Notes under the pieces: model-generated
Database searches by the model: none
The model's input: the letters and a program-made list of their open reading frames with translations, nothing else
What the model was told of the DNA's origin: nothing
Position numbers and translations under genes: made by a program
In this document: positions 1-64,000 of the stretch, one piece after another
Layout of the letters: every line of letters starts with the position of its first letter
Numbering within the stretch: the first letter of the stretch is position 1
NCBI RefSeq assembly: GCF_026210795.1
Contig: NC_089432.1
Location: 3,906,001-3,970,000, forward strand
Direction: 5' to 3'
Origin: Rhizophagus irregularis
Lineage: Eukaryota; Glomeromycota; Glomeromycetes; Glomerales; Glomeraceae
Length of the DNA: 64,000 nucleotides

Positions 1-654
1 GATTATTTAAACCCGTTATAAATTGAGGAAAAAAAAAAAAAAGAAAATTTCTTTCTTGCGGTTTACGGTCAACAGGTTTTTTCCTTGTAAATTATACGGT
101 TCTGGACCATTTTAAATATAAAGAATTAAATTTCCCCCCTTCTTTCACGATCCTTTTTGTCAACAAAAAAAAAATTTATATAACGTCTCTCCTATAAATT
201 ATTGGAAAAAAAAATTTTTTTTTGGTTTTTTTTTTGTTTGTTTTTTTTTTTGTGAAGATCTAAGATTTATCATCTATTTTTTTTTTAAGATGATGATTTG
301 TTAACCTTCATATATCTCCATAAGGAAGTATGATGTATAGAGATTTGGTGAAAAAAGGTATGAAAAATGTGAAAGATTTCTTTTTCACTGTCATCTCCTT
401 CTGATCATATCGAAGCCACCTTTTTTTTTTTCATGGGAAAAAATTCGTATTGATTCGCAATCCCCCCTTTTTTCTCTTTCAAAAAAAAAAAAATAAACAA
501 ATCGTCATATTTTAGAATTTGGGAAGTTTGAAGAAAAAAAAATAAAGCTATAGTAAAAACTCAACATTTGATGATTCATTTCTTCCTTACGTCCCGTTTA
601 GATTTTATCACACCTTACAAAACCCACTGAAACTAGAAACAAAAAACTTACATC
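1..654. other. AT-rich upstream region without gene
   Basis: No coding stretch is supported here. The sequence is dominated by long A and T runs, for example around positions 29-44, 170-250 and 420-500, mixed with short pyrimidine tracts. The last 60 bases lead into the ATG at 655 and probably hold the promoter and 5' leader of that gene, but I cannot point to a defined element. Confidence 0.5.
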
Positions 655-1628
655 ATGCCCGCAAAACTTTCGACCGTCTGCTACGTTCATGAGTGTACTG
701 AACGTCTTACTCAGGAGTATACCGTAAAGGAGGTTATGGTGGTAGTAAGATTAGACGATGTTGACCCGACGAAGGTGGTCTATCTTAAAGTAAAAATCTT
801 CATACCCTCTGACCAGAACATACCGACACAGATTGAGGATTTTGAGAAAGGTGACGTGGTGTTCCTGAGAGGCAAATTCGTGGCCTGTGCCGGATGGTAC
901 AGCGTAAGTATCCGTATGTTTTTTTAGTAACTCGTAGTTTTCCCATCCCTTCACTGATTTTATATCTTGACTACCCTAAGATAAACGCCACTTCCCTGAA
1001 GGTTATGGATAACCTGGACTTTGATACAATGCCCAGCATTGGTCTGGACATCATGATCATTGGGATTACGACGAAAACGGTTCAGAATGTCGACGGTAAA
1101 TCTGTCTTAGACTTTTACGTGGAGGAGAACCTCAGTGATTGTGAACCCCGTGATTTTTGGGTTGAAGTCAGTCATGACCCTAATGTAAGGTACCTTTCGA
1201 ACAAGACCAACTCGATCAATCAATCGATGCGTTCTACTACGGCGATAATTATGGGCACGATCGTTTATCAAGCGCCCGTTATCAATGAGGTCACTCAAGA
1301 AGAATCATCCCCCGGTAAACATGTCATTAACCTTGAAGACATCTCGTTGATCTCCACGAATCGCAACAGCGCCAATGCCGCGCAATCGTTGAACCTCCCA
1401 TGGTTGAACGCCCAAGCTAATGGAAGACACGGTAGTAGATCGAACCGAAGTCCCAGGGGTGCAACTCCCAGAACCTCACGTAGAGGACGAACTACTCTGT
1501 CCCAGATGAATCAACCGGCCAGAAATCAGAATATTTCGGCCGCCTTGGAGGCGAACCCAATACTGACCATGGCTGATTCTACAAGTTCCACCAGTCATAA
1601 CCCCATTTCTGAAGAGCAAGCCGATTAA
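655..1628 (+). CDS. OB-fold / RPA-like single-stranded DNA binding protein, Helitron-associated
   Basis: The gene is read as two exons, 655-903 and 981-1628, joined by a 77-bp phase-0 intron (GTAAGT at 904, CTAAG ending at 980), giving about 298 residues. The start is the first ATG after the AT-rich leader. Residues 1-83 and the start of exon 2 form beta-rich segments of the OB-fold type (alternating hydrophobics such as VMVVVRLDDV, GDVVFLRGKF, LDIMIIGITT, LDFYVEE). The tail from about residue 225 is basic and rich in S, R, T and N and is probably disordered. It lies 620 bp upstream of a Helitron Rep/helicase gene on the same strand. RPA-like OB-fold proteins are known passengers of Helitrons in plants, animals and fungi, so I infer a role in binding ssDNA during rolling-circle transposition. 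It looks intact, unlike its neighbour. The domain call rests on pattern, not on a search. Confidence 0.6.
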
Positions 1629-2250
1629 TCATATCTAAACCTGACAAAACCTATCATCTTCAGTTCTATTTTCTTTTACTTTATTTTCTCCGTGTAAAAA
1701 AAAAAAAATCAATAAAATTACATGTTTCATACCATGATTTTGATAAGATATCCTCTCGTTATAATGTATTTACGGGATCAACTCTCTTATTCTTGTAATT
1801 TTTTCTACGTTAGTCTCATCTTCACCTCGATGATCCCATAGATCGTTTTCCTTTACCTCTCACATCGTGACTTTAGTTCACAACTTATTAAATGACAAAT
1901 GATAAATTATAATGTACCTCCGAAAAAATAAAAACTATATCATTTAAAATTGTAAAATATGAAAAAAAAGAGTATGTCATCATAATAAATTAAAAAGCAC
2001 AAGAAAAAATCGAAAAATTGAATCTCCTTAATTAACATGACCAGTTACTCTCTTTCATTTATCTTTCAAACCCGTTTTATTTGTTTGTATTTTTTTCATT
2101 TTTTGATCTTTTTTTTTATGATAAATTTTTCGTTAATATTATAAAATAAATTATGTTATAAATATGCGCTCGATTCTTTGAAAAAAAAAGAGTGTAAAAA
2201 TAAAAATTTTCGATACCGATATTAATAAGAGACGAGAAAAAGACTGAATC
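1629..2250. other. AT-rich spacer between RPA-like and Helitron helicase genes
   Basis: No gene is supported. The first 100 bases after the stop at 1628 should hold the polyadenylation region of the upstream gene (AATAAAA at about 1711). The rest is low-complexity A/T sequence ending at the ATG at 2251. Confidence 0.5.
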
Positions 2251-5200
2251 ATGACCCATCTGATCCACACCGTATACATTTTCAACAATGAATACGAGAC
2301 TTTGCTAGATTTGTCATTGGCTGATGACGATCTTACCCTTATATCTCATGCAGATGAGACTGATAATCTTCATAGCCACCTATCTCAATCTTCATATTGG
2401 AGACCTTCGTCAAATTTGAAGAGGTTATACGACAGATTCCAAAACACCACTCTATCTTAATGGCCACGAATACCTTATGTCTATTGCAGGAGAGTTCTTT
2501 ACCCCAAGAAGGCGTGCTGGACATTTTACGACTCGTCAGTTACTTACCCTTTACAACAAAATGTACCTGGCATTTCGTTGTCTTTCAACCCAAATGTTAA
2601 CTGCATTCCCAATTTAAGAGTCCCTACCTGTGAATCGTGCAAGAAACCTTCTACTAGGTTCCTGTTCTCCCACCTCTCCCCTTTGCCAGAAGAGATACTT
2701 TCTGTCCTTCCGCACAAAAGAAGGTACCTCTCCCCTGTTTTCCTTTACTGTTCGCTGGGAAGGACCCCTAATAGCAACCCTTATTCGCAATACAAAACTT
2801 TAACCGGTGCTATGAACTACTCATGTAACGTCAGGGCTCACGCCCTATACTCTGGATCCCTGGGAGCTTTTTTGGACTCGAACGAAGGACAACCCACCGG
2901 TAATGGAGCCTCATATGATGAAACTTTACGTCGAGCAGCTGCTTGGTTGGCAGTGAATAATCCTTACCTTCGTCCGTTCACGAACATCTTGACATCAACT
3001 CGTCATACTCATGTTTTAACCGATCCTTTCCCATCGCAAGACACCTCCAAATGGACGTTACCGCACCTTCTGTCAACAGTCGCGATATCGTCGTACCTAA
3101 CTATGATTTTCCCGCTGAAGTTCATGACGAAGATTTTCACTACAGTAGACTGATGGCAGGTTTCATTTAAGAAAGCGATACTTTACGGTTACCCATCTCT
3201 AACCATGATCTGAACCTGGAACCTTTGCTCTTCCTGGACCTGTTCACCGATGGGAAAGGTCACTTCACCGATCTGCCGAACCTAACAAATCCTGCTAATG
3301 AATCTTGTACTGAAACTTACGGTTAATACATTAAGTCACGTTTGATGAACATTGACACCTGTTGGAGGTTATACCACCATTGGCCCTCATAGTCGTACCT
3401 CCAACTAGAAAAGCTACGCCACCACCAAAATATTCAACGTTTGCTGCTCCAGTCTCACTTGAATTTCAACCTTAACAATAACGTGTCTCTCCCAACCGCC
3501 AGAGATCTACTTTCCCCTAGCATGTACTCCTCCCAAAACATCATAGATGAGAGTAAGACGATTTCTATTCCGACCTTTATACGGACGGGAGACACTTATT
3601 TTCATCAGAAGCAGCTTCACCTCAATGCGATGTTGAACAAGCTCGGGTTACCCACCTTATTCATAACCTTAAGTATGGCGGAAAACCGTTAGTTACACCT
3701 TCAGGATATACTTTCCAATAGTGATAATGGTGATACGTTACCCACGAATAGGCCCTTTCACTGCGCGAATTACTTTATCTATCGGTTCCAATCTTTGAGG
3801 AAAGAACTTTATAAGAAACCTGATCTCACAGGTTTTGGCGACATTACTAATTTCTTTGATCAGGTTGAGTTTCAGAACAGAGGTGCTGCCCACACCCATA
3901 GTTGTTACTGGACCGCGAACTCCATCGAGAACATGATCGAGAACGATGTCATCCATTCAACCATCCCCGATCCTCTTTACAAACTTGAACTCTACGCTGC
4001 TGTGTTGTCAAACCAGATACATACATGCAATTCCAGATGTCAAGGTCCGGCTCCTCCAGGTCAATTGTGTAAGAAAGGATTCCCCTGTCCTTATAGCCAG
4101 ACGACTCATTATGTAAAGAATGAATTCCGTTACGTATACAGATATTTGACCGAGGCAGATTCCTGGGTTGTCCCGTACCATCCTGCGATCCTTTTGCTTT
4201 GGGATGCGCATATAAACGTTCAATACATAACAGACAAAGGATTCGCTCGATACATGACGAAGTACATCACGAAAAGAGAACCTTCCCATATTTTTAACAT
4301 CTACGAGAATGATCTCTTGAGGGAACATGTTATTGCGCGGCAACTTAGCTCAATAGAGCTTATGTTTTTGCTTCTGGGTCATGAAATCTGTAATTCCTCT
4401 GCCACTGTGAAGTTCCTCACTACCGATCCTCCTGCCACAAGAACCCGTACTATACTTCCTGTTTACATGATAGATGATGATGACGATAACCCTTACTATG
4501 ATGATACCATCATGAAGTACATGTCCCAGCCTCATCTTTCTCAATTTGATGATCTCACCTATTTTCAATACTTTGAGAGATACTCGATCATACCTTCCCC
4601 TCCTGCAACATCTCGTCCTGTATATCGTGATGAATTGAATAATTATGTTGTCAAGCGAACGAAAGAGTTAATCACCAGGCATCGATTTCTTAAGATAGAA
4701 GATGGAGAGTTATACTTCTACCAGCAATTACTATTGAACGTCCCAGCGAGAAGCGAATCTGAACTCAAATCATCTCCTGATACGACTTACCGTAAAACAT
4801 TTTTACAACTTTTCCCTAACTTTTTAACAAACTTGCAGAATCAAACTATGAACACGCATCATTCACGTTTGTCACGTCTGGACAATTGCTTCGCTGAAAT
4901 GTTAAGCAGGTTGCTGGAATCATTAAGTATCCATCTTACCACTGACCTCACACAGATTGTACACGCTCAATTGACCGACTTGAAGCTCCTTCCTCATATT
5001 TATCCGAAAACTGCTATGCTTGAGCTTCCTCAGGATCAATATCGAGTTCTCTCTGCTATCAGCATGTACCTGGGTAGAAATGATGGTGTCAGGTGGCCTT
5101 TCTTTTTTATAACCGGTTCAGCTGGAACTGGGAAATCATACGTTATAAACATGATAACCAGGATGCTTACTCAATCGTCCCATTCTTTTATCCTCTTGGC

Positions 5201-6344
5201 TCCTACCGGTGTGGCAGCCCAGAATGTAGGTGGGTTCACCATACATTCGGCCCTCCACATAATCTCTGCACGCGGAAGTTTCTTCACCCGTGCCTACGTG
5301 GACAATGAATTAAGAGTATCCTTGAAACGGATAACCACCATCATTATCGAGAAAATATCTATGGTCTCCGCTGACCTGCTGGATTTTATCTCTAATATGT
5401 TCACGAATTTACATAATAACGATCTTGCTTTTGGTGGCATAAATGTTATTGTTGTGGGCGATCTGGCACAACTCCCTTCCATCAATAATCACCTCGTATT
5501 TCGTGCTGCAGTCTGGCCTTTTTTTTACCCGTTATTTTTGTCAACTCTCCACCGTCAGCATAATGATTCAGAATTGTATTCTATGTTGGAGGAGATTCGG
5601 ATGGACAACATGTCACCTGAAACTTGGGCTAAACTGCAACAACGTAACTCGGAATTTCTGGTTCACGCCTCGGCAGGTCCTCTACTCAACACCACCCACA
5701 TTGTAGGCTTTAGGGAGAACGCTCAGCATATCAATAGAATGATATGCAATCTTCTACCTGTTCCTGACAACAAATTCTTGATCTCTCAGGCTGTAGATGT
5801 TGTAAACTCTGTCCAATGGGACCCTTCCTCTTCAGAATTTATGTTCAAACCCAAGACGAACCTCCCCCTTTCTGTTCGTCTTCAGCCAGGTGCTCGCGTC
5901 ATGTATCTAAACAATTCTCTTATTTCCCACGGCATTTGCAATGGTACAATAGGCGTGGTCACTGATGTCAACCCTTTAGAAGACTACGCTAGGATCGCCT
6001 TTTCTATCAGGGGCTCCTTGGTTGACATTGATATTTATAAGCATACCCACTATTTTAACATCAATGGAAGTAATTGCAGTCGCTCCCAATTCCCTCTCCA
6101 GAATTCTTTCACCCTGACCGTGCATAAAACCCAAGGCTTGACCTTACCCAGGGTTTGTCTAGTACTCGATGGAAACATCTTCTCTCCTGGTCAGGCATAT
6201 GTCGCTCTCAGCAGGTGCTCTTCCTGGAACAATATTGAGATATCTCACCTCAATAGATCGGCTTTTATGGTTGATCGTGATGTCATCTTGGAGTATCAGA
6301 GGTTGACTCATATCGCTAATACAAGTCCTCATCTCTTTTCATGA
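2251..6344 (+). pseudogene. Helitron Rep-helicase (HUH/Y2 nickase plus Pif1-type SF1B helicase), broken
   Basis: From the ATG at 2251 the frame carries a cysteine pair (CESCKK near 2635), the conserved Helitron N-terminal block (YLSPVFLYCSLGRT, TLTGAMNYSCN), the Rep domain with HUH motif HTH at 3891-3899 and the two tyrosines of YMTKY at 4251 and 4263, then a Pif1 helicase: Walker A GSAGTGKS at 5115, motif V TVHKTQGLTL and motif VI YVALSR near the end. In-frame stops lie at 2458, 3168, 3324, 3390 and 3690, and one frameshift falls near 3060, so the long open stretch 3795-6344 is only the downstream two thirds. Walker B reads IIIEKISMV at 5343-5366, where Pif1 proteins have aspartate-glutamate; E519-K520 (numbered from 3795) would abolish ATP hydrolysis. 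The stop at 3690 sits where Helitrons have tryptophan. It is a nicking and unwinding enzyme by family, here a dead copy. Confidence 0.9.
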
Positions 6345-6870
6345 TTCTTTATTCTTGTGTCTATCATCCTTACCTTTGGACCTATATGAATAAGATGTTA
6401 CCCCAATTTTAGAAATAATCGGTTGTTTTCTTTTAACTCATTACTTTTCATCATTGATTTATTCATTAATAAAAAAAAATTTACTCTGTTTCTTATATGC
6501 TAACATTTAATTTATTTGATTTATTTAATAACCTTACATTTGCTGATCGTGTTTGCAAATGTTACATGTTTATCTTGTGATCTGCGTTATACACCTATCT
6601 ATAACTAAGTAATCTAAGTAAACTAAGTCCTGCTTCTGCTGTGTCACCTCCTCCGTGTCCTATGTAACCGTGGGTACTGGGAAAAAAATACTGGCTAGTT
6701 ATAAGATTAATTTATTTCGCACTTTTGTTCAGTAATTAATGTTACGTAATTAATATGTCAATATTTAGCAGACAATTGGTATAAATTATAAAATCTAACG
6801 TCATAAAATTGATAATCTTTTTTTTATTTTATACGTTTATTTTTTAAAAAAAGATTAATAGTATAATAAT
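6345..6870. other. Gene-free spacer between Helitron and hAT
   Basis: I see no coding sequence. There is a short set of related words around 6600-6627 (CTAAGTAATCTAAGTAAAC). The ends of the Helitron and of the hAT element must both lie in or near this stretch, but neither terminus could be recognised. Confidence 0.45.
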
Positions 6871-8783
6871 ATGCCACCTAAAAGAAAAGCTGTACAATTA
6901 ACATTAATAGAACGGTCAGAACCAGTTCCCAGAAGTAAAGGTGAACGCCCACAAGATCCTGTTTGGACACATTTTATTCAGACTCCTTTAGCAACAGCTG
7001 GTCATTTTGCAGCTGAGTGTCTTTATTGTGGAAAAAAATGGCCAAAAGGATGACCACAAGACCTTCAGGTTCATCTTGCTAAAGATTGTCTTAATGTTAA
7101 TGATGAAATAAGAAGGGTTTTTATTGAAATATTTTGCGTTTATGTGATGACGATGATGATATCATAGATGATGAAAGTAACAAACATCAGAAACTTGATC
7201 AGCTTAACATTACCGATTTTTGGAATAATGAACATAACAAAGCATTATCAAAACCAAGACAAGACTCGATGGATCAATCTTTAATTAAAATGTTTGTATG
7301 CTGCGGTATTCCCTTTAGTGTTGTTGAACATCCATTTTTCATAGAGATGTTTAAGAAAGCTTGTCCCGGTTATACTTTACCTTCCTGTGATAAACTGTCA
7401 GGAATAATGCTTTCACATTTGGCAGTCAAAATTGAAGACAAAATCAATACTATATTTAAAAATACAACAAATTTAACGTTAAGTAACATTAAATACATTA
7501 TATTAATTATATTAATAATTTTTTTTCTATATTTAGTGGATTTATCAATTTATAAATAATATTACTTATTTACTTTCATTCCTGTTATAGGTTTGGATGG
7601 CTGGATGAACCCTGCAGGCCATTCTATTTATAATTTTATAATAATGACATATAATCGTTGAGAATTTCTCTATCAACTTCGAGATCTTTCAATTGTAAAG
7701 TATACAGCTCAACTTATAGCTGAAGAAATTGAAAAAGTACTTAAAGATATTGGACCTAACAAGTTTGTAGCCATCATTACGGATAATGTGGCTAATTGTG
7801 CTACAGCTTGAAATATTATTAGTGAAAAATATCCTTTTATATTTAATACCCGTTGTGTTGCATATTGTGTAAATTTAATTACTAAAGATATACTAGGTAT
7901 TATTTATTTAAAAGTAATACGCCCAAATATGCATTATGATGATCGTAAATTCAATTTTTTTTTTTACATTTAAATAGATTACAATTTTTCAAAACGGATT
8001 TTAACTGCAAGTAATGAAATAGTGAAATTTTTCAAAAAATCGCATCAAGGAAAGGCTTTATTAGAAAATACACTAAAGATCTTAAAATTAAAGGCGGAGG
8101 ATTAAAGTCTTGGGTTGAGACACAATGGACGACAATGTTTGAATCTGCAGACTCTATTTGGCGTCTAAAATTAGCACTAGAAAAAGTACCGCACTATTGT
8201 AAAATTTAAAAATTATTTTTATTAAATTATTAATTTTTTTAACATAATAATAATTTAATAGGTTGCAAATGAAAACAGTAATATTATTACCAGCAAGAGT
8301 GTATTGAAAAGCATTAATGCTCGAGGTTTCTTCCACGATGTTAACTTATTATTAAAAGTGTTAGACCCATTAAAGAAGACAGTTTTGTCTGTTGCAATTA
8401 TGCAGATTGTTTTATTGCTTTGATTCGTCTAGCAAATGCTATTGAACAAATTCCAGTTGAACGAGGTTTAGTTGGCTTTCGAAATCACGCAATAGATTCT
8501 ATTAATAGGCATTGGGAATCTTTTGATAATATGCCATTTATATTAACTTATTTTCTTCATCCTGGTTATCGGGGTAAGTTAATTTAATAGTTTAGAAAAG
8601 TTTTTTTTTTGGTCATTAACTTATGGTTTGTCTATTTAATTTAGGTGAGGAATTAAAACAAGGCATGTGGACAAAAATTTCGGCTTATGCACAAGACATC
8701 TGGAAGAATATGGGATATGACATTAATGATCAAGAAATCCTAATTGCTCAAATGTTAAATTTCAAAGATAAATAAGGTACTTA
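6871..8783 (+). pseudogene. hAT-family transposase with BED zinc finger, broken
   Basis: The ATG at 6871 opens a BED finger (DPVWTHF, then CLYCGKKW and HLAKDC). Downstream lie the hAT core block LDGWMNPAGHSIYNF, the segment AIITDNVANCATA followed by EKYPFIFNTRC and NLITKDIL (DUF659-type), and later blocks KSWVETQWTTMFES, LKVLDPLKKTV and YFLHPGYRG. I infer four introns: 7483-7590, 7897-7977, 8186-8261 and 8574-8644, each GT..AG and each restoring the protein pattern. The copy has TGA stops at 7051, 7659 and 7809, each where arginine is expected, frameshifts near 7130, 8080 and 8400, and TAA at 8773. The rest of the gene is cut off by a nested element at 8792; a short remainder resumes after 10058. 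The C-terminal hAT dimerisation domain is not recognisable. By family it is a cut-and-paste transposase. Confidence 0.8.
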
Positions 8784-8791
8784 CGCAGTAC

Positions 8792-10050
8792 TAAGGATGG
8801 GTCTGCAAATGATTTTCAAATTCCGCAATATTGCGGATTTTGGAGTTGAATTGCGGTTAGTAGCCCGCAATTCCGCAATTCTAATTGCTGCCCATAACTG
8901 TAGTTTTGTATATTTATAAAAATGCCGGAACTATGGGTTCCAGCGTTTTCTTTTATTTTTTTTACATAAAAACGCCGGTACTATGGTCCCGGCATTTTCT
9001 TTTATTTTTTTTTACATAAAAACGCTGGTACTATAGTTCTGGCGTTTTCTTTTGATTTTTTTTGCATAAAAATGCCGGTACTATGGTCCCGGCATTGTCT
9101 TTAGAATTTTTTTGCATAAAAACGCCAGTACTATGATACCGGCATTTTCTTTTATTTTTTTTTTACATAAAAAATGCCGGAACTATAGGTTCCGGCGTTT
9201 TCTTTTATTTTTTTTTACATAAAAATGCCAGTACTATGGTCCCGGCATTTTCTTTTGATTTTTTTTTACATAAAAATGCCGGAACTATAGTTCCGGCATT
9301 TTCTTTTATTTTAACTATGGGTTCCGGTATTTTCTTTTATTTTTTTTACATAAAAACACCAGAACTATGGGTTCCGGCATTTTCTTTTATTTTTTTTACA
9401 TAAAAATGCCGGAACTATGGGTTTCGGCGTTTTCTTTTTTTTTTTTTACATAAAAACGCTGGTACTATAGTTCTGGCATTTTCTTTTGATTTTTTTTACA
9501 TAAAAACGCTGGTACTATGGTTCTGGCGTTTTCTTTTAATTTTTTTATGTAAAAACGCCGAAACTATTATTTCAGGCATTTTTTTTTATTTTTTTTTTAT
9601 TGAAATTGCCAGAACTATTAGTTCCAGCATTTTTTTTTTGCAGTTGTAATAAGAGAAAATGCCGTTTCTGGCAGTTTTTCCAATTACCAATCCATCTTTT
9701 TCTAAAAAATAAAATCATTTTTATTTAAATTTTGTTAATGAAAAATGATTTTTTTTTTATGATTAATAATAAGAGAAAATATATTTTTTAGTAGTTAAAT
9801 TAAAAAATTATATAAATTATATTTCATTAAAAAAAAAATAAGTTTTTTTTGTGAACATTCCTCAAATCCGCAAATATTCTGCAATTGAATTGTGGTACTT
9901 TGGATATTTGCAGATTTGTGGAATATTTGCGGGATTGCGGACAATTGCAGATTTGCAGATCTGCAGATTTTAGATTTAAAAATCCGCAATGTTCTGCAAT
10001 ACCGTAAATCGCAATTATTCCACAATTACATATTTGCGGCACTATCCTTA
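8792..10050. mobile_element. Non-autonomous hAT-type element with 8-bp target duplication
   Basis: The element is bounded by imperfect inverted repeats: the left end reads TAAGGATGGGTCTGCAAAT and the reverse complement of the right end reads TAAGGATAGTGCCGCAAAT. The 8 bases CGCAGTAC occur just outside both ends (8784-8791 and 10051-10058), which is the target duplication size of hAT elements. The interior has no gene. It holds subterminal repeats built on the words CCGCAA, TTGCGG and TTGCAGAT (8810-8890 and 9850-10045) and a large tandem array in the middle. It sits inside the hAT transposase pseudogene, so it arrived after that copy. Confidence 0.88.
8918..9639. repeat. Tandem array of about 15 hairpin-forming units of about 50 bp
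   Basis: Each unit has the form TACATAAAAA, then ATGCCGGAACTATRGTTCCGGC, read here as an inverted repeat around ACTAT, then ATTTTCTTTTATTTTT. One unit is a perfect palindrome from 9273 to 9302. The other units vary in sequence, but changes in one arm are usually matched in the other arm (CCGGTACTATGGTCCCGG, CGCTGGTACTATAGTTCTGGCG). One partial unit lies near 9310-9345. The spacers are A/T tracts. This is not a CRISPR array, because the spacers are also repeated. Confidence 0.9.
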
Positions 10051-10329
10051 CGCAGTACACTGGTTAAAAACTAGGCAAACATGGCATAGTAGCCTTCATC
10101 TTTATTAATAATTATTCAAACTTTTACAATTTACAAACATAAAAAGAAAAATATAAAAATAAAACTAACTAAAAACAAAACTATATAGTCTCCTAAGAAA
10201 AAATTAAGTAAAAAATTAATCTAAAAAAGAAAAATCGCATTACACTAAATTTCCCTAGATCTTCCCCCTTGATATATTCCAACCAAAGTAGAAGCAACTA
10301 TGCTAATGAAATAACGAATAGCGCGCCCA
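10051..10329. other. hAT remnant and LINE 3' region
   Basis: The right target duplication of the nested element ends at 10058. About 30 bases follow that could be the resumed hAT transposase frame. From roughly 10090 the sequence is A-rich on this strand (T-rich on the LINE strand) and is best explained as the 3' untranslated end of the minus-strand LINE. The exact junction could not be fixed. Bases 10057-10072 match the tip of the palindromic element at 30747, possibly by chance. Confidence 0.4.
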
Positions 10330-13300
10330 CTATAAAAATCGACACTCCATCCTGCAAAAGCTGTTATTAAGTAGCACCGTTAGACGACCCATAAAACCCG
10401 AAAAGTGATTAAACCAAGGCAAACCATATTTCATCGAGTTTTTCAACCAATCGGTCCTGGAGTCACGTGAATCGTGTAGGGTTGGAGGTGGTAAAGATGA
10501 GTAGAGTATGTACTTGGACAATGGCAAATTAGAAGGCTTCAGAGTAGTTTTCAACTTATAGGTAATGTTCATCGCGTTTTCCCATCTACATTTTTCATAA
10601 GAACGCAGATTCCAAATTCGTCTTCTGAATTTTTGGACAAAATTATTATGAATAGCAGCGATAACCTTTATCGCAGAAATTCTCAGAATGGATAAATCGA
10701 CAAATAAGTCAATAAAGAGTTTGGGTAAGCAACCACGGACCAGGGCATAAGAGGACCAATTTGTAGAAGAAAAGGACCAGCATGAAAGAGAAGTGAGTTT
10801 AGCAATAAATAGAGTAGAATCAATGTCAGCCAATATACCGGCTTCTAAAATTTTGGAAATCAAATGTTTTTGATAAGATTGTAAAATTCGTTGCATAGGC
10901 GGACGACGATTTTTGCACATAAAAAGGTGCATCAAGTCTTCCATGCGGTCAATACAAGAACGGCAAGTTAATTCGTCCATATATAAATCTGGTCGAGTCT
11001 GTTTAAGCTTTTCCAATGTAGGTAAGTCATCCAAAAAAAGTTTGAACTTAAAGGTTTGGTGCCTTGAAGCATGTTCATAAGTGAAGAATGCATCGTGAGA
11101 AGACTTGAAATTTAAAGTGAACCAAGTAAGTTCCCAGTCAACCACATAATCTATATTAGGTGATAGTAAAGAAATAAAATGAAACCGCATTAAATTTAAT
11201 AAATCACGCATTAACTGCATTTGATAATATTGTTTGAGGAGATGTCGTGGATTAAATTCACAAACAACATCATTGTCATAAATTAAGACAAAATCATGAG
11301 CAGAGGCAAGGTCCATTCCAGAAATCAAAATACTGGATGACGCAATATGAGCAGTATTGGCCAAGGAATTAGCAAAATCGTTTAAATAGTTGCCAGAGTG
11401 AGCTTTAATTTTAATAGGGGAGACCGACAAGTTTTTGGAAAGGATGGTTCGCTTAATGATAGCCCAAAGTTCAAAATTTGTAGTTTTGTAATACAAACGA
11501 CTATTTGAGTAAACAGAGGAAGAGCAGTTTCGAAGACCATCAATGGCTGTAGTGCTCCGCACGAGCCAGTCCAGCTCGAGCCGGCTCGCGAGCTAGGTAT
11601 ATCGAGCCGAGCTGAGCCGCGGCTCGTAATAAATTTGGCTCGGCTCATTCGAGCGAGCTTTGTCTGGCTAGGTTCGAGCTGGCTCGCGAGTTATGAGCTG
11701 GCTCGCGAGCTCCAGAACTTTTTTTCTTTATTATTGCCGGCGTCACGTGATTTTTAATTTTGGCCGGAATTAAGTGATCGACATGGAAATTTCCTTTTTT
11801 GGAATCCTGTGCAACGCATTTCCCCATTTTTGATAAGAAATAAAATTGCCTTTTTTGGGTTGTGTAACGTTACTCAGGTATTCAAAAAAGGAAATTTCCA
11901 TGTCGATTACTTAATTCCGGCCAAAATTAAAAAAAATCACGAGAAATATGCAGAATTTGATAAAAGCTCGGCTCGAGGTTGGCATTCGACACGAGCCAAG
12001 CTCGAAAATTCTAATCGAGCCGATTCCGGCTCGAATTTTGGCTCAGCTCGGCTCGAGCCGGCTCGTGCGGAGCTTTAAATACCTGTTTGCGAGTCAGTAT
12101 AAATAATAACTTCTGAGTCGCGGGAAGAAATAGTTAAAACTGCATAAATAGCAGCAGCTTCAGCTCGAGAAGAAGAAGGATTATCTCGAATGAGACCATG
12201 AGCATAAGTGGCGATTGAATTAGGAAAGCCTGCATCAGGAATGATTTGCATCCAGGACCAGCCTATAGAAACTTCAGGAGTGCCTAAATTAATAAGAAAC
12301 ACATCAGTGAAGAAAATATAACGCGAATCTGGAGAAACAACCAACGGGAAGTTTGCAAAAACAGCAGCAGCCGAGGATTCAATAGTGACAGGAGTAACAG
12401 GAGCTACAACGGTATCGATAGAAGCGGAATCAAAATCAAATTCCAATCTACTGTAATAAAGACGGACACTGTCTTCTATATCAGCCCAAGTAAAGGGGAA
12501 GTCACTTCAGAAGTATTACGTCTAATCTGCTCATTAGTAGTGGCAGAATAAGTGAATGTTGTAATGAGACCGTGGGTGTACAAAGGGTTAAATCAGCATT
12601 CCGTTTTTTGGAAGAAGGTAAAGGAATATGAACAGCGCAGCCAGGCAAGGAGAAAGTCTAATGAGATCACCAGGCGAAGATTCACAATCAGGAGAAACCT
12701 AATGGACAATAGAACAAGTACCACGACTTGCTTGGACCAAAAGTTGTTTGCCAAAGATGGAAGAACCAAGATCATCCAATGTGACAATCCAATTTTTAGT
12801 AGTGGGCGGAGAGGAAAGACAAGGTTCCAATTCATAAAAGGAAGAATCAATCGTAGGCATAGTAATAAATTTCTCTAGCAAACGATTATTGGAGTCAGGA
12901 ATAGTAGTAGCTTGTTGGATATCTTTGTACCAATAAGGGATACGGTCAGGGCCACGTTGTCCAACCAAATTGTCATAGTAAGCCTTCCAGGCAATTAAAT
13001 GAGTACCTTGAGGAGTAATAAGCTGAGATAAATAAAACAGCTTTCGTTTACGCAGGATGGGAAAATAGGCTTTGAAGGCTTTAGGCGTCATGCATTCAAA
13101 TAAAGGAACACGTCCATCTATCAAGGATAAGTTCAGAAGCTTCGAAAGTTCAGTATGAAGCAAACGAAAGGGAGTAGAAGCTAAGAGAGCAATAGTGCAT
13201 GCAATATAATCTTTCTTAAAAGAAAAAAGAGAAGATCATATAGACCAATCCTTAATTAAAAGAGGAGAAATAGGAATCAAAAAATTATATTGAATCAAAC

Positions 13301-16300
13301 ATAATCTATAAATAAAAAGAGATTGAATAAATGAAGAAGAAGAATTAGCCATTAAAAATAAATTAGTAATATGACATTGTCGTTGATGAGCAAACAAATT
13401 AATTAAGCCCAAGGCTTGAGACAAAAATAAAATGGGATTGGGTAAAGAATGAGAAAAATTTGCTTTATGCTTCACGACAGATCGTATACTTCTCGTTATT
13501 AAGTGGTAGTCAGATTCAGACAAGTGGGTAACTTGCATCCGGTATTCAAGTTTCGGTATAAGAACAGCATTATGTAAATATACAACTTGTTTGGAGGAAA
13601 GCTTTGCGGGTCGAATGATTGTAGCAAAGGAGCAGCATTCGCGTTTGAGTTGTTTTTTGACAAAATCACAGGAGCTTTTAATGTTGAACCAAACACCTAA
13701 AAAACGAAAAGAAGTTGTCATGGAAATTGGGGTAATAGTGATAGAAGGAACACTATTTAAAGAGGATAAATCCAAATTAAAAGTAATAGGGGATAAAGAA
13801 GAATTCGAAGTCAAGGGCAACGAATTTGTAATTAACATATATTTGTTATGATTGGCAGAAGTGTTATTAATTTGATAGAATTCTTCAGTAATAGATAACA
13901 TAAATTCCATGCCAGCTTTTGACGAGGAAATAAGAGTAGAGTCATCCATAAATACTAAATTATTAATCTTCATATCAAGAGAAGAATTTAAAGAACCAAT
14001 TAAAGATGGTATAGAAAGAACATAGGGGTCCATCATTTCATTCTTCAAAACAGTAAGCAAGAGATCAATATAAATAACCCATAAAAGAGGAGAAATAACT
14101 TCGCCTTGGTTAATACCAATGCGAACCCTATAAGCAGGAGTAGATCTATGAGCAGTGAAAATGCGATTAGTGCGCTTCGTGAAAAGTGAAAGGATAAACT
14201 TAACAGCAGAAGCAGGAAGACGTATACGTTCTAGAGCAAAACGTAACATTGTCAGATCGACCGAATCAAAAGCTTTAGAGATATCTTGGGAAAGAATCCA
14301 AAGTGGATTTTTATTGATATCAGCATCATGGATAATAGATTCTAGAGTAATGATAGGGTCGTGGCAAGAACCACCAGGAAGACCAGCGAAGTTACCACCT
14401 TTAAGAACATCATGTGAAGCCATAATAGCAGAAAGGCGATTATAGAAAAGTTTGACAAGAGATTTTCTAATCACTTCAAGTAAAGTAATAGGGCGAGTAT
14501 TTTTTAATTGACACTTCCATTCGTGAGGCTTGGGAATGGGAAAAACCATTGCTTGTCGCCATAAGTCGGGAATATCAGCTTTGGAGAGACAAGCTTGAAT
14601 TAAAATGAGGAGCAAAGCCGAGGTACGAGTTCCAATGTGTTTGAGCATCTCATAGGTGATCATGGAAGGACCAGAGGCTTTCCCATTAGGGGTGGAAGAA
14701 ACGGTGGATAACCATTCATCAAGGGTAGGGGATTCATTAAAGAATCATAGATGGAGGAAGGCACATCATCCGTCCATAGGTCAATAAGCAGAAGACCATC
14801 TATCGGGTAGTGTTTCAATAGACATCGGAGGAGTGGACTTTATAGGAACAAAGTTTTGGAAATGGTTAATAACAGCATCATCTATATTCTTAGGATCAGT
14901 TAACAACTGAGGCTGAGTAGGATGGTCAATAAAGACACGGTCCAAAGTGATACAGCGACGAGTGCGAGAGAGCGCTGAATCAATAAAAGAGGAAAGGTCA
15001 GTCTCGAAATTATTGTTTTTATCGTCTAAGTGAGCACGGATGGAGGAGTCTTGAAATTCTTTTTCTTGTAGTAAATAAAGTTTCCGTAAGGATTTTGAGA
15101 TATTAGATAAAATATCAAGAAGTGACTTGAAATTATCTTGTCGACATGATGAAAGAGAAGAAGGCAAAGTGGGAATAGAAATGAACACTTTCTTATACAA
15201 TTGAAAAATGTTCTGAAGTCTATGCAAATGAATAGACCATTTATAATTGTGAGCAGCAGAATAGGTTGAAGGATATTTGCGCAATATACGTATTGAATGT
15301 ATAAGGCGATTTAGAAACTGATAATGTTGAGTTATAATTTCCAGATCTTTAGGGACCTTAGGAGTATAATTGTTGCCAACGGTAGAAGAGGGTAAAGTAG
15401 CGTTGGCGGCTTTAAGGATTCGTGATTGGAGATATTCGCACATTTGATTGATATGCCAAGAGGAAAAGGTTGAAGGAGAAGCGTCACATAAATTATCAGC
15501 ATAGTCAGTGAATTCCGTCCATTGGGAGTCAGTAACAGAGTCAAATTTGAAGACACGACGGGTTTGGCGCTTAAGTTGTCGAGCGCGAGCCAATTTGGTG
15601 AAGGCAATAAGTAAAGACATATCATAATATGTAATGACAGGGTTATGATCAGAAGTGCAAATGTCTTGAGCATCAAAGATGCAAGCAGTAAGAGCGAATC
15701 CTTTGAGAAGAGGGCAGGACCATACATAATCAACACGAGTAACTAGGTCATTGCGATGAAAGGTACCTAAAGAGTTGGAAAGATTAATAGGAGTACAATC
15801 TTCATATCCATGAGAAAGGAGATGAAAAAATAATCGGTGAATATGTTTTGAGGCAATTTGGGGTTGATTAAAATATATAGGATAATATTTGTCTAAATAC
15901 ATATTAAAATCGCCATAAACAGCATGGTGAAAACCAGATTGTTTGGTGAGGGTAAGTTGTTGAATAAGCAAATCAATAGTGTCAGAGCGCAAAACACTTT
16001 CAGCAGGGGGAGGGATATAAATAACAAATATACATAATTTAACGTTGCCTTTAAAATATAAATCAACAGAAAGCAAACGTGAAGAATGAGATTTAAAATC
16101 TTGAACATGTGAAGCAAGGGAATTTTCTATAAAAAGAGAAACACCACCAGAAGAAAGAATTTGTTTAGAAGTATCCAAATCGGAAGAAAATACAGTATAA
16201 TTAGAAATGCGCTTGGATAAAAACTTCATTTGTTTGGGATGAAGATGAGTATCAACAATACCACTAAAGGAAATATGTTTTAAAGAAAAAAAAGTTGAAA

Positions 16301-16493
16301 TTTCTTCTAATTTAGTTTGGCCATACATTTTAAGGCCATTAACATTAAAAGAAGAAATATTAAATGAGTTGGGGATAAAAGAAGTATTACTAGGAGAAGA
16401 AAATAACGATTCATGTGAAAAAATTTTAGTAGCATCATCAGGGTTGGGAGGGTTTCGTACAAAGGTGTCGTAATTAAAATTATTGTCCGACAT
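10330..16493 (-). pseudogene. LINE ORF2: endonuclease, reverse transcriptase, RNase H (broken)
   Basis: From ATG at 16493 the first 570 residues (to 14781) are an EEP endonuclease: FNISSFNVNGL at the start, YGDFNMYL and SDHNPVI near the catalytic end. The reverse transcriptase occupies 14663-13236: AGLPGGSCHDPI, LSQDISKAFDSVD, GINQGEVISPLLW, and the catalytic FMDDSTLIS. The RNase H lies at 12446-12078 (SRAEAAAIYAVL, IIYTDSQT) and continues at 11549-10330 after a nested MITE (IKIKAHSGNYLNDFANSLA), followed by a zinc-binding CRSCIDRMEDLMHLFMC segment. Endonuclease, RT and RNase H share one reading frame. It is interrupted by stops near 14781, 13236 and 12699 and a cluster at 12530-12600, plus a local frame change at 14740-14780. 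FMDD rather than the more common FADD or YADD is unusual but known among LINEs. Confidence 0.88.
11550..12077. mobile_element. Palindromic hAT-type MITE with CGAGCC-rich arms
   Basis: Ends are TAGTGCTCCGCACGAGCC on the left and, reverse complemented, TAAAGCTCCGCACGAGCC on the right. Flanking 8-mers AATGGCTG (11542-11549) and AATACCTG (12078-12085) agree at 6 of 8 positions, fitting an aged hAT target duplication. The arms are dense in GAGCC/GGCTC words. A second inverted pair sits inside (about 11753-11800 and 11885-11933; GACATGGAAATTTCC and its complement), so nearly the whole element can fold on itself. It splits the RNase H of the LINE. No gene is present. Confidence 0.85.
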
Positions 16494-16849
16494 TAAAACA
16501 CAATGATAAAAACAGTCGGGGAGTAAAAATTAAAGAAGAAAATTAATTGGAGGAAGCTGAATCAGCTTGTTCCAGGGAAGCACCACCAATGGAGCTAATA
16601 AATTGTTGGATATGACCGGTCAGTTGGTCCAATTTACTTTCAATAACGACTCTACTATTTTTGAGATCGTTGATTTCTTCTTGTGTAGAGGAGATGGGGG
16701 TAAAGGAAGGAGCATTTGGGGAAAGATGAGAAGAAAGAGGCGACGTGTTGGAAACAATAGTGGTTGGAGGTAGAGGTCGCGTTAAAATACTTTTGGGGGG
16801 GCAAGTAGGGTTGCAGACATTTCTTTTGCCAAGGGTAGTTACCTTACGG

Positions 16850-18070
16850 TGAGATCCCCCAATTCCCCCTGTCATCAATTTACAAGGTTGCCACATCGAA
16901 CGGGCATTCTCATGGTCGAACGAACGAATGAGCGAACAAACAAACGAACGAACGAGCAATCAAACGAACAAACACGTGATCAAAACATAATTAACGAACA
17001 ACAACATCAGCGAACAATATACAACAACATTCTTGGTTCACAAAATAAATAGCGTTAGCAATATAAAGCGTTGAACGGTATAAAATAAAATTAACTTCTC
17101 TGAATTTTCCTCAATTTATATCCACTTTCGATTTCAAACTGCGATAGCTCTCGCTACGAATTATTATCTTCCAAAGGTATATATTTAATTCATCTTAAAT
17201 TTTCATTAATTAAAATTAATTAATCAAACATTAATTAAAGTTTAGGGCGAACCTATTACCTTTAATTAATATTAAACTTCATTAATAATTAAAAAATAAA
17301 ACTTATATTTTATTGAGTTCTGTGGATGCGAACTATGGAATTACTTTGAATTCCGTTCTCTATATATACAATTCTTATGCTATTTTCTATTCTATCTATA
17401 TACTATCTTTTATGTTCTTTACATATTATCTTTGAACTATCTTTCTAATATACTATCTATATTTTAAATACGCTATCTTTTAATATGCTATCTTTTATAT
17501 TATTTTATATGTTATCTTTTCTATTATTCAAATATTACATCGCAAAGAAATAATTTATAACCCATCTTTTATGGCTGTGCTACCTTTTCTTTAAATAATC
17601 TTTCAAATATTATGTCGTAAAGATATAATTCGTCTTTTGTGGCTGTGTTATCTTTATATATGTTATCTTTTATATTCCATCTTTATGCCATCTTTTCATA
17701 TTATCTTCTATATTATTTTGTGTTCTCCAATCTTTCCGACATTATTTTATATATTCTTTTAATCCACTTTATGTGTTTCGCTCATAATCTACCTTTTGTG
17801 GCTTATAATTATTCTTTCTTGTCGTTCTCATTGTTAAAGATCGCTAAGCCGCAAATGATCGACTCTATTTATCCTATTGGTTCTTTGTCAATCATTCAAT
17901 AAATATTACATCATGTAGATCATTACTCTTCTTAAATGTTTATCCTTTTCGGCTAATTATTTATCCATCCACGCCAATCCACGATTAATTCGTTCGTTCT
18001 TAATACTTGATAATTACATTTGGTGGTTGAATTTTATCTTCTTTTCGTACTTGATATTTGGCCGTTTACA
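16850..18070 (-). repeat. 3' LTR of element 1
   Basis: Begins TGAGATCCCCC and ends GGCCGTTTACA on the plus strand. It matches 27238-28459 almost base for base. It is A/T rich with many CTATCTTTTAT words. As the element reads on the minus strand, this copy provides the transcript end. Open frames inside it are not supported as genes. Confidence 0.95.
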
Positions 18071-18085
18071 TTATCCCCTCTTCGC
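18071..18085 (-). promoter_or_regulatory. Polypurine tract of element 1
   Basis: On the minus strand the bases next to the 3' LTR read GCGAAGAGGGGATAA, a purine-rich run at the place where plus-strand DNA synthesis of LTR elements is primed. The second LTR element has the comparable AAGAGGAGGATAAA at 53528-53541. Confidence 0.7.
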
Positions 18086-18448
18086 TATTTGTGACCTCAC
18101 AAATAACTTTAAAAGAATCAAACTCGGGTCTCGTTCATAATAATTCTAATTGAATCGAACTCGGGTCTTATCGAATACCTCTTTTCCTTTGATTACTATT
18201 TTTGGTGTAAATTCCCTTCGATCATAAAATTTCTTTAACCATTCTCCATTTTGTGGTGTTTTCAATATTCTTCCGTCTAATTCTTTGAGTTTATATGCTC
18301 CGTTTCCAAATTCTTCGTGAATTAAATATGGTCCTTTCCATTTGCTCTGTAATTTTCCAGACCATTGTTTCTCTCTCCATGCTTCATATAATAATACTTT
18401 TTCTCCTATTTCAAATTTAGGTTTTCTAATTCCCCTTTTGTCGTGTTG

Positions 18449-19357
18449 TTATTTTTCTTGAGCTTTTTTCACATTTTCTTTTATTTTTCTTCTTATTACT
18501 GGTAGCTCCTCAATTAGTATTTTTACTCTATTAGCTAACGTTATCTTGTTTTCATCTTTGTCTAATGGTAATTTCGCTCTCCTTCCGTACGTTGCATAAA
18601 AAGGTTTAATTCCTGTTGACGATTGCTTCTTTGTTCTGTATGCAAATAATACATGTTTATCCCAATCTTCTTCTCCTAATTTGGCTAATCCTTCGCATAA
18701 AGTTTTATTGAATCTTTCGACCAAACCATTTGTCTGTGGCCTATATGGTGTACTTAATCTATGATTTATCCCACATCTTTCTACTAATTCCTCCATCATT
18801 TTATTGTTAAAGTGAGTCCCTCTATCGCTAATTATTTTCTTTGGACATCCATGTCTACAAATTATGTCCCTCCAAATAAATTCTACTACCTCTTTTGCTG
18901 TAGCTTCTTTTAGTGGTGCGGCCTCGGGCCATTTTGTAAAATAATCCATTGCTACTACCATGTACTTATTTCCCTTTTCTGTCTCTTTTAACGGTCCAAC
19001 TATATCTATCCCAATCATCTCAAATGGTTCATTTATCTTTATTGGCGTTAATTCGTTCTTTCCTCTTGGTTTTCCTCTCATTTGACAATTCCAACACGTC
19101 CTTACATATTCTTCTACATCTTCTTTCATATTTTTCCACCAATAATTTTCTTTTATTCTATCTAATGTCGCTTCTATCCCAAAATGTCCTGATAATTCAT
19201 TATCATGCATCATGTATATCAATCCCTCGTATTCATAATCCCTGATTACTCTAAATCTGTTTTGTCCTTTTATTCTATATAAAATTCCTTCTTTCAATTC
19301 ATATTTATTCTCTTTTTCGATATTGTCAATTATTCTCTCATAATTATTTTCCTCCAT
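18449..19357 (-). CDS. Integrase of LTR element 1
   Basis: Starts at an ATG (19357) 60 bp downstream of the pol stop. The N-terminal zinc module is visible (H-x-L..HFGIEAT and CWNCQMRG), then the rve core with IGIDIVGP, IISDRGTHF and QTNGLVERFNKTL, supplying the D, D and E of the catalytic triad. The C-terminal GPY/F module continues to about 18140 (WKGPYLIHEEF). It inserts the cDNA into the genome; the separate reading frame implies its own expression strategy. Part of an element that is otherwise close to whole. Confidence 0.9.
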   Translation of the reverse strand: MEENNYERIIDNIEKENKYELKEGILYRIKGQNRFRVIRDYEYEGLIYMMHDNELSGHFGIEATLDRIKENYWWKNMKEDVEEYVRTCWNCQMRGKPRGKNELTPIKINEPFEMIGIDIVGPLKETEKGNKYMVVAMDYFTKWPEAAPLKEATAKEVVEFIWRDIICRHGCPKKIISDRGTHFNNKMMEELVERCGINHRLSTPYRPQTNGLVERFNKTLCEGLAKLGEEDWDKHVLFAYRTKKQSSTGIKPFYATYGRRAKLPLDKDENKITLANRVKILIEELPVIRRKIKENVKKAQEK

Positions 19358-19416
19358 AATATTTCTTTAATTGATTCTACTTCTGAGTTTGTTATTTTCG
19401 TTATGTGTTCTATATT

Positions 19417-21498
19417 TTAGTTCTGTGCTCTTCTCCATTTTTCCACCTCTTTAAATACTTTTCTCCAACTACTATTGTCATTTTTAACTTTTACTCGACT
19501 GTATCTTTTGGTATCTTTATACACACTTTGATTTTCTTCAAACATTTTAACCATGTCCAAATATTCATCCTTCTTTAATGTTGGATATGATGATTTTTCC
19601 GTTTTCTTTGTTTCTCTTCCAATGTAATTTTCCCAACATACATTGCCATCTTTTTCTAAAAATATCACTATTGATTTATCTATTGTTTCTTTCAGTCTGA
19701 ATATTTCTTTCTCCATCTCATGATTTCCATGTGGAGTAATTAATCCTCTGTCAAAACTTTTCGTCTTTTGGTAATAATATTCACAATATGGTGATTTGTC
19801 CAAAATTATTATATCTGTATCTTCATCGTATTCTACCATTCTTCTATTTATTTGTTCCACTACTTCTTTTCTGAATTTCCATTCTGTATCCATCTTTGAT
19901 TCGTGAAATTCATCTTTATCTTTTCTTCTTCTTTTATAAGTATTGAATCTTACTTTTAATCCTTGTTCTTCCCATTCTTTAATTAAATTTTGTACTATAC
20001 TTGTTTTTCCCAATCCGTCTACTCCATCGATTATTACTATTTCTGGTTGTTCCTCCACTATCTTTAATAATCTACTTAGTGCGTCGGCGTTCGTATTTTC
20101 TTTTCCCGACCTATGTACTACTTCGAAATTATATTGCTGTAATTCCATTACCCATCTTGCTCTTCTTCCTTTCGGTATTTTTGCGTTCATTAATCCTTTT
20201 AATGCACTGTGATCTGTTATTACTTTAAATTTTCTATCGATTAAATACTTATGAAAATGTTGAATTCCCCAAACTATTCCTAAACATTCCAATTCTGTTA
20301 TCGGATAATTTTCTTCTGCTGGTAATAAACTTCTACTTGCATATGCTATTACTACTTCTTTTCCTTTTTCATCTTTTTGGCTTAATACTGCACCTAATCC
20401 TTTTCCTGATGCATCTGTTATTAATAAAAATTCTTTCTTCCAATCTGGATGTCGCAATATTGGATATTGTATTAACTTTTCTTTCAACTTTTCAAACGCT
20501 TCTTGTTGTTCTCTTCCCCAAATAAAAGGTATCCCCTTCTTTCTCAAATCGCTTATTGGTCTTGCTATCTTTGAAAAATTCTTCACAAATTTTCTGTAAT
20601 ATGAACAAAGTCCTAAAAATGATCTTACTTCTTTCACCGTTGTCGGTGCCTTCATTTCTTTTATCTTTTCTATCTTTTTATCGTCCGGCCTCAATCCATC
20701 ATTTCCTACTATATGTCCTAAAAATTCTATATTTCTTTCCAAAAATCTACATTTCTTTAATTTTATTATCAAATTATTCTCCTGTAACTTCTTTAATACT
20801 TTTTCCACATGTTCCATATGGTCTTTCAAATTTCCTGAATATATCATAATATCGTCAATATATACTACCACAAAATCATTTATGTATTCTTCTAATATTT
20901 CATCCATTAATCTTTGAAATGTTGCTGGTGCGTTCGTTAAACCGAATGGCATTACATTATACTCAAATAATCCCTTTGAACATACAAATGCTGTTTTTTC
21001 TTTGTCTTCTTCTTTCATTTCTACTTGATTAAATCCTGCTGCTAAATCTATGCTTGAAAACCATTTTGCTTTTCTATATTTGTCTAACAATTCATCCATT
21101 CTTGGTAAAGGAAAACTATCCATTATAGTTATCTTGTTTAACTTTCTGTAATCAATACAGAATCTATATTTTCCCGTTTTCTTTCCTGCTAATGTAACCG
21201 GTGAACTCCATGGACTTTTTGATTTTCTTATCCTTCCTTGTCTTAATAATTTATCTACTTCTTCGCTTATAAATTTTGCCTTTTCGTCTGTTTCCTTGTA
21301 TCTTCTTTGTTTTATCGGTTCTACTCCATCTTTTATTTTTATCTCATGTTGCGCCGCTTTTGTTCTCCCTTCTATTTCTTTGTCATATTCCAAAATATCT
21401 TGGTATTCTAATAATAATTTTACCATATTTTCCCAAATTGGTTCTTCTACTTTCCCTATACTTAATTTTTGCATAAATTTTTCACTTGGTTCGAGCAT
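19417..21498 (-). CDS. RT-RNase H polyprotein with C-terminal thymidylate-kinase-like domain (LTR element 1)
   Basis: A 693-residue open frame. Residues about 60-250 are the reverse transcriptase (FSSIDLAAGFNQVEM; catalytic VVYIDDIMIYS), followed by the connection and RNase H (LLITDASGKGLGAVLSQ, ITDHSALKGL, NTNADALSRL, ending near 475). The surprise is residues about 485-693: IVIIDGVDGLGKTSIVQNLI holds a P-loop GVDGLGKT at 492-499 (nucleotides 20025-20002). Then come IIILDKSPYCEYYYQ, which resembles the DR[YS]-type motif of thymidylate and deoxynucleoside kinases, and a lysine-rich lid-like stretch (YIGRETKKTEK). The length of about 205 residues equals a typical thymidylate kinase. It is in frame with RNase H and not followed by integrase sequence. 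Retroelement pol genes are known to capture dUTPase, RNase H or chromodomains; a dNMP kinase is not something I know. Family assignment is by motif only. Confidence 0.88.
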   Translation of the reverse strand: MLEPSEKFMQKLSIGKVEEPIWENMVKLLLEYQDILEYDKEIEGRTKAAQHEIKIKDGVEPIKQRRYKETDEKAKFISEEVDKLLRQGRIRKSKSPWSSPVTLAGKKTGKYRFCIDYRKLNKITIMDSFPLPRMDELLDKYRKAKWFSSIDLAAGFNQVEMKEEDKEKTAFVCSKGLFEYNVMPFGLTNAPATFQRLMDEILEEYINDFVVVYIDDIMIYSGNLKDHMEHVEKVLKKLQENNLIIKLKKCRFLERNIEFLGHIVGNDGLRPDDKKIEKIKEMKAPTTVKEVRSFLGLCSYYRKFVKNFSKIARPISDLRKKGIPFIWGREQQEAFEKLKEKLIQYPILRHPDWKKEFLLITDASGKGLGAVLSQKDEKGKEVVIAYASRSLLPAEENYPITELECLGIVWGIQHFHKYLIDRKFKVITDHSALKGLMNAKIPKGRRARWVMELQQYNFEVVHRSGKENTNADALSRLLKIVEEQPEIVIIDGVDGLGKTSIVQNLIKEWEEQGLKVRFNTYKRRRKDKDEFHESKMDTEWKFRKEVVEQINRRMVEYDEDTDIIILDKSPYCEYYYQKTKSFDRGLITPHGNHEMEKEIFRLKETIDKSIVIFLEKDGNVCWENYIGRETKKTEKSSYPTLKKDEYLDMVKMFEENQSVYKDTKRYSRVKVKNDNSSWRKVFKEVEKWRRAQN

Positions 21499-21533
21499 CT
21501 TTTCCGTCTCTCTCTCTTCAGAGCCAAGACTCT

Positions 21534-22037
21534 CTATTTAAAATTCTGGTGCATTTTGAATACCTCTCCCTCATCGTTACTTTCATATTTTTCATCGTCC
21601 TCACTCTCTTCGCTTTCATATATTGCTTCTCTTTCATATCCTACTGGGATCGTTATTATTTCTCCCTGTTTTTCTATCCTTAAGGTATGATCTTCGAAAT
21701 TTATTTTTGCATTATACAGCTTCCATATATCATTTCCCAAAATTAGATCCTCTTCTTCTGAATCTATTACTTCAACTTCTTTTAGTATCTCTAATTCATC
21801 TTCGTATCTTAAAGTTATATTTGCTTTTCCTAACGCTGCTATCTTTTGCCCATTTGCTATTGTACATCTAAATTTACTTTTTCCAAATATAGGTATATTC
21901 AATCTTCTTCTTAATTTATCTGTTATCACACTTACTGCTGCTCCGGTATCTATTATTACGCTCACTAATTGATCTTCAACTTCTAATTCTGTTCTCATTG
22001 CTGTAGTTTTCTTCTCTTCATTTTTCATAGTTCCCAC
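21534..22037 (-). CDS. Retropepsin-like aspartic protease of LTR element 1
   Basis: A 167-residue open frame with the catalytic SVIIDTGAAVSVI early on and the flap-and-core pattern typical of retropepsins (KFRCTIANGQKI, EDLILGNDIW). It overlaps neither neighbour: 9 bp separate it from Gag and 35 bp from RT. The acidic C-terminus (ESEESEDDEKYES) is unusual but also present in the second LTR element. It cleaves the element polyproteins. Confidence 0.88.
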   Translation of the reverse strand: MGTMKNEEKKTTAMRTELEVEDQLVSVIIDTGAAVSVITDKLRRRLNIPIFGKSKFRCTIANGQKIAALGKANITLRYEDELEILKEVEVIDSEEEDLILGNDIWKLYNAKINFEDHTLRIEKQGEIITIPVGYEREAIYESEESEDDEKYESNDEGEVFKMHQNFK

Positions 22038-22046
22038 CGAGTGTAG

Positions 22047-25000
22047 TCAATTTTTTTCGTTTATACTTCTTGGTCTATATGTTGCTTCTCTCAATTGTTT
22101 ATGATACTTAGGATTCCCATTTATTAATTGTCCATATGTTATATTCGCTCTACAATTTTTCACATCCCCTACAATATCATAAGGTGGTATTCCGTCAGTT
22201 AATCTTGGTCCATACTCCCTGGACTTCATTGGTCCTCCTGCTTCTCTCCATTTTCTTAGTCCTTCTGTTGGGTCATAATAAGCTTGCCTTTTATTACTCC
22301 ATCTCATTCCTTTTGGTCCTATTGGTCTATCCCCATTTTGTTCAGTTCGTTCAGGTATATAATTTGGTGCTGTCATACCAGTTGGTATTTCTCTATCATC
22401 CATTCTATTTCCTGCTTCTCTTAATTCTTCCTGTAAATTTCCCTCTTCATTATTATTTTTATATCCCACTATTGGACTCGTCCTTCTTGATTGTCTTCTT
22501 CCTTTTACTGCGTCATCCTTTGCGTATAACTCATTATGATAATTTAATTCTCTATCTTCATAATCATCGTAATAGCCTTGTGCATAATATACTTCGTTAT
22601 ATTGTGGATCCTCGTATCCATATTCATCATAATAATATTCTTCTTGATCATCATATTCGTCCATCATATTTACTCTCGCATTCCTTCCTTCGGGACAATT
22701 ATTCTTGTAATGCCCCATTCTATTACATCCGAAATACGTTGGTACCCTATTCTGGTTTGATTGATAACTATTCCTATTACCATTATTTAATCTCCTTCCC
22801 ATATTTGGTTGATACCTATCCCTATTATCGTTGTTTAATCTTCTCTCCATATTTGCTACCATTCTTTCTAATTTACTAATTTTCGCCTTCTCTTTAAACA
22901 TTTCAGCTAATTCGTCCTCATAATTTTCGTTCAATGGTTTTGCGAACATATTTTGTCTATTGTCATCTTTTCCGATATCTATTTTCGTACTAATTGGTGT
23001 TCCTATTGCTTTTCTTAAAAATTCGTCTTTTGCACCTTCTTCTCTTACTGCTATTTCTATCGCCCCATTTAAGTTCGCTGGATTCTGTCTTCTAACTTGA
23101 TATCCTATTGTTGGTTCTAATCCTTCGATGTAAAAATCTACTTGATATTCATCTGCTAATGCATGTCCTCTAGTTGCTATTCTTAATATTTGTCTAAATC
23201 TTCTTGTATATTCTTCAACACTTTCATTTGTTCCTTGTCGAGTTTTTCTTAATTCTAGCATTTTCTTTCTTCTAACATCCTCTCTGGTAAATCTTCTTTT
23301 TATTCTATGCTTTAAATCATTATCATTATCTGCATCTGCCCAATTCACTAAGTGACCTGCATTTACTTCTTTCATTTCATTATACCATTGCGCTGCTGCT
23401 CCTCTTAAATGTGCTGCTGCGTATACCGCTTGTCTTACGCCATTAGCTCCCGCTGCTTTTCCGACTGCTGCAAATGCTACCTCGAATTGTCTAACCCAAT
23501 CAGTAACATCTTCATCTTCTCTTCCATAAAAGAGTGGTATACTAATTGTTCCTCCTGCTTCATTTCCTGCATTTTCGATCCTATCTATCAAACTTCCTCC
23601 TGCTCCTACTGCTGCGTTCAAAGTATTAGCCGGATAGCCTAAAGCGTTCTCTAACACTCTCCTTACTTGGTCCTCAGTTGCCATATTCAATATATTCTCT
23701 TGAAATAAATCTTGTAAATTGTAATCAGATAATTCACTTTCGTTGTCAGAATTTTTAATATTTAATGAACTATTCGTATCTGAATTTTGACTTAAGTCGC
23801 TATCCCCTCTATTTATAACATTTTCAACTTCATCTTCAAACTCTTCTTCGTTAAAATTTTCAATATCTTCATCCCATCTTTCATCCGGACTTAGTATTTC
23901 TCCAATCTTTTCTGAATCATCTGTATTATCTTCTTCTGATTCTTCATTATCGCTTCTTTCACCACTTTCTTCACTATCTATTATTCCCGCTTGTTCTTTC
24001 AACAACTTATCTAATTTTTTCTTCAATTCTTTTTCCGACTCATCTTTATTTTCTTGAAAGATTTCAATGAATTCTTTATCTAAAATTTCTCCATCTGTAT
24101 ATCCCATACTAGTTAATCTCAACAATTCTTCTTCAGTTATTATTGTTCCAATATCTTCAAAAATCTTCTGTAATCTTTTTACCCGATCATCAATTTCATC
24201 GATATTTTCTTCTTCACAATCTTTGCATACCATTCCTCTTACTCTAGACATATCATCCATCCATCCTAATCTAAACATATCATTCATCCATCTTATTTCG
24301 CATCTTTCGCACCAAGTTGTATTCTGGTTTAACCACTTATGAATTTCTTTTCTTAATTCTTTATCTTCCAAATCTATCATTTCCATATATTCTTCCACAA
24401 ATTCTTTAGTTACTATTATTCGATTATTTACCCCAAAACTCTTCATTCTTTGAATTTCTGACACATCTATTTCATATCCCAATTTTTCTAAGTTGTTTCT
24501 TAATTCTATTAGCTCATCTTGTTCATTCTTCTGCGCTTCTTTAACACATTCCCCGCATTCGCTATCCGCTTCGTCCATTTCGAACCTTCTATTACCACAT
24601 TTTTCACATCTTATTGTTTCTTTTTCTAACCATTCTTTTATCCTCAATTCTTTTTCCCTTTCATCCAATTCCTCTATCTCTTGAATTTTATCCATAAATA
24701 TTCTCGTTACCAATATATCCATTTCTATCATCAACTTTATTCCTATCTTCCAAATGTACCTCAGTTGATCTTCATCCATAACATTTGACCTTCTTCTTAA
24801 TTCACTAAATTTCCATGATTTATCTCCTATTATTATCTCTAATTCTTCCTTGGAATCATTTTCCAATTCGTAACTTGCTGGACTATCTTCACTTTCTGAA
24901 TCTTCTGGTTCTTTTGTAAATCCCCTAGTATCTATAAATATTCTTATTATCTTTTGCATCATATTCTTGTGATATTCGTGAACATTTTCTATATGTATGT

Positions 25001-25568
25001 TCTCATATTCTATTTTGGACATTAGTTCCTTTACTTTCTCCCCATTCATAGCTATTCCTTCTTCTTCATATAGTAACTCCCTAAACGTCTCTATTGCTCC
25101 TGTCTTTACTCGTAATGGTCCAATTTCTTTTGATGTGATTCTATACCATTGCCAAAATTTCTCAAACCTTCTTTCAACATCCCAATCTTCCAAAATATAT
25201 TTGTGTTCTATTAATTCAGGATTTCCAATTAATCTATCAAATACTTCATTCCCCAGATTTCTTTCAATACAGTCTCTTACAATTACTAATATAATCGTTC
25301 GTAATCCCCTTTCTTTCATTTTTGGTTGTATTCTATATCTTATTGATTCCGTTATTCTATCCATTATGTCTCTACATTTCCCTTTATGTATTGTATCTTC
25401 CCTTTCTGAATTATTCATACTTAATAAATCTAATACTCCCTTAATCGTTACGTCATTGTATATTATTATTGCATCTTCAAATTTAAATAACGCGTCCCAA
25501 AATTTCTTGAATACTATTGGTTCATTTACTATTGGATAACATAATTCACAATTTAAACATTCATCCAA
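22047..25568 (-). CDS. Gag of LTR element 1 with long N-terminal extension
   Basis: About 1173 residues, far longer than a usual Ty3 Gag. The capsid-type retro_gag block lies near residues 680-860 (IPLFYGREDEDVTDWVRQF, LRGAAAQWYNEM, NESVEEYTRRFRQI, YIEGLEPTIGYQVR). A zinc-knuckle-like GHYKNNCPEG follows near 940. After this come D/Y-rich and basic stretches. The first 600 residues are extra: three related modules, each a helical stretch with an L-x-SMGY-x-D-x-x-I or similar core followed by K/R-rich helices, the first two ending in a C-x-x-C pair (CEKC, CERC). A very acidic linker (SDDSEKIGEILS..) comes next. The second LTR element has the same plan. The true start may lie slightly upstream; the limits given are the open frame. 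Confidence 0.85.
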   Translation of the reverse strand: MDECLNCELCYPIVNEPIVFKKFWDALFKFEDAIIIYNDVTIKGVLDLLSMNNSEREDTIHKGKCRDIMDRITESIRYRIQPKMKERGLRTIILVIVRDCIERNLGNEVFDRLIGNPELIEHKYILEDWDVERRFEKFWQWYRITSKEIGPLRVKTGAIETFRELLYEEEGIAMNGEKVKELMSKIEYENIHIENVHEYHKNMMQKIIRIFIDTRGFTKEPEDSESEDSPASYELENDSKEELEIIIGDKSWKFSELRRRSNVMDEDQLRYIWKIGIKLMIEMDILVTRIFMDKIQEIEELDEREKELRIKEWLEKETIRCEKCGNRRFEMDEADSECGECVKEAQKNEQDELIELRNNLEKLGYEIDVSEIQRMKSFGVNNRIIVTKEFVEEYMEMIDLEDKELRKEIHKWLNQNTTWCERCEIRWMNDMFRLGWMDDMSRVRGMVCKDCEEENIDEIDDRVKRLQKIFEDIGTIITEEELLRLTSMGYTDGEILDKEFIEIFQENKDESEKELKKKLDKLLKEQAGIIDSEESGERSDNEESEEDNTDDSEKIGEILSPDERWDEDIENFNEEEFEDEVENVINRGDSDLSQNSDTNSSLNIKNSDNESELSDYNLQDLFQENILNMATEDQVRRVLENALGYPANTLNAAVGAGGSLIDRIENAGNEAGGTISIPLFYGREDEDVTDWVRQFEVAFAAVGKAAGANGVRQAVYAAAHLRGAAAQWYNEMKEVNAGHLVNWADADNDNDLKHRIKRRFTREDVRRKKMLELRKTRQGTNESVEEYTRRFRQILRIATRGHALADEYQVDFYIEGLEPTIGYQVRRQNPANLNGAIEIAVREEGAKDEFLRKAIGTPISTKIDIGKDDNRQNMFAKPLNENYEDELAEMFKEKAKISKLERMVANMERRLNNDNRDRYQPNMGRRLNNGNRNSYQSNQNRVPTYFGCNRMGHYKNNCPEGRNARVNMMDEYDDQEEYYYDEYGYEDPQYNEVYYAQGYYDDYEDRELNYHNELYAKDDAVKGRRQSRRTSPIVGYKNNNEEGNLQEELREAGNRMDDREIPTGMTAPNYIPERTEQNGDRPIGPKGMRWSNKRQAYYDPTEGLRKWREAGGPMKSREYGPRLTDGIPPYDIVGDVKNCRANITYGQLINGNPKYHKQLREATYRPRSINEKN

Positions 25569-27237
25569 TTCTTCCGTTCCTAATTCGTGTTCTTCTTTAT
25601 GTGTTCTATATTTGCTTTCCCATTGATGGTATCATTCCATTGTATGCTTTAGTTAAATTGCTATGAATATCCATCCAGAATCTCAATCGGATTCCTCTCT
25701 CTATATATATATATTTCACTCTTATCATTTCTATTTTTGATCTTCTAAACATTCTTTCATCTTTAAATAGATTACTTCTTTTAATCTTAGATTCCATCTT
25801 TCGGTTCTATATATTTACTTCGTCATATTTTACTATTAATTTTTGCTGCGCCTCGAAATTTCAAAAATTTTTCTAAGTCCACGATCTCCTCAGGCTGCGG
25901 AGGTTTTTTACTGCGCCATAAAATTTATCTTTTATCACCGATTTCCCTAATTTCACATGTCACATCTTTTCGTCACCGTGATTCATAGTTTCACTTATCA
26001 CCTCTTTTTGTCACATCTTTTTGTCACATCTTTTTGTCACCAAGATCCATAATTTCACATATCACAAACTTTATGAAAATTTTGGAATTTTAAGGTTTGC
26101 GAATTTCCAATCTTTCTTATCGTCCACATAAATCCTTCTTACTATATATTCTATATTATATAAATTAATCTATAACACACAAAATATCGTTCTTTTCAGA
26201 TAAATGTCTTTCTTTTCAAATAAATGTTCTTTTTCAAATAAATGTCCTTCTTTTCGGATTTTACTCTATTATTAAATACTGCACGTAATGTTCATTATAC
26301 GGCTCGTTAATGTGTAAATATCCTTCTATTTTTTTCTTCTTTTAACGGAACATTGTAATGAAAGCGTGAACTAGGACACTACACCAGGAACCCTCATCTG
26401 AAATGTAGCCTAGGACCTGTAACAATACAACGTATCCGTCTTTTCCTCCTTCGTTGGCCGACTCATCTCTTAACGGGTGAATCTAATCTTCCGAAATCCA
26501 GTTTCAAAAGTCATCAGCTACCCATAAAACTCATCTAAACCAACTTTCTTAAATTGGTGGACCTATACTGAGCTTATCTCTATCTTTTACCCGCTGGAGA
26601 TACCCCACATTGAAATAAAAGCACGACAGTTTTCAGGTTTGTCCCATTTTATCCATCCAATGTTTCTTGATAGTAGGTGTCTTTACAATTTTCATTCCCC
26701 GTCCCCAAAGCAATTCACGTGTTATTGAGCTGGGTATCCAGATTTGACGTAACCCATACGTTATAATCTTTAATGTCGAAGAATAAAAATTTTCCAATCT
26801 CGAGCATTTATCCAAAATCCAAACTCAGAGGTAACCCATACCACACAGATGAACCCCGGATAATACATTGGTGTTCTCCCATTATTAATCTTTATTTCAA
26901 AATCCATCTTTCACTTCCACATCTCCTTATGAAATTTCTCAGGTACTTTATTCCCGAAAGAAATATTCTTGTGCTTTCTATCGATTAAATGATTACTTGC
27001 ACAACTTCAAACTTCAATCTTTCACCTTTTCAAGTTTTTAACTCGATTAAATCCTTGTTGATTTATTGGTTCCTTTTGAACTCGTCAAAACCTGAAATCT
27101 AAAAATAAATTCTAAAATAAAATATTGATTAATAATACCTATCAGTGACTTACTAACGAAATTAAATTTTCATATTCATTATAATAATAATAATCATGTG
27201 ATGATGATCATTTCCTTTCTTGCGAGCATGCACCATA
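25569..27237 (-). other. Leader region of LTR element 1
   Basis: This 1.67-kb untranslated stretch lies between the 5' LTR and Gag. It contains the primer binding site next to the LTR, a short tandem run of TTTTTGTCACATC near 26005-26040 and related CACATATCAC words, and another near-repeat AAATGTCTTTCTTTTC at 26200-26260. A 63-residue open frame at 25606-25797 has no recognisable feature and is not called as a gene. Long leaders often hold packaging signals; nothing specific can be shown. Confidence 0.5.
27224..27235 (-). promoter_or_regulatory. Primer binding site of LTR element 1
   Basis: On the minus strand, 2 bases after the 5' LTR, the sequence is TGGTGCATGCTC. TGG at the start is the complement of a tRNA CCA end, so the site should pair with a tRNA ending in GAGCATGCACCA. 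The second LTR element has the same 12 bases at 61660-61671, 4 bases from its LTR, although the LTRs are unrelated. The tRNA was not identified. Confidence 0.75.
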
Positions 27238-28459
27238 TGAGATCCCCCAATTCCCCCTGTCATCAATTTACAAGGTTGCCACATCGAACGGGCATTCTCA
27301 TGGTCGAACGAACGAATGAGCGAACAAACAAACGAACGAACGAGCAATCAAACGAACAAACACGTGATCAAAACATAATTAACGAACAACAACATCAGCG
27401 AACAATATACAACAACATTCTTGGTTCACAAAATAAATAGCGTTAGCAATATAAAGCGTTGAACGGTATAAAATAAAATTAACTTCTCTGAATTTTCCTC
27501 AATTTATATCCACTTTCGATTTCAAACTGCGATAGCTCTCGCTACGAATTATTATCTTCCAAAGGTATATATTTAATTCATCTTAAATTTTCATTAATTA
27601 AAATTAATTAATCAAACATTAATTAAAGTTTAGGGCGAACCTATTACCTTTAATTAATATTAAACTTCATTAATAATTAAAAAATAAAACTTATATTTTA
27701 TTGAGTTCTGTGGATGCGAACTATGGAATTACTTTGAATTCCGTTCTCTATATATACAATTCTTATGCTATTTTCTATTCTATCTATATACTATCTTTTA
27801 TGTTCTTTACATATTATCTTTGAACTATCTTTCTAATATACTATCTATATTTTAAATACGCTATCTTTTAATATGCTATCTTTTATATTATTTTATATGT
27901 TATCTTTTCTATTATTCAAATATTACATCGCAAAGAAATAATTTATAACCCATCTTTTATGGCTGTGCTACCTTTTCTTTAAATAATCTTTCAAATATTA
28001 TGTCGTAAAGATATAATTCGTCTTTTGTGGCTGTGTTATCTTTTATATATGTTATCTTTTATATTCCATCTTTATGCCATCTTTTCATATTATCTTCTAT
28101 ATTATTTTGTGTTCTCCAATCTTTCCGACATTATTTTATATATTCTTTTAATCCACTTTATGTGTTTCGCTCATAATCTACCTTTTGTGGCTTATAATTA
28201 TTCTTTCTTGTCGTTCTCATTGTTAAAGATCGCTAAGCCGCAAATGATCGACTCTATTTATCCTATTGGTTCTTTGTCAATCATTCAATAAATATTACAT
28301 CATGTAGATCATTACTCTTCTTAAATGTTTATCCTTTTCGGCTAATTATTTATCCATCCACGCCAATCCACGATTAATTCGTTCGTTCTTAATACTTGAT
28401 AATTACATTTGGTGGTTGAATTTTATCTTCTTTTCGTACTTGATATTTGGCCGTTTACA
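27238..28459 (-). repeat. 5' LTR of element 1
   Basis: Near-identical partner of 16850-18070. In the element's own direction this copy carries the promoter. On the right it abuts the 4-bp target duplication ACGG at 28460-28463 and then the remaining part of the MITE. Confidence 0.95.
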
Positions 28460-30732
28460 ACGGCATACGTCACGTCAAGATACAACATATGCTGTAACAC
28501 AAGAAAAAAAAATTTTTCATATCAAACCTACTTAAACCTACTTGTAATGATCAATTACTACAGTAATTGCCATACTTAATTTTGGCTGAAAGTACAATTT
28601 GGCTAGAGTTAAAATTAAAATTACTACCTTACTACCCCATACGTCAATACGGCAAAATATTTGAAAAGTAGTATCTTCTTACTACATTGACATATTGACG
28701 TATAAGGTAACTACCTTAAGATATGTCTGCAACCTTAGAGGCAAGGAAGCTTTAGCAGAGGGTTGAATGTTAAGCGGAACATGAGATATGGGGGCATCAT
28801 CTTGCATAAGATCCAGATCAGGTTCATTGGGTGTAGGAAGCGGGTCAAGGCCAAGGTGTGTTTCGATTCGAGCCATCCATTGGTCAGCGAGTTCAAGAGC
28901 GGAGATGCGTTTATGAAAATTTGCAACTTCACATTGCAATTCACGCAAAAGGTTTAAGATGTTGTTGGCATCATCAGAAGATAATGCAGAATTTGGAGTT
29001 TGTCAGGACAAGGTGCGTGTAATAGAACGAGAGGAGGAAGAAAAAGAGACCGATCGTTCTTTACTATTATGCCAGGCACGTCGTGAGGTATTGGGATTGG
29101 GTATATTATTATTATTAACATTGTTATTGTGGTCTTGAGAATTATTAATATCACGTCTGGAGTTAGAAGCTGATCGATCTTTTGATTTTGAGCGAGATCG
29201 GGAGCAAGAACGTGAATTAGCAGCATTGGGATTGGAGCGGCGAGGAGGTTGATTGACATTAAATTGCTCTTTGAGTTTAATTACGGGGTCGTGAGTACGA
29301 GTATAACCTCTAGTTTGTTTGAGTGGGCAGAAATTCGGGGCACAACCTAATTTGCCACATCTGTGACAAAGTTTATTAGTATTATCTGGGGAGAACCAAA
29401 AAAGCACCTTGTCTTGGAAGCTGACAGTTTGTTCCATAGCAGCATCCATGGTTTCTTGGGAATTGAAAGTAACGTAGGCCCATCTTTTGGGTTTGTATGA
29501 ATTTAAGGAAAGCAGTACATTGACAGCTTTAGCACCAAGGTCACGAGTAAGAGGAGCCAAGTTGATATCCTTAACATTGGGGAGAAGTTGAGTGAGGGTG
29601 GCGACGTATTATTGGCGTGCAGCCTTTTGATCCACAGTATAGAAGCATGGAGTGATCCTAAGACAAGTGGAGAAACAGTATACAGCCCATTGATCAGTAA
29701 AGCGAGCAATCGAATCGGCATGATCATAAACGATACGAGCTTGTTGGACTTTGGCATTAGGCCTAGAAAAAAGGCGGCAAGAGGTGATATTTCCAAATTT
29801 TTTGAAGTAAGCCATTAGATTATCCTTTTTAATAAAGAAAGGGATATCGGTAACTTGGATAGCCCGTTGATCTTCATTAGAGCGAAGTTGGCGAGGGTCA
29901 TGGGCATGAAAGATCAAGTCAGGGAACTCAGGATGAGTAGAACCAACACACAAATCACGTGCTTCATCGGTATGGAAGTGGATAATGAGGCGTTTAGCTT
30001 CGCCAGAACCAGTCATACGAGCTTTTCCAGTGAATGACTCGTATGTTTCTAAAAAAAGGTTAGGTTATTAACAGCCTCGATAAGGGCTTTATTGGTAGGG
30101 AATTTCTTGAGAGATTCAGAGGCAGCATTCGGCACAGCCGCAGCCTAAAAATCATCTCTGGTTATGGCGAGGGTCACCACTGGATCGGGAGTATGATCAC
30201 CATCTGGAACACCAGTGATATCCATATTAGGCGACGCGTTAGGGGGTTGTTGCAAGTCTTTATTAGAAGGTGCATGCATAGACGCATCCACATTTCTAGA
30301 AGACACGACGTGACTGGGCGCAGATGGCGCAGCAGATTTTTTCAGGGAGGAGGTCAAAGTATTTTCGCCAGAGACATTTTGTTGAGGAGAAGAGGAAGGT
30401 CCATTTACTCCAACGTCAGTTATCTGGGTATCGGCAACGTAGTCTTCTTCCATAGAATTTTCAGTAATCGTACGATTACGTTTCTGCTGGATAGTGTTTT
30501 CACCATCGGAGCTTGAATTATCAGAGTTATTATTATTTTTTCATTCTTGACAGGAAGCTTTCCTACTGTTAGGGTTATGACTTCCACGGCCTCTCTTGGC
30601 ATAGTTACCAGACATAGTAGAGGGCTTTGAGTTGGAAATATATAAAATATAAAATTTTATTAGTAGCTTGTATTATTTTTTAAAAATAATAAAAAATTAT
30701 TTTCGTCGAAAATTTTCATTTTTGAAAAATTC

Positions 30733-31060
30733 AGGAGAGAGTTACTACTGGTTAAAAACTAATATATCAGGTAGCAGATATGTATCAGATATGTACCTGA
30801 TATGTGTAGTATTAATGCTGAAAATCGGGTACCCAATATGTGTAAGATATGTGTAAATATATATATTATATACATATCGGTACCCGATATGTATATGATA
30901 TGTAAATGATATGTAGACGATATATATATTTACACATATCTTATACATATCGGGTACCCGATTTTCAGCATTAATACTACACATATCAGGTACATATCTG
31001 ATACATATCTGCTACCTGATATATTAGTTTTTGATCAGTAGTAGCAGTGAATTCTCTCCT
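30733..31060. mobile_element. Palindromic MITE with TACTGGT/ATATCGGGTACC arms
   Basis: The two arms are near-perfect inverted copies centred near 30890: outer AGGAGAGA, then ACTACTGGTTAAAAACTAAT, then runs of ATATGT and GGTACC words. The whole element could form one long hairpin. No gene and no clear target duplication. It shares its arm vocabulary and its CTGGT-AAAAA tip with the element at 33164-33440, so the two are one family. Confidence 0.8.
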
Positions 31061-31083
31061 ACAAAAAATATAAAAAACAAACT

Positions 31084-31480
31084 GGAAATGAGCCATGGCA
31101 ATTATTGGAAGCTGTGATAGATATGTTAGCAGAACTGGTCCCTTGCCCTAAGCGCCTTGGGCTGGGACTACCTCAAGCCTCTGATTTCAAGCCTATCACC
31201 TTCGAAGCCAGACCTGATCCAGAATCAATTATCCAGTTAGTCTTAGAGCACTTCCCATACTTGAAATTCGGAAATAGTTTCAGAGGGATTGATAATTATG
31301 ATTTTACATCACCTCAGCCGTGAAGCTCACCATGTCCTATTTGCGATGGAAAATATGCAAAAATGGGAATCAGTTCCCTTATGATCCTGAATTAGCGAAG
31401 TTGCTATCTCAAAATAAGTTGGAATATTGTCTTACCTGCAACACTTTAAGCAATAAACTCAAGTTCGCGATTGTGGCTTA
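31084..31480 (+). pseudogene. Degraded fragment with paired CxxC zinc-finger motifs
   Basis: An open stretch reading NEPWQLLEAVIDMLAEL and then FPYLKFGNSFRGIDNYDF ends at a stop at 31321. Beyond it CPICDGKY and, one frame away, YCLTCNTLSNKLKFAIVA are recognisable, so at least one stop and one frameshift break it. There is no plausible ATG, and the 5' side is cut by the palindromic element ending at 31060. I have the impression of a recurrent family of fungal selfish DNA with a CPIC..CLTC zinc domain, possibly linked to primase-helicase genes, but cannot support a function. Confidence 0.4.
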
Positions 31481-31864
31481 GACCAGAGGAATTATGAAGA
31501 AAAAATATTCGTATATTATTTCATTTCTTTTTTTTCAAATCTCGTAGGTGGCTTATGCAAAGAAACTGGAATCAGAGCAGTAATCCTGCACCCGTGATGT
31601 AACTAGGACCCCGGAAAATACTTATATAGGTAAGGTCCCAAAAATATTTTTTATTAGTAGCTCTAAGCATAGGTTTTTACTATGATCACTAAGCATTGTT
31701 GATATCTAACCTTAAAAATTATATAAAAATAAGCAAATCAATCTTCTAACCTAATTAAATTTTTATTATAACACATATAATTTATAAAATATATTTATAA
31801 TTAATATATTTTATTAAATCCAATTTTAAATATGTTGTAAAGCTAAACTAAACATAATATACAA

Positions 31865-32460
31865 GTAGATTAACAATATTCAATTAATAAAGTTAATAAA
31901 TAGTAAAAGAAAAATTCGAAATTAATACTATTACAATAAATGTAAATTTCTCCATAAGTATTATACTTACACCCATAAAAATTAATATGTAGGTAGTTTC
32001 GACCTTGCTGAACAATTTTCAATTAATTTAGAAAGTCGATTTCATTTGACCAAAGGGGTGTAATTACGCTCTGAAGTTATAAACGGAGAAATGAAAAATT
32101 CGGAAGTTAGTACCGTTATGAAAAATGCACTTTTCTCCATAAGTATTATACCCACACTCATGAAAATTAATATATAAGTAGTTTCGACCTTGCTGAACAA
32201 CTTTCAATTAATTTAGAAAGTCGATTTCATTTGACTGAAGTGGTGTAATTACGCTCTGAAGTTGTAAATGAAAAAGTGAAAAATTTAAAATTATTACCGT
32301 TATAAAAAATATGCTTTTCTATATAAATATCATACTTAGCCTTATGAAAATTAAAATACAAGTAGATTTAACTTGCTGAACAACCTTACTTAAGCATAAA
32401 AGATAATTTGATATAACCAAAGTGGTGAGTAGTGAAATTATATTTTAAAGTAAAACATAT
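31865..32460. repeat. About 3.5 tandem copies of a 185-bp unit
   Basis: The word GTAGTTTCGACCTTGCTGAA starts at 31993 and 32178, and a diverged copy starts at 32362, giving a period of 184-185 bp. A truncated earlier copy begins near 31865. Units share CCATAAGTATTATACCCAC, TGTAATTACGCTCTGAAGTT and a GAAAGTCGATTTCATTTGAC segment. No coding sense. Confidence 0.85.
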
Positions 32461-33163
32461 TTACAGTAATTTTATTTAAAAAATAAACATGTATAATATA
32501 GTAATTTTATATTAAAAATAATACACTGAGTTTAATAAAAATTAAAAATAAAACATTGAAAAAAAAAACTGAAATTTCATCAAAAAAAAATTTTTGTTTA
32601 TGTATTTATATAAAATCGTGAAATGTAGTACAAAATTAATATTTACCGTTAGTGAAAATAAAATAAAAATTAATTATAAATTCAATATATAACAGTCAGT
32701 GGAAATGTCATTTCTCTTGCCGATCATTAATTAAAATAATTTTGTGTAACCATAATTGAATATATCACCACGTAGCTAAAAAAAGAAATTTTTAATACAA
32801 TACTTATACAAATTAAGTAAATTAATAGTTCATCATGTGTAATATAAATATTCGTCATCATTTCCTCTTTAGTAATATTTTTTTTTTTCTTTACATATTA
32901 CAAGAAAGTTCGTCTTAAAAATGAAGTTTTCCTCAAAATGCAACTTAAAGGTGGGTATAAAATACAATTTAAATAACGCAAATATATGTAATTTTACGAG
33001 AAGAAAAAGATTTATTAAGTTAAAAAAGGCAGTTATTTAGGGAGATTTTGTGTAAACTGCAAAAAACCAATTTTTATAATAAAAAAAATTTTTCTTGATT
33101 TCAATAAAACTCTTAACAAAAGCTTTCTTAACCAGCAATTATTTCATTTTTAGGTATAATTTG

Positions 33164-33440
33164 CACTGGTCAAAAAATGATCTATCCTACACATATCCTA
33201 CACATATCTTACACATATCGGGTACCTAAAATGCGGAAAATCCTACACATATCCTATACATATCGGGTACTTATATATATCCTACATATATCGGGTACCT
33301 GATATGTGTATGATATGTGTAGGATATATATAAGTACCCGATATGTATAGGATATGTGTAGGATTTTCCGCATTTTAGGTACCCGATATGTGTAAGATAT
33401 GTGTAGGATATGTGTAGGATAGATCATTTTTTGACCAGTG
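33164..33440. mobile_element. Palindromic CACTG-ended MITE
   Basis: Starts CACTGGTCAAAAAATGATC and ends with its reverse complement; the arms are inverted copies almost to the centre and are built from CCTACACATATC and ATCGGGTACC words. The trinucleotide TTG lies directly outside both ends (33161-33163 and 33441-33443), so a 3-bp target duplication, as known for CACTA/CMC and Harbinger families. CACTG ends favour CACTA. No gene. Confidence 0.82.
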
Positions 33441-34602
33441 TTGGTGAAATGAACAACTTTTGTTAAGCTTAGAATGGTGATTATTAAGCTAGATTTTTTG
33501 TTATTTATAAATTTTGTTGAATTTTTTAATTATAGTGCTAATAAAAAAAATTTTTTTTATTAGAATAATATTATTAGGTCTATTTGGGCGTTATAAATGA
33601 GGTTTAATTGCAAAAATAGTTAAATATTATGTTTTTATTTGTTTATTTAAATTAGACATTTAATGCTTAATTCTTAATATTATAGTAATCATGTAAATTA
33701 TTATAACATTAAAAAAAACTTTAAAATTTTTAATTTTAGTTCGTTTAACAAGAAAATAAAACAAAAATTATTTATTCATAGAAAAATTCTTATTGACTAT
33801 TAGGTCTATTTACTTTGTTAAGTCATAAATACAAATAGTATAATATGAATAAGTAAAATATTTTTTTATATATATAAAAAGTATCTAAAGTAGCGTTAAA
33901 ATAAAAGATATTTATTGAATATTTAAAAAAAATAAGCAAAAGAATAAGGTTAAATAAATTTTCTTAATTTTTATTAGTTTGTTGTATTAAAATAACCATA
34001 TAATTGACTACTTTCTTTGGCCAGATGCAACCGAATAAAGTGAAGTTTTTGACTTTTAAAAGGTTTAAAAATATTTTTCAAACCTTGAACGAACATGTTT
34101 ACTATTATTGGAAAAAATGTTACATTGCATAAATATGGTGTTACCTTTGACCTAAAAATTTCGATTTTAATGTAATTTAGGCCGGCATTACGAATTCGGC
34201 CAGAATTAAGAAAATTTCGGCCAGAATTAAGATCTGAAAATTGTCGATTTTAGCCATTTGTACTAACTTTGGCCAACCTTAAGTTTACATATATACTATA
34301 TGCCATATAGCCATACTGTCCCAATAATTTATATTGAGATATCATAGTACAAAAAATCTCCCTCTAATTTTTGGGAACATTTCCACTGACTGATAATAAT
34401 TTAAAAAGTTCTATAAATATGAAAAATAAGCAACTAGAAACTCTTAGTATTTTAAAATAATACCAAAAATATGCAATTTAATTATTTTACATAGTATAAA
34501 ATTTTCTCAAAATTAAGCATTATAAAATTCTTACATCATAAAATTTTTCTATGTTGGCTAAGCACCTTGGTACCTTACATATATAAGCATTTTCCGGGGT
34601 CC

Positions 34603-35146
34603 TGCTAGCACCACCTACCTCCGGGTCTACGACCCGTCGCAGTACCTATATGGCCCCTATGGGGCTCAGGTATCCTCCATATATACTACCACCATGGCCA
34701 CAGCTGGCGCTGGTCACACTACTTTCCAACTCCTTTTTTTATCCATTTTTTCTTATACATAAAACTACTATGACCACTATGACCACTATGACCAGACTAC
34801 TAAAAAGTGGATAAAAATGCGAATAAAGCCAAAATCAGACAGAATATCCGGTCATAGTACTGGCCACAGTTCGAAAAACTTATGATAATACTATGGCCAC
34901 CTTAGTTAGCCCCTCAGGCTCTAAAACCCGATTTAAGCTATGACCACCCTTTATCTACATATCTGAGACACCGAACTATGCCACCGAACTATGACCACTG
35001 AACTATGACCACCGAACTATGACCGCCGAACTATGACCACCCTTTATCTATTTACCTGGAACACCGAACTACGACCGCTGAACTACGACCACCGAACTAC
35101 GGCCACTTTCCCCGTCAGAAAAAATAAGTAATTGAACAATGGGTAT
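34603..35146 (+). repeat. Left terminal inverted repeat of the Polinton-like element
   Basis: Starts TGCTAGCACCACCTACC and matches the reverse complement of 49682-50257 to the word AATGGGTAT. The inner half is a run of 15-bp units of the form CCGAACTATGACCAC, with unit number differing between the two ends (544 versus 576 bp). The outer tip may begin at AGCACC (34608), since Polintons usually start with AG. Confidence 0.92.
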
Positions 35147-35240
35147 ACCATAAGTAATATACAATAATGAACTTACACGCAGCCACTTCTCTTGCCAAAG
35201 ACCTTGGTCTCGATCTTGTAGACATTTATGGATTTCATAA

Positions 35241-36272
35241 ATGGATCCAAATGCAGGCATCGCCCTCAACGACCCGGATATAGTAGCAGAAATAGTCAGA
35301 AACCTTCCGGCCAAAGAATTCGGAAAGCACCTCAAGAGGACCCTGAACAATACTAATATAGGTAGGAGCTGATGATGCGTCGTCATCTTAGTAGCTCTCA
35401 ATATGTTAGAATTTGGGAATGCGTACAATCATCAAAAAATTTTGATAAGGTTAGAATTTGATTTTGCGTAATTTTGATTGGATTTTAGGATGGTAAGATG
35501 TTGGATTTGCTTATTTTTGGTATATTTTTGGAAATAAGTAATAATAATTAATTTTATTTAACGATCATCTTAAAATAAATTTTTTTTTTTCGAAAAAAAT
35601 CTTTTCTGTATTGCATACATAAAGTTTCATTGGAAATATGGTAAAGAGTGATTGGCTAACATAAATACGTTACTCATATTGTTAATGCAAAAAAAGTAGT
35701 ATGTATATGTGGGAAAGGAATTAAATTAAACCACAGGTATGAAGAAGATTATTTAAATAGACATGTAGCATGTTCAGGATGTAAAGCAGACGAAGACAGA
35801 GAACAATTTGATATAACTAATAAAAGAGCCAATTAAAATTTTAAAAACTGACTTGAAGTTAGAGGATTAAAATGTGTATTTTGTAAAAATTTCAGGGGTT
35901 AGGAGCTATAAATGCGTACTGATCATAGTCAAAAGTGCTGCGTACAGCTAATAGTAAATTTTTTTTTCTGGACCTTACCTATATCAGTATTGTTCGGGGT
36001 CCTACCTCAAGATAAACAGACTCTGGTACAACTGTTGTAAAGCCGAGTTGTGGAAGCGATATGAGAAAGCCAAGAAGACATACGACAGGACAGTAGAAAA
36101 GAAGGAAAAGCGGGGGATGATCTTGGTCAATCATTTGAGGAGAAGGGTATTGGAAATCGTGAACTTTATGAGCTTAATTGGAAGGAGTATCAAAAAGCTT
36201 GTAAAGAGTTAACGGACGCTAGAAAAGAGCAAATGATGGTAAGGTGGGCTCTTGAGCGATGTGGATTTTACT
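35241..36272 (+). pseudogene. F-box-like ORF of the Polinton-like element, split by a nested element
   Basis: The first piece (35241-35336) begins with ATG and reads DPDIVAEIVRNLPAKEFG; the piece after the nested element (from 36012) reads INRLWYNCCKAELWKRY and then turns basic and helical. The pattern of hydrophobics with NLPAK and a late W is that of an F-box, the Skp1-binding motif that recruits SCF ubiquitin ligase. A second F-box-like protein of the same element at 42101-42517 has the same arrangement. Treated as a fossil part. Function inferred from motif only. Confidence 0.55.
35337..36003. mobile_element. Small GGACCC-family element with 8-bp target duplication
   Basis: Ends AGGACCCTGAACAATACT and, reverse complemented, AGGACCCCGAACAATACT. 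The 8 bases ACCTCAAG flank both sides (35329-35336 and 36004-36011). The inside holds a short coding remnant near 35690-35880 with a zinc-finger pattern (VVCICGKGIKLN, LNRHVACSGCK), seemingly the N-terminus of a transposase, so this is an internally deleted derivative. It lies in the F-box-like ORF of the Polinton-like element. Its ends resemble those of the 3-kb element at 31605-34603. Confidence 0.87.
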
Positions 36273-36323
36273 AAATATACGTGGATTGAAAAGGGGAAAG
36301 GAAAGATTTAGAGCAGTCGTAAA

Positions 36324-36795
36324 TTAGAGCTCCGAACGAGTCGAGTCGAGTCGAGTTATATGTAAACTCGATTCGACTCGAGTTAAATCGAGTCAAGTCG
36401 AGTCGAGTTAAAATTATAAAAATATAAACTTGACTCGATTCGAGTCGAGTTGGCCCGTCAAACCGAATCGAGTCGAGTCGAATTAAATCACGTGATTTTA
36501 TTCGGCTATGTCGATCATTTCCTTTTTTTGGCGATAGCTGTTCCACAAAATTCCATTTTTGTAATTTTCAAAAATTTTTCGTCTCGGATTTTGTGTAACA
36601 TAATTTCCAAAAAAGGAAATTCCATAAATTTGGACGGAATTATGTTTAATTCGGCTTAACTCGACTCGACTCGATTTTATTAAATTATTAACTCGACTCG
36701 ACTCGAATCATTTTGATTGTAATTTTCAACTCGACTCGACTCAACTCGACTCGACCAACTCGCAAGTCAACTCGACTCGTTTCAGAGCACTAGAC
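36324..36795. mobile_element. Palindromic hAT-type MITE with GAGTC-rich arms
   Basis: The left end TAGAGCTCCGAACGAGTCGA (36325) and the reverse complement of the right end, TAGTGCTCTGAAACGAGTCG, define the arms, which are long runs of CGAGT/ACTCG words. The centre holds a further inverted pair (CATTTCCTTTTTTTGG near 36518 and TTTCCAAAAAAGGAAATT near 36604). The 7-mer TCGTAAA lies at 36317-36323 and 36796-36802, a probable hAT target duplication. The plan is the same as in the element at 11550-12077, whose arms use GAGCC in place of GAGTC. Confidence 0.83.
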
Positions 36796-36839
36796 TCGTA
36801 AAGGTTTGTGGTTTATAGTTTTTTTTTTACCCCTAGAAG

Positions 36840-36981
36840 ATAACCAGATATAACTAGAGGATCGCAGAACCGCAGAACCGCAGGACTACAGGACTACAGG
36901 AGGGTAACCAGGTAGGAGTGCAGATCTTTGGAAAAAATATTCGGCAATTGAAGATTAGGTAACTATAAATTAGTACTCGAT
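36840..36981. repeat. Short 8-bp direct repeats upstream of the helicase
   Basis: Around 36860-36900 the sequence runs as two copies of CGCAGAAC followed by two of AGGACTAC. It lies in the 5' region of the SF3 helicase gene and is inside the Polinton-like element. No function can be assigned. Confidence 0.5.
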
Positions 36982-38114
36982 TTGATAGAACAAAAAATAA
37001 CTGCCCAAGTTCCAGCAATCTTTAACCCCAACAACCGTTTCTTTTACGATGACCTTCTTAAAAAGTGTATAGGTACACACACAAAAGAAAGCGTCAATTC
37101 AGCAATCTCAGCTTCTGTGGCTTTCATCACCACGAAGTCCGGCATGTGGATCAGAAAAAAGAAGGCTTATAATAGAAGCATATACTTCGAGTTTGCTGCA
37201 GATCTCAAGGGAATTTCTACTAAGCACAAGGTAAGTATTCAGTCAGATGCAGGAGAAGATGATGGTATGACCACATCTACTAAGTTAAAGGACCTTCTTA
37301 TCCATGCCTCAGTTACAAAGATCTGTTATACAGATGTAAACTTCATGCCGTATCCCCCAAATGCACCAAAGTATAATCCTGAATTCTTCAATCTCTTCCT
37401 AGGTTTCAGGGCTCAACCTGCTAAGCGCATCAAACTAAATCTAGTTAATTCAATTATCCGACACGTTCATGAGGTATGGTGTGCAGAGGATAAGCAATTA
37501 ACCATATACATCCTCAACTGGCTCGCATTTCTAATTCAAAATCCAGACAAAAAACCCGGTACAGCAATTATCATGCGCAGTCCCCCAGATGTGGTAAGAA
37601 TATCTTAACCGATTTTATCGGAGAACGTATTCTTGGCCGTGAAAACTTCCTCTCCACTACGCGTTTTGAAGATATAATGGGAAGGTTCAATGCAGCTGTT
37701 CGTGCCAAAAAACTCATCATCCTCAATGAATGTGATATGACAGGTAAGGAATGGCATGGAGCAAATAACTGACTTAAAAGTTTAATCACTGAGCCTTACA
37801 TCTCTATTGAGAAAAAGGGGATAGATGTGAAGGTTATTGATGACTTTGCTGGCTACATGATCCTAAGTAATCATGCTATGCCAATCTGCATAGAAATGGG
37901 AGATGAAAGATTTATAGCCCTCAATGTATCAGACAAATATAAGGGCAATAGAGAATACTTCGGTTCTCTCGTAAAAGTATTAGAAAATCTGGATACAGCC
38001 AGTTCCTTCATGTCCTACCTACTTAGCCGAGACTTAACTAGCTTCAATCCCCGATCTATTCCTGATACTCAAATAAAACGGGAGTTAATCGAAGCAAGTA
38101 TCCTGAATCTCTAG
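36982..38114 (+). pseudogene. D5/SF3-type helicase of the Polinton-like element
   Basis: The region carries the D5-family pattern: NPEFFNLFLGFRAQP and IIRHVHEVWC before the ATPase core, YILNWLAFLIQNPDKKPGTA leading into the P-loop strand, then ERILGRENF, FNAAVRAKKLIILNEC (Walker B region), a segment KSLITEPYISIEKKG and the sensor-like GYMILSNHAMPI with DERFIALNVSDKY. SF3 helicases of this type unwind DNA in NCLDVs, virophages and Polinton-like viruses; classical animal Polintons mostly lack one. The copy is broken (about two or three breaks). The downstream ORF at 38139 probably holds its winged-helix end. Confidence 0.78.
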
Positions 38115-38138
38115 CGTTTTATACAATATTACCTTGAA

Positions 38139-39461
38139 ATGATGTGGCCCGACAATTGCGACACACTTGAAATCCTGTGTACAAATTTCTATAGCACTTA
38201 CCAGAATTGGTGCAGTGAAAAGGGTGAAAACAAAACACTTAGTGATAATAAGTTTGGTATGGAGATTAAGCAATTCATTCCTAAAACTCGCCCAAGACGT
38301 TCAGGTGCTCGAATAAACTATTACATACTAGATAAAGCAAAAATTGCAAAGAATTTTAGTAGAGTAATCCAGGAGACACAAGACATACAGGATGTACAGG
38401 TAGATCAAGAGGAAGTGGAGCTAGTTGTTGAGAAACCTGCTGAGGAAAAACCCGCTCCTGTCGAGAAGAAGCCTACTAAAGAGAAACCAGTTTTCAAAAA
38501 GACTCCACCACCAGTACCACTTAAGCCCGAGTGCTTGAAGATAAAACCCGTACCTGTTATCAATGAGGATCCTATTCCTGAAGAATCTCCAGCTTCTATA
38601 GAGTCAGATACTGATGAACCTATAGATAGCTTCTCAGACTGTTATCTATCTGATGAGGAACCTAATTAAGAAAATGAGCCGCCTGCTGAGGAACCTGCAT
38701 TTAAAGCTGATGATGACTACGACGTTTTAGATGACTTGCTATCTGACTCAGATTCTACAATCGCTAACCCAGTTCTTGAGCAACAACCCGAGTCACCTGC
38801 AGAATCTTCTGCAAAATCTGAATCCCTCGCAGATTCCAAATCTTCTACAGAACCTGTAGTAGAACCGGCTCCCAAAGAGCAACCTATCCCAGAACCCGAC
38901 ACAGAACTAGAAGTTGACTGGGACCCTGAACTAAAGGAAGGTACTCAAGCACACTGGGCTTGGCACGAAAGACACTGATGGGATCGTAAGCCATGGGTCA
39001 AGAATTCAAAGGACCAGGTCTTCAATGATCTCTATAATACAGGTAAGGAATTATGGGCTAAGTACCAAGACGCGTCAGACGAGTATGACTGGGAAATACT
39101 CGCGTTTGAAGTAGAGGAATGTCCCACAACACGTATTGAGGACTAGTACCAGTACTACTTTATGGAAGTAGTAGACCACTTCAAGGACTGGATCGAATAT
39201 AATGGGCACTTACCTAAAACACCTAGCTGTAAAAAACTCGCAGATCTAATAAGAGTATACAAGGAGGATCGTGATGCCGAGATTATCCCTACCACCTCTG
39301 GTTATGAAACTATGAAGATGAATAAGGGTAAAGCACGAGAAATCCCAGAGGAACGTCCAAAAACTGATATGGAACGTAAATGGAAAGCCGCCAATGGAAT
39401 TGTCGACGACTGGGATGAAGAGGATCTTGATTGTGTATGCAGCAAGATTGACTCCTTTTAA
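38139..39461 (+). pseudogene. Helicase tail and proline/acid-rich low-complexity region
   Basis: The first 60 residues (38139-38330) look like a winged-helix C-terminal domain of D5-like proteins (LSDNKFGMEIKQFI, RINYYILDK). They are followed by a long tract rich in P, E and K (KPAPVEKKPTKEKP, TPPPVPLKP), then acidic S/D/E stretches, and finally a segment (39162-39461) reading HFKDWIEYNGHLPKTPSCKK and ending DDWDEEDLDCVCSKID. No enzyme is recognised in the low-complexity part; it could be a disordered linker or a separate regulatory protein. Fossil part with about two breaks. Confidence 0.5.
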
Positions 39462-39544
39462 TAAGATAAGCACTTCTTAGTTATCTTATATTTTTTGTAT
39501 AAAAAACCTATATTACAACTGAACACAATTCATAAATACATCAA

Positions 39545-41423
39545 ATGGTTTATTCAGAGATTGTCCGTGCTTTACCTACAAGACCAGATATCAAAGAATT
39601 ACAGTATTCAGGCGCAAGATTTTCCAGAGGAGCAATAGCAAGACTTGGACAGCGACTCCAATCCCGGTATCCGACACATAAATTTCAGATTCTGCTCCCT
39701 ATGAAAACTGGAAACCCGGTGGATGGACATCAGGAAACCAACCAGCCAGCCTCTTCTCACTCTTGGACCACTACAACGAAGCACAACTACCAGATGACGC
39801 AGACCCTAATTATTTTGAATGATTCATAATTTATGTGAGAGATGCCTACCGGTTGCAGGGAGTTGCAACGGGGAGCTAAATGATTGCCTGTATGAACGCC
39901 TGAAATATATCTACAGCACATTCTCTAAAATGCCAAAGTCAATCGAAAAGCCCGAGTATATCAAAAAGGCATTAGGTCTCAATCGTGATGCTCCAATTCC
40001 AGTCTCATATATGGATAAGGTTGAACAACTTGCAGGAAGCTTTGCACTTAATATTGTAGGGGATTCCACTTGAATTTCTAAAAGCAAATCTGACAGACGT
40101 GCAACACTTATCCTGTCTGAAGGCCACTACTCTCTTGCACTGAATCCCGGAAGACTCCATCCTAGCAAATTAGATAGAAAACAAAAGTCTTTCTTTGTTT
40201 ATTGTGAAGATGGGGTTAATAATGTAGTAACAATATACAATGGTAAGACAGTTAAGTCTCTTACAGTTAGACAGTTTCAGAAAGGTAAGAACTCTGATAG
40301 TTACTCCTTCATCCCTATCGAGAAGAATTGTAAAACTGAAATATATGAAACACTTGAGGAAACATACCAGAGGATCCATGAAGAGCGGGATTCCTTCCTA
40401 CAGGCTACAAAGAAGTTCGGTTTAGGAATCAACTTATCTTACCACAACTGGTCGTACAAGAGAACTGCACTCTGGCTTTTTGAACGGTTTAGTGTAGGGG
40501 TTCCAGCAAATGATCCTCTTGACCCAGTCGAAGCAGAGTGGATAAGTGATGCAATGATGGGAGGTCTTATCTAGGCAGATAATGAATGGAAGGGTTATGG
40601 AAGGCAATACAACATGACAAGTTTGTATCCAAGTATTCAGCAATCAAATGCAAACTTTCCAATCCGACAAGGTAAGTTTCAAATACTCAAAGACTTTGTA
40701 GACCACAGAGGTTATGCCTTGTATGGATTATTTCGTGCTAGCTCCCAGGGAGCGCCCAAGGGCAAGGTAAGTGGTAATGACATTCTCTTCTGACAGAATA
40801 AGAGGGGAGTCTATACATTCATTGACTTACAACAAGCAAAAAAACTTGGTCTCAATATACAGTTAATCCAGGATGGAAAGCCAAATGCCTTGATATATGA
40901 TAGAGAAGCAAGAATTCCTGGGACTGTAATATTTGGTGAGTATGTTCACTTTCTCTTCAATATAAAGAACCAGGGTGGCGTGGCCGGTCGTGTTGCAAAA
41001 AGAGTTCTCAATACACTATGGGGAGCACTCTGCCAAAGGAAACACAATTACAAGATACTCACCACAGATCAAACAGATCCATTCAAGTTTCCAGAAGGCC
41101 ACACACTTGACTCCATCGTACCAGTAAGATCTGACCAGTGGCAATTCCAGTTCACAAACCCAGGTAGTCCCTTCAAGGGTAAGTATCCTAGGATCGCTCC
41201 ATTCTTATTAGCATATGGACGGAAGACGACTTCAGAGTTATTAGAACCATATAAGGATAAAGTACGACGCATCCATATAGATGGATTTATTCTAGAGGAA
41301 CAGCTGAGTAGTCCTACACTTATTACTTGTCCAGAAAATGCATCCAAAGCATTGAAAGCTCTCAAGTTTGAAACTGCAGAATACTGCCATGTGAAAAATG
41401 CAAACAAGGTTATCTGGACATGA
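39545..41423 (+). pseudogene. Protein-primed type family B DNA polymerase (PolB) of the Polinton-like element
   Basis: Recognisable landmarks in order: CNGELNDCLYERLKYI near 39860 (the NDC block of DNA_pol_B_2 proteins), the palm motif MTSLYPSIQ near 40614, KRVLNTLWGALCQRK near 41010 (motif B), and RIHIDGFIL near 41270 (motif C region). The order and the SLYPS-type motif fit the protein-primed polymerases of Polintons, adenoviruses and linear plasmids. It would replicate the linear DNA from the ends. Fossil with several breaks, no intact reading frame. Confidence 0.82.
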
Positions 41424-41536
41424 TTGCCAAGAATGCGGTTGGGTTTACAGTAGGTATATATATTTTTTCTTGCTTGAATGTAAAATCAATTTGAAGATTC
41501 CTATTTATTACAAAGTACAAAAAAGTATAAGGAATC

Positions 41537-42007
41537 ATGTCAACATATACCGAATTAGCAAGCATTATTAACAGCACTGACAGCATTAGTGATGAAGTTA
41601 TTTATGATGCATCATGCAATCAGTTCACCATTGTCTCTGATGAAACTGTCTTCAAGATTATCCGTGCATTGAAAGACACTATAGTAGTCACATTAGTATC
41701 TGGGTTTAGCAAAACCAGCTACCTTGTCCAGGATCATGTGAAGTATATCAAGAGAATCCAGACAGCAAAGTCTTCTGTATCATATGTGAAGTTCGTAGCC
41801 AGAAAACTCTTCCCAGATAATGCAGCATATACTGCTAAGATAGCAAAGATTCGTGAATCATACAAGAATAAACAAGCTCTTTTAGACAAACTTAAGGCCC
41901 TCTTCGAGTTGTATTATAATGTGACTAAGGACTCATTAACAGGTCCCCCAAAGCGAGCTGTCACTATGAATGAGGCTGAGAAAACCTTAGCAGAACTTCT
42001 TGTATAA
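41537..42007 (+). CDS. Unidentified 156-residue protein of the Polinton-like element
   Basis: An open frame with its own ATG, spaced 114 bp after the PolB region and 94 bp before the F-box gene. Mostly helical in pattern, with a lysine-rich middle (KYIKRIQTAKSSVSYVKFVARKLF) and the ending PPKRAVTMNEAEKTLAELLV. No signal peptide or membrane segment. I do not recognise it. Position between replication and packaging genes would fit a small structural or DNA-binding protein, which is only a guess. Confidence 0.55.
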   Translation: MSTYTELASIINSTDSISDEVIYDASCNQFTIVSDETVFKIIRALKDTIVVTLVSGFSKTSYLVQDHVKYIKRIQTAKSSVSYVKFVARKLFPDNAAYTAKIAKIRESYKNKQALLDKLKALFELYYNVTKDSLTGPPKRAVTMNEAEKTLAELLV

Positions 42008-42100
42008 GCGGCTTCTGTACGAATTTAGTTTATATTTTTTATCCATTTGTAATGGGCATACAGTAATTGAAGATGGCTATAGTATAAGTAACATAACATC

Positions 42101-42517
42101 ATGTTGGACCGATTACCAGTAGAAATAGTCGAACGCATTGTTGCAAAGATCCCAGATACTGACCTTATTGCAGCGAGTAAAGTAGATAGTGTGTGGTGGC
42201 AGGAGGTTCGTCAAGAAGCATATAAGAGATGGAAAAATTACGCTACTACAATTGGGCATGTCCAAGCTCTTGGAAAGCCGTTTGAAAAAGGGAATATTGA
42301 CTGGATATCATTTGAAGATGTAAACGACTTCTATAAAAGATGGATAGACCGCCTCACCGAGGATCAGCTTTATATTATGGAGAAAATACTTAGGAATGGG
42401 ATGGTCGTAGATCTCCAAGAGAGGGAAACCATAGAGTATGCATTAAGTGAACAAAGATGGGGAGGCGACCCTTGGGGACTGAACTGGGAGTGGAACGAAT
42501 GGACTCAACAGGAGTAG
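42101..42517 (+). CDS. F-box-like protein of the Polinton-like element
   Basis: 138 residues starting at an ATG. The N-terminus LDRLPVEIVERIVAKIPDTDLIAASKVDSVWW has the F-box layout (LP-x-EI, IVxxI, DL, late W), followed by KRWKNYATTIG and a W-rich acidic C-terminus. F-box proteins bind Skp1 and bring substrates to SCF ubiquitin ligases; viruses such as poxviruses use them to redirect host degradation. There is no substrate-binding repeat, so the short C-terminal part would have to do this. A second F-box-like ORF lies near the left end of the element. Confidence 0.7.
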   Translation: MLDRLPVEIVERIVAKIPDTDLIAASKVDSVWWQEVRQEAYKRWKNYATTIGHVQALGKPFEKGNIDWISFEDVNDFYKRWIDRLTEDQLYIMEKILRNGMVVDLQERETIEYALSEQRWGGDPWGLNWEWNEWTQQE

Positions 42518-42544
42518 CTTATTTATCGGGTATCCTCATATTTC

Positions 42545-42725
42545 TTGACAAGGACTGATGACCATATAACCTTATCATCAGGTATCCTTGCATTTTTTCG
42601 ACAAGGACTGATGACCATATAACCTTATCATCAGGTATCCTTGCATTTTTTCGACAAGGATTGATGACCATGTAACCTTATCATCAGGTATCCTTGAATT
42701 TTTTCGACAAGGATTGATGACCGTG
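42545..42725. repeat. 3.5 tandem copies of a 53-bp unit
   Basis: GGACTGATGACC-type words start at 42552, 42605, 42658 and 42711, so the period is 53 bp. Each unit contains TATCCTTG and CAAGGA, which can pair as a small hairpin around the intervening T-rich loop. It lies between the F-box gene and the adaptor-like gene and could end or start a transcript. Confidence 0.85.
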
Positions 42726-42787
42726 TCACTTGGTTATTGTAAATTGAAGAAAACTATTAGGTATGTAGATACGTACAGAAAAAAGAC

Positions 42788-43366
42788 ATGTCTTACCCTT
42801 ATATAGCTAACCCTATAACTGGACGTCCAATTATTATCGGTGGAGATACCTTTAATCGAATAGTTATGGAATCCCATGATTATATCGATGGAAGGCTTGT
42901 CCGTAGACAAACTGCACCTCCACCTGAAGAGCAACCTGTATATTTAAATACAGATACAGGACGTTATGTTCGACGTGGTACTAGAACATATCATAGACTG
43001 ATTGAAAGTGACTATGAAGTAGTTGAGGATTACTACCTTGTCCATTATGAAGAAGAGGCGCTTATAGAGGAAATCATCAATGAAATACGCTATAATGAGG
43101 AAAATCTTGATGGCCAGCGGTTAACTTTCAATGATATACAACAAATCAGGACTGCTATTCAGGCTGACCAAGATGAATATGATGATTTTATCTTACAGCA
43201 GGATATGACTGATATGACAACTATCGGTCCTTCCGGTCGTCCACAAACTTTGGAGGACCATACCCCGAGACTTGCAGAGCTTAATATTGAGTTGTGTAGG
43301 GAATGTCTCATGCCTGTAAGCCCAAGTGACTTAACGGACAAGTTGTGCAAGGACTGCTCCGAATAG
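42788..43366 (+). CDS. NPxTGR/GG adaptor-like protein with C-terminal C4 zinc motif
   Basis: 192 residues. It opens YPYIANPITGRPIIIGGDTFNRIV, and a second copy of the pattern comes at about residue 57: LNTDTGRYVRRGTRTYHRLI. This short motif (N-P-x-T-G-R, G-G-x-T-[FY]) is, as I recall, widespread in NCLDV and Polinton-related proteins, including those named 2-cysteine adaptor. The middle is acidic and helical and the end has CRECLMPVSPSDLTDKLCKDC, a C4 zinc ribbon. Whole reading frame. Probably a virus-derived accessory protein; its target is unknown. Confidence 0.6.
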   Translation: MSYPYIANPITGRPIIIGGDTFNRIVMESHDYIDGRLVRRQTAPPPEEQPVYLNTDTGRYVRRGTRTYHRLIESDYEVVEDYYLVHYEEEALIEEIINEIRYNEENLDGQRLTFNDIQQIRTAIQADQDEYDDFILQQDMTDMTTIGPSGRPQTLEDHTPRLAELNIELCRECLMPVSPSDLTDKLCKDCSE

Positions 43367-43411
43367 TTACTTAATTTTGAATAATTCTTTTTTACATAAA
43401 GAAAGATAGCC

Positions 43412-43972
43412 ATGTCAATATCAATCGTAATAAACCAGTGCCAAAACTGTAGAGTAATCACTCCAAAAACAGCATATAGAGGATTATCCAGTGTATTATA
43501 CAGACAGATTATAAAGAAGATTAGTGATGAGAATGACCTTCTACAAGCCTTGGGACTTGCTAGGGATAAGTTAGTTCAGATCATTCGTCAGGGAAGTAAT
43601 GTGGACTTTACACAATTGTTTACACAAAGACTGGATATGAATATTATGGATGGAGAGCCATATGATGATATTAGGAAGTGGCTTCTCGAACAGCTTATAG
43701 CCATAGGTTGTGACAGTGGAGAAATTGCTTTATATCAATTTCTATGAGATACATATCCAGATGGTATTGACGAGCCTTTCACTACATTCTATGAGAACTA
43801 TGTAAATCATATAAGTAATCCAATGACTAAGAATTTTGCTTCTCGTGCTTTAGGAGCAATAGGGTTGAAGGCTAAGATGTTAAGGATTGACTTTGAAGGC
43901 CGTAAAAAAAGTGCTATGATTCTTAGAGCTTCTGCAGACGAATTACTTGATATTCTCACAAGATACTATTAA
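43412..43972 (+). pseudogene. Unidentified ORF region of the Polinton-like element
   Basis: Begins at an ATG with MSISIVINQCQNCRVITP and continues helical (LARDKLVQIIRQGSNVDF). The latter half has EPFTTFYENYV, KNFASRALGAIGLKAK and ILRASADELLDIL, which resembles winged-helix DNA-binding tails of viral primase-helicases. Broken about once. It converges on the ATPase gene, overlapping its end by some 17 bases. Confidence 0.45.
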
Positions 43973-45179
43973 TCCCTACTTGTAATGCTCGACGGTCCAT
44001 ATGGCTCTTAGAAAAGATCTGTAGAAGGACTTCAATACCTTCTATTATTTGTTTATTATCCAGAGGGCGACTAGACTTCAGGGCTTCATATCGGGAGAAT
44101 AACTCCTTCACATTCTCAGTTTTCAGAGTTTCAGTCTTTGCAGTCCTACCCTGTACTTTTGCTAAGAAATCCTGAAAGTCAGCTTCTAGGGTCTTACCAG
44201 AGAGTCCATAAGCTTCTCGAAAGACATATTTAATCCAGGTATCTGCATTCTTGGCTAAGACACCAGGTACAAGTAAATGTTGACGTTCTTTAGGGAATGG
44301 AAATACCCGAGCAAATTCAATCAAGTGTCCACCTTTTTTTGCTTCAAATACAGCTTTCTGACCATAGGGACTAAACTTAGATCGAACTGTGATTGAACTG
44401 GGTTCAGACTGAGATCGAACTGGGTTCAAACTTGGATCAAACTGAGATTGAACTGAGATCGAACTAGGATTGAACTGAGATTGCTCTGTGATAGAACTGA
44501 GACTAGTATCCCATCTTACTCGAATGGACAGTGGATCACTTTTGGACCATCTAAGATCAAACACTACAAATTCACGTTGCAGAGTAAGATCATCAATTAC
44601 TGGTGCTAATGACTCTGATTCTTCTGTATATAGGCGGATGATTCTCTTGGTATCTGTAAGGCTCCCATGACCTCCATGCAGTGAGATGTAGTTAACATTT
44701 TCTCGAATAGCCTTAGGAATGGCAAAGAATCTTCGGGCTACATAAATATATGAAATATTTTTGTGTCGTCCATGTGTAAAGTAACCAGTGATAAGATCCT
44801 GGATTTTTTTAGGTGCATCCATCAGATCCTCGAAGATTACCACAGTAGCTTTAGTAGGGTCGAAGGAGTCAATCTCTGGAATCTCACTATGGGTTACTGC
44901 AGTGAATGGGATCTTCTCCTCTTTGAAAAAATCATGTACAACTGCCCACTTCGGCTCATCAAGATATCTGCTAACTAAAAGTACTGCATCACATAGTACA
45001 TACCGATTACCATCCTCCTTTGCTTTCTTGTCACCCATTAACAAATTAATGATCATAGTTGTCTTACCTGAGTCTGAGCTACCTGCTACAGCTAATCGAA
45101 AGGGCCATAATGGAGCAAACTCATTGCCTTGTCTTGAGTCGGTCGTGTACTCATCCAAATTGTATACATAAAGATCCAT
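43956..45179 (-). CDS. A32-like (FtsK/HerA superfamily) DNA-packaging ATPase
   Basis: 407 residues, open throughout. Walker A is GSSDSGKTTM at residues 33-42, Walker B TVVIFEDLMD near 112, then DLITGYFTHGRHKNISYIYV and RENVNYISLHGG, matching poxvirus A32 and Polinton/virophage packaging ATPases. Known homologues pump DNA into capsids. Residues about 230-280 are a tandem low-complexity tract with the theme S-[IV]-x-[VE]-[RQ]-SQF-x-PS, corresponding to a minisatellite at 44380-44490. After this comes a 110-residue C-terminal domain of unknown kind. It is divergently placed from the coiled-coil/Gag genes (31 bp between starts), so a shared promoter is likely. Confidence 0.85.
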   Translation of the reverse strand: MDLYVYNLDEYTTDSRQGNEFAPLWPFRLAVAGSSDSGKTTMIINLLMGDKKAKEDGNRYVLCDAVLLVSRYLDEPKWAVVHDFFKEEKIPFTAVTHSEIPEIDSFDPTKATVVIFEDLMDAPKKIQDLITGYFTHGRHKNISYIYVARRFFAIPKAIRENVNYISLHGGHGSLTDTKRIIRLYTEESESLAPVIDDLTLQREFVVFDLRWSKSDPLSIRVRWDTSLSSITEQSQFNPSSISVQSQFDPSLNPVRSQSEPSSITVRSKFSPYGQKAVFEAKKGGHLIEFARVFPFPKERQHLLVPGVLAKNADTWIKYVFREAYGLSGKTLEADFQDFLAKVQGRTAKTETLKTENVKELFSRYEALKSSRPLDNKQIIEGIEVLLQIFSKSHMDRRALQVGINSIL

Positions 45180-45210
45180 TTGAATTTTATTCTAACTTAG
45201 TTTAAATACT

Positions 45211-46011
45211 ATGTCGACATCAACACCAATTCCAGTTTATACTCCTTCAGAACCTACTGGACCGCCTCCTGCACACTTGGTCAATGAAAAAGATGATGAT
45301 GAATTAGTTAGAATACTAAAGGCTCATGCAAATTTATTGACTACCAGGGGTCGTTTAACTGTTGATTCAGAGATACAGGAGGCAAATAATCAAATTAAAC
45401 ATATTATTAATATATTAATAATGTATCGCTGTAAAGCAAAACATGAAGAACTTGGTATTACAAAAGATTTGTTAGTTTTTGCACAAGGTAAGATAAATGC
45501 ATTTGATGAAACGTTTACTAATTTAGAACGTCAATTAGTTATTATACGTGCTGCCAATGATAATTTCATAGAAGAAAACCATAACCTGCAAAGAGATTAT
45601 GATACTATGGTAGAGCTTCGTCGACAGGCTATAGGTGAACGTAATCAGGCATGACATGAACGTAATGTATTACAAGCAGATTATACTCAAGCATTAAGGG
45701 ATCGTAATGAGGCTCAAAATGCTGAGAATCGTGGTAATATCCTTTTAAATCATTGGCGGCTGAGGGCTACTCGGACTGGAGGACAACTTGTATTGGTTAA
45801 TGCGCAACTTGGACAGGTTAATGCACAGCTAGCACATGCTAATAATAGGGTGCGTTTTGGGATTCAGACATTAGGGAGACTTAAGAATAGACTTTTCCAA
45901 CAGATAGCTGCTCTTAGAATTCAGGTACAATGGTTTCAAATTAGACAATTGAACCCTCCTCCACCTATATTAAACAATCCACTAGAGACGATATGGCTAC
46001 CACTGCGATAG
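45211..46011 (+). pseudogene. Coiled-coil protein upstream of Gag
   Basis: The region starts at an ATG with a P/T-rich N-terminus (TPSEPTGPPPAHLV) and becomes almost purely helical with heptad spacing: TNLERQLVIIRAANDNFIEE, LQADYTQALRDRNEAQ, QLGQVNAQLAHANNRV. Its end overlaps the Gag start by 19 bases. Fossil with about one break. By position it may have been a Gag partner or a scaffold; no family is recognised. Confidence 0.5.
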
Positions 46012-47294
46012 GATTACCGATTTTTGAGGGTAAAGCAACTGATGATATTGATACATTTGTTAGGCTTTATATGGGTTATCTTGATACTATTAATCTTAAT
46101 CCATACGCTGCTGGAGGGCCACCAGAATCTTGGAAAAGAGCTATGGGTATACTTAGAAGCTGCATGGCTGGTGAAGCGGCTGAATGGTTTGATCGAGAAA
46201 TTACAGGAAAAAATTGGAAACTTTCTGGTATCACTTCAAGAGGTGGAGCTAATTTAGCTGCTTTTGTAGCATTAGTAATACCAGAAGGTGCAGGAGGACC
46301 AAATGCAGGTACCTATGTAAATGGGTCTGAAGCACATGTTTATGCTACAGATGCAGCTAATGCATTAGTAACTATTAGAGCAGCATTTATTCCTACCCAT
46401 GATTTAATAGGTGGAGATAAAGCTTGGGGAAGAGCTGATGCTCGTCCGACAGATAGAGTTGCTCCAGCTACTGCAGATGCTGATGTTGCTGCTGCTAATA
46501 ATCATCCTATAGTTTTTCCAGGTATTAAACCTAACCAGGCGCTTTATTGGCTTAGAACACAATTTCCAACTATTTTAGATGAAAAGAAACGTATCCATTT
46601 TAACAGTCTTTATCAGGAAAATGAGCCAGTTGATGCATTTTATGGAACTGTAAAGAGAGCTGGAAAATTACTAAAACTAACTGATAATCTTATTATTGAC
46701 CAATTCTTTAGAGGTCTTTCGGCTGATAATATTTTTGAAGCAGAAAGGTTTAGTAATCTTAATCCTGATGACTTGGTTAAACATCTGAGAAATTTAGAAC
46801 GGAGAAGGGCTGAAATGCGCTTGGGGTTACAAGATAGAAATCGACGACTTCAAGCAGATTATAGTGATGTAACTCAACCTCCGTTAGGAAAACAGGAACC
46901 TGTCGTACTGACATCAAAGTCATCTGGGGTTACTCAAGAACAATTACAAGAGTTACTTAAGGCTCAAGCTGAGGAACTTACCAAGAATTTTCAGGTGCAA
47001 TTTAAACAATTACAGGCTCGACCAGTTCGTAATCCACCAGTCTATAGACAGCAGATTAAACCTGTTCAACCAAAACCACAGAGACGTATTGTTCAGGATC
47101 ATCAGGATCCTGATTGGGATGATGGTTATGTAGAACCTGATGTTGGTGATGACCCTGATGCTCCTGAGTGGACTTTGGATGATCATCAAAATGCTATTGA
47201 TCTTATTATGGGATATAAACGTGGGACGTCTAAAATACTTACAAATCAACTTCAGAAGGCTAAAGATAAACGTGATGATCTGGATTTGGCCTGA
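45993..47294 (+). CDS. Retrotransposon-type Gag inside the Polinton-like element
   Basis: 433 residues. N-terminal IGLPIFEGKATDDIDTFVRL, then ILRSCMAGEAAEWFDREI, and later LRTQFPTILDEKKRIHFNSL, NEPVDAFYGTVKRAGKLL and IIDQFFRGLS follow the retro_gag pattern of Ty3-type elements. After this comes a long basic and glutamine-rich helical part, a proline-rich stretch (QQIKPVQPKPQRR) and an acidic end. No zinc knuckle is visible. In LTR elements this domain forms the particle. Here there is no reverse transcriptase beside it; the next gene is a retropepsin, and the integrase is on the other strand. Confidence 0.75.
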   Translation: MATTAIGLPIFEGKATDDIDTFVRLYMGYLDTINLNPYAAGGPPESWKRAMGILRSCMAGEAAEWFDREITGKNWKLSGITSRGGANLAAFVALVIPEGAGGPNAGTYVNGSEAHVYATDAANALVTIRAAFIPTHDLIGGDKAWGRADARPTDRVAPATADADVAAANNHPIVFPGIKPNQALYWLRTQFPTILDEKKRIHFNSLYQENEPVDAFYGTVKRAGKLLKLTDNLIIDQFFRGLSADNIFEAERFSNLNPDDLVKHLRNLERRRAEMRLGLQDRNRRLQADYSDVTQPPLGKQEPVVLTSKSSGVTQEQLQELLKAQAEELTKNFQVQFKQLQARPVRNPPVYRQQIKPVQPKPQRRIVQDHQDPDWDDGYVEPDVGDDPDAPEWTLDDHQNAIDLIMGYKRGTSKILTNQLQKAKDKRDDLDLA

Positions 47295-47398
47295 GCAATG
47301 AGAAACCTTGATCTTAACAATGATGCTATGGACATTGATACTGTGAGTTTTGGTGAAAAGGTAAAATTGAGAGAAAAAGATGGTGATGTCTATATGGT

Positions 47399-48160
47399 TT
47401 GTGTTGGGTCAAAAAAAAAGTAGGTTCAAGTATCTCAAAACTTCTTAAGTCGTCCCCAAATAAGACAGCAGTTAGCTCTTCTAGTGTGCCATTGAAAGGC
47501 AAAGCAACCCCTGTTAAGATTTCTGTGAAAGTTACTGGTAGTAAGTCTACACCTGCAAAAGCTGTTACTAAGAATGACTTATTAAGCCTGTTAAGGTCTG
47601 CAGACTTTAGGAAATTACTCCGTGAGATTCTTCAGGAGGAGTTATTGTCTGCTAGAAAAGTCACAGAGATTCCGGAGAACCTAGTTGAAGAGGAACAAGA
47701 AGAGGATATCAGGGTAGATGATCCTATGGATATTGACATAGCTCGTTTAGAGAATACTAAAGATCTTTTAGCACTGGATAAAAAGGTTAATGGAATAGCA
47801 ATTCAGTGTTTAGCAGACACTTGTGCTAATGCGTCTTTTATTTAGAGAGAAGCTGCTAAGGAATTAGGGTTGAATATCGACAAGAGTATTACATACAACA
47901 TATCTGGTGCTTCAGGAACAGGTAGGACATTCGGCATGGTAAAGGGAGTGTTAATCAAACTTACCCCTGATTATGCTATCACTGAGGATCTTGCAGTTTT
48001 AGATGGATACAAGCATAGGGAGATTGGGTTAAGCCGAACGTGTCTGAAACGTTACAATTATGATGTCCATGAATCACGTGAACATATAGCCTTTACCTGT
48101 GATGGGAAGAATGTTTTTATCCCGATAGTTCCTGATGCTAATCGAGGGGATAAAAAATAA
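47399..48160 (+). pseudogene. Retropepsin-like protease inside the Polinton-like element
   Basis: A basic S/T/K-rich leader (SSPNKTAVSSSSVPLKGK) and an acidic helix (EEEQEEDIRVDDPMD) come before the protease core: IQCLADTCANASFI carries the D-T-x-A motif, followed by KELGLNIDKSITYNISGASG and an FGMVKGVLIKLTP strand. The pattern is that of retropepsins next to Gag in LTR elements. Polintons normally carry an adenovirus-type cysteine protease instead. Broken about once. It ends 25 bases from the convergent integrase gene. Confidence 0.65.
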
Positions 48161-48185
48161 GACCCTTTAATTCTTCTATTTTTTT

Positions 48186-49313
48186 TTATTCCCAAAATTT
48201 GCGAATTAAGTCAGGGACATCCTCCTTCAACCGGTCAGCAGGTTCCCAAGTAGCCTCAGTGTCTGGATAGCGCTCCCACTTAACCAAATACTGGTCTTGA
48301 CCTTTTCTAATGCGATGCCAAAGTATCTGCTCAGGAACAAATCTTTCAGGTTGTCCTCTTATCACAGAGTCAGGTGGAGGCTTTTCATTAATAGGAACTA
48401 CTTGTAATTCCTTTCGGGTATATGCACATCTGGATACACCTAATCGACCATGTGGTCCATTAAGGAGATATGTAGGAGGCTGTTCGGGTGAGAGTATCAT
48501 TTTTTTGATTATACGAATGTTTGGGTTCCATCTTATATCTCCTGTACAGAATTTTCTGTGAAGTTTGTTACCAAGTACAGAAATAGGTTCATCTAACTTG
48601 ACTCTGACATATGCTTCTTCAAAGAGGAGATCCGTCTTTTTTGACACTTTAGGTGACCCTGTCAGAATGTCTGGGGGATTTCTCTGCCAGAGTTCATTTA
48701 CTTTACTCACTATATTATGGAAATCTTCTGACCATTTCACGGATGTCACCTCGGTTTTCAACTCCTGTGCTACTATTCGTTTAAGAAGGAGTTCTTGGAT
48801 GGCTTGGATAGCTCTTTCAGCATAAGATTGCTGTTTATGCTTTCCTGGCTCTCCGAACCTCATCATTACCCCTAGGCTGTTCAGAAAAAAATCACGTACC
48901 TGGTCGTTAGTGAATTCTGATCCAGAGTTCATCTCCAGTCGGTGTGTTAGAGGCTTGATACGATTTCTTCTGTAGATTTTGACAAACCCGTTTAGAACTC
49001 TATTTGCAGTCTTATCCTTTAGGGGTTCTGCATCGACTCTCTTTCCTGCAACTTCCACCACTACGAGAAAATAGTGGAATCCTTTGGGGTCAACTGGCAT
49101 CTCTGCAAGATCTGCCTGATGTGTTGCATTTGGTTTCCATACAATTACCTTTGGGCGTTCTGTTGACTTTTCCTTTAAAGGCTTTTTGTATAGGTTGTAG
49201 TGCTCTTCACCTTTTAAAATTTGTGCTGGTACTCTGGATAGACTGTAGTACTTGTAGTAATTCTTTAATTGTGACATATTACGACAAATTAAAGGAAAGA
49301 TTTCAGACTTCAA
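48186..49313 (-). CDS. Retroviral-type integrase with chromodomain (Polinton integrase)
   Basis: 375 residues, open. The rve core shows HQADLAEMP, HRLEMNSGSEFTN and QQSYAERAIQAIQ; a C-terminal chromodomain reads DQYLVKWERYPDTEATWEP followed by a helix DVPDLIRKFWE. A DDE integrase with chromodomain at one end of the element, pointing inward, is standard for Polintons. It joins the element ends to target DNA, and the chromodomain may guide it to modified chromatin. No RT or RNase H adjoins it, so it is not part of an LTR element. Confidence 0.85.
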   Translation of the reverse strand: MKSEIFPLICRNMSQLKNYYKYYSLSRVPAQILKGEEHYNLYKKPLKEKSTERPKVIVWKPNATHQADLAEMPVDPKGFHYFLVVVEVAGKRVDAEPLKDKTANRVLNGFVKIYRRNRIKPLTHRLEMNSGSEFTNDQVRDFFLNSLGVMMRFGEPGKHKQQSYAERAIQAIQELLLKRIVAQELKTEVTSVKWSEDFHNIVSKVNELWQRNPPDILTGSPKVSKKTDLLFEEAYVRVKLDEPISVLGNKLHRKFCTGDIRWNPNIRIIKKMILSPEQPPTYLLNGPHGRLGVSRCAYTRKELQVVPINEKPPPDSVIRGQPERFVPEQILWHRIRKGQDQYLVKWERYPDTEATWEPADRLKEDVPDLIRKFWE

Positions 49314-49329
49314 ATCTCAAGATAACACG

Positions 49330-49642
49330 ATTTTACTGTCTAAAGTGCAAGAAGGAAACTGAGACTGCTAGTGAAATACAAGATATGACTACAAATGGGC
49401 GTTACCGGCTGCATGGTGACTGCACAATTTGTGGTATGCATAAGAATACTTTTACTGGAGTAGACTGGGTGATCAAGAAGAAGACTAAGGAGAAAAAGAA
49501 AGAAACCGCTGCTAAGAGACATCAGACGGCTTACAATCGGCAATGCAAAAAACTTGGACAGAAAATCTTAGATTCTGATGACGCGTGTAAACAGTATATT
49601 GATAAATGCCTTAAGGAGGCAAAAAAGAGGAAGACGGATTAG
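49330..49642 (+). CDS. DUF5679-like zinc-ribbon protein
   Basis: The stretch reads RFYCLKCKKETE, NGRYRLHGDCTICGMHKNTF and then a very basic tail (KKKTKEKKKETAAK, KEAKKRKTD). Two C-x-x-C pairs about 30 residues apart with NGR before the second pair is the pattern of DUF5679, common in NCLDV, virophage and Polinton-type genomes. The open frame extends upstream into the antisense of the integrase and has no clear ATG close to the domain, so the start is undecided. Probably DNA-binding. Confidence 0.65.
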
Positions 49643-49681
49643 TACTGCCTTCTAAACTTATCTGGATATGCTCTATTCCTA

Positions 49682-50257
49682 ATACCCATTGTTCAATTAC
49701 TTATTTTTTCTGACGGGGAAAGTGGCTATAGTTTGGCGGTCATAGTTCGGCGGTCATAGTTCAGTGTTCCAGGTAAGTAGATAAAGGGTGGTCATAGTTC
49801 GGCGGTCATAGTTCGGTGGTCATAGTTCGGCGGTCATAGTTCGGTGGTTATAGTTCAGTGGTCGTAGTTCGGTGGCATAGTTCAGTGTCCCAGGTATGTA
49901 GATAAAGGGTGGTCATAGCTTAAATCGGGTTTTAGAGCCTGAGAGGCTAACTAAGGTGGCCATAGTATTATCATAAGTTTTTCAAACTGTGGCCAGTACT
50001 ATGACCGGATATTCTGTCTGATTTTGGCTTTATTCGCGTTTTTATCCACTTTTTAGTAGTCTGGTCATAGTGGTCATAGTGGTCATAGTAGTTTTATGTA
50101 TAAGAAAAAATGGATAAAAAAAAGGAGTTGGAAAGTAGTGTGACCAGCCATGGCCACTGTGGCCATAGTGGTAGTATATATGGAGGATACCTGAGCCCCA
50201 TAGGGGCCATATAGGTACTGCGACGGGTCGTAGACCCGGAGGTGGGTGGTGCTAGCA
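49682..50257 (-). repeat. Right terminal inverted repeat of the Polinton-like element
   Basis: Reverse complement of 34603-35146, with two extra copies or so of the 15-bp GGTCATAGTTCGGCG-type unit. The outer end is GGTGGTGCTAGCA. By eye the two repeats differ by a few percent outside the tandem units. Confidence 0.92.
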
Positions 50258-51183
50258 CCTCTCACATCCAGCCCGATGACACATTTCATAATGGCAAGAA
50301 TTTCATCTTGACGAAACTCCTCTACTTCTTGTTTGTTATATAATTTGTGACATTTCATACATGCTGCAAAGCAATGAAATCAATTTTCTATGTTGAGAAT
50401 ATTTCTCGCTTTGTATAAAGTGATGGAAAAATTTTCAAATGCGGTATCGCCAATTTCATCCAATAACAGTTTTATGAACTTTATTAGTGATTCAGTTGCT
50501 ATTTCTGGAATGTTAAATCTCATTCAAAATTTCATAATCCATATTAAAATCCATAAAAACTTATTATCATCGCTAGTTGGAGTTGCAGTGACATCTGGGT
50601 CTTGATATAGTTCAAAAGAAGGGCATGAATAATCTTCAAAAGTTTCAGAATTGTTATTTTCCGATTCATCATCTCCATTCGATTCGTTATCTTCATTAGT
50701 GTCTTCGCTTTGATCTTCAGCCGTACTTTCTCTCAATGATAAATCTTGTTCGATGTTACCGATGTTACCAATGGAAACTCTAGTCAAAATGTACCTTGAT
50801 CTACATCTTTGAGGTAATCGGTCAACTCTTTGCTCATTTAAAATAGTCAATTGAGATGATTCATCATTAATATTTTCAGTATTTTCCAAAACTTCAGATG
50901 GTTCATTATCCCGAATTTCAGTATTTTCCAAAACTTCGGATAGTTCGTTATCTCAAATTTCAGTATTTTCGATAACTACTTCTGAAATATCTGATAAAAG
51001 TTGGCTCGATAATTTATGTCAATTCTTTGTGCAAGGAGCAACTAACATTCCTTCGCAATCGCTACAGAAACAGGGTACTTTACGAATTCTTGGCTGAACG
51101 ATTGATCGAGTAGTAACTCGAGGTGATCTGGTAGTAATAGGATTTTCATCAAGTACACTAGATATCGTTCTTTTTCGTCCCAT
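50258..51183 (-). pseudogene. 5' part of a transposase-like gene cut off by the Polinton-like element
   Basis: From ATG at 51183 the frame reads MGRKRTISSVL, CFCSDCEGMLV, three copies of an ENTEI-DNE-SEVL repeat, an acidic S/N/E/D tract, SDDNKFLWILIWIMKF, DEIGDTAFENFSITLYKARN and CMKCHKLYNKQEVEEF. It stops making sense at the Polinton end. I recall this arrangement (CFC-x-x-C finger, WILIWIMKF, CPKCHKLY) from a large family of transposase-like proteins in arbuscular mycorrhizal fungi, but cannot name it with certainty (KDZ or Plavaka type possible). In-frame stops are all TGA, near 51017, 50957, 50522 and 50377; in the ENTEI repeat another copy has CGG at the matching codon. Not expressed as a whole protein. 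Confidence 0.55.
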
Positions 51184-51744
51184 TTTGTCAAAAATTTCAG
51201 ATAATTTTGATAATTATGGAATTGTATCGAAATTTATTTCGATTCAATAATTATCATATAATTTTTGCTAGTAAAGTTTTGACTAACGAATTTTCAACTT
51301 GAGCGATCAACTTAAAAGTGATTTATCGAATTCTTATCAAACTTTACGAATTTTCCATCAACTTTAAGTGATATATTGAATTCTCATCAAATTTAAGTGA
51401 TTTGGCGAATTTCACATCAACTAAAATTGATTTATCGAATTTCCATCAACTTAACGTAAAGTAACTTATCGAATTATTAATAAAAAATTCGATAAATCAC
51501 TTATCAAATTTAAGAATTTAATAGTATAAATTAAGCTTTTGATCAAATTTTTAACTATAAATAAATTATAAAAAAACTCGATTCTTCAAAGTTTCGTCCT
51601 AGAACTTAACTTTTTTTTTCTTACAATTTCAAAATACTTTCGTGTAAAATTTTATTATATATTTTTACAAATTTAATAAATTTAATAAGAGTAAATAAAT
51701 TTTGGCTATTTTAACAATTAAAAAAAGTTCTATTTTTTTCAAAT
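51184..51744. other. AT-rich intergenic region between divergent genes
   Basis: No gene. It lies between the start of the minus-strand transposase-like gene and the start of the plus-strand gene at 51745, so both promoters should be here. From 51290 to 51500 it has degenerate repeats of the theme ATCAACTTAAGTGATTTATCG, roughly 40-60 bp apart. Confidence 0.5.
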
Positions 51745-51904
51745 ATGTCAAAGGACACATCACAGAATATTAATAAAAAGAGAGAGAAAGAAGGAACTGA
51801 AAGAAATGAAAGAGATGTTTTTTATCTTGTCCCTCCTAATGTTGATGAGAAAGAAACTGCTTTACGAACCTCCAATATGTCATCAGAAACTTTATGATCC
51901 CCCT

Positions 51905-52110
51905 TCAATACGAAATTATCTTCTTCATCACTGAGTACTTTAAGATTCCCTTCAACACGAAATCATCTTCATCACCAAGTGCTTCACGAACCTCTTTCTC
52001 TAATACGAAATCATCTTCATCACTGAGTGCTTCACGAACTTCTCTCTCCAATACGAAAACATCTTCATCACCAAGTGCTTTACAAACTTCTCTCTCCAAT
52101 ACGAAATCAT
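51905..52110 (+). repeat. 48-bp coding tandem repeat in exon 1
   Basis: Units with the theme AATACGAAATCATCTTCATC, ACTGAGTGCTTCACGAACTT and CTCTC recur every 48 bp about four and a half times. They encode 16 residues, SNTKSSSSLSASRTSL. The multiple-of-three length fits a gene once under coding constraint, although the first unit has slipped frame against the others. Confidence 0.85.
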
Positions 52111-52953
52111 CGTCAAATATTATTAAATCAAAGCTTGCAGGCTTACAAGTAAAATTCCAAAAATCCATTTACCAAAATCGATGATTCTAGACAAAAGTCG
52201 AGTTGAAGCAACCGAAACTTTGCGATCATTGGAAAAAAATTTGAGTAATTTTGGTAAATTTTGATTATTGATTCTTAATTGTTTATTGATGAATATTTTT
52301 ATGATATATAGATATATATTTGAAAACCTTCAATTTTTAGATCTGAAGGTAGAAAATGGGAAATTAAGAGCCGATAATATGGAATTGCAATATAAGATAG
52401 ACAAACTTAATAAAGAACTTGAAGAGTCAAAAGAACTAAATGAAATGCTAATAAAAATAAATGAGGAATTCGGAAAAGAGAACGACAGACTTTATGAACA
52501 AATCGATTTTTATAAGAACCTTCGAATGTCAAGAAGCATGAAAAAAAGCTCAAAGCCTAAACGTAAACATCAAAGGTATCATAAATTTTTGTTATCCGTT
52601 TTATAACTATTCGTATAATTAATTACCTTTTATTTGCCAACGTTAGGAATAATGATAGTGAAGATTCAGATGACGAAATTATTGACGTGGATGTTGAAAT
52701 GGACGAAAAAGATGAAAAGGATGATAAAGATGCAAGGGTTAGTAATATTTTAAAAAATGGTTTCGTGCTAATATTTACTGAATTTTTTATTACTGTTAAT
52801 AATTTAGATGGAAATGAAGACCATTTTAAAAACTATGCCTGCCAAATTCGACCTGGACTATGATCAAATGTTTATGAGCAAAACTAACGTAGACATAAGA
52901 AAACAATTAATACCAGAATTAATGAAGAGCTTAAAGCCGAATTTTAATCCCAC

Positions 52954-53527
52954 TGTGACACGCCACCCATAGGACATTAAAATAAAATATCGTATGTTGC
53001 CACCGACGTGTTGAGTTCGTGTAGTCTCTATGCTTGGTTTAAAATAAAAATTAGTTACAAAACATTAATAAACCATTAATTAAAATAATTAATGTGGCAC
53101 TTTTTACTCATAAGAAAAAGGCAAAAAGAATGTGTTAGTTTTTATTAAGGGCGAATTAAAAATTTTTTATTTTTCTAAAAAATTGAACTCTGGAATTTCC
53201 TATCGAAATCCACTTGTATTTATACATTTTAAGAAAATCATTTCTACTATCTACTACTTTTTCTCTATTAAAATTCTAAGAATAATAAGAAATAAAAGAT
53301 GTATTATCATATGACTTTCTCGTTACACTAAACTAAACTATAAATATAATTTTATTGGCTAATTATTTATCCATCGGCTAAATATTTATCCGTCACTTAC
53401 TGCGCCATGTGACTTGTCACGTGACTTTTGTATTCCCAACTGTTTCTTCTTGTGTAACCATATCATGTGACCTACTGCGCCACAGGATTTACTGCGTCAT
53501 TTATCTATTATATTTTCGGTTATTACA
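52954..53527 (-). repeat. 3' LTR of element 2
   Basis: Plus-strand ends TGTGACACGCC and GGTTATTACA. The partner copy is at 61676-62250. A purine tract, AAGAGGAGGATAAA on the minus strand, adjoins it at 53528-53541. Confidence 0.94.
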
Positions 53528-53833
53528 TTTATCCTCCTCTTGAAAAATTTATGTCCCATAAATTAATTTAAGAATCGAATTCGGGTCTCAAACATATTAT
53601 ATTACTATATATGGTTCAAATATTTCTCTATCAAAATATTCTTTTAATAATTCTCCATTTACTGGTCTTCTTAAAATTCTTCCATTTAATTCTTTAATTT
53701 TGTATGATCCATTTACTATTATTTCATGTATATAATATGGTCCTTTCCATTTTTCTTCTAGTTTTCCTGTATGTGTTTTGTATTTTGCCGCATCAAAATA
53801 TAATACTTTATCTCCTATTTGAAAGTTTTGTTT

Positions 53834-54820
53834 TCATTTTCCAATTTTGTCATGATATTTCTTCTGTTGTTCTTGTGCTTTTTCAATATTCTTCTTCGCT
53901 TCATATCTTTTTATTGGTAATTCTTCTATTATATGTTCTATTCTTTTAATCATTGTAATTCCTTTAACTTCTTCATCATTCGGTAATATTACTTTTCTTC
54001 CATAAGTTAAATAAAATGGTGTCATTTTACTTGATTTCTGTATTTTACTTCTATATGCAAACAATATTGGTGCTATTCTTTGATCCCAATTTTTATCTTC
54101 ATATTCTCTATTTCTATATATCGTTAATTTTTCTTTTACTAATTTCGCCAATGATTCTATTAATGTTTTATTAAATCGTTCTACTAATCCATTTGTTTTA
54201 GGGTGATAAGGAGTTGAGAATTTATGTTGAACATTAAATTTTTCTGTAAGATCTTTAGTTAATTGATTATTAAATTCCGATCCGTTATCTGTAAGTATTT
54301 TCTTTGGACATCCATGTCGACAAATTATTTCTTCATAAATGAATTTTGATATTTCTTTTGCATTTGCTTCTTTTATTGCTTTTGCTTCTGGCCATTTCGT
54401 AAAGAAATCTATTGCTACTACTATATATTTATTTCCTTCTTCTGTTCTTGGTAATGGTCCTATTACATCTATTCCAATCATATGAAAAGGTTCTTTTACT
54501 TCTATTGGATGTAATTCATGTAACCCTTGTGGATTATTTCTTCTTTGACAATTATCACAACTTTTTACATATTTTTCTACATCTCGTTTCATATTCTTCC
54601 ACCAATATTTTTCCTTTACTTTTTCATATGTAGCTTGAATTCCAAAATGTGCTGATAATTCATGATCATGCATCATATACATTATTCCTTCTAATTCAAA
54701 TCTTCTTATTATTCTAAATTTATTTTCATCTTTAATTTTATATAAAACTCCATTTTCTTGTATGTATTTTTCTTCTTTTTCTATATTCTTTAAAATTTTA
54801 TCATATTCTTTTTCATCCAT
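53834..54820 (-). CDS. Integrase of LTR element 2
   Basis: 328 residues from ATG at 54820. Zinc module (HDHELSAHFG, CDNCQRRN), rve core with IGIDVIGP, ILTDNGSEF and KTNGLVERFNKTL for the catalytic D, D and E. The GPY/F module lies farther on, to about 53600 (WKGPYYIHEI). The start overlaps the end of the small upstream ORF by 8 bases. Confidence 0.9.
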   Translation of the reverse strand: MDEKEYDKILKNIEKEEKYIQENGVLYKIKDENKFRIIRRFELEGIMYMMHDHELSAHFGIQATYEKVKEKYWWKNMKRDVEKYVKSCDNCQRRNNPQGLHELHPIEVKEPFHMIGIDVIGPLPRTEEGNKYIVVAIDFFTKWPEAKAIKEANAKEISKFIYEEIICRHGCPKKILTDNGSEFNNQLTKDLTEKFNVQHKFSTPYHPKTNGLVERFNKTLIESLAKLVKEKLTIYRNREYEDKNWDQRIAPILFAYRSKIQKSSKMTPFYLTYGRKVILPNDEEVKGITMIKRIEHIIEELPIKRYEAKKNIEKAQEQQKKYHDKIGK

Positions 54821-54980
54821 TTGTTAATAAATTTTCTATTTCGTTTTCAAATGGTAAAATAAATTTTATTTCTTTATCTTCAAATAATACGCAATGATAA
54901 TTTATATTTGTATGAATTATAAATATATATATTTCTAATCCTATTCTTTCAATCATTTTTTTTTTTATCTCGTTATTCAT
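54813..54980 (-). CDS. Small 55-codon ORF between RT-RNase H and integrase
   Basis: Reads MNNEIKKKMIERIGLEIYIF, then HTNINYHCVLFEDKEIKFIL and ENEIENLLTNG. Its last 8 bases overlap the integrase start (ATGGATGA). Such coupling could allow reinitiation, which would express the integrase. It may alternatively be a chance frame in A-rich sequence. No family is recognised. Confidence 0.35.
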   Translation of the reverse strand: MNNEIKKKMIERIGLEIYIFIIHTNINYHCVLFEDKEIKFILPFENEIENLLTNG

Positions 54981-55013
54981 TACTATTTATTATTTTCTAA
55001 ACTTTTATCTTTC

Positions 55014-56441
55014 TCATATTAACCTTGACATCGCATCAGCATTCTTATTTTCTTTTCCTGGTTTATGTATTATCTCAAAATCATATTGTTGTAATTCCAT
55101 CATCCATCTTCCTCTTCTTCCTTTAGGAACTTTTGATGTACTTATAAATCCTTTTAATGCTGCATGGTCTGTTATTACTTTAAATTTTCTTCCAATTAAA
55201 TATTTATGAAAATATTTTATTTCCCAAAATACTGCTAAACATTCTAATTCTGTTATCAGATACCTCTTTTCTGCATTTACTAAACTTCTACTTGCATAAC
55301 TAATAACTATTTCTCTATTATTTTCATCTAATTGTTCTAATATAGCTCCTAATCCTTCTCCTGATGCATCTGTTATTAATATAAATTCCTTTTCAAAATT
55401 TGGATGTTGTAATATCAGATAATTTATTAATTTTTCTTTTAATTCTTCTAATGCTTTTTGTTGTTTATCTGTCCATACAAAAGGAACATTCTTTCTCGTT
55501 AATTCCATTATTGGTTTTACTATTTTTGAATATCCTTTCACAAATTTTCTATAATATGAACATAATCCATTTATTTCTCTTACTTGTTTGATATTCTTTG
55601 GCGGTTTTAAATTTTTGATCTTTTCTATTTTCTTTTCATCTGGTTTTAATCCATCTGTTCCTACTATATGTCCCAAATATTCTACATTCCTTTTCGCCCA
55701 TTCACATTTCTTTAACTTTAACATCATATTCGCCTTTCTTAATTCTTCTAATACTATTTTTATATGTTGTAAATGTTCATTCCAATCTTTCGAATATATT
55801 ATAATATCATCTATATATACGTTCATAAATTTATCTAAGTATTCTTTAAATATTTTATTCATTGTTCTTTGAAATATTGCCGGTGCATTTTTTAATCCAA
55901 ACGGCATAACATTAAATTCATATAATCCTTGACTACAAATAAATGCTGTCTTTTCCTTATCTTCTTCTTTCATCTCTATTTGCCAATATCCACTTGCTAA
56001 ATCAATTGTTGTAAACCATTTTGCTACTCTAAATTTTTCTAATAAGTCGTCTATTCTTGGCAAAGGATATGCGTCTGTTATCGTCATTTGATTTATTTTT
56101 CTAAAATCTATACAAAATCTTTTATCTCCTGTCTTCTTATTTACTATTACTACTGGTGACGACCATGGACTACATGATTCTTGTATTATTTCTTCTTTTA
56201 ACATTTTATCTATTTCTCTTTTTATTATTTCTCTATTTTCTGTACTTTCTCTATATGCTTTTTGATTTATTGGCATTTCATCTTTCAACCTTATATTGCA
56301 TTTTACTATATTTGTTTTACTTATTTTCTTATCCCCATATATACAAATATCTTCGTATTCTTTAACTAAATCTTTTAATTCTTTCTCTTGTAATTTCTCT
56401 AAATCTTTATATTTTATTTCATCTGTCCAATCTTTGTGCAT
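55014..56441 (-). CDS. RT-RNase H of LTR element 2
   Basis: 475 residues ending directly after the RNase H (KNADAMSRLI). RT landmarks: FTTIDLASGYWQIEM, VMPFGLKNAPAIFQ and catalytic VYIDDIIIYS; RNase H: LITDASGEGLGAIL and ITDHAALKGF. It aligns by eye along its whole length with residues 1-480 of the element 1 protein, which shows that the kinase-like tail of element 1 is an addition or has been lost here. Confidence 0.92.
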   Translation of the reverse strand: MHKDWTDEIKYKDLEKLQEKELKDLVKEYEDICIYGDKKISKTNIVKCNIRLKDEMPINQKAYRESTENREIIKREIDKMLKEEIIQESCSPWSSPVVIVNKKTGDKRFCIDFRKINQMTITDAYPLPRIDDLLEKFRVAKWFTTIDLASGYWQIEMKEEDKEKTAFICSQGLYEFNVMPFGLKNAPAIFQRTMNKIFKEYLDKFMNVYIDDIIIYSKDWNEHLQHIKIVLEELRKANMMLKLKKCEWAKRNVEYLGHIVGTDGLKPDEKKIEKIKNLKPPKNIKQVREINGLCSYYRKFVKGYSKIVKPIMELTRKNVPFVWTDKQQKALEELKEKLINYLILQHPNFEKEFILITDASGEGLGAILEQLDENNREIVISYASRSLVNAEKRYLITELECLAVFWEIKYFHKYLIGRKFKVITDHAALKGFISTSKVPKGRRGRWMMELQQYDFEIIHKPGKENKNADAMSRLI

Positions 56442-56473
56442 CTTTAATGTCTCTCCATTATTATGGCCAAGAC

Positions 56474-56975
56474 CTAATAGTTTTCCTCTATGATATGTCC
56501 TTTTTCTTCATTATTTATTAAATATATTTCTCGTTCACTTGTTTCTTCATATTCATTTTCACTATTTTCATCTTCACTATCATCACTATCATTATCGTCA
56601 TTAATATTTCTGTCATTATTTTCATATTCTATTGGTATTTCAATATCTTTTTCATCTTCTCTTAATATTAATATCTTTTCATTATAATCTATTATTCCTT
56701 TCTTTTCTCTTAACACATCATTTCCTAATATTAATTCTTTCTCTACTGATTCAATTACATCCCATTTCTGTGTTTTCATTTACTTTTATTGTTATTTCTA
56801 TTTTTCCTTTTGATGCAACTCTTGTTCCGTTAGCCATTATAAATCTAATATCACTCTTTTCTATTATTGGAATATTTAATTCTTTTCTTAATTTATCTGA
56901 TATTAAACTGACTGATGCTCCTGAATCTATTATTATTGATACTAATTTTCCTTTTATTATAACTTCACTTCTCAT
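56474..56975 (-). pseudogene. Protease region of LTR element 2
   Basis: The retropepsin core VSIIIDSGASVSLI lies near 56945, followed by DIRFIMANGTRV and, farther on, ELILGNDVLREKKG and an acidic tail (DDNDSDDSEDENSE). The arrangement equals that of element 1. Treated as a fossil part; it is broken about once. Confidence 0.75.
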
Positions 56976-57029
56976 TGCTCTAGTTTCACTTTTATTATCT
57001 GCACTTTTTATTTGTTGGTCTGAGTGTAG

Positions 57030-57344
57030 TCATGCATTATCATCTTCATCATAATTTCTAGCTATTCTTCTAAATTTTGGATTTTCATTGTAAATTTGTC
57101 CATATGTTATATTTGCTTTTTCATTAAACATATCCATTACATATTTTTCTGGTGGTACATTAACTCGTACTCTAATATTTTTATTTCCTCTTTTCATTCC
57201 TGGATTTGGACATTCTCTTATAAAATGACCTGTTAATCCACATCTTTCACATCGGTTATGTCTTCTTCTCGATTGATATGCTCTATCTCTATCTTCTTTA
57301 TTAGAAAATCCTCCTTTTCTTTCACCATCAATATCCATTTTCAT
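57030..57344 (-). CDS. Second zinc-knuckle frame downstream of Gag (LTR element 2)
   Basis: 104 residues with a classical CCHC knuckle CERCGLTGHFIRECP and a basic N-terminus (RDRAYQSRRRHNR). Its start overlaps the Gag stop by 4 bases. The ending ITYGQIYNENPKFRR matches the Gag C-terminus of element 1 (ITYGQLINGNPKYHK), so it corresponds to the end of a Gag-like protein, either by natural frame change or by a break. Confidence 0.65.
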   Translation of the reverse strand: MKMDIDGERKGGFSNKEDRDRAYQSRRRHNRCERCGLTGHFIRECPNPGMKRGNKNIRVRVNVPPEKYVMDMFNEKANITYGQIYNENPKFRRIARNYDEDDNA

Positions 57345-60300
57345 ATCATATTCTCTTTTGGTGGTATTGGGACATCTTCAATTTCCATCTCATTATAGTC
57401 ATTATCTAAATCTCTTCCATATTTTCTACCGCTTCTTAAAGTTGGAAATATTTCTTTTTCATAATTATATATTTCGTGATTATTATAATATTCATTATCA
57501 TTATATCCTTTATTATCATAATATCTTTCGTGATCCATTAAATTTATATTTCTATTATTATTATTATTTCTTCTTTCATTATTATTCCTATTAAAATTAT
57601 TTTGCGTTCTATAATTATTTCTTCGTCTTAATTGTGGACATTCTGGTCTTATATGACCTTCTTCATTGCATTCATAGCATCTCATAATTCTTGCATTTCT
57701 TGTATTTGTGTTTCTATTTATATTTCTTCTTTGTTGATTTTTTATCTCATTTAACCTTTCTTCCATAGCTATTTTTTCTGCTCTAAATTGTTCTAATGCT
57801 TTGCTTAATTCATCAATATCTTTTTCATTAACTGGCTTTTGCATCTTTCTATATATTTCATTTTCTTCTTTTTTATTCGTTTCTTCTTTTAAAATTTCTT
57901 CTATATTCTTTTCTTGTCTTATTTGTTCTATATTTACACCCGTTATTTTCATCATCAATTCATTTTTAGCTTCTTCTTCTCCTCTTGCTGTAATAATTGC
58001 ATCACTTAAATTTGTTGGATTACTTCTTCTAACTTGGTACCCCAATGTAGGTTCTAACCCTTGAATATAATAATTTACTTGATACATATCGTGTAATGCT
58101 TGACCTCTAGTTGCAATTCTTAATATTGACCTAAATCTTCTAATATATTCTTCAACACTCTCATTTTTTTCTTGTTTAATCCTTGTCAATTCTATCATTT
58201 TTCTTCTTTTAACATCTTCTCTAGTGAATCTATTAATTAATTTATTTTTCAAATTTCTATCATCATTATGATCACACCAGTTTACTAAATTAGCTGCTAC
58301 TCTTTCTTTTTCTTCATTATACCATTGTAATGCAGTTCCTCTTAAACATGTTATTGCTACATTTGCTTTATTTTGTCTACATATACCTCCTCCAACATTT
58401 CCTTCTGTTCTTCCACTTACTGTAAATGTTACTTCAAATTGTCTAATCCAATCGTTAACATCTTCATCTTCTTTTCCACTAAAAGTTGGCATACCTACTA
58501 TTCCTCCCATTCCTGCAGTTTGAATTCTATCTAATAAAGTTTGTCCTGCTCCTAATGCATTATCTAATGCATTAGGTGCGAGTCCTATAGCATTTTCTAC
58601 TATTCTTCTCATTTGTGCTTCTGTTGCCATGTTTAATAATATATTTTCCTGTAAATTATAATCAGATAGTTCACTTTCTGTATCAGAATTTTCAATATCA
58701 GAATCCTTAATATTCAACAAATTATTCGAATCTGAATTTTGACTTAAGCCAGAATCTTCTGTATTTATAATATTTTCATCATTATTTCCAGTTTCATTCT
58801 CATTGAAGTCTTCAGAATTTCCTTCCCAAATCTCATGTTCTTCTGGATCTAATATTTCTCCAATCTTTTCTGAATCATCTGAATTATCATTTTCTTCTTC
58901 ACTCTCTTCAATCTCGAATTTCTTTAAGTACTCATCCAATATTCTCCTTATTTCCCTTTCTGATTCATTTTTATATTCTTGAAATTTTCTTATAAAGTCT
59001 GCACTTAATATATCAACATCTCTATATCCCATACTTATTAATCTTAATAATTCTCCATCAGAAACTTCAATTTCTAAAACTTTAATTAAATTTCTTAGCT
59101 GTTCTAATCTTTTCTCCATTTCCGTTTCATCATCCAATTTATTCTCGTCTTCCAAATTTTCTGGTCCTTTTTCATAACAACTTTTACATATCTTTTCTAT
59201 AAATTCTTCATTATATTCTACCGCTTCTATTGCTTCTTTCTTTAATATTATTTTATTGCACATTGGACATTCTCTCGTATACATATAATGCCATATTTTT
59301 AATTCTTCTTCTATTCCTTTATCACCTAATTCTTCAATAGTTTTGTAAAAACTCATAAATTCTTTAGTCTTCATTATTTCATATTCCACTCTGAAATTTA
59401 TTATTCGTCTTATCTCTTCAATATCAATTTCATAACCATTCTCTAACCAATAATTTCTGTATGTTCTTTCTATATATTCATCTCCTTCATTCGAACTTAG
59501 TTCTCCCGCATCATCTGAACTTTCCAGTTCTCCTACATCACTTTGTTCTTCAACAAAACCTTTTGCCTCTACAATTTTCCTTATTATTTTATCTGTTATA
59601 TCGTCATTTGTCCATGGTCTCAGGTATTTATTTCCATCCCACCATTGATATGTTATACTTTTCTGAAACTTCCTGACTTTCTCTCTATTCTCTTCTTCTA
59701 CTATATTTTCTTCTAAATGCAATATTTCCTTGAAATATCTCATAGTACCATATCCTTTGTTTTTGATGGTTATTGATTCTGTCTTTTCTAACCATTCTTC
59801 AAATTTTGCAAATCTTATATCCAATTCATCATCTTCTATAATATATCTATATGTTAACAATTCCCTATTTCCTAATAGATTCTCTTCTGTTCGATCGTCT
59901 AATATAAACTCATTATCTTCACTCAATATGTAATGTTCACAGATCACTTTTATCACTGATATAATTCCCATTTTTCTGTAATCTGATTTATTTCTATACC
60001 TAATTGACCTTACAACTATATCTAACAGTTTTTCCCCTTCTTTTCTTATTTTTTCAAATTCTCTATTTCTTTTCTTTTTACTAGATGGATAACTTTCTTC
60101 CCCATCCTTTCTTGTTAGTATTATATATTCCATTAATTTTACATATGTATTTCTGTTATAACTCATCGCTTCTAATATTACTTTTTGAAAAATCTTCCAA
60201 AATCTTTTAAACCAATCTTCTATCTCTATTTCATCAGTACTATAACATTTTAGACATGAAGGGTCCACTTGATATTCTTTTCTTAATTCATTATGTTTCT

Positions 60301-60352
60301 CTATTTCATGTCTATTCTTAATCTCTTCTAACTCATCGTATATATCAGACAT
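57341..60352 (-). CDS. Gag of LTR element 2 with long N-terminal extension
   Basis: 1003 residues from ATG at 60352. The first 540 residues hold modules like those of element 1 (EIRRIINFRVEYEIMKTKEF, LLRLISMGYRDVDIL) with C-x-x-C pairs (CLKC, CPMC, CKSC), then the acidic SDDSEKIGEILDPEE linker. The retro_gag block starts near residue 620 (MPTFSGKEDEDVNDWIRQF, LRGTALQWYNEE, YIQGLEPTLGYQVR). A CCHC knuckle CYECNEEGHIRPECP follows near 910. The last 90 residues are N, R and Y rich. Confidence 0.88.
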   Translation of the reverse strand: MSDIYDELEEIKNRHEIEKHNELRKEYQVDPSCLKCYSTDEIEIEDWFKRFWKIFQKVILEAMSYNRNTYVKLMEYIILTRKDGEESYPSSKKKRNREFEKIRKEGEKLLDIVVRSIRYRNKSDYRKMGIISVIKVICEHYILSEDNEFILDDRTEENLLGNRELLTYRYIIEDDELDIRFAKFEEWLEKTESITIKNKGYGTMRYFKEILHLEENIVEEENREKVRKFQKSITYQWWDGNKYLRPWTNDDITDKIIRKIVEAKGFVEEQSDVGELESSDDAGELSSNEGDEYIERTYRNYWLENGYEIDIEEIRRIINFRVEYEIMKTKEFMSFYKTIEELGDKGIEEELKIWHYMYTRECPMCNKIILKKEAIEAVEYNEEFIEKICKSCYEKGPENLEDENKLDDETEMEKRLEQLRNLIKVLEIEVSDGELLRLISMGYRDVDILSADFIRKFQEYKNESEREIRRILDEYLKKFEIEESEEENDNSDDSEKIGEILDPEEHEIWEGNSEDFNENETGNNDENIINTEDSGLSQNSDSNNLLNIKDSDIENSDTESELSDYNLQENILLNMATEAQMRRIVENAIGLAPNALDNALGAGQTLLDRIQTAGMGGIVGMPTFSGKEDEDVNDWIRQFEVTFTVSGRTEGNVGGGICRQNKANVAITCLRGTALQWYNEEKERVAANLVNWCDHNDDRNLKNKLINRFTREDVKRRKMIELTRIKQEKNESVEEYIRRFRSILRIATRGQALHDMYQVNYYIQGLEPTLGYQVRRSNPTNLSDAIITARGEEEAKNELMMKITGVNIEQIRQEKNIEEILKEETNKKEENEIYRKMQKPVNEKDIDELSKALEQFRAEKIAMEERLNEIKNQQRRNINRNTNTRNARIMRCYECNEEGHIRPECPQLRRRNNYRTQNNFNRNNNERRNNNNNRNINLMDHERYYDNKGYNDNEYYNNHEIYNYEKEIFPTLRSGRKYGRDLDNDYNEMEIEDVPIPPKENMI

Positions 60353-60597
60353 TTTTTATTTACTTAAACATTTCATAATTTCACTTTTATTTATATTTTA
60401 TAAAATTTTATCATCATTTAGATTACTATTTTATCTTTTACTTCTTTTAAAATACAATTTAAATTTTAATATTTTCAAAGTTCCAGCTTTGATTCTATAC
60501 TTTCTTTATACATTCTATAATATAATTTATAATTTATAATCGCGATTTTATTTATAAACTTTCTATATCTTGCGCAAATAAACTGTGATCAAGGCTA

Positions 60598-60715
60598 GGG
60601 ATTATTTATAACTGGGGCCACCCAGTATCAGACTAATATGATCACTAACAAAGGCTTATTTATACTGGGTCCTCCCAGTGTGCTCTTATTTATACTGGGG
60701 TTCTCCCAGTTTTAT
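60598..60715 (-). repeat. Three repeated ACTGGG..CCCAGT hairpins
   Basis: Three stems of the form ACTGGG-loop-CCCAGT, each preceded on the plus strand by TTATTTATA, lie at 60611-60626, 60664-60679 and 60694-60710. Loops are 4-5 bases and differ in sequence while the stems stay intact, which suggests that the fold is what matters. Confidence 0.8.
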
Positions 60716-61360
60716 ATACGAAATTAAACTTTTTAATAACTCTTAATCTTTTTCTTATATTAACTTCTAAAATATTTATTTCAACTCTATTTCATATTAT
60801 TTTACTTCTCACATTTCATTTTGTTTACGCAACATGCTTACATAATTTCTTTTATTATATTATTTTATTTCATATAATTCATTATTATCTTTTATAATCT
60901 TTCATATCATTCTTTTTATCGTAATAAAATTATTTCTCATATATTAAATAATAACATTTCAATATTTCTCATATTTACAATATCTTTTAATTTTCTCTTT
61001 CATTTAGTAACCTGTACCGGGCTTGCCTTTACCTTCTTCATAGAAGTATAGTAGTTTACGGGTTTGTTACTAATAACTTTTCTTTTCTTATAATACTTTT
61101 CAAATTTTTCAATCATTTATTAACTTTTTATTATTCACAAAATTCATTCTCATTATAAATTTTTATTTTCATTCAATTTTAAATCTTTTCATTATTATCT
61201 TGAATATTTCATTTATCTTTTCGATATATACTTTTTCAATATATTGTATATTTTCATTTCTCATATATTCTGTAATATTCCTTTTTCATAATATTACTTT
61301 TACTATATCTTTTTCATATATAGTAACATTTTTCTCATATTTCAGATAAGTCTTCTTTAT

Positions 61361-61566
61361 CTTATCATTTCTTTGATGATTTCACATATCATCCTTCCTT
61401 TCTTATATTTCTTTGATGATTTCACATATCATCTTTCCTTTCTTATATTTCTTTGATGATTTCTCATATCATCTTTCCTTTCTTATATTTCTTTGATGAT
61501 TTCTCATATCATCTTTCCTTTCTTATATTTCTTTGATGATTTCTCATATCATCTTTCCTTTCTTAT
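61361..61566. repeat. Five tandem copies of a 40-bp unit
   Basis: CTTTGATGATTTC starts at 61371, 61411, 61451, 61491 and 61531, so the period is 40 bp. Units contain the inverted words TGATGAT and ATCATC and the tail TTTCCTTTCTTATATTT. Located in the leader of LTR element 2 near its primer binding site. Confidence 0.9.
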
Positions 61567-61659
61567 TAATTTCACAAATTTTTCTTTCATTTTCTCATAT
61601 ACTTTTCTTTTATTTCTCATTTAGATCTTGTATGAAGACAACAATCTTTTATTTTCTCA

Positions 61660-61671
61660 TGAGCATGCACC
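61660..61671 (-). promoter_or_regulatory. Primer binding site of LTR element 2
   Basis: TGGTGCATGCTC on the minus strand, 4 bases after the 5' LTR; identical to the 12 bases in element 1 at 27224-27235. The site should pair with a tRNA ending in GAGCATGCACCA. Confidence 0.75.
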
Positions 61672-61675
61672 AAAA

Positions 61676-62250
61676 ATGTGATACGCCGCCCATAGGACAT
61701 TAAAATAAAATATCGTATGTTGCCACCGACGTGTTGAGTTCATGTAGTCTCTATGCTTGGTTTAAAATAAAAATTAGTTACAAAACATTAATAAACCATT
61801 AATTAAAATAATTAATGTGGCACTTTTTACTCATAAGAAAAAGGCAAAAAGAATGTGTTAGTTTTTATTAAGGGCGAATTAAAAATTTTTTATTTTTCTA
61901 AAAAATTGAACTCTGGAATTTCCTATCGAAATCCACTTGTATTTATACATTTTAAGAAAATCATTTCTACTATCTACTACTCTTTCTCTATTAAAATTCT
62001 AAGAATAATAAGAAATAAAAGATGTATTATCATATGACTTTCTTGTTACACTAAACTAAACTATAAATATAATTTTATTGGCTAATTATTTATCCATCGG
62101 CTAAATATTTATCCGTCACTTACTGCGCCATGTGACTTGTCACGTGACTTTTGTATTCCCAACTGTTTCTTCTTGTGTAACCATATCATGTGACCTACTG
62201 CGCCACAGGATTTACTGCGTCATTTATCTATTATATTTTCGGTTATTACA
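61676..62250 (-). repeat. 5' LTR of element 2
   Basis: Partner of 52954-53527, with about five differences in 575 bases. It carries the element promoter in the minus direction. It abuts the target duplication CCAC at 62251-62254, beyond which the host exon resumes. Confidence 0.94.
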
Positions 62251-62888
62251 CCACCTACGATAAGTTAACGAAATAGCTAATGTCATTGCATAAATCTAGA
62301 CGAAGTAGGAATAATTACAAGAAGAAGGGAAAACTCAATAGTAACGATCATTGTCTACACGCAAATAGGAGGATGAATGACGTAAGAATTTTGGTTGTTT
62401 TTAGTTAAATATAAACGTTTTACCCATGTTATTTTGCGTTTAGAAAAAAATTCGTCAACTAAAAGCTGCCAAAGTTTTATATGATAAAGACAACGTGAGA
62501 ATCACTCACTATGAAAAACAAGAGATGATCAATATCATTCAAGATATCAGATATCATTCACCGGAGTTGAGTAAAACGGATGAGGAAAATGCGTCGGAAA
62601 AATGTCAAATAGTTGTGTATAATCGATCATGGAGATCATCGGAGGTATGTACTAACTTTCGATTTATTATAGTAATTTATAGATTTACACTAACTTGTTT
62701 CTTTCTAGTTAAAAACTTTTTTTAGGGAAGTATTGGATCCTTATTTATTTACACAACAAAACGCACAACTAACCAGACGTAGAAATTATGACGATACGTT
62801 GCAAAATTTTGACGTCCAACCTCCGAACGATGCACCACAATGGACGTATGTAGAACCAGGAAATGGTAATAATGTGATTCCGATATAG

Positions 62889-64000
62889 GATACGAGAGTA
62901 TATACGATGATTATATGTACGATGATGCAGACACGTTTTAATGGAGTGTTGGTAATTATTATATACATTCGATGTTATTTCGCTAAAATTTAATGTTCGA
63001 TGTTATTTTGGTATAATTTTGCTTTAACCTTTATTTTATTTGTTTATTGTATCAAAAAATTAGCGTTGTGAATGAAGTTGATGATGAAAGTCGTCTTGAA
63101 GGTGTTATATTATATAAATAGGACATTCTTATAATACATTATTATTAGCGTAGCATATAAATTGAACATTATAATAATTAGTATAAATTAGTATTAAATA
63201 TATAGTATTAAATATTTTATTAAATAAATAACAATTTATTGCGTTTAAAAGCTGACCGAATGTTAAGTATTTGTTATAATGAATGTTATCTGAAAGTTAT
63301 ACGATTTTTTATTCTGAAAGTCATGCGAATGGTAGATCAAAATCTACCGAAGTTTAGCTAAAATTTAGACGAGTGGCAGTCTGAATGGTAACACTTGATA
63401 AAAACTTTTGGTTAAGAGATTTGTCTAACTTCGGCCAAATTTCAGCCATAATTCAGGCCAAATTTGCCTATACGAAATCTGGCCGAATTGGACTATTTCG
63501 ACTAGTGCATAGATACATCACCCTGCAGTCCTTCTTCTACATAAACCCACTTTTCTGGAGGCTTTCTTAAAAATACTTGAATACCTCCTAAATTTTTAAA
63601 CTGGTTATTTGTTGCTATGTTAAATACGTTGTAAAACTGGCAACAATCTGTAATATAAGCAACACCTTTACAATCTTATCTGAAACGATTGTTTTTGCTT
63701 CTTTAAGTACACACATACAACAAAGAAACCTATTGTGCAATAAAGATATTGGGTACAAAATTGAAAAAGTATATTTATATGTTAATAAAAAGTCACAGCT
63801 GATCTATTGGTAAAACACAGCTGATCTAATGGTCAATTTTAATGATCTGATTATAAATCACGTGATTAATTTTAACCAATCAAATTGATAAAATATGTGT
63901 TGTTCAACTGTCCTTTATTTGTCCAATGGGAGGGGGTTATGTTAAACAAAGGTTTGGATTTGAGCGGCCTTAACATTCATATGTTAAAAAAAGCAATGGA
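62889..64000. other. Gene-free 3' flank
   Basis: After the stop at 62886-62888 no gene is supported. The sequence is A/T rich. At 63420-63500 degenerate words of the type CGGCCAAATTTCAGCC recur, similar to a patch at 34180-34290. At 63793-63835 ACAGCTGATCTA..TGGT occurs twice. None amounts to a defined element. Confidence 0.5.

Follow-up and report, generated by a model that had tools for sequence, protein, structure and literature searches.

A Ty3/Gypsy lineage in Rhizophagus irregularis appears to have taken up a kinase of the thymidylate kinase/deoxynucleoside kinase (TMPK/dNK) superfamily and to keep it in Pol, where it would feed dNTPs to cDNA synthesis; judging from the sequence and a structural model, we put the probability of this reading at roughly 0.6. 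Demonstrated were the fusion and its abundance in four families or more, purifying selection, one cassette exchange, and a profile match together with a predicted fold. The window is the whole 64,000-nucleotide stretch of DNA that was analysed, and the features below are given in its coordinates.

16846..16849, no strand: target-site duplication ACGG, left copy (sequence)
16850..18070, minus strand: 3' LTR of element 1 (family A), TG...CA ends (blastn against 27238-28459)
18449..19357, minus strand: integrase ORF with H2C2 zinc finger, rve and its own ATG (PF17921 6e-22, PF00665 8e-15)
19417..21498, minus strand: RT - RNase H - kinase-like ORF, 693 aa (open frame; Pfam)
19420..20046, minus strand: putative TMPK/dNK-like kinase domain, 209 aa, residues 485-693 (P-loop, profile and model)
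19603..19620, minus strand: lid-like basic segment GRETKK, residues 627-632 (R and E invariant in 10 aligned members)
19768..19800, minus strand: DKSPYCEYYYQ, residues 567-577, at the place of the TMPK DR[YFH] (alignment)
20002..20025, minus strand: Walker A / P-loop GVDGLGKT, residues 492-499 (G, D, G, G and K invariant in 10 members)
21534..22046, minus strand: aspartic protease frame, in frame with gag past the UGA-CUA stop (PF13975 5.7e-9, ORF 21534-22037)
22047..25568, minus strand: gag ORF, 1173 aa, Retrotrans_gag / Ty3_capsid (PF03732 1.7e-13, PF19259 2.8e-9)
27238..28459, minus strand: 5' LTR of element 1 (blastn; LTR copies also found genome-wide)
28460..28463, no strand: target-site duplication ACGG, right copy (sequence)
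52954..62250, minus strand: element 2, a related Ty3/Gypsy element without kinase (LTRs 99.1% identical; RT-RNase H 64% identical to element 1)

Element 1 was found to be a complete Ty3/Gypsy (Metaviridae) LTR retrotransposon with all internal ORFs on the minus strand, as determined from ORFs and Pfam. The LTR pair, the TG...CA ends and the short (4-bp) target-site duplication are those of an LTR retrotransposon, and the Pfam order of gag, protease, RT, RNase H and integrase, with integrase after RT-RNase H, is that of Ty3/Gypsy. The two LTRs were identical at 1,221 of 1,222 aligned positions with one gap (blastn), bearing out the original prediction of almost identical LTRs in a recently mobile lineage. 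The predicted fusion of a kinase-like tail to RT-RNase H was also confirmed: the 693-aa ORF (21498-19417, minus strand) is open, and Pfam matches to RVT_1 (2.5e-44, residues 106-264) and RT_RNaseH (1.1e-37, residues 352-456) are followed by the P-loop domain. The interval first assigned to this tail, 19417..20045, was off the reading frame by one base.

The kinase stop codon and the integrase ATG are separated by 59 nt (19358-19416). In 29 of the 30 best-scoring family A copies (L010-L039) the TAA stop was at the same position, and the offset of the integrase ATG from the first base of the stop was 63 in 20 copies, 62 in 1, 52 in 2 and 232 in 1; an integrase motif was not found in six of these 30. 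A programmed frameshift from the kinase frame into integrase was rejected, since the integrase frame was closed between the kinase stop and its own ATG in 24/24 copies, these being the ones among the 30 in which integrase was located.

At the other end of Pol, the gag stop UGA was followed by CUA in element 1 (22044-22049, minus strand) and in element 2 (about 57022-57032, minus strand). TGACTA also occurred at the gag end in families B, C and D (L051 about 500, L052 about 6525, L053 about 6542), where the protease likewise continued in gag's frame past it; we take UGA-CUA at the gag/protease border to be a classical stop-readthrough context. Gag itself was very long on the minus strand of both elements, with 1173 aa in element 1 (22047-25568) and 1003 aa in element 2 (57341-60352), the Retrotrans_gag domain beginning at residues 716 and 665, respectively, and no significant Pfam family was found in either N-terminal extension. 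Just inside the 5' LTR, both elements carried TGGTGCATGCTC (27224-27235, minus strand, in element 1), and this shared sequence is likely the primer-binding site.

The TMPK/dNK layout proposed for the tail stood with respect to the P-loop, the length of about 200 residues and the modelled fold, but not with respect to the DR motif and the Pfam cut-off. The P-loop agreed with GxDGxGK[ST] of the Thymidylate kinase family (PF02223), and the Walker A motif, the aspartate at the DR position and the basic lid-like segment were conserved among 10 element members. DR[YFH] is a motif of the thymidylate kinase family, and its D and R were invariant in 30 aligned phage kinases, whereas DK was present in 64 of 64 loci with the motif, out of 65 scanned (overlapping loci included). 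The K in place of R keeps the positive charge at this position.

The profile search was likewise positive in part. The window tail matched phrog_761, a profile named thymidylate kinase, over its full length (2.1e-13, residues 3-204), as did 10 of 10 element members tested, but its match to Thymidylate_kin (PF02223) was weak (from residue 490, 2.2e-4), with a score of 21.0 against the curated gathering cut-off of 27, and no Pfam row for dNK (PF01712) was obtained at E up to 1, a range in which the filters of HMMER remove the majority of matches beyond about 0.1. One family member (C16:4182955) reached the cut-off with 28.4, together with its frame neighbours, in a six-frame scan. Over 10 members the best E-value of another Pfam model, AAA_28 (3.1e-7), was better than that of Thymidylate_kin (7.7e-6). 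The phrog_761 profile was unspecific, as it matched 14 of 14 control genomes, and its best match in the R. irregularis genome was a deoxynucleoside kinase gene (1.9e-16).

When phage kinases were included in the input alignment, a confident model was obtained that showed a predicted TMPK/dNK fold over the whole domain and fitted thymidylate kinases and deoxynucleoside kinases equally, although this fold may be steered by the phage alignment used as input. With the single sequence the structural prediction failed: AF2 gave the tail a pLDDT of 45, and a fold search with that model returned unrelated folds. Foldseek with the confident model also listed other P-loop kinases, namely adenylate kinases and PPK2, and a PDB sequence search with the tail alone gave designed repeat proteins as its top rows. 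The domain thus resembles the thymidylate kinase family (PF02223 / phrog_761) in its GxDGxGK, its size, its phrog_761 match and its predicted fold; it differs in its DK, in the absence of the PD[LV] of phage kinases, in the missed Pfam cut-off and in being fused to RT-RNase H or integrase. The predicted fold matches deoxynucleoside kinases (PF01712: dCK, dNK, dAK) as well as it matches TMK, but the tail lacks the Pfam match that a host gene of that family gives at 1.2e-31. Because of the DK throughout and the missed cut-off we call the domain TMPK/dNK-like only.

Several genomic copies of the fusion had been anticipated, and these were found in abundance when the R. irregularis genome (146,748,485 bases, 32 contigs) was searched. 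With the whole ORF, at least 40 rows of at least 691 residues and 96-100% identity were obtained, window copy included (64 of 431 candidates scored), and 38 of these 40 had no stops. With the kinase tail, at least 151 matches were obtained (150 of 172 candidates scored), and a hand count of the matches listed gave at least about 128 copies that cover most of the kinase domain, in at least four families with 54-100% identity to the window kinase.

Family A: at least 57 copies, 93-100% identity to the window kinase, 53 of 57 without a stop
Family B: at least 20 copies, 85-87% identity to the window kinase
Family C: at least 15 copies, 60-66% identity to the window kinase
Family D: at least 34 copies, 54-58% identity to the window kinase, 33 of 34 without a stop

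Two copies at 84% and 88% identity fell outside these bands, and two further matches at 75% carried 2 and 6 stops. The kinase was free of stops in all 30 A copies checked, which were the best-scoring ones of the kinase search and no random sample. In one long locus of each of the four families the domain was flanked by RNase H and integrase, and two fusion arrangements were seen. In families A (window), B (L051) and C (L052) the RT-RNase H frame ended in the kinase, giving RT-RNase H-kinase frames of 706, 779 and 777 aa, respectively. In family D (L053) the kinase opened a 600-aa integrase frame that has a Met just ahead of the P-loop; RT-RNase H occupied a frame of its own. Families B (L051:2545-2823) and C (L052:4091-4369) had a similar linker of about 90 aa separating RNase H from the kinase, which was absent in A; it had no Pfam match better than E 0.083.

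Comparison of the families, with one locus for each, showed that the parts of family B have different affinities. Its RT-RNase H shared 88% identity with subtype C2 (L062), 78% with C and 69% with A, and its integrase 83%, 85% and 62%, whereas its kinase was 66% identical to C2, 64% to C and 88% to A. The RT tree (14 rows) joined B with C2 (support 100/100), and the kinase tree (18 rows) joined B with A (99/99). In AU tests on 14 RT and 13 kinase rows, with groups picked after the trees were seen, an A+B clade was rejected for RT (p 2e-52), and B+C2 (p 9e-164) and B+C+C2 (p 0.004) were rejected for the kinase. These alignments and trees show that family B exchanged its kinase as a cassette, the kinase being A-like and the RT and integrase C-like. 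One locus, L060, matched B at 98.8% identity over 1,329 nt of RT and linker and at 74% in the kinase, and looks like the pre-swap state of family B. Template switching between co-packaged RNAs could account for such an exchange.

The kinase is under purifying selection, less tightly than RT. Among ten rows compared by the Nei-Gojobori method, kinase dN/dS between rows of different subtypes was 0.05-0.22 (28 of 36 pairs; the other eight gave no dS, synonymous sites being saturated), and for RT-RNase H the kinase-bearing rows gave 0.03-0.24 (0.09-0.24 where different families were compared), with values of up to 0.39 in comparisons with element 2; all of these figures are rough, since dS was often above 1. 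Within families, pN/pS of the kinase was 0.069 in A (7 copies), 0.119 in B (4) and 0.172 in D (5), and that of RT-RNase H was 0.031 (8 copies), 0.053 (4) and 0.036 (5). Over the 30 best-scoring A copies the kinase value was 0.082.

To the recent mobility of the lineage belong shortened derivatives. The LTR search gave at least 16 LTR-LTR units (paired by hand; 40 of 369 candidates scored), and among the units found, six were spaced at 10.4-10.5 kb, three at 9.2-9.4 kb, four at 5.7-5.8 kb and three at 4.6-4.7 kb. Kinase sequence lay within 16 of 16 units by position, and the full stop-free domain in 15. The 9.2-9.4 kb units (L012, L024, L037) contained an RT motif and no integrase motif in the fetched stretch. 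In the 5.7-5.8 kb units (L017, L018, L020, L021), gag parts were joined in frame to the RNase H end and kinase, integrase was kept, and the RT YxDD motif was absent from the fetched 3.6 kb. The 4.6 kb units L136 and L137, with LTRs 99.84% and 100% identical and target duplications GCGG and ACGT, had no YxDD or integrase motif, and their 592-aa frame ended in a whole kinase. The retention of the kinase in short derivatives is suggestive, with few independent deletion events, as some derivatives share deletion ends. That short derivatives always keep the kinase was rejected, as the short unit on C9 (L138) had lost the P-loop.

Element 2 has the gag, PR, RT, RH, IN order of a plain Ty3/Gypsy element, which is the order of element 1 minus the kinase. 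Its RT-RNase H ORF (56441-55014) ends ...NADAMSRLI, whereas element 1 runs on ...NADALSRLLKIVEEQPEIVIIDGVDG; the end that the original prediction had placed exactly at the fusion point, where the element 1 kinase begins, thus lies within a few residues of it. In a search with the RT-RNase H of element 2 (90 of 420 candidates scored), 23 of 90 rows belonged by position to its own family, and 66 of the remaining 67 (families A, C and D) adjoined a kinase match; the D-type row at C13:673416 had no kinase match within several kb among the matches listed. Its weak placement in the tree (support 52/10) is compatible with loss of the kinase in element 2 and with gain elsewhere alike. The sense strand of the internal part was 44% A in family A, so that its first-strand cDNA would be about 44% T, and 49% A in element 2. 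A-richness as the reason for the kinase was rejected, because element 2, at 49% A, does without one; A composition alone demands no kinase.

No close prokaryotic or viral source of the element kinase was found in the collections scanned: relatives of the kinase or of the whole ORF were absent from the viral contig and genome contig collections, and tblastn with the kinase gave no relative in phages. A plasmid search returned two weak matches in S. salivarius (24%, E 0.5), one of which adjoins thymidylate synthase and matches phrog_761. On C13 the host has a Cdc8-like gene, split into at least three pieces, whose P-loop reads GCDKAGKST and whose DR motif reads DRYAYS. In the P-loop the element kinase carries G at the position of this gene's K, and it has DK against DR, so origin from the host gene was rejected on a comparison of motifs. 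Two other host stretches were noted. A free-standing 336-aa frame (L050 2488-3495, minus strand; C28:1224005-1224616) has a deoxynucleoside kinase domain (PF01712, 1.2e-31) and matched nothing in phages at E up to 1e-4, and a second thymidylate-kinase-like stretch (L040, C24:3288271-3288729, plus strand, 8.5e-11) has the degenerate P-loop GCEDTNTTL. Elsewhere in the window, an ORF at 43956-45179 (minus strand) matched the poxvirus A32 ATPase (PF04665, 1.6e-8) and may belong to a Maverick or another virus-like element. A PIF1-like helicase ORF (3795-6344, plus strand, 1.3e-22), a further reverse transcriptase ORF (13236-14663, minus strand, 2.9e-21) about 2.2 kb from the element 1 LTR, and two long palindromes (33164-33440, 95% self-complementary; 30743-31043, 90%) were also present.

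Retroelements are known to capture dUTPase. In fungal Ty3/Gypsy elements such as PosPlaTy3 and others, dUTPase lies inside Pol at a place that varies by family, and its proposed role is replication in non-dividing cells (PMC2864245); dUTPase-bearing elements also occur in rotifers (PMC5408684). The present elements are similar in having a captured enzyme of dNTP metabolism in Pol at a place that varies between families, and they differ in that the enzyme is P-loop kinase-like, lies between RNase H and integrase and was exchanged between families. The baculovirus gene pelu112 of PeluSNPV is a thymidylate kinase-dUTPase fusion (PMC8961515), and there too a selfish genome carries a thymidylate kinase, joined to a second enzyme that serves DNA precursor supply. 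PeluSNPV, however, is a large DNA virus with dUTPase as the partner, whereas here a retroelement and RT-RNase H or integrase are involved. Among the titles and abstracts listed from an open-access library, none reported an LTR retrotransposon with a thymidylate kinase or a deoxynucleoside kinase, and papers with matching passages described no such element either. The word 'thymidylate' is absent from the available main text of two R. irregularis transposon papers (PMC11075540, PMC8647823), and the available text of PMC6431247, PMC2774666, PMC2864245 and PMC5408684 has no mention of 'kinase'.

In the reading we prefer, a Ty3/Gypsy lineage would have acquired a P-loop (deoxy)nucleotide kinase and kept it between RNase H and integrase. 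From its encoding, the kinase would be made with RT-RNase H (A-C) or with integrase (D); the precursor may then be cut or left fused, with the kinase present at cDNA synthesis in or near the particle. It would phosphorylate dNMPs, dTMP being the first choice, or deoxynucleosides, and the raised dNTP supply would support reverse transcription in nuclei with low host dNTP synthesis. Human non-dividing cells have less dNTP (PMC3549941), and it is from this and from the dUTPase proposal for fungal Gypsy elements that the non-dividing-cell logic is extended here. By analogy, the element kinase would fill, with another enzymatic activity, the role ascribed to dUTPase in some retroviruses and fungal Gypsy elements.

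Several results speak against this reading, namely the DK for DR, the Pfam score below the cut-off, the better score of AAA_28, the unspecific phrog_761, the model made with a phage alignment, the young and A-richer element 2 without kinase, the weaker constraint on the kinase than on RT, and the P-loop lost in the C9 unit. Three of them, the DK in 64 of 64 loci, the Pfam score and AAA_28 in the best member, would also suit a P-loop protein of the superfamily that has lost (deoxy)nucleotide kinase activity, as would the adenylate kinases and PPK2 listed by Foldseek. Such a protein might act on nucleic-acid 5' ends, promote assembly or processivity at the expense of ATP, or sense nucleotides, and the fusion to RT or integrase would fit a replication-complex factor. 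We consider this unlikely, though the strongest of the alternatives, since the Walker A motif, the aspartate at the DR position and the basic lid-like segment are conserved, the K keeps the charge, and phrog_761 is matched over the whole length.

Less probable still is a kinase that acts on the host, shifting nucleotide pools against silencing or another defence or favouring element-carrying nuclei. The open kinase frame kept by derivatives without the RT catalytic motif, and the movement of the domain as a cassette, would agree with it, but in the loci compared the domain keeps its place in Pol, flanked by RNase H and integrase, and this agrees better with a part in reverse transcription. A passenger sequence, captured once and carried without function, is very improbable: recent copies do share recent ancestry and a kinase-less relative lies in the same window, but dN/dS is low over a long divergence with dS often above 1, the 30 best-scoring A copies are all without stops, and the exchange left the domain intact. 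An assembly error or a one-off insertion in the window copy is refuted by the other copies, since the same junction occurs on many contigs, with LTR pairs at fitting distances and target-site duplications in the window copy and two others. Neither this outcome nor assignment of the tail to a non-kinase P-loop family, the two results that would have counted against the original prediction, was encountered.

In its broadest form, the proposal is that reverse-transcribing elements can encode their own (deoxy)nucleotide kinase, as an inter-family cassette in two fusions that is kept by derivatives without the RT core (and partly without integrase), aiding copying in a coenocytic fungus whose nuclei are poor in dNTPs and for the most part do not divide; we give this wider statement an even chance. 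The cassette exchange and the two fusions show a route by which accessory enzymes move among retrotransposon lineages, and the conserved DK variant may represent a new substrate class of the TMPK/dNK superfamily. If the kinase is active, one could test the long-standing notion that reverse transcription in non-dividing cells is limited by dNTP supply, and with it the idea that elements evolve enzymes around this limit.
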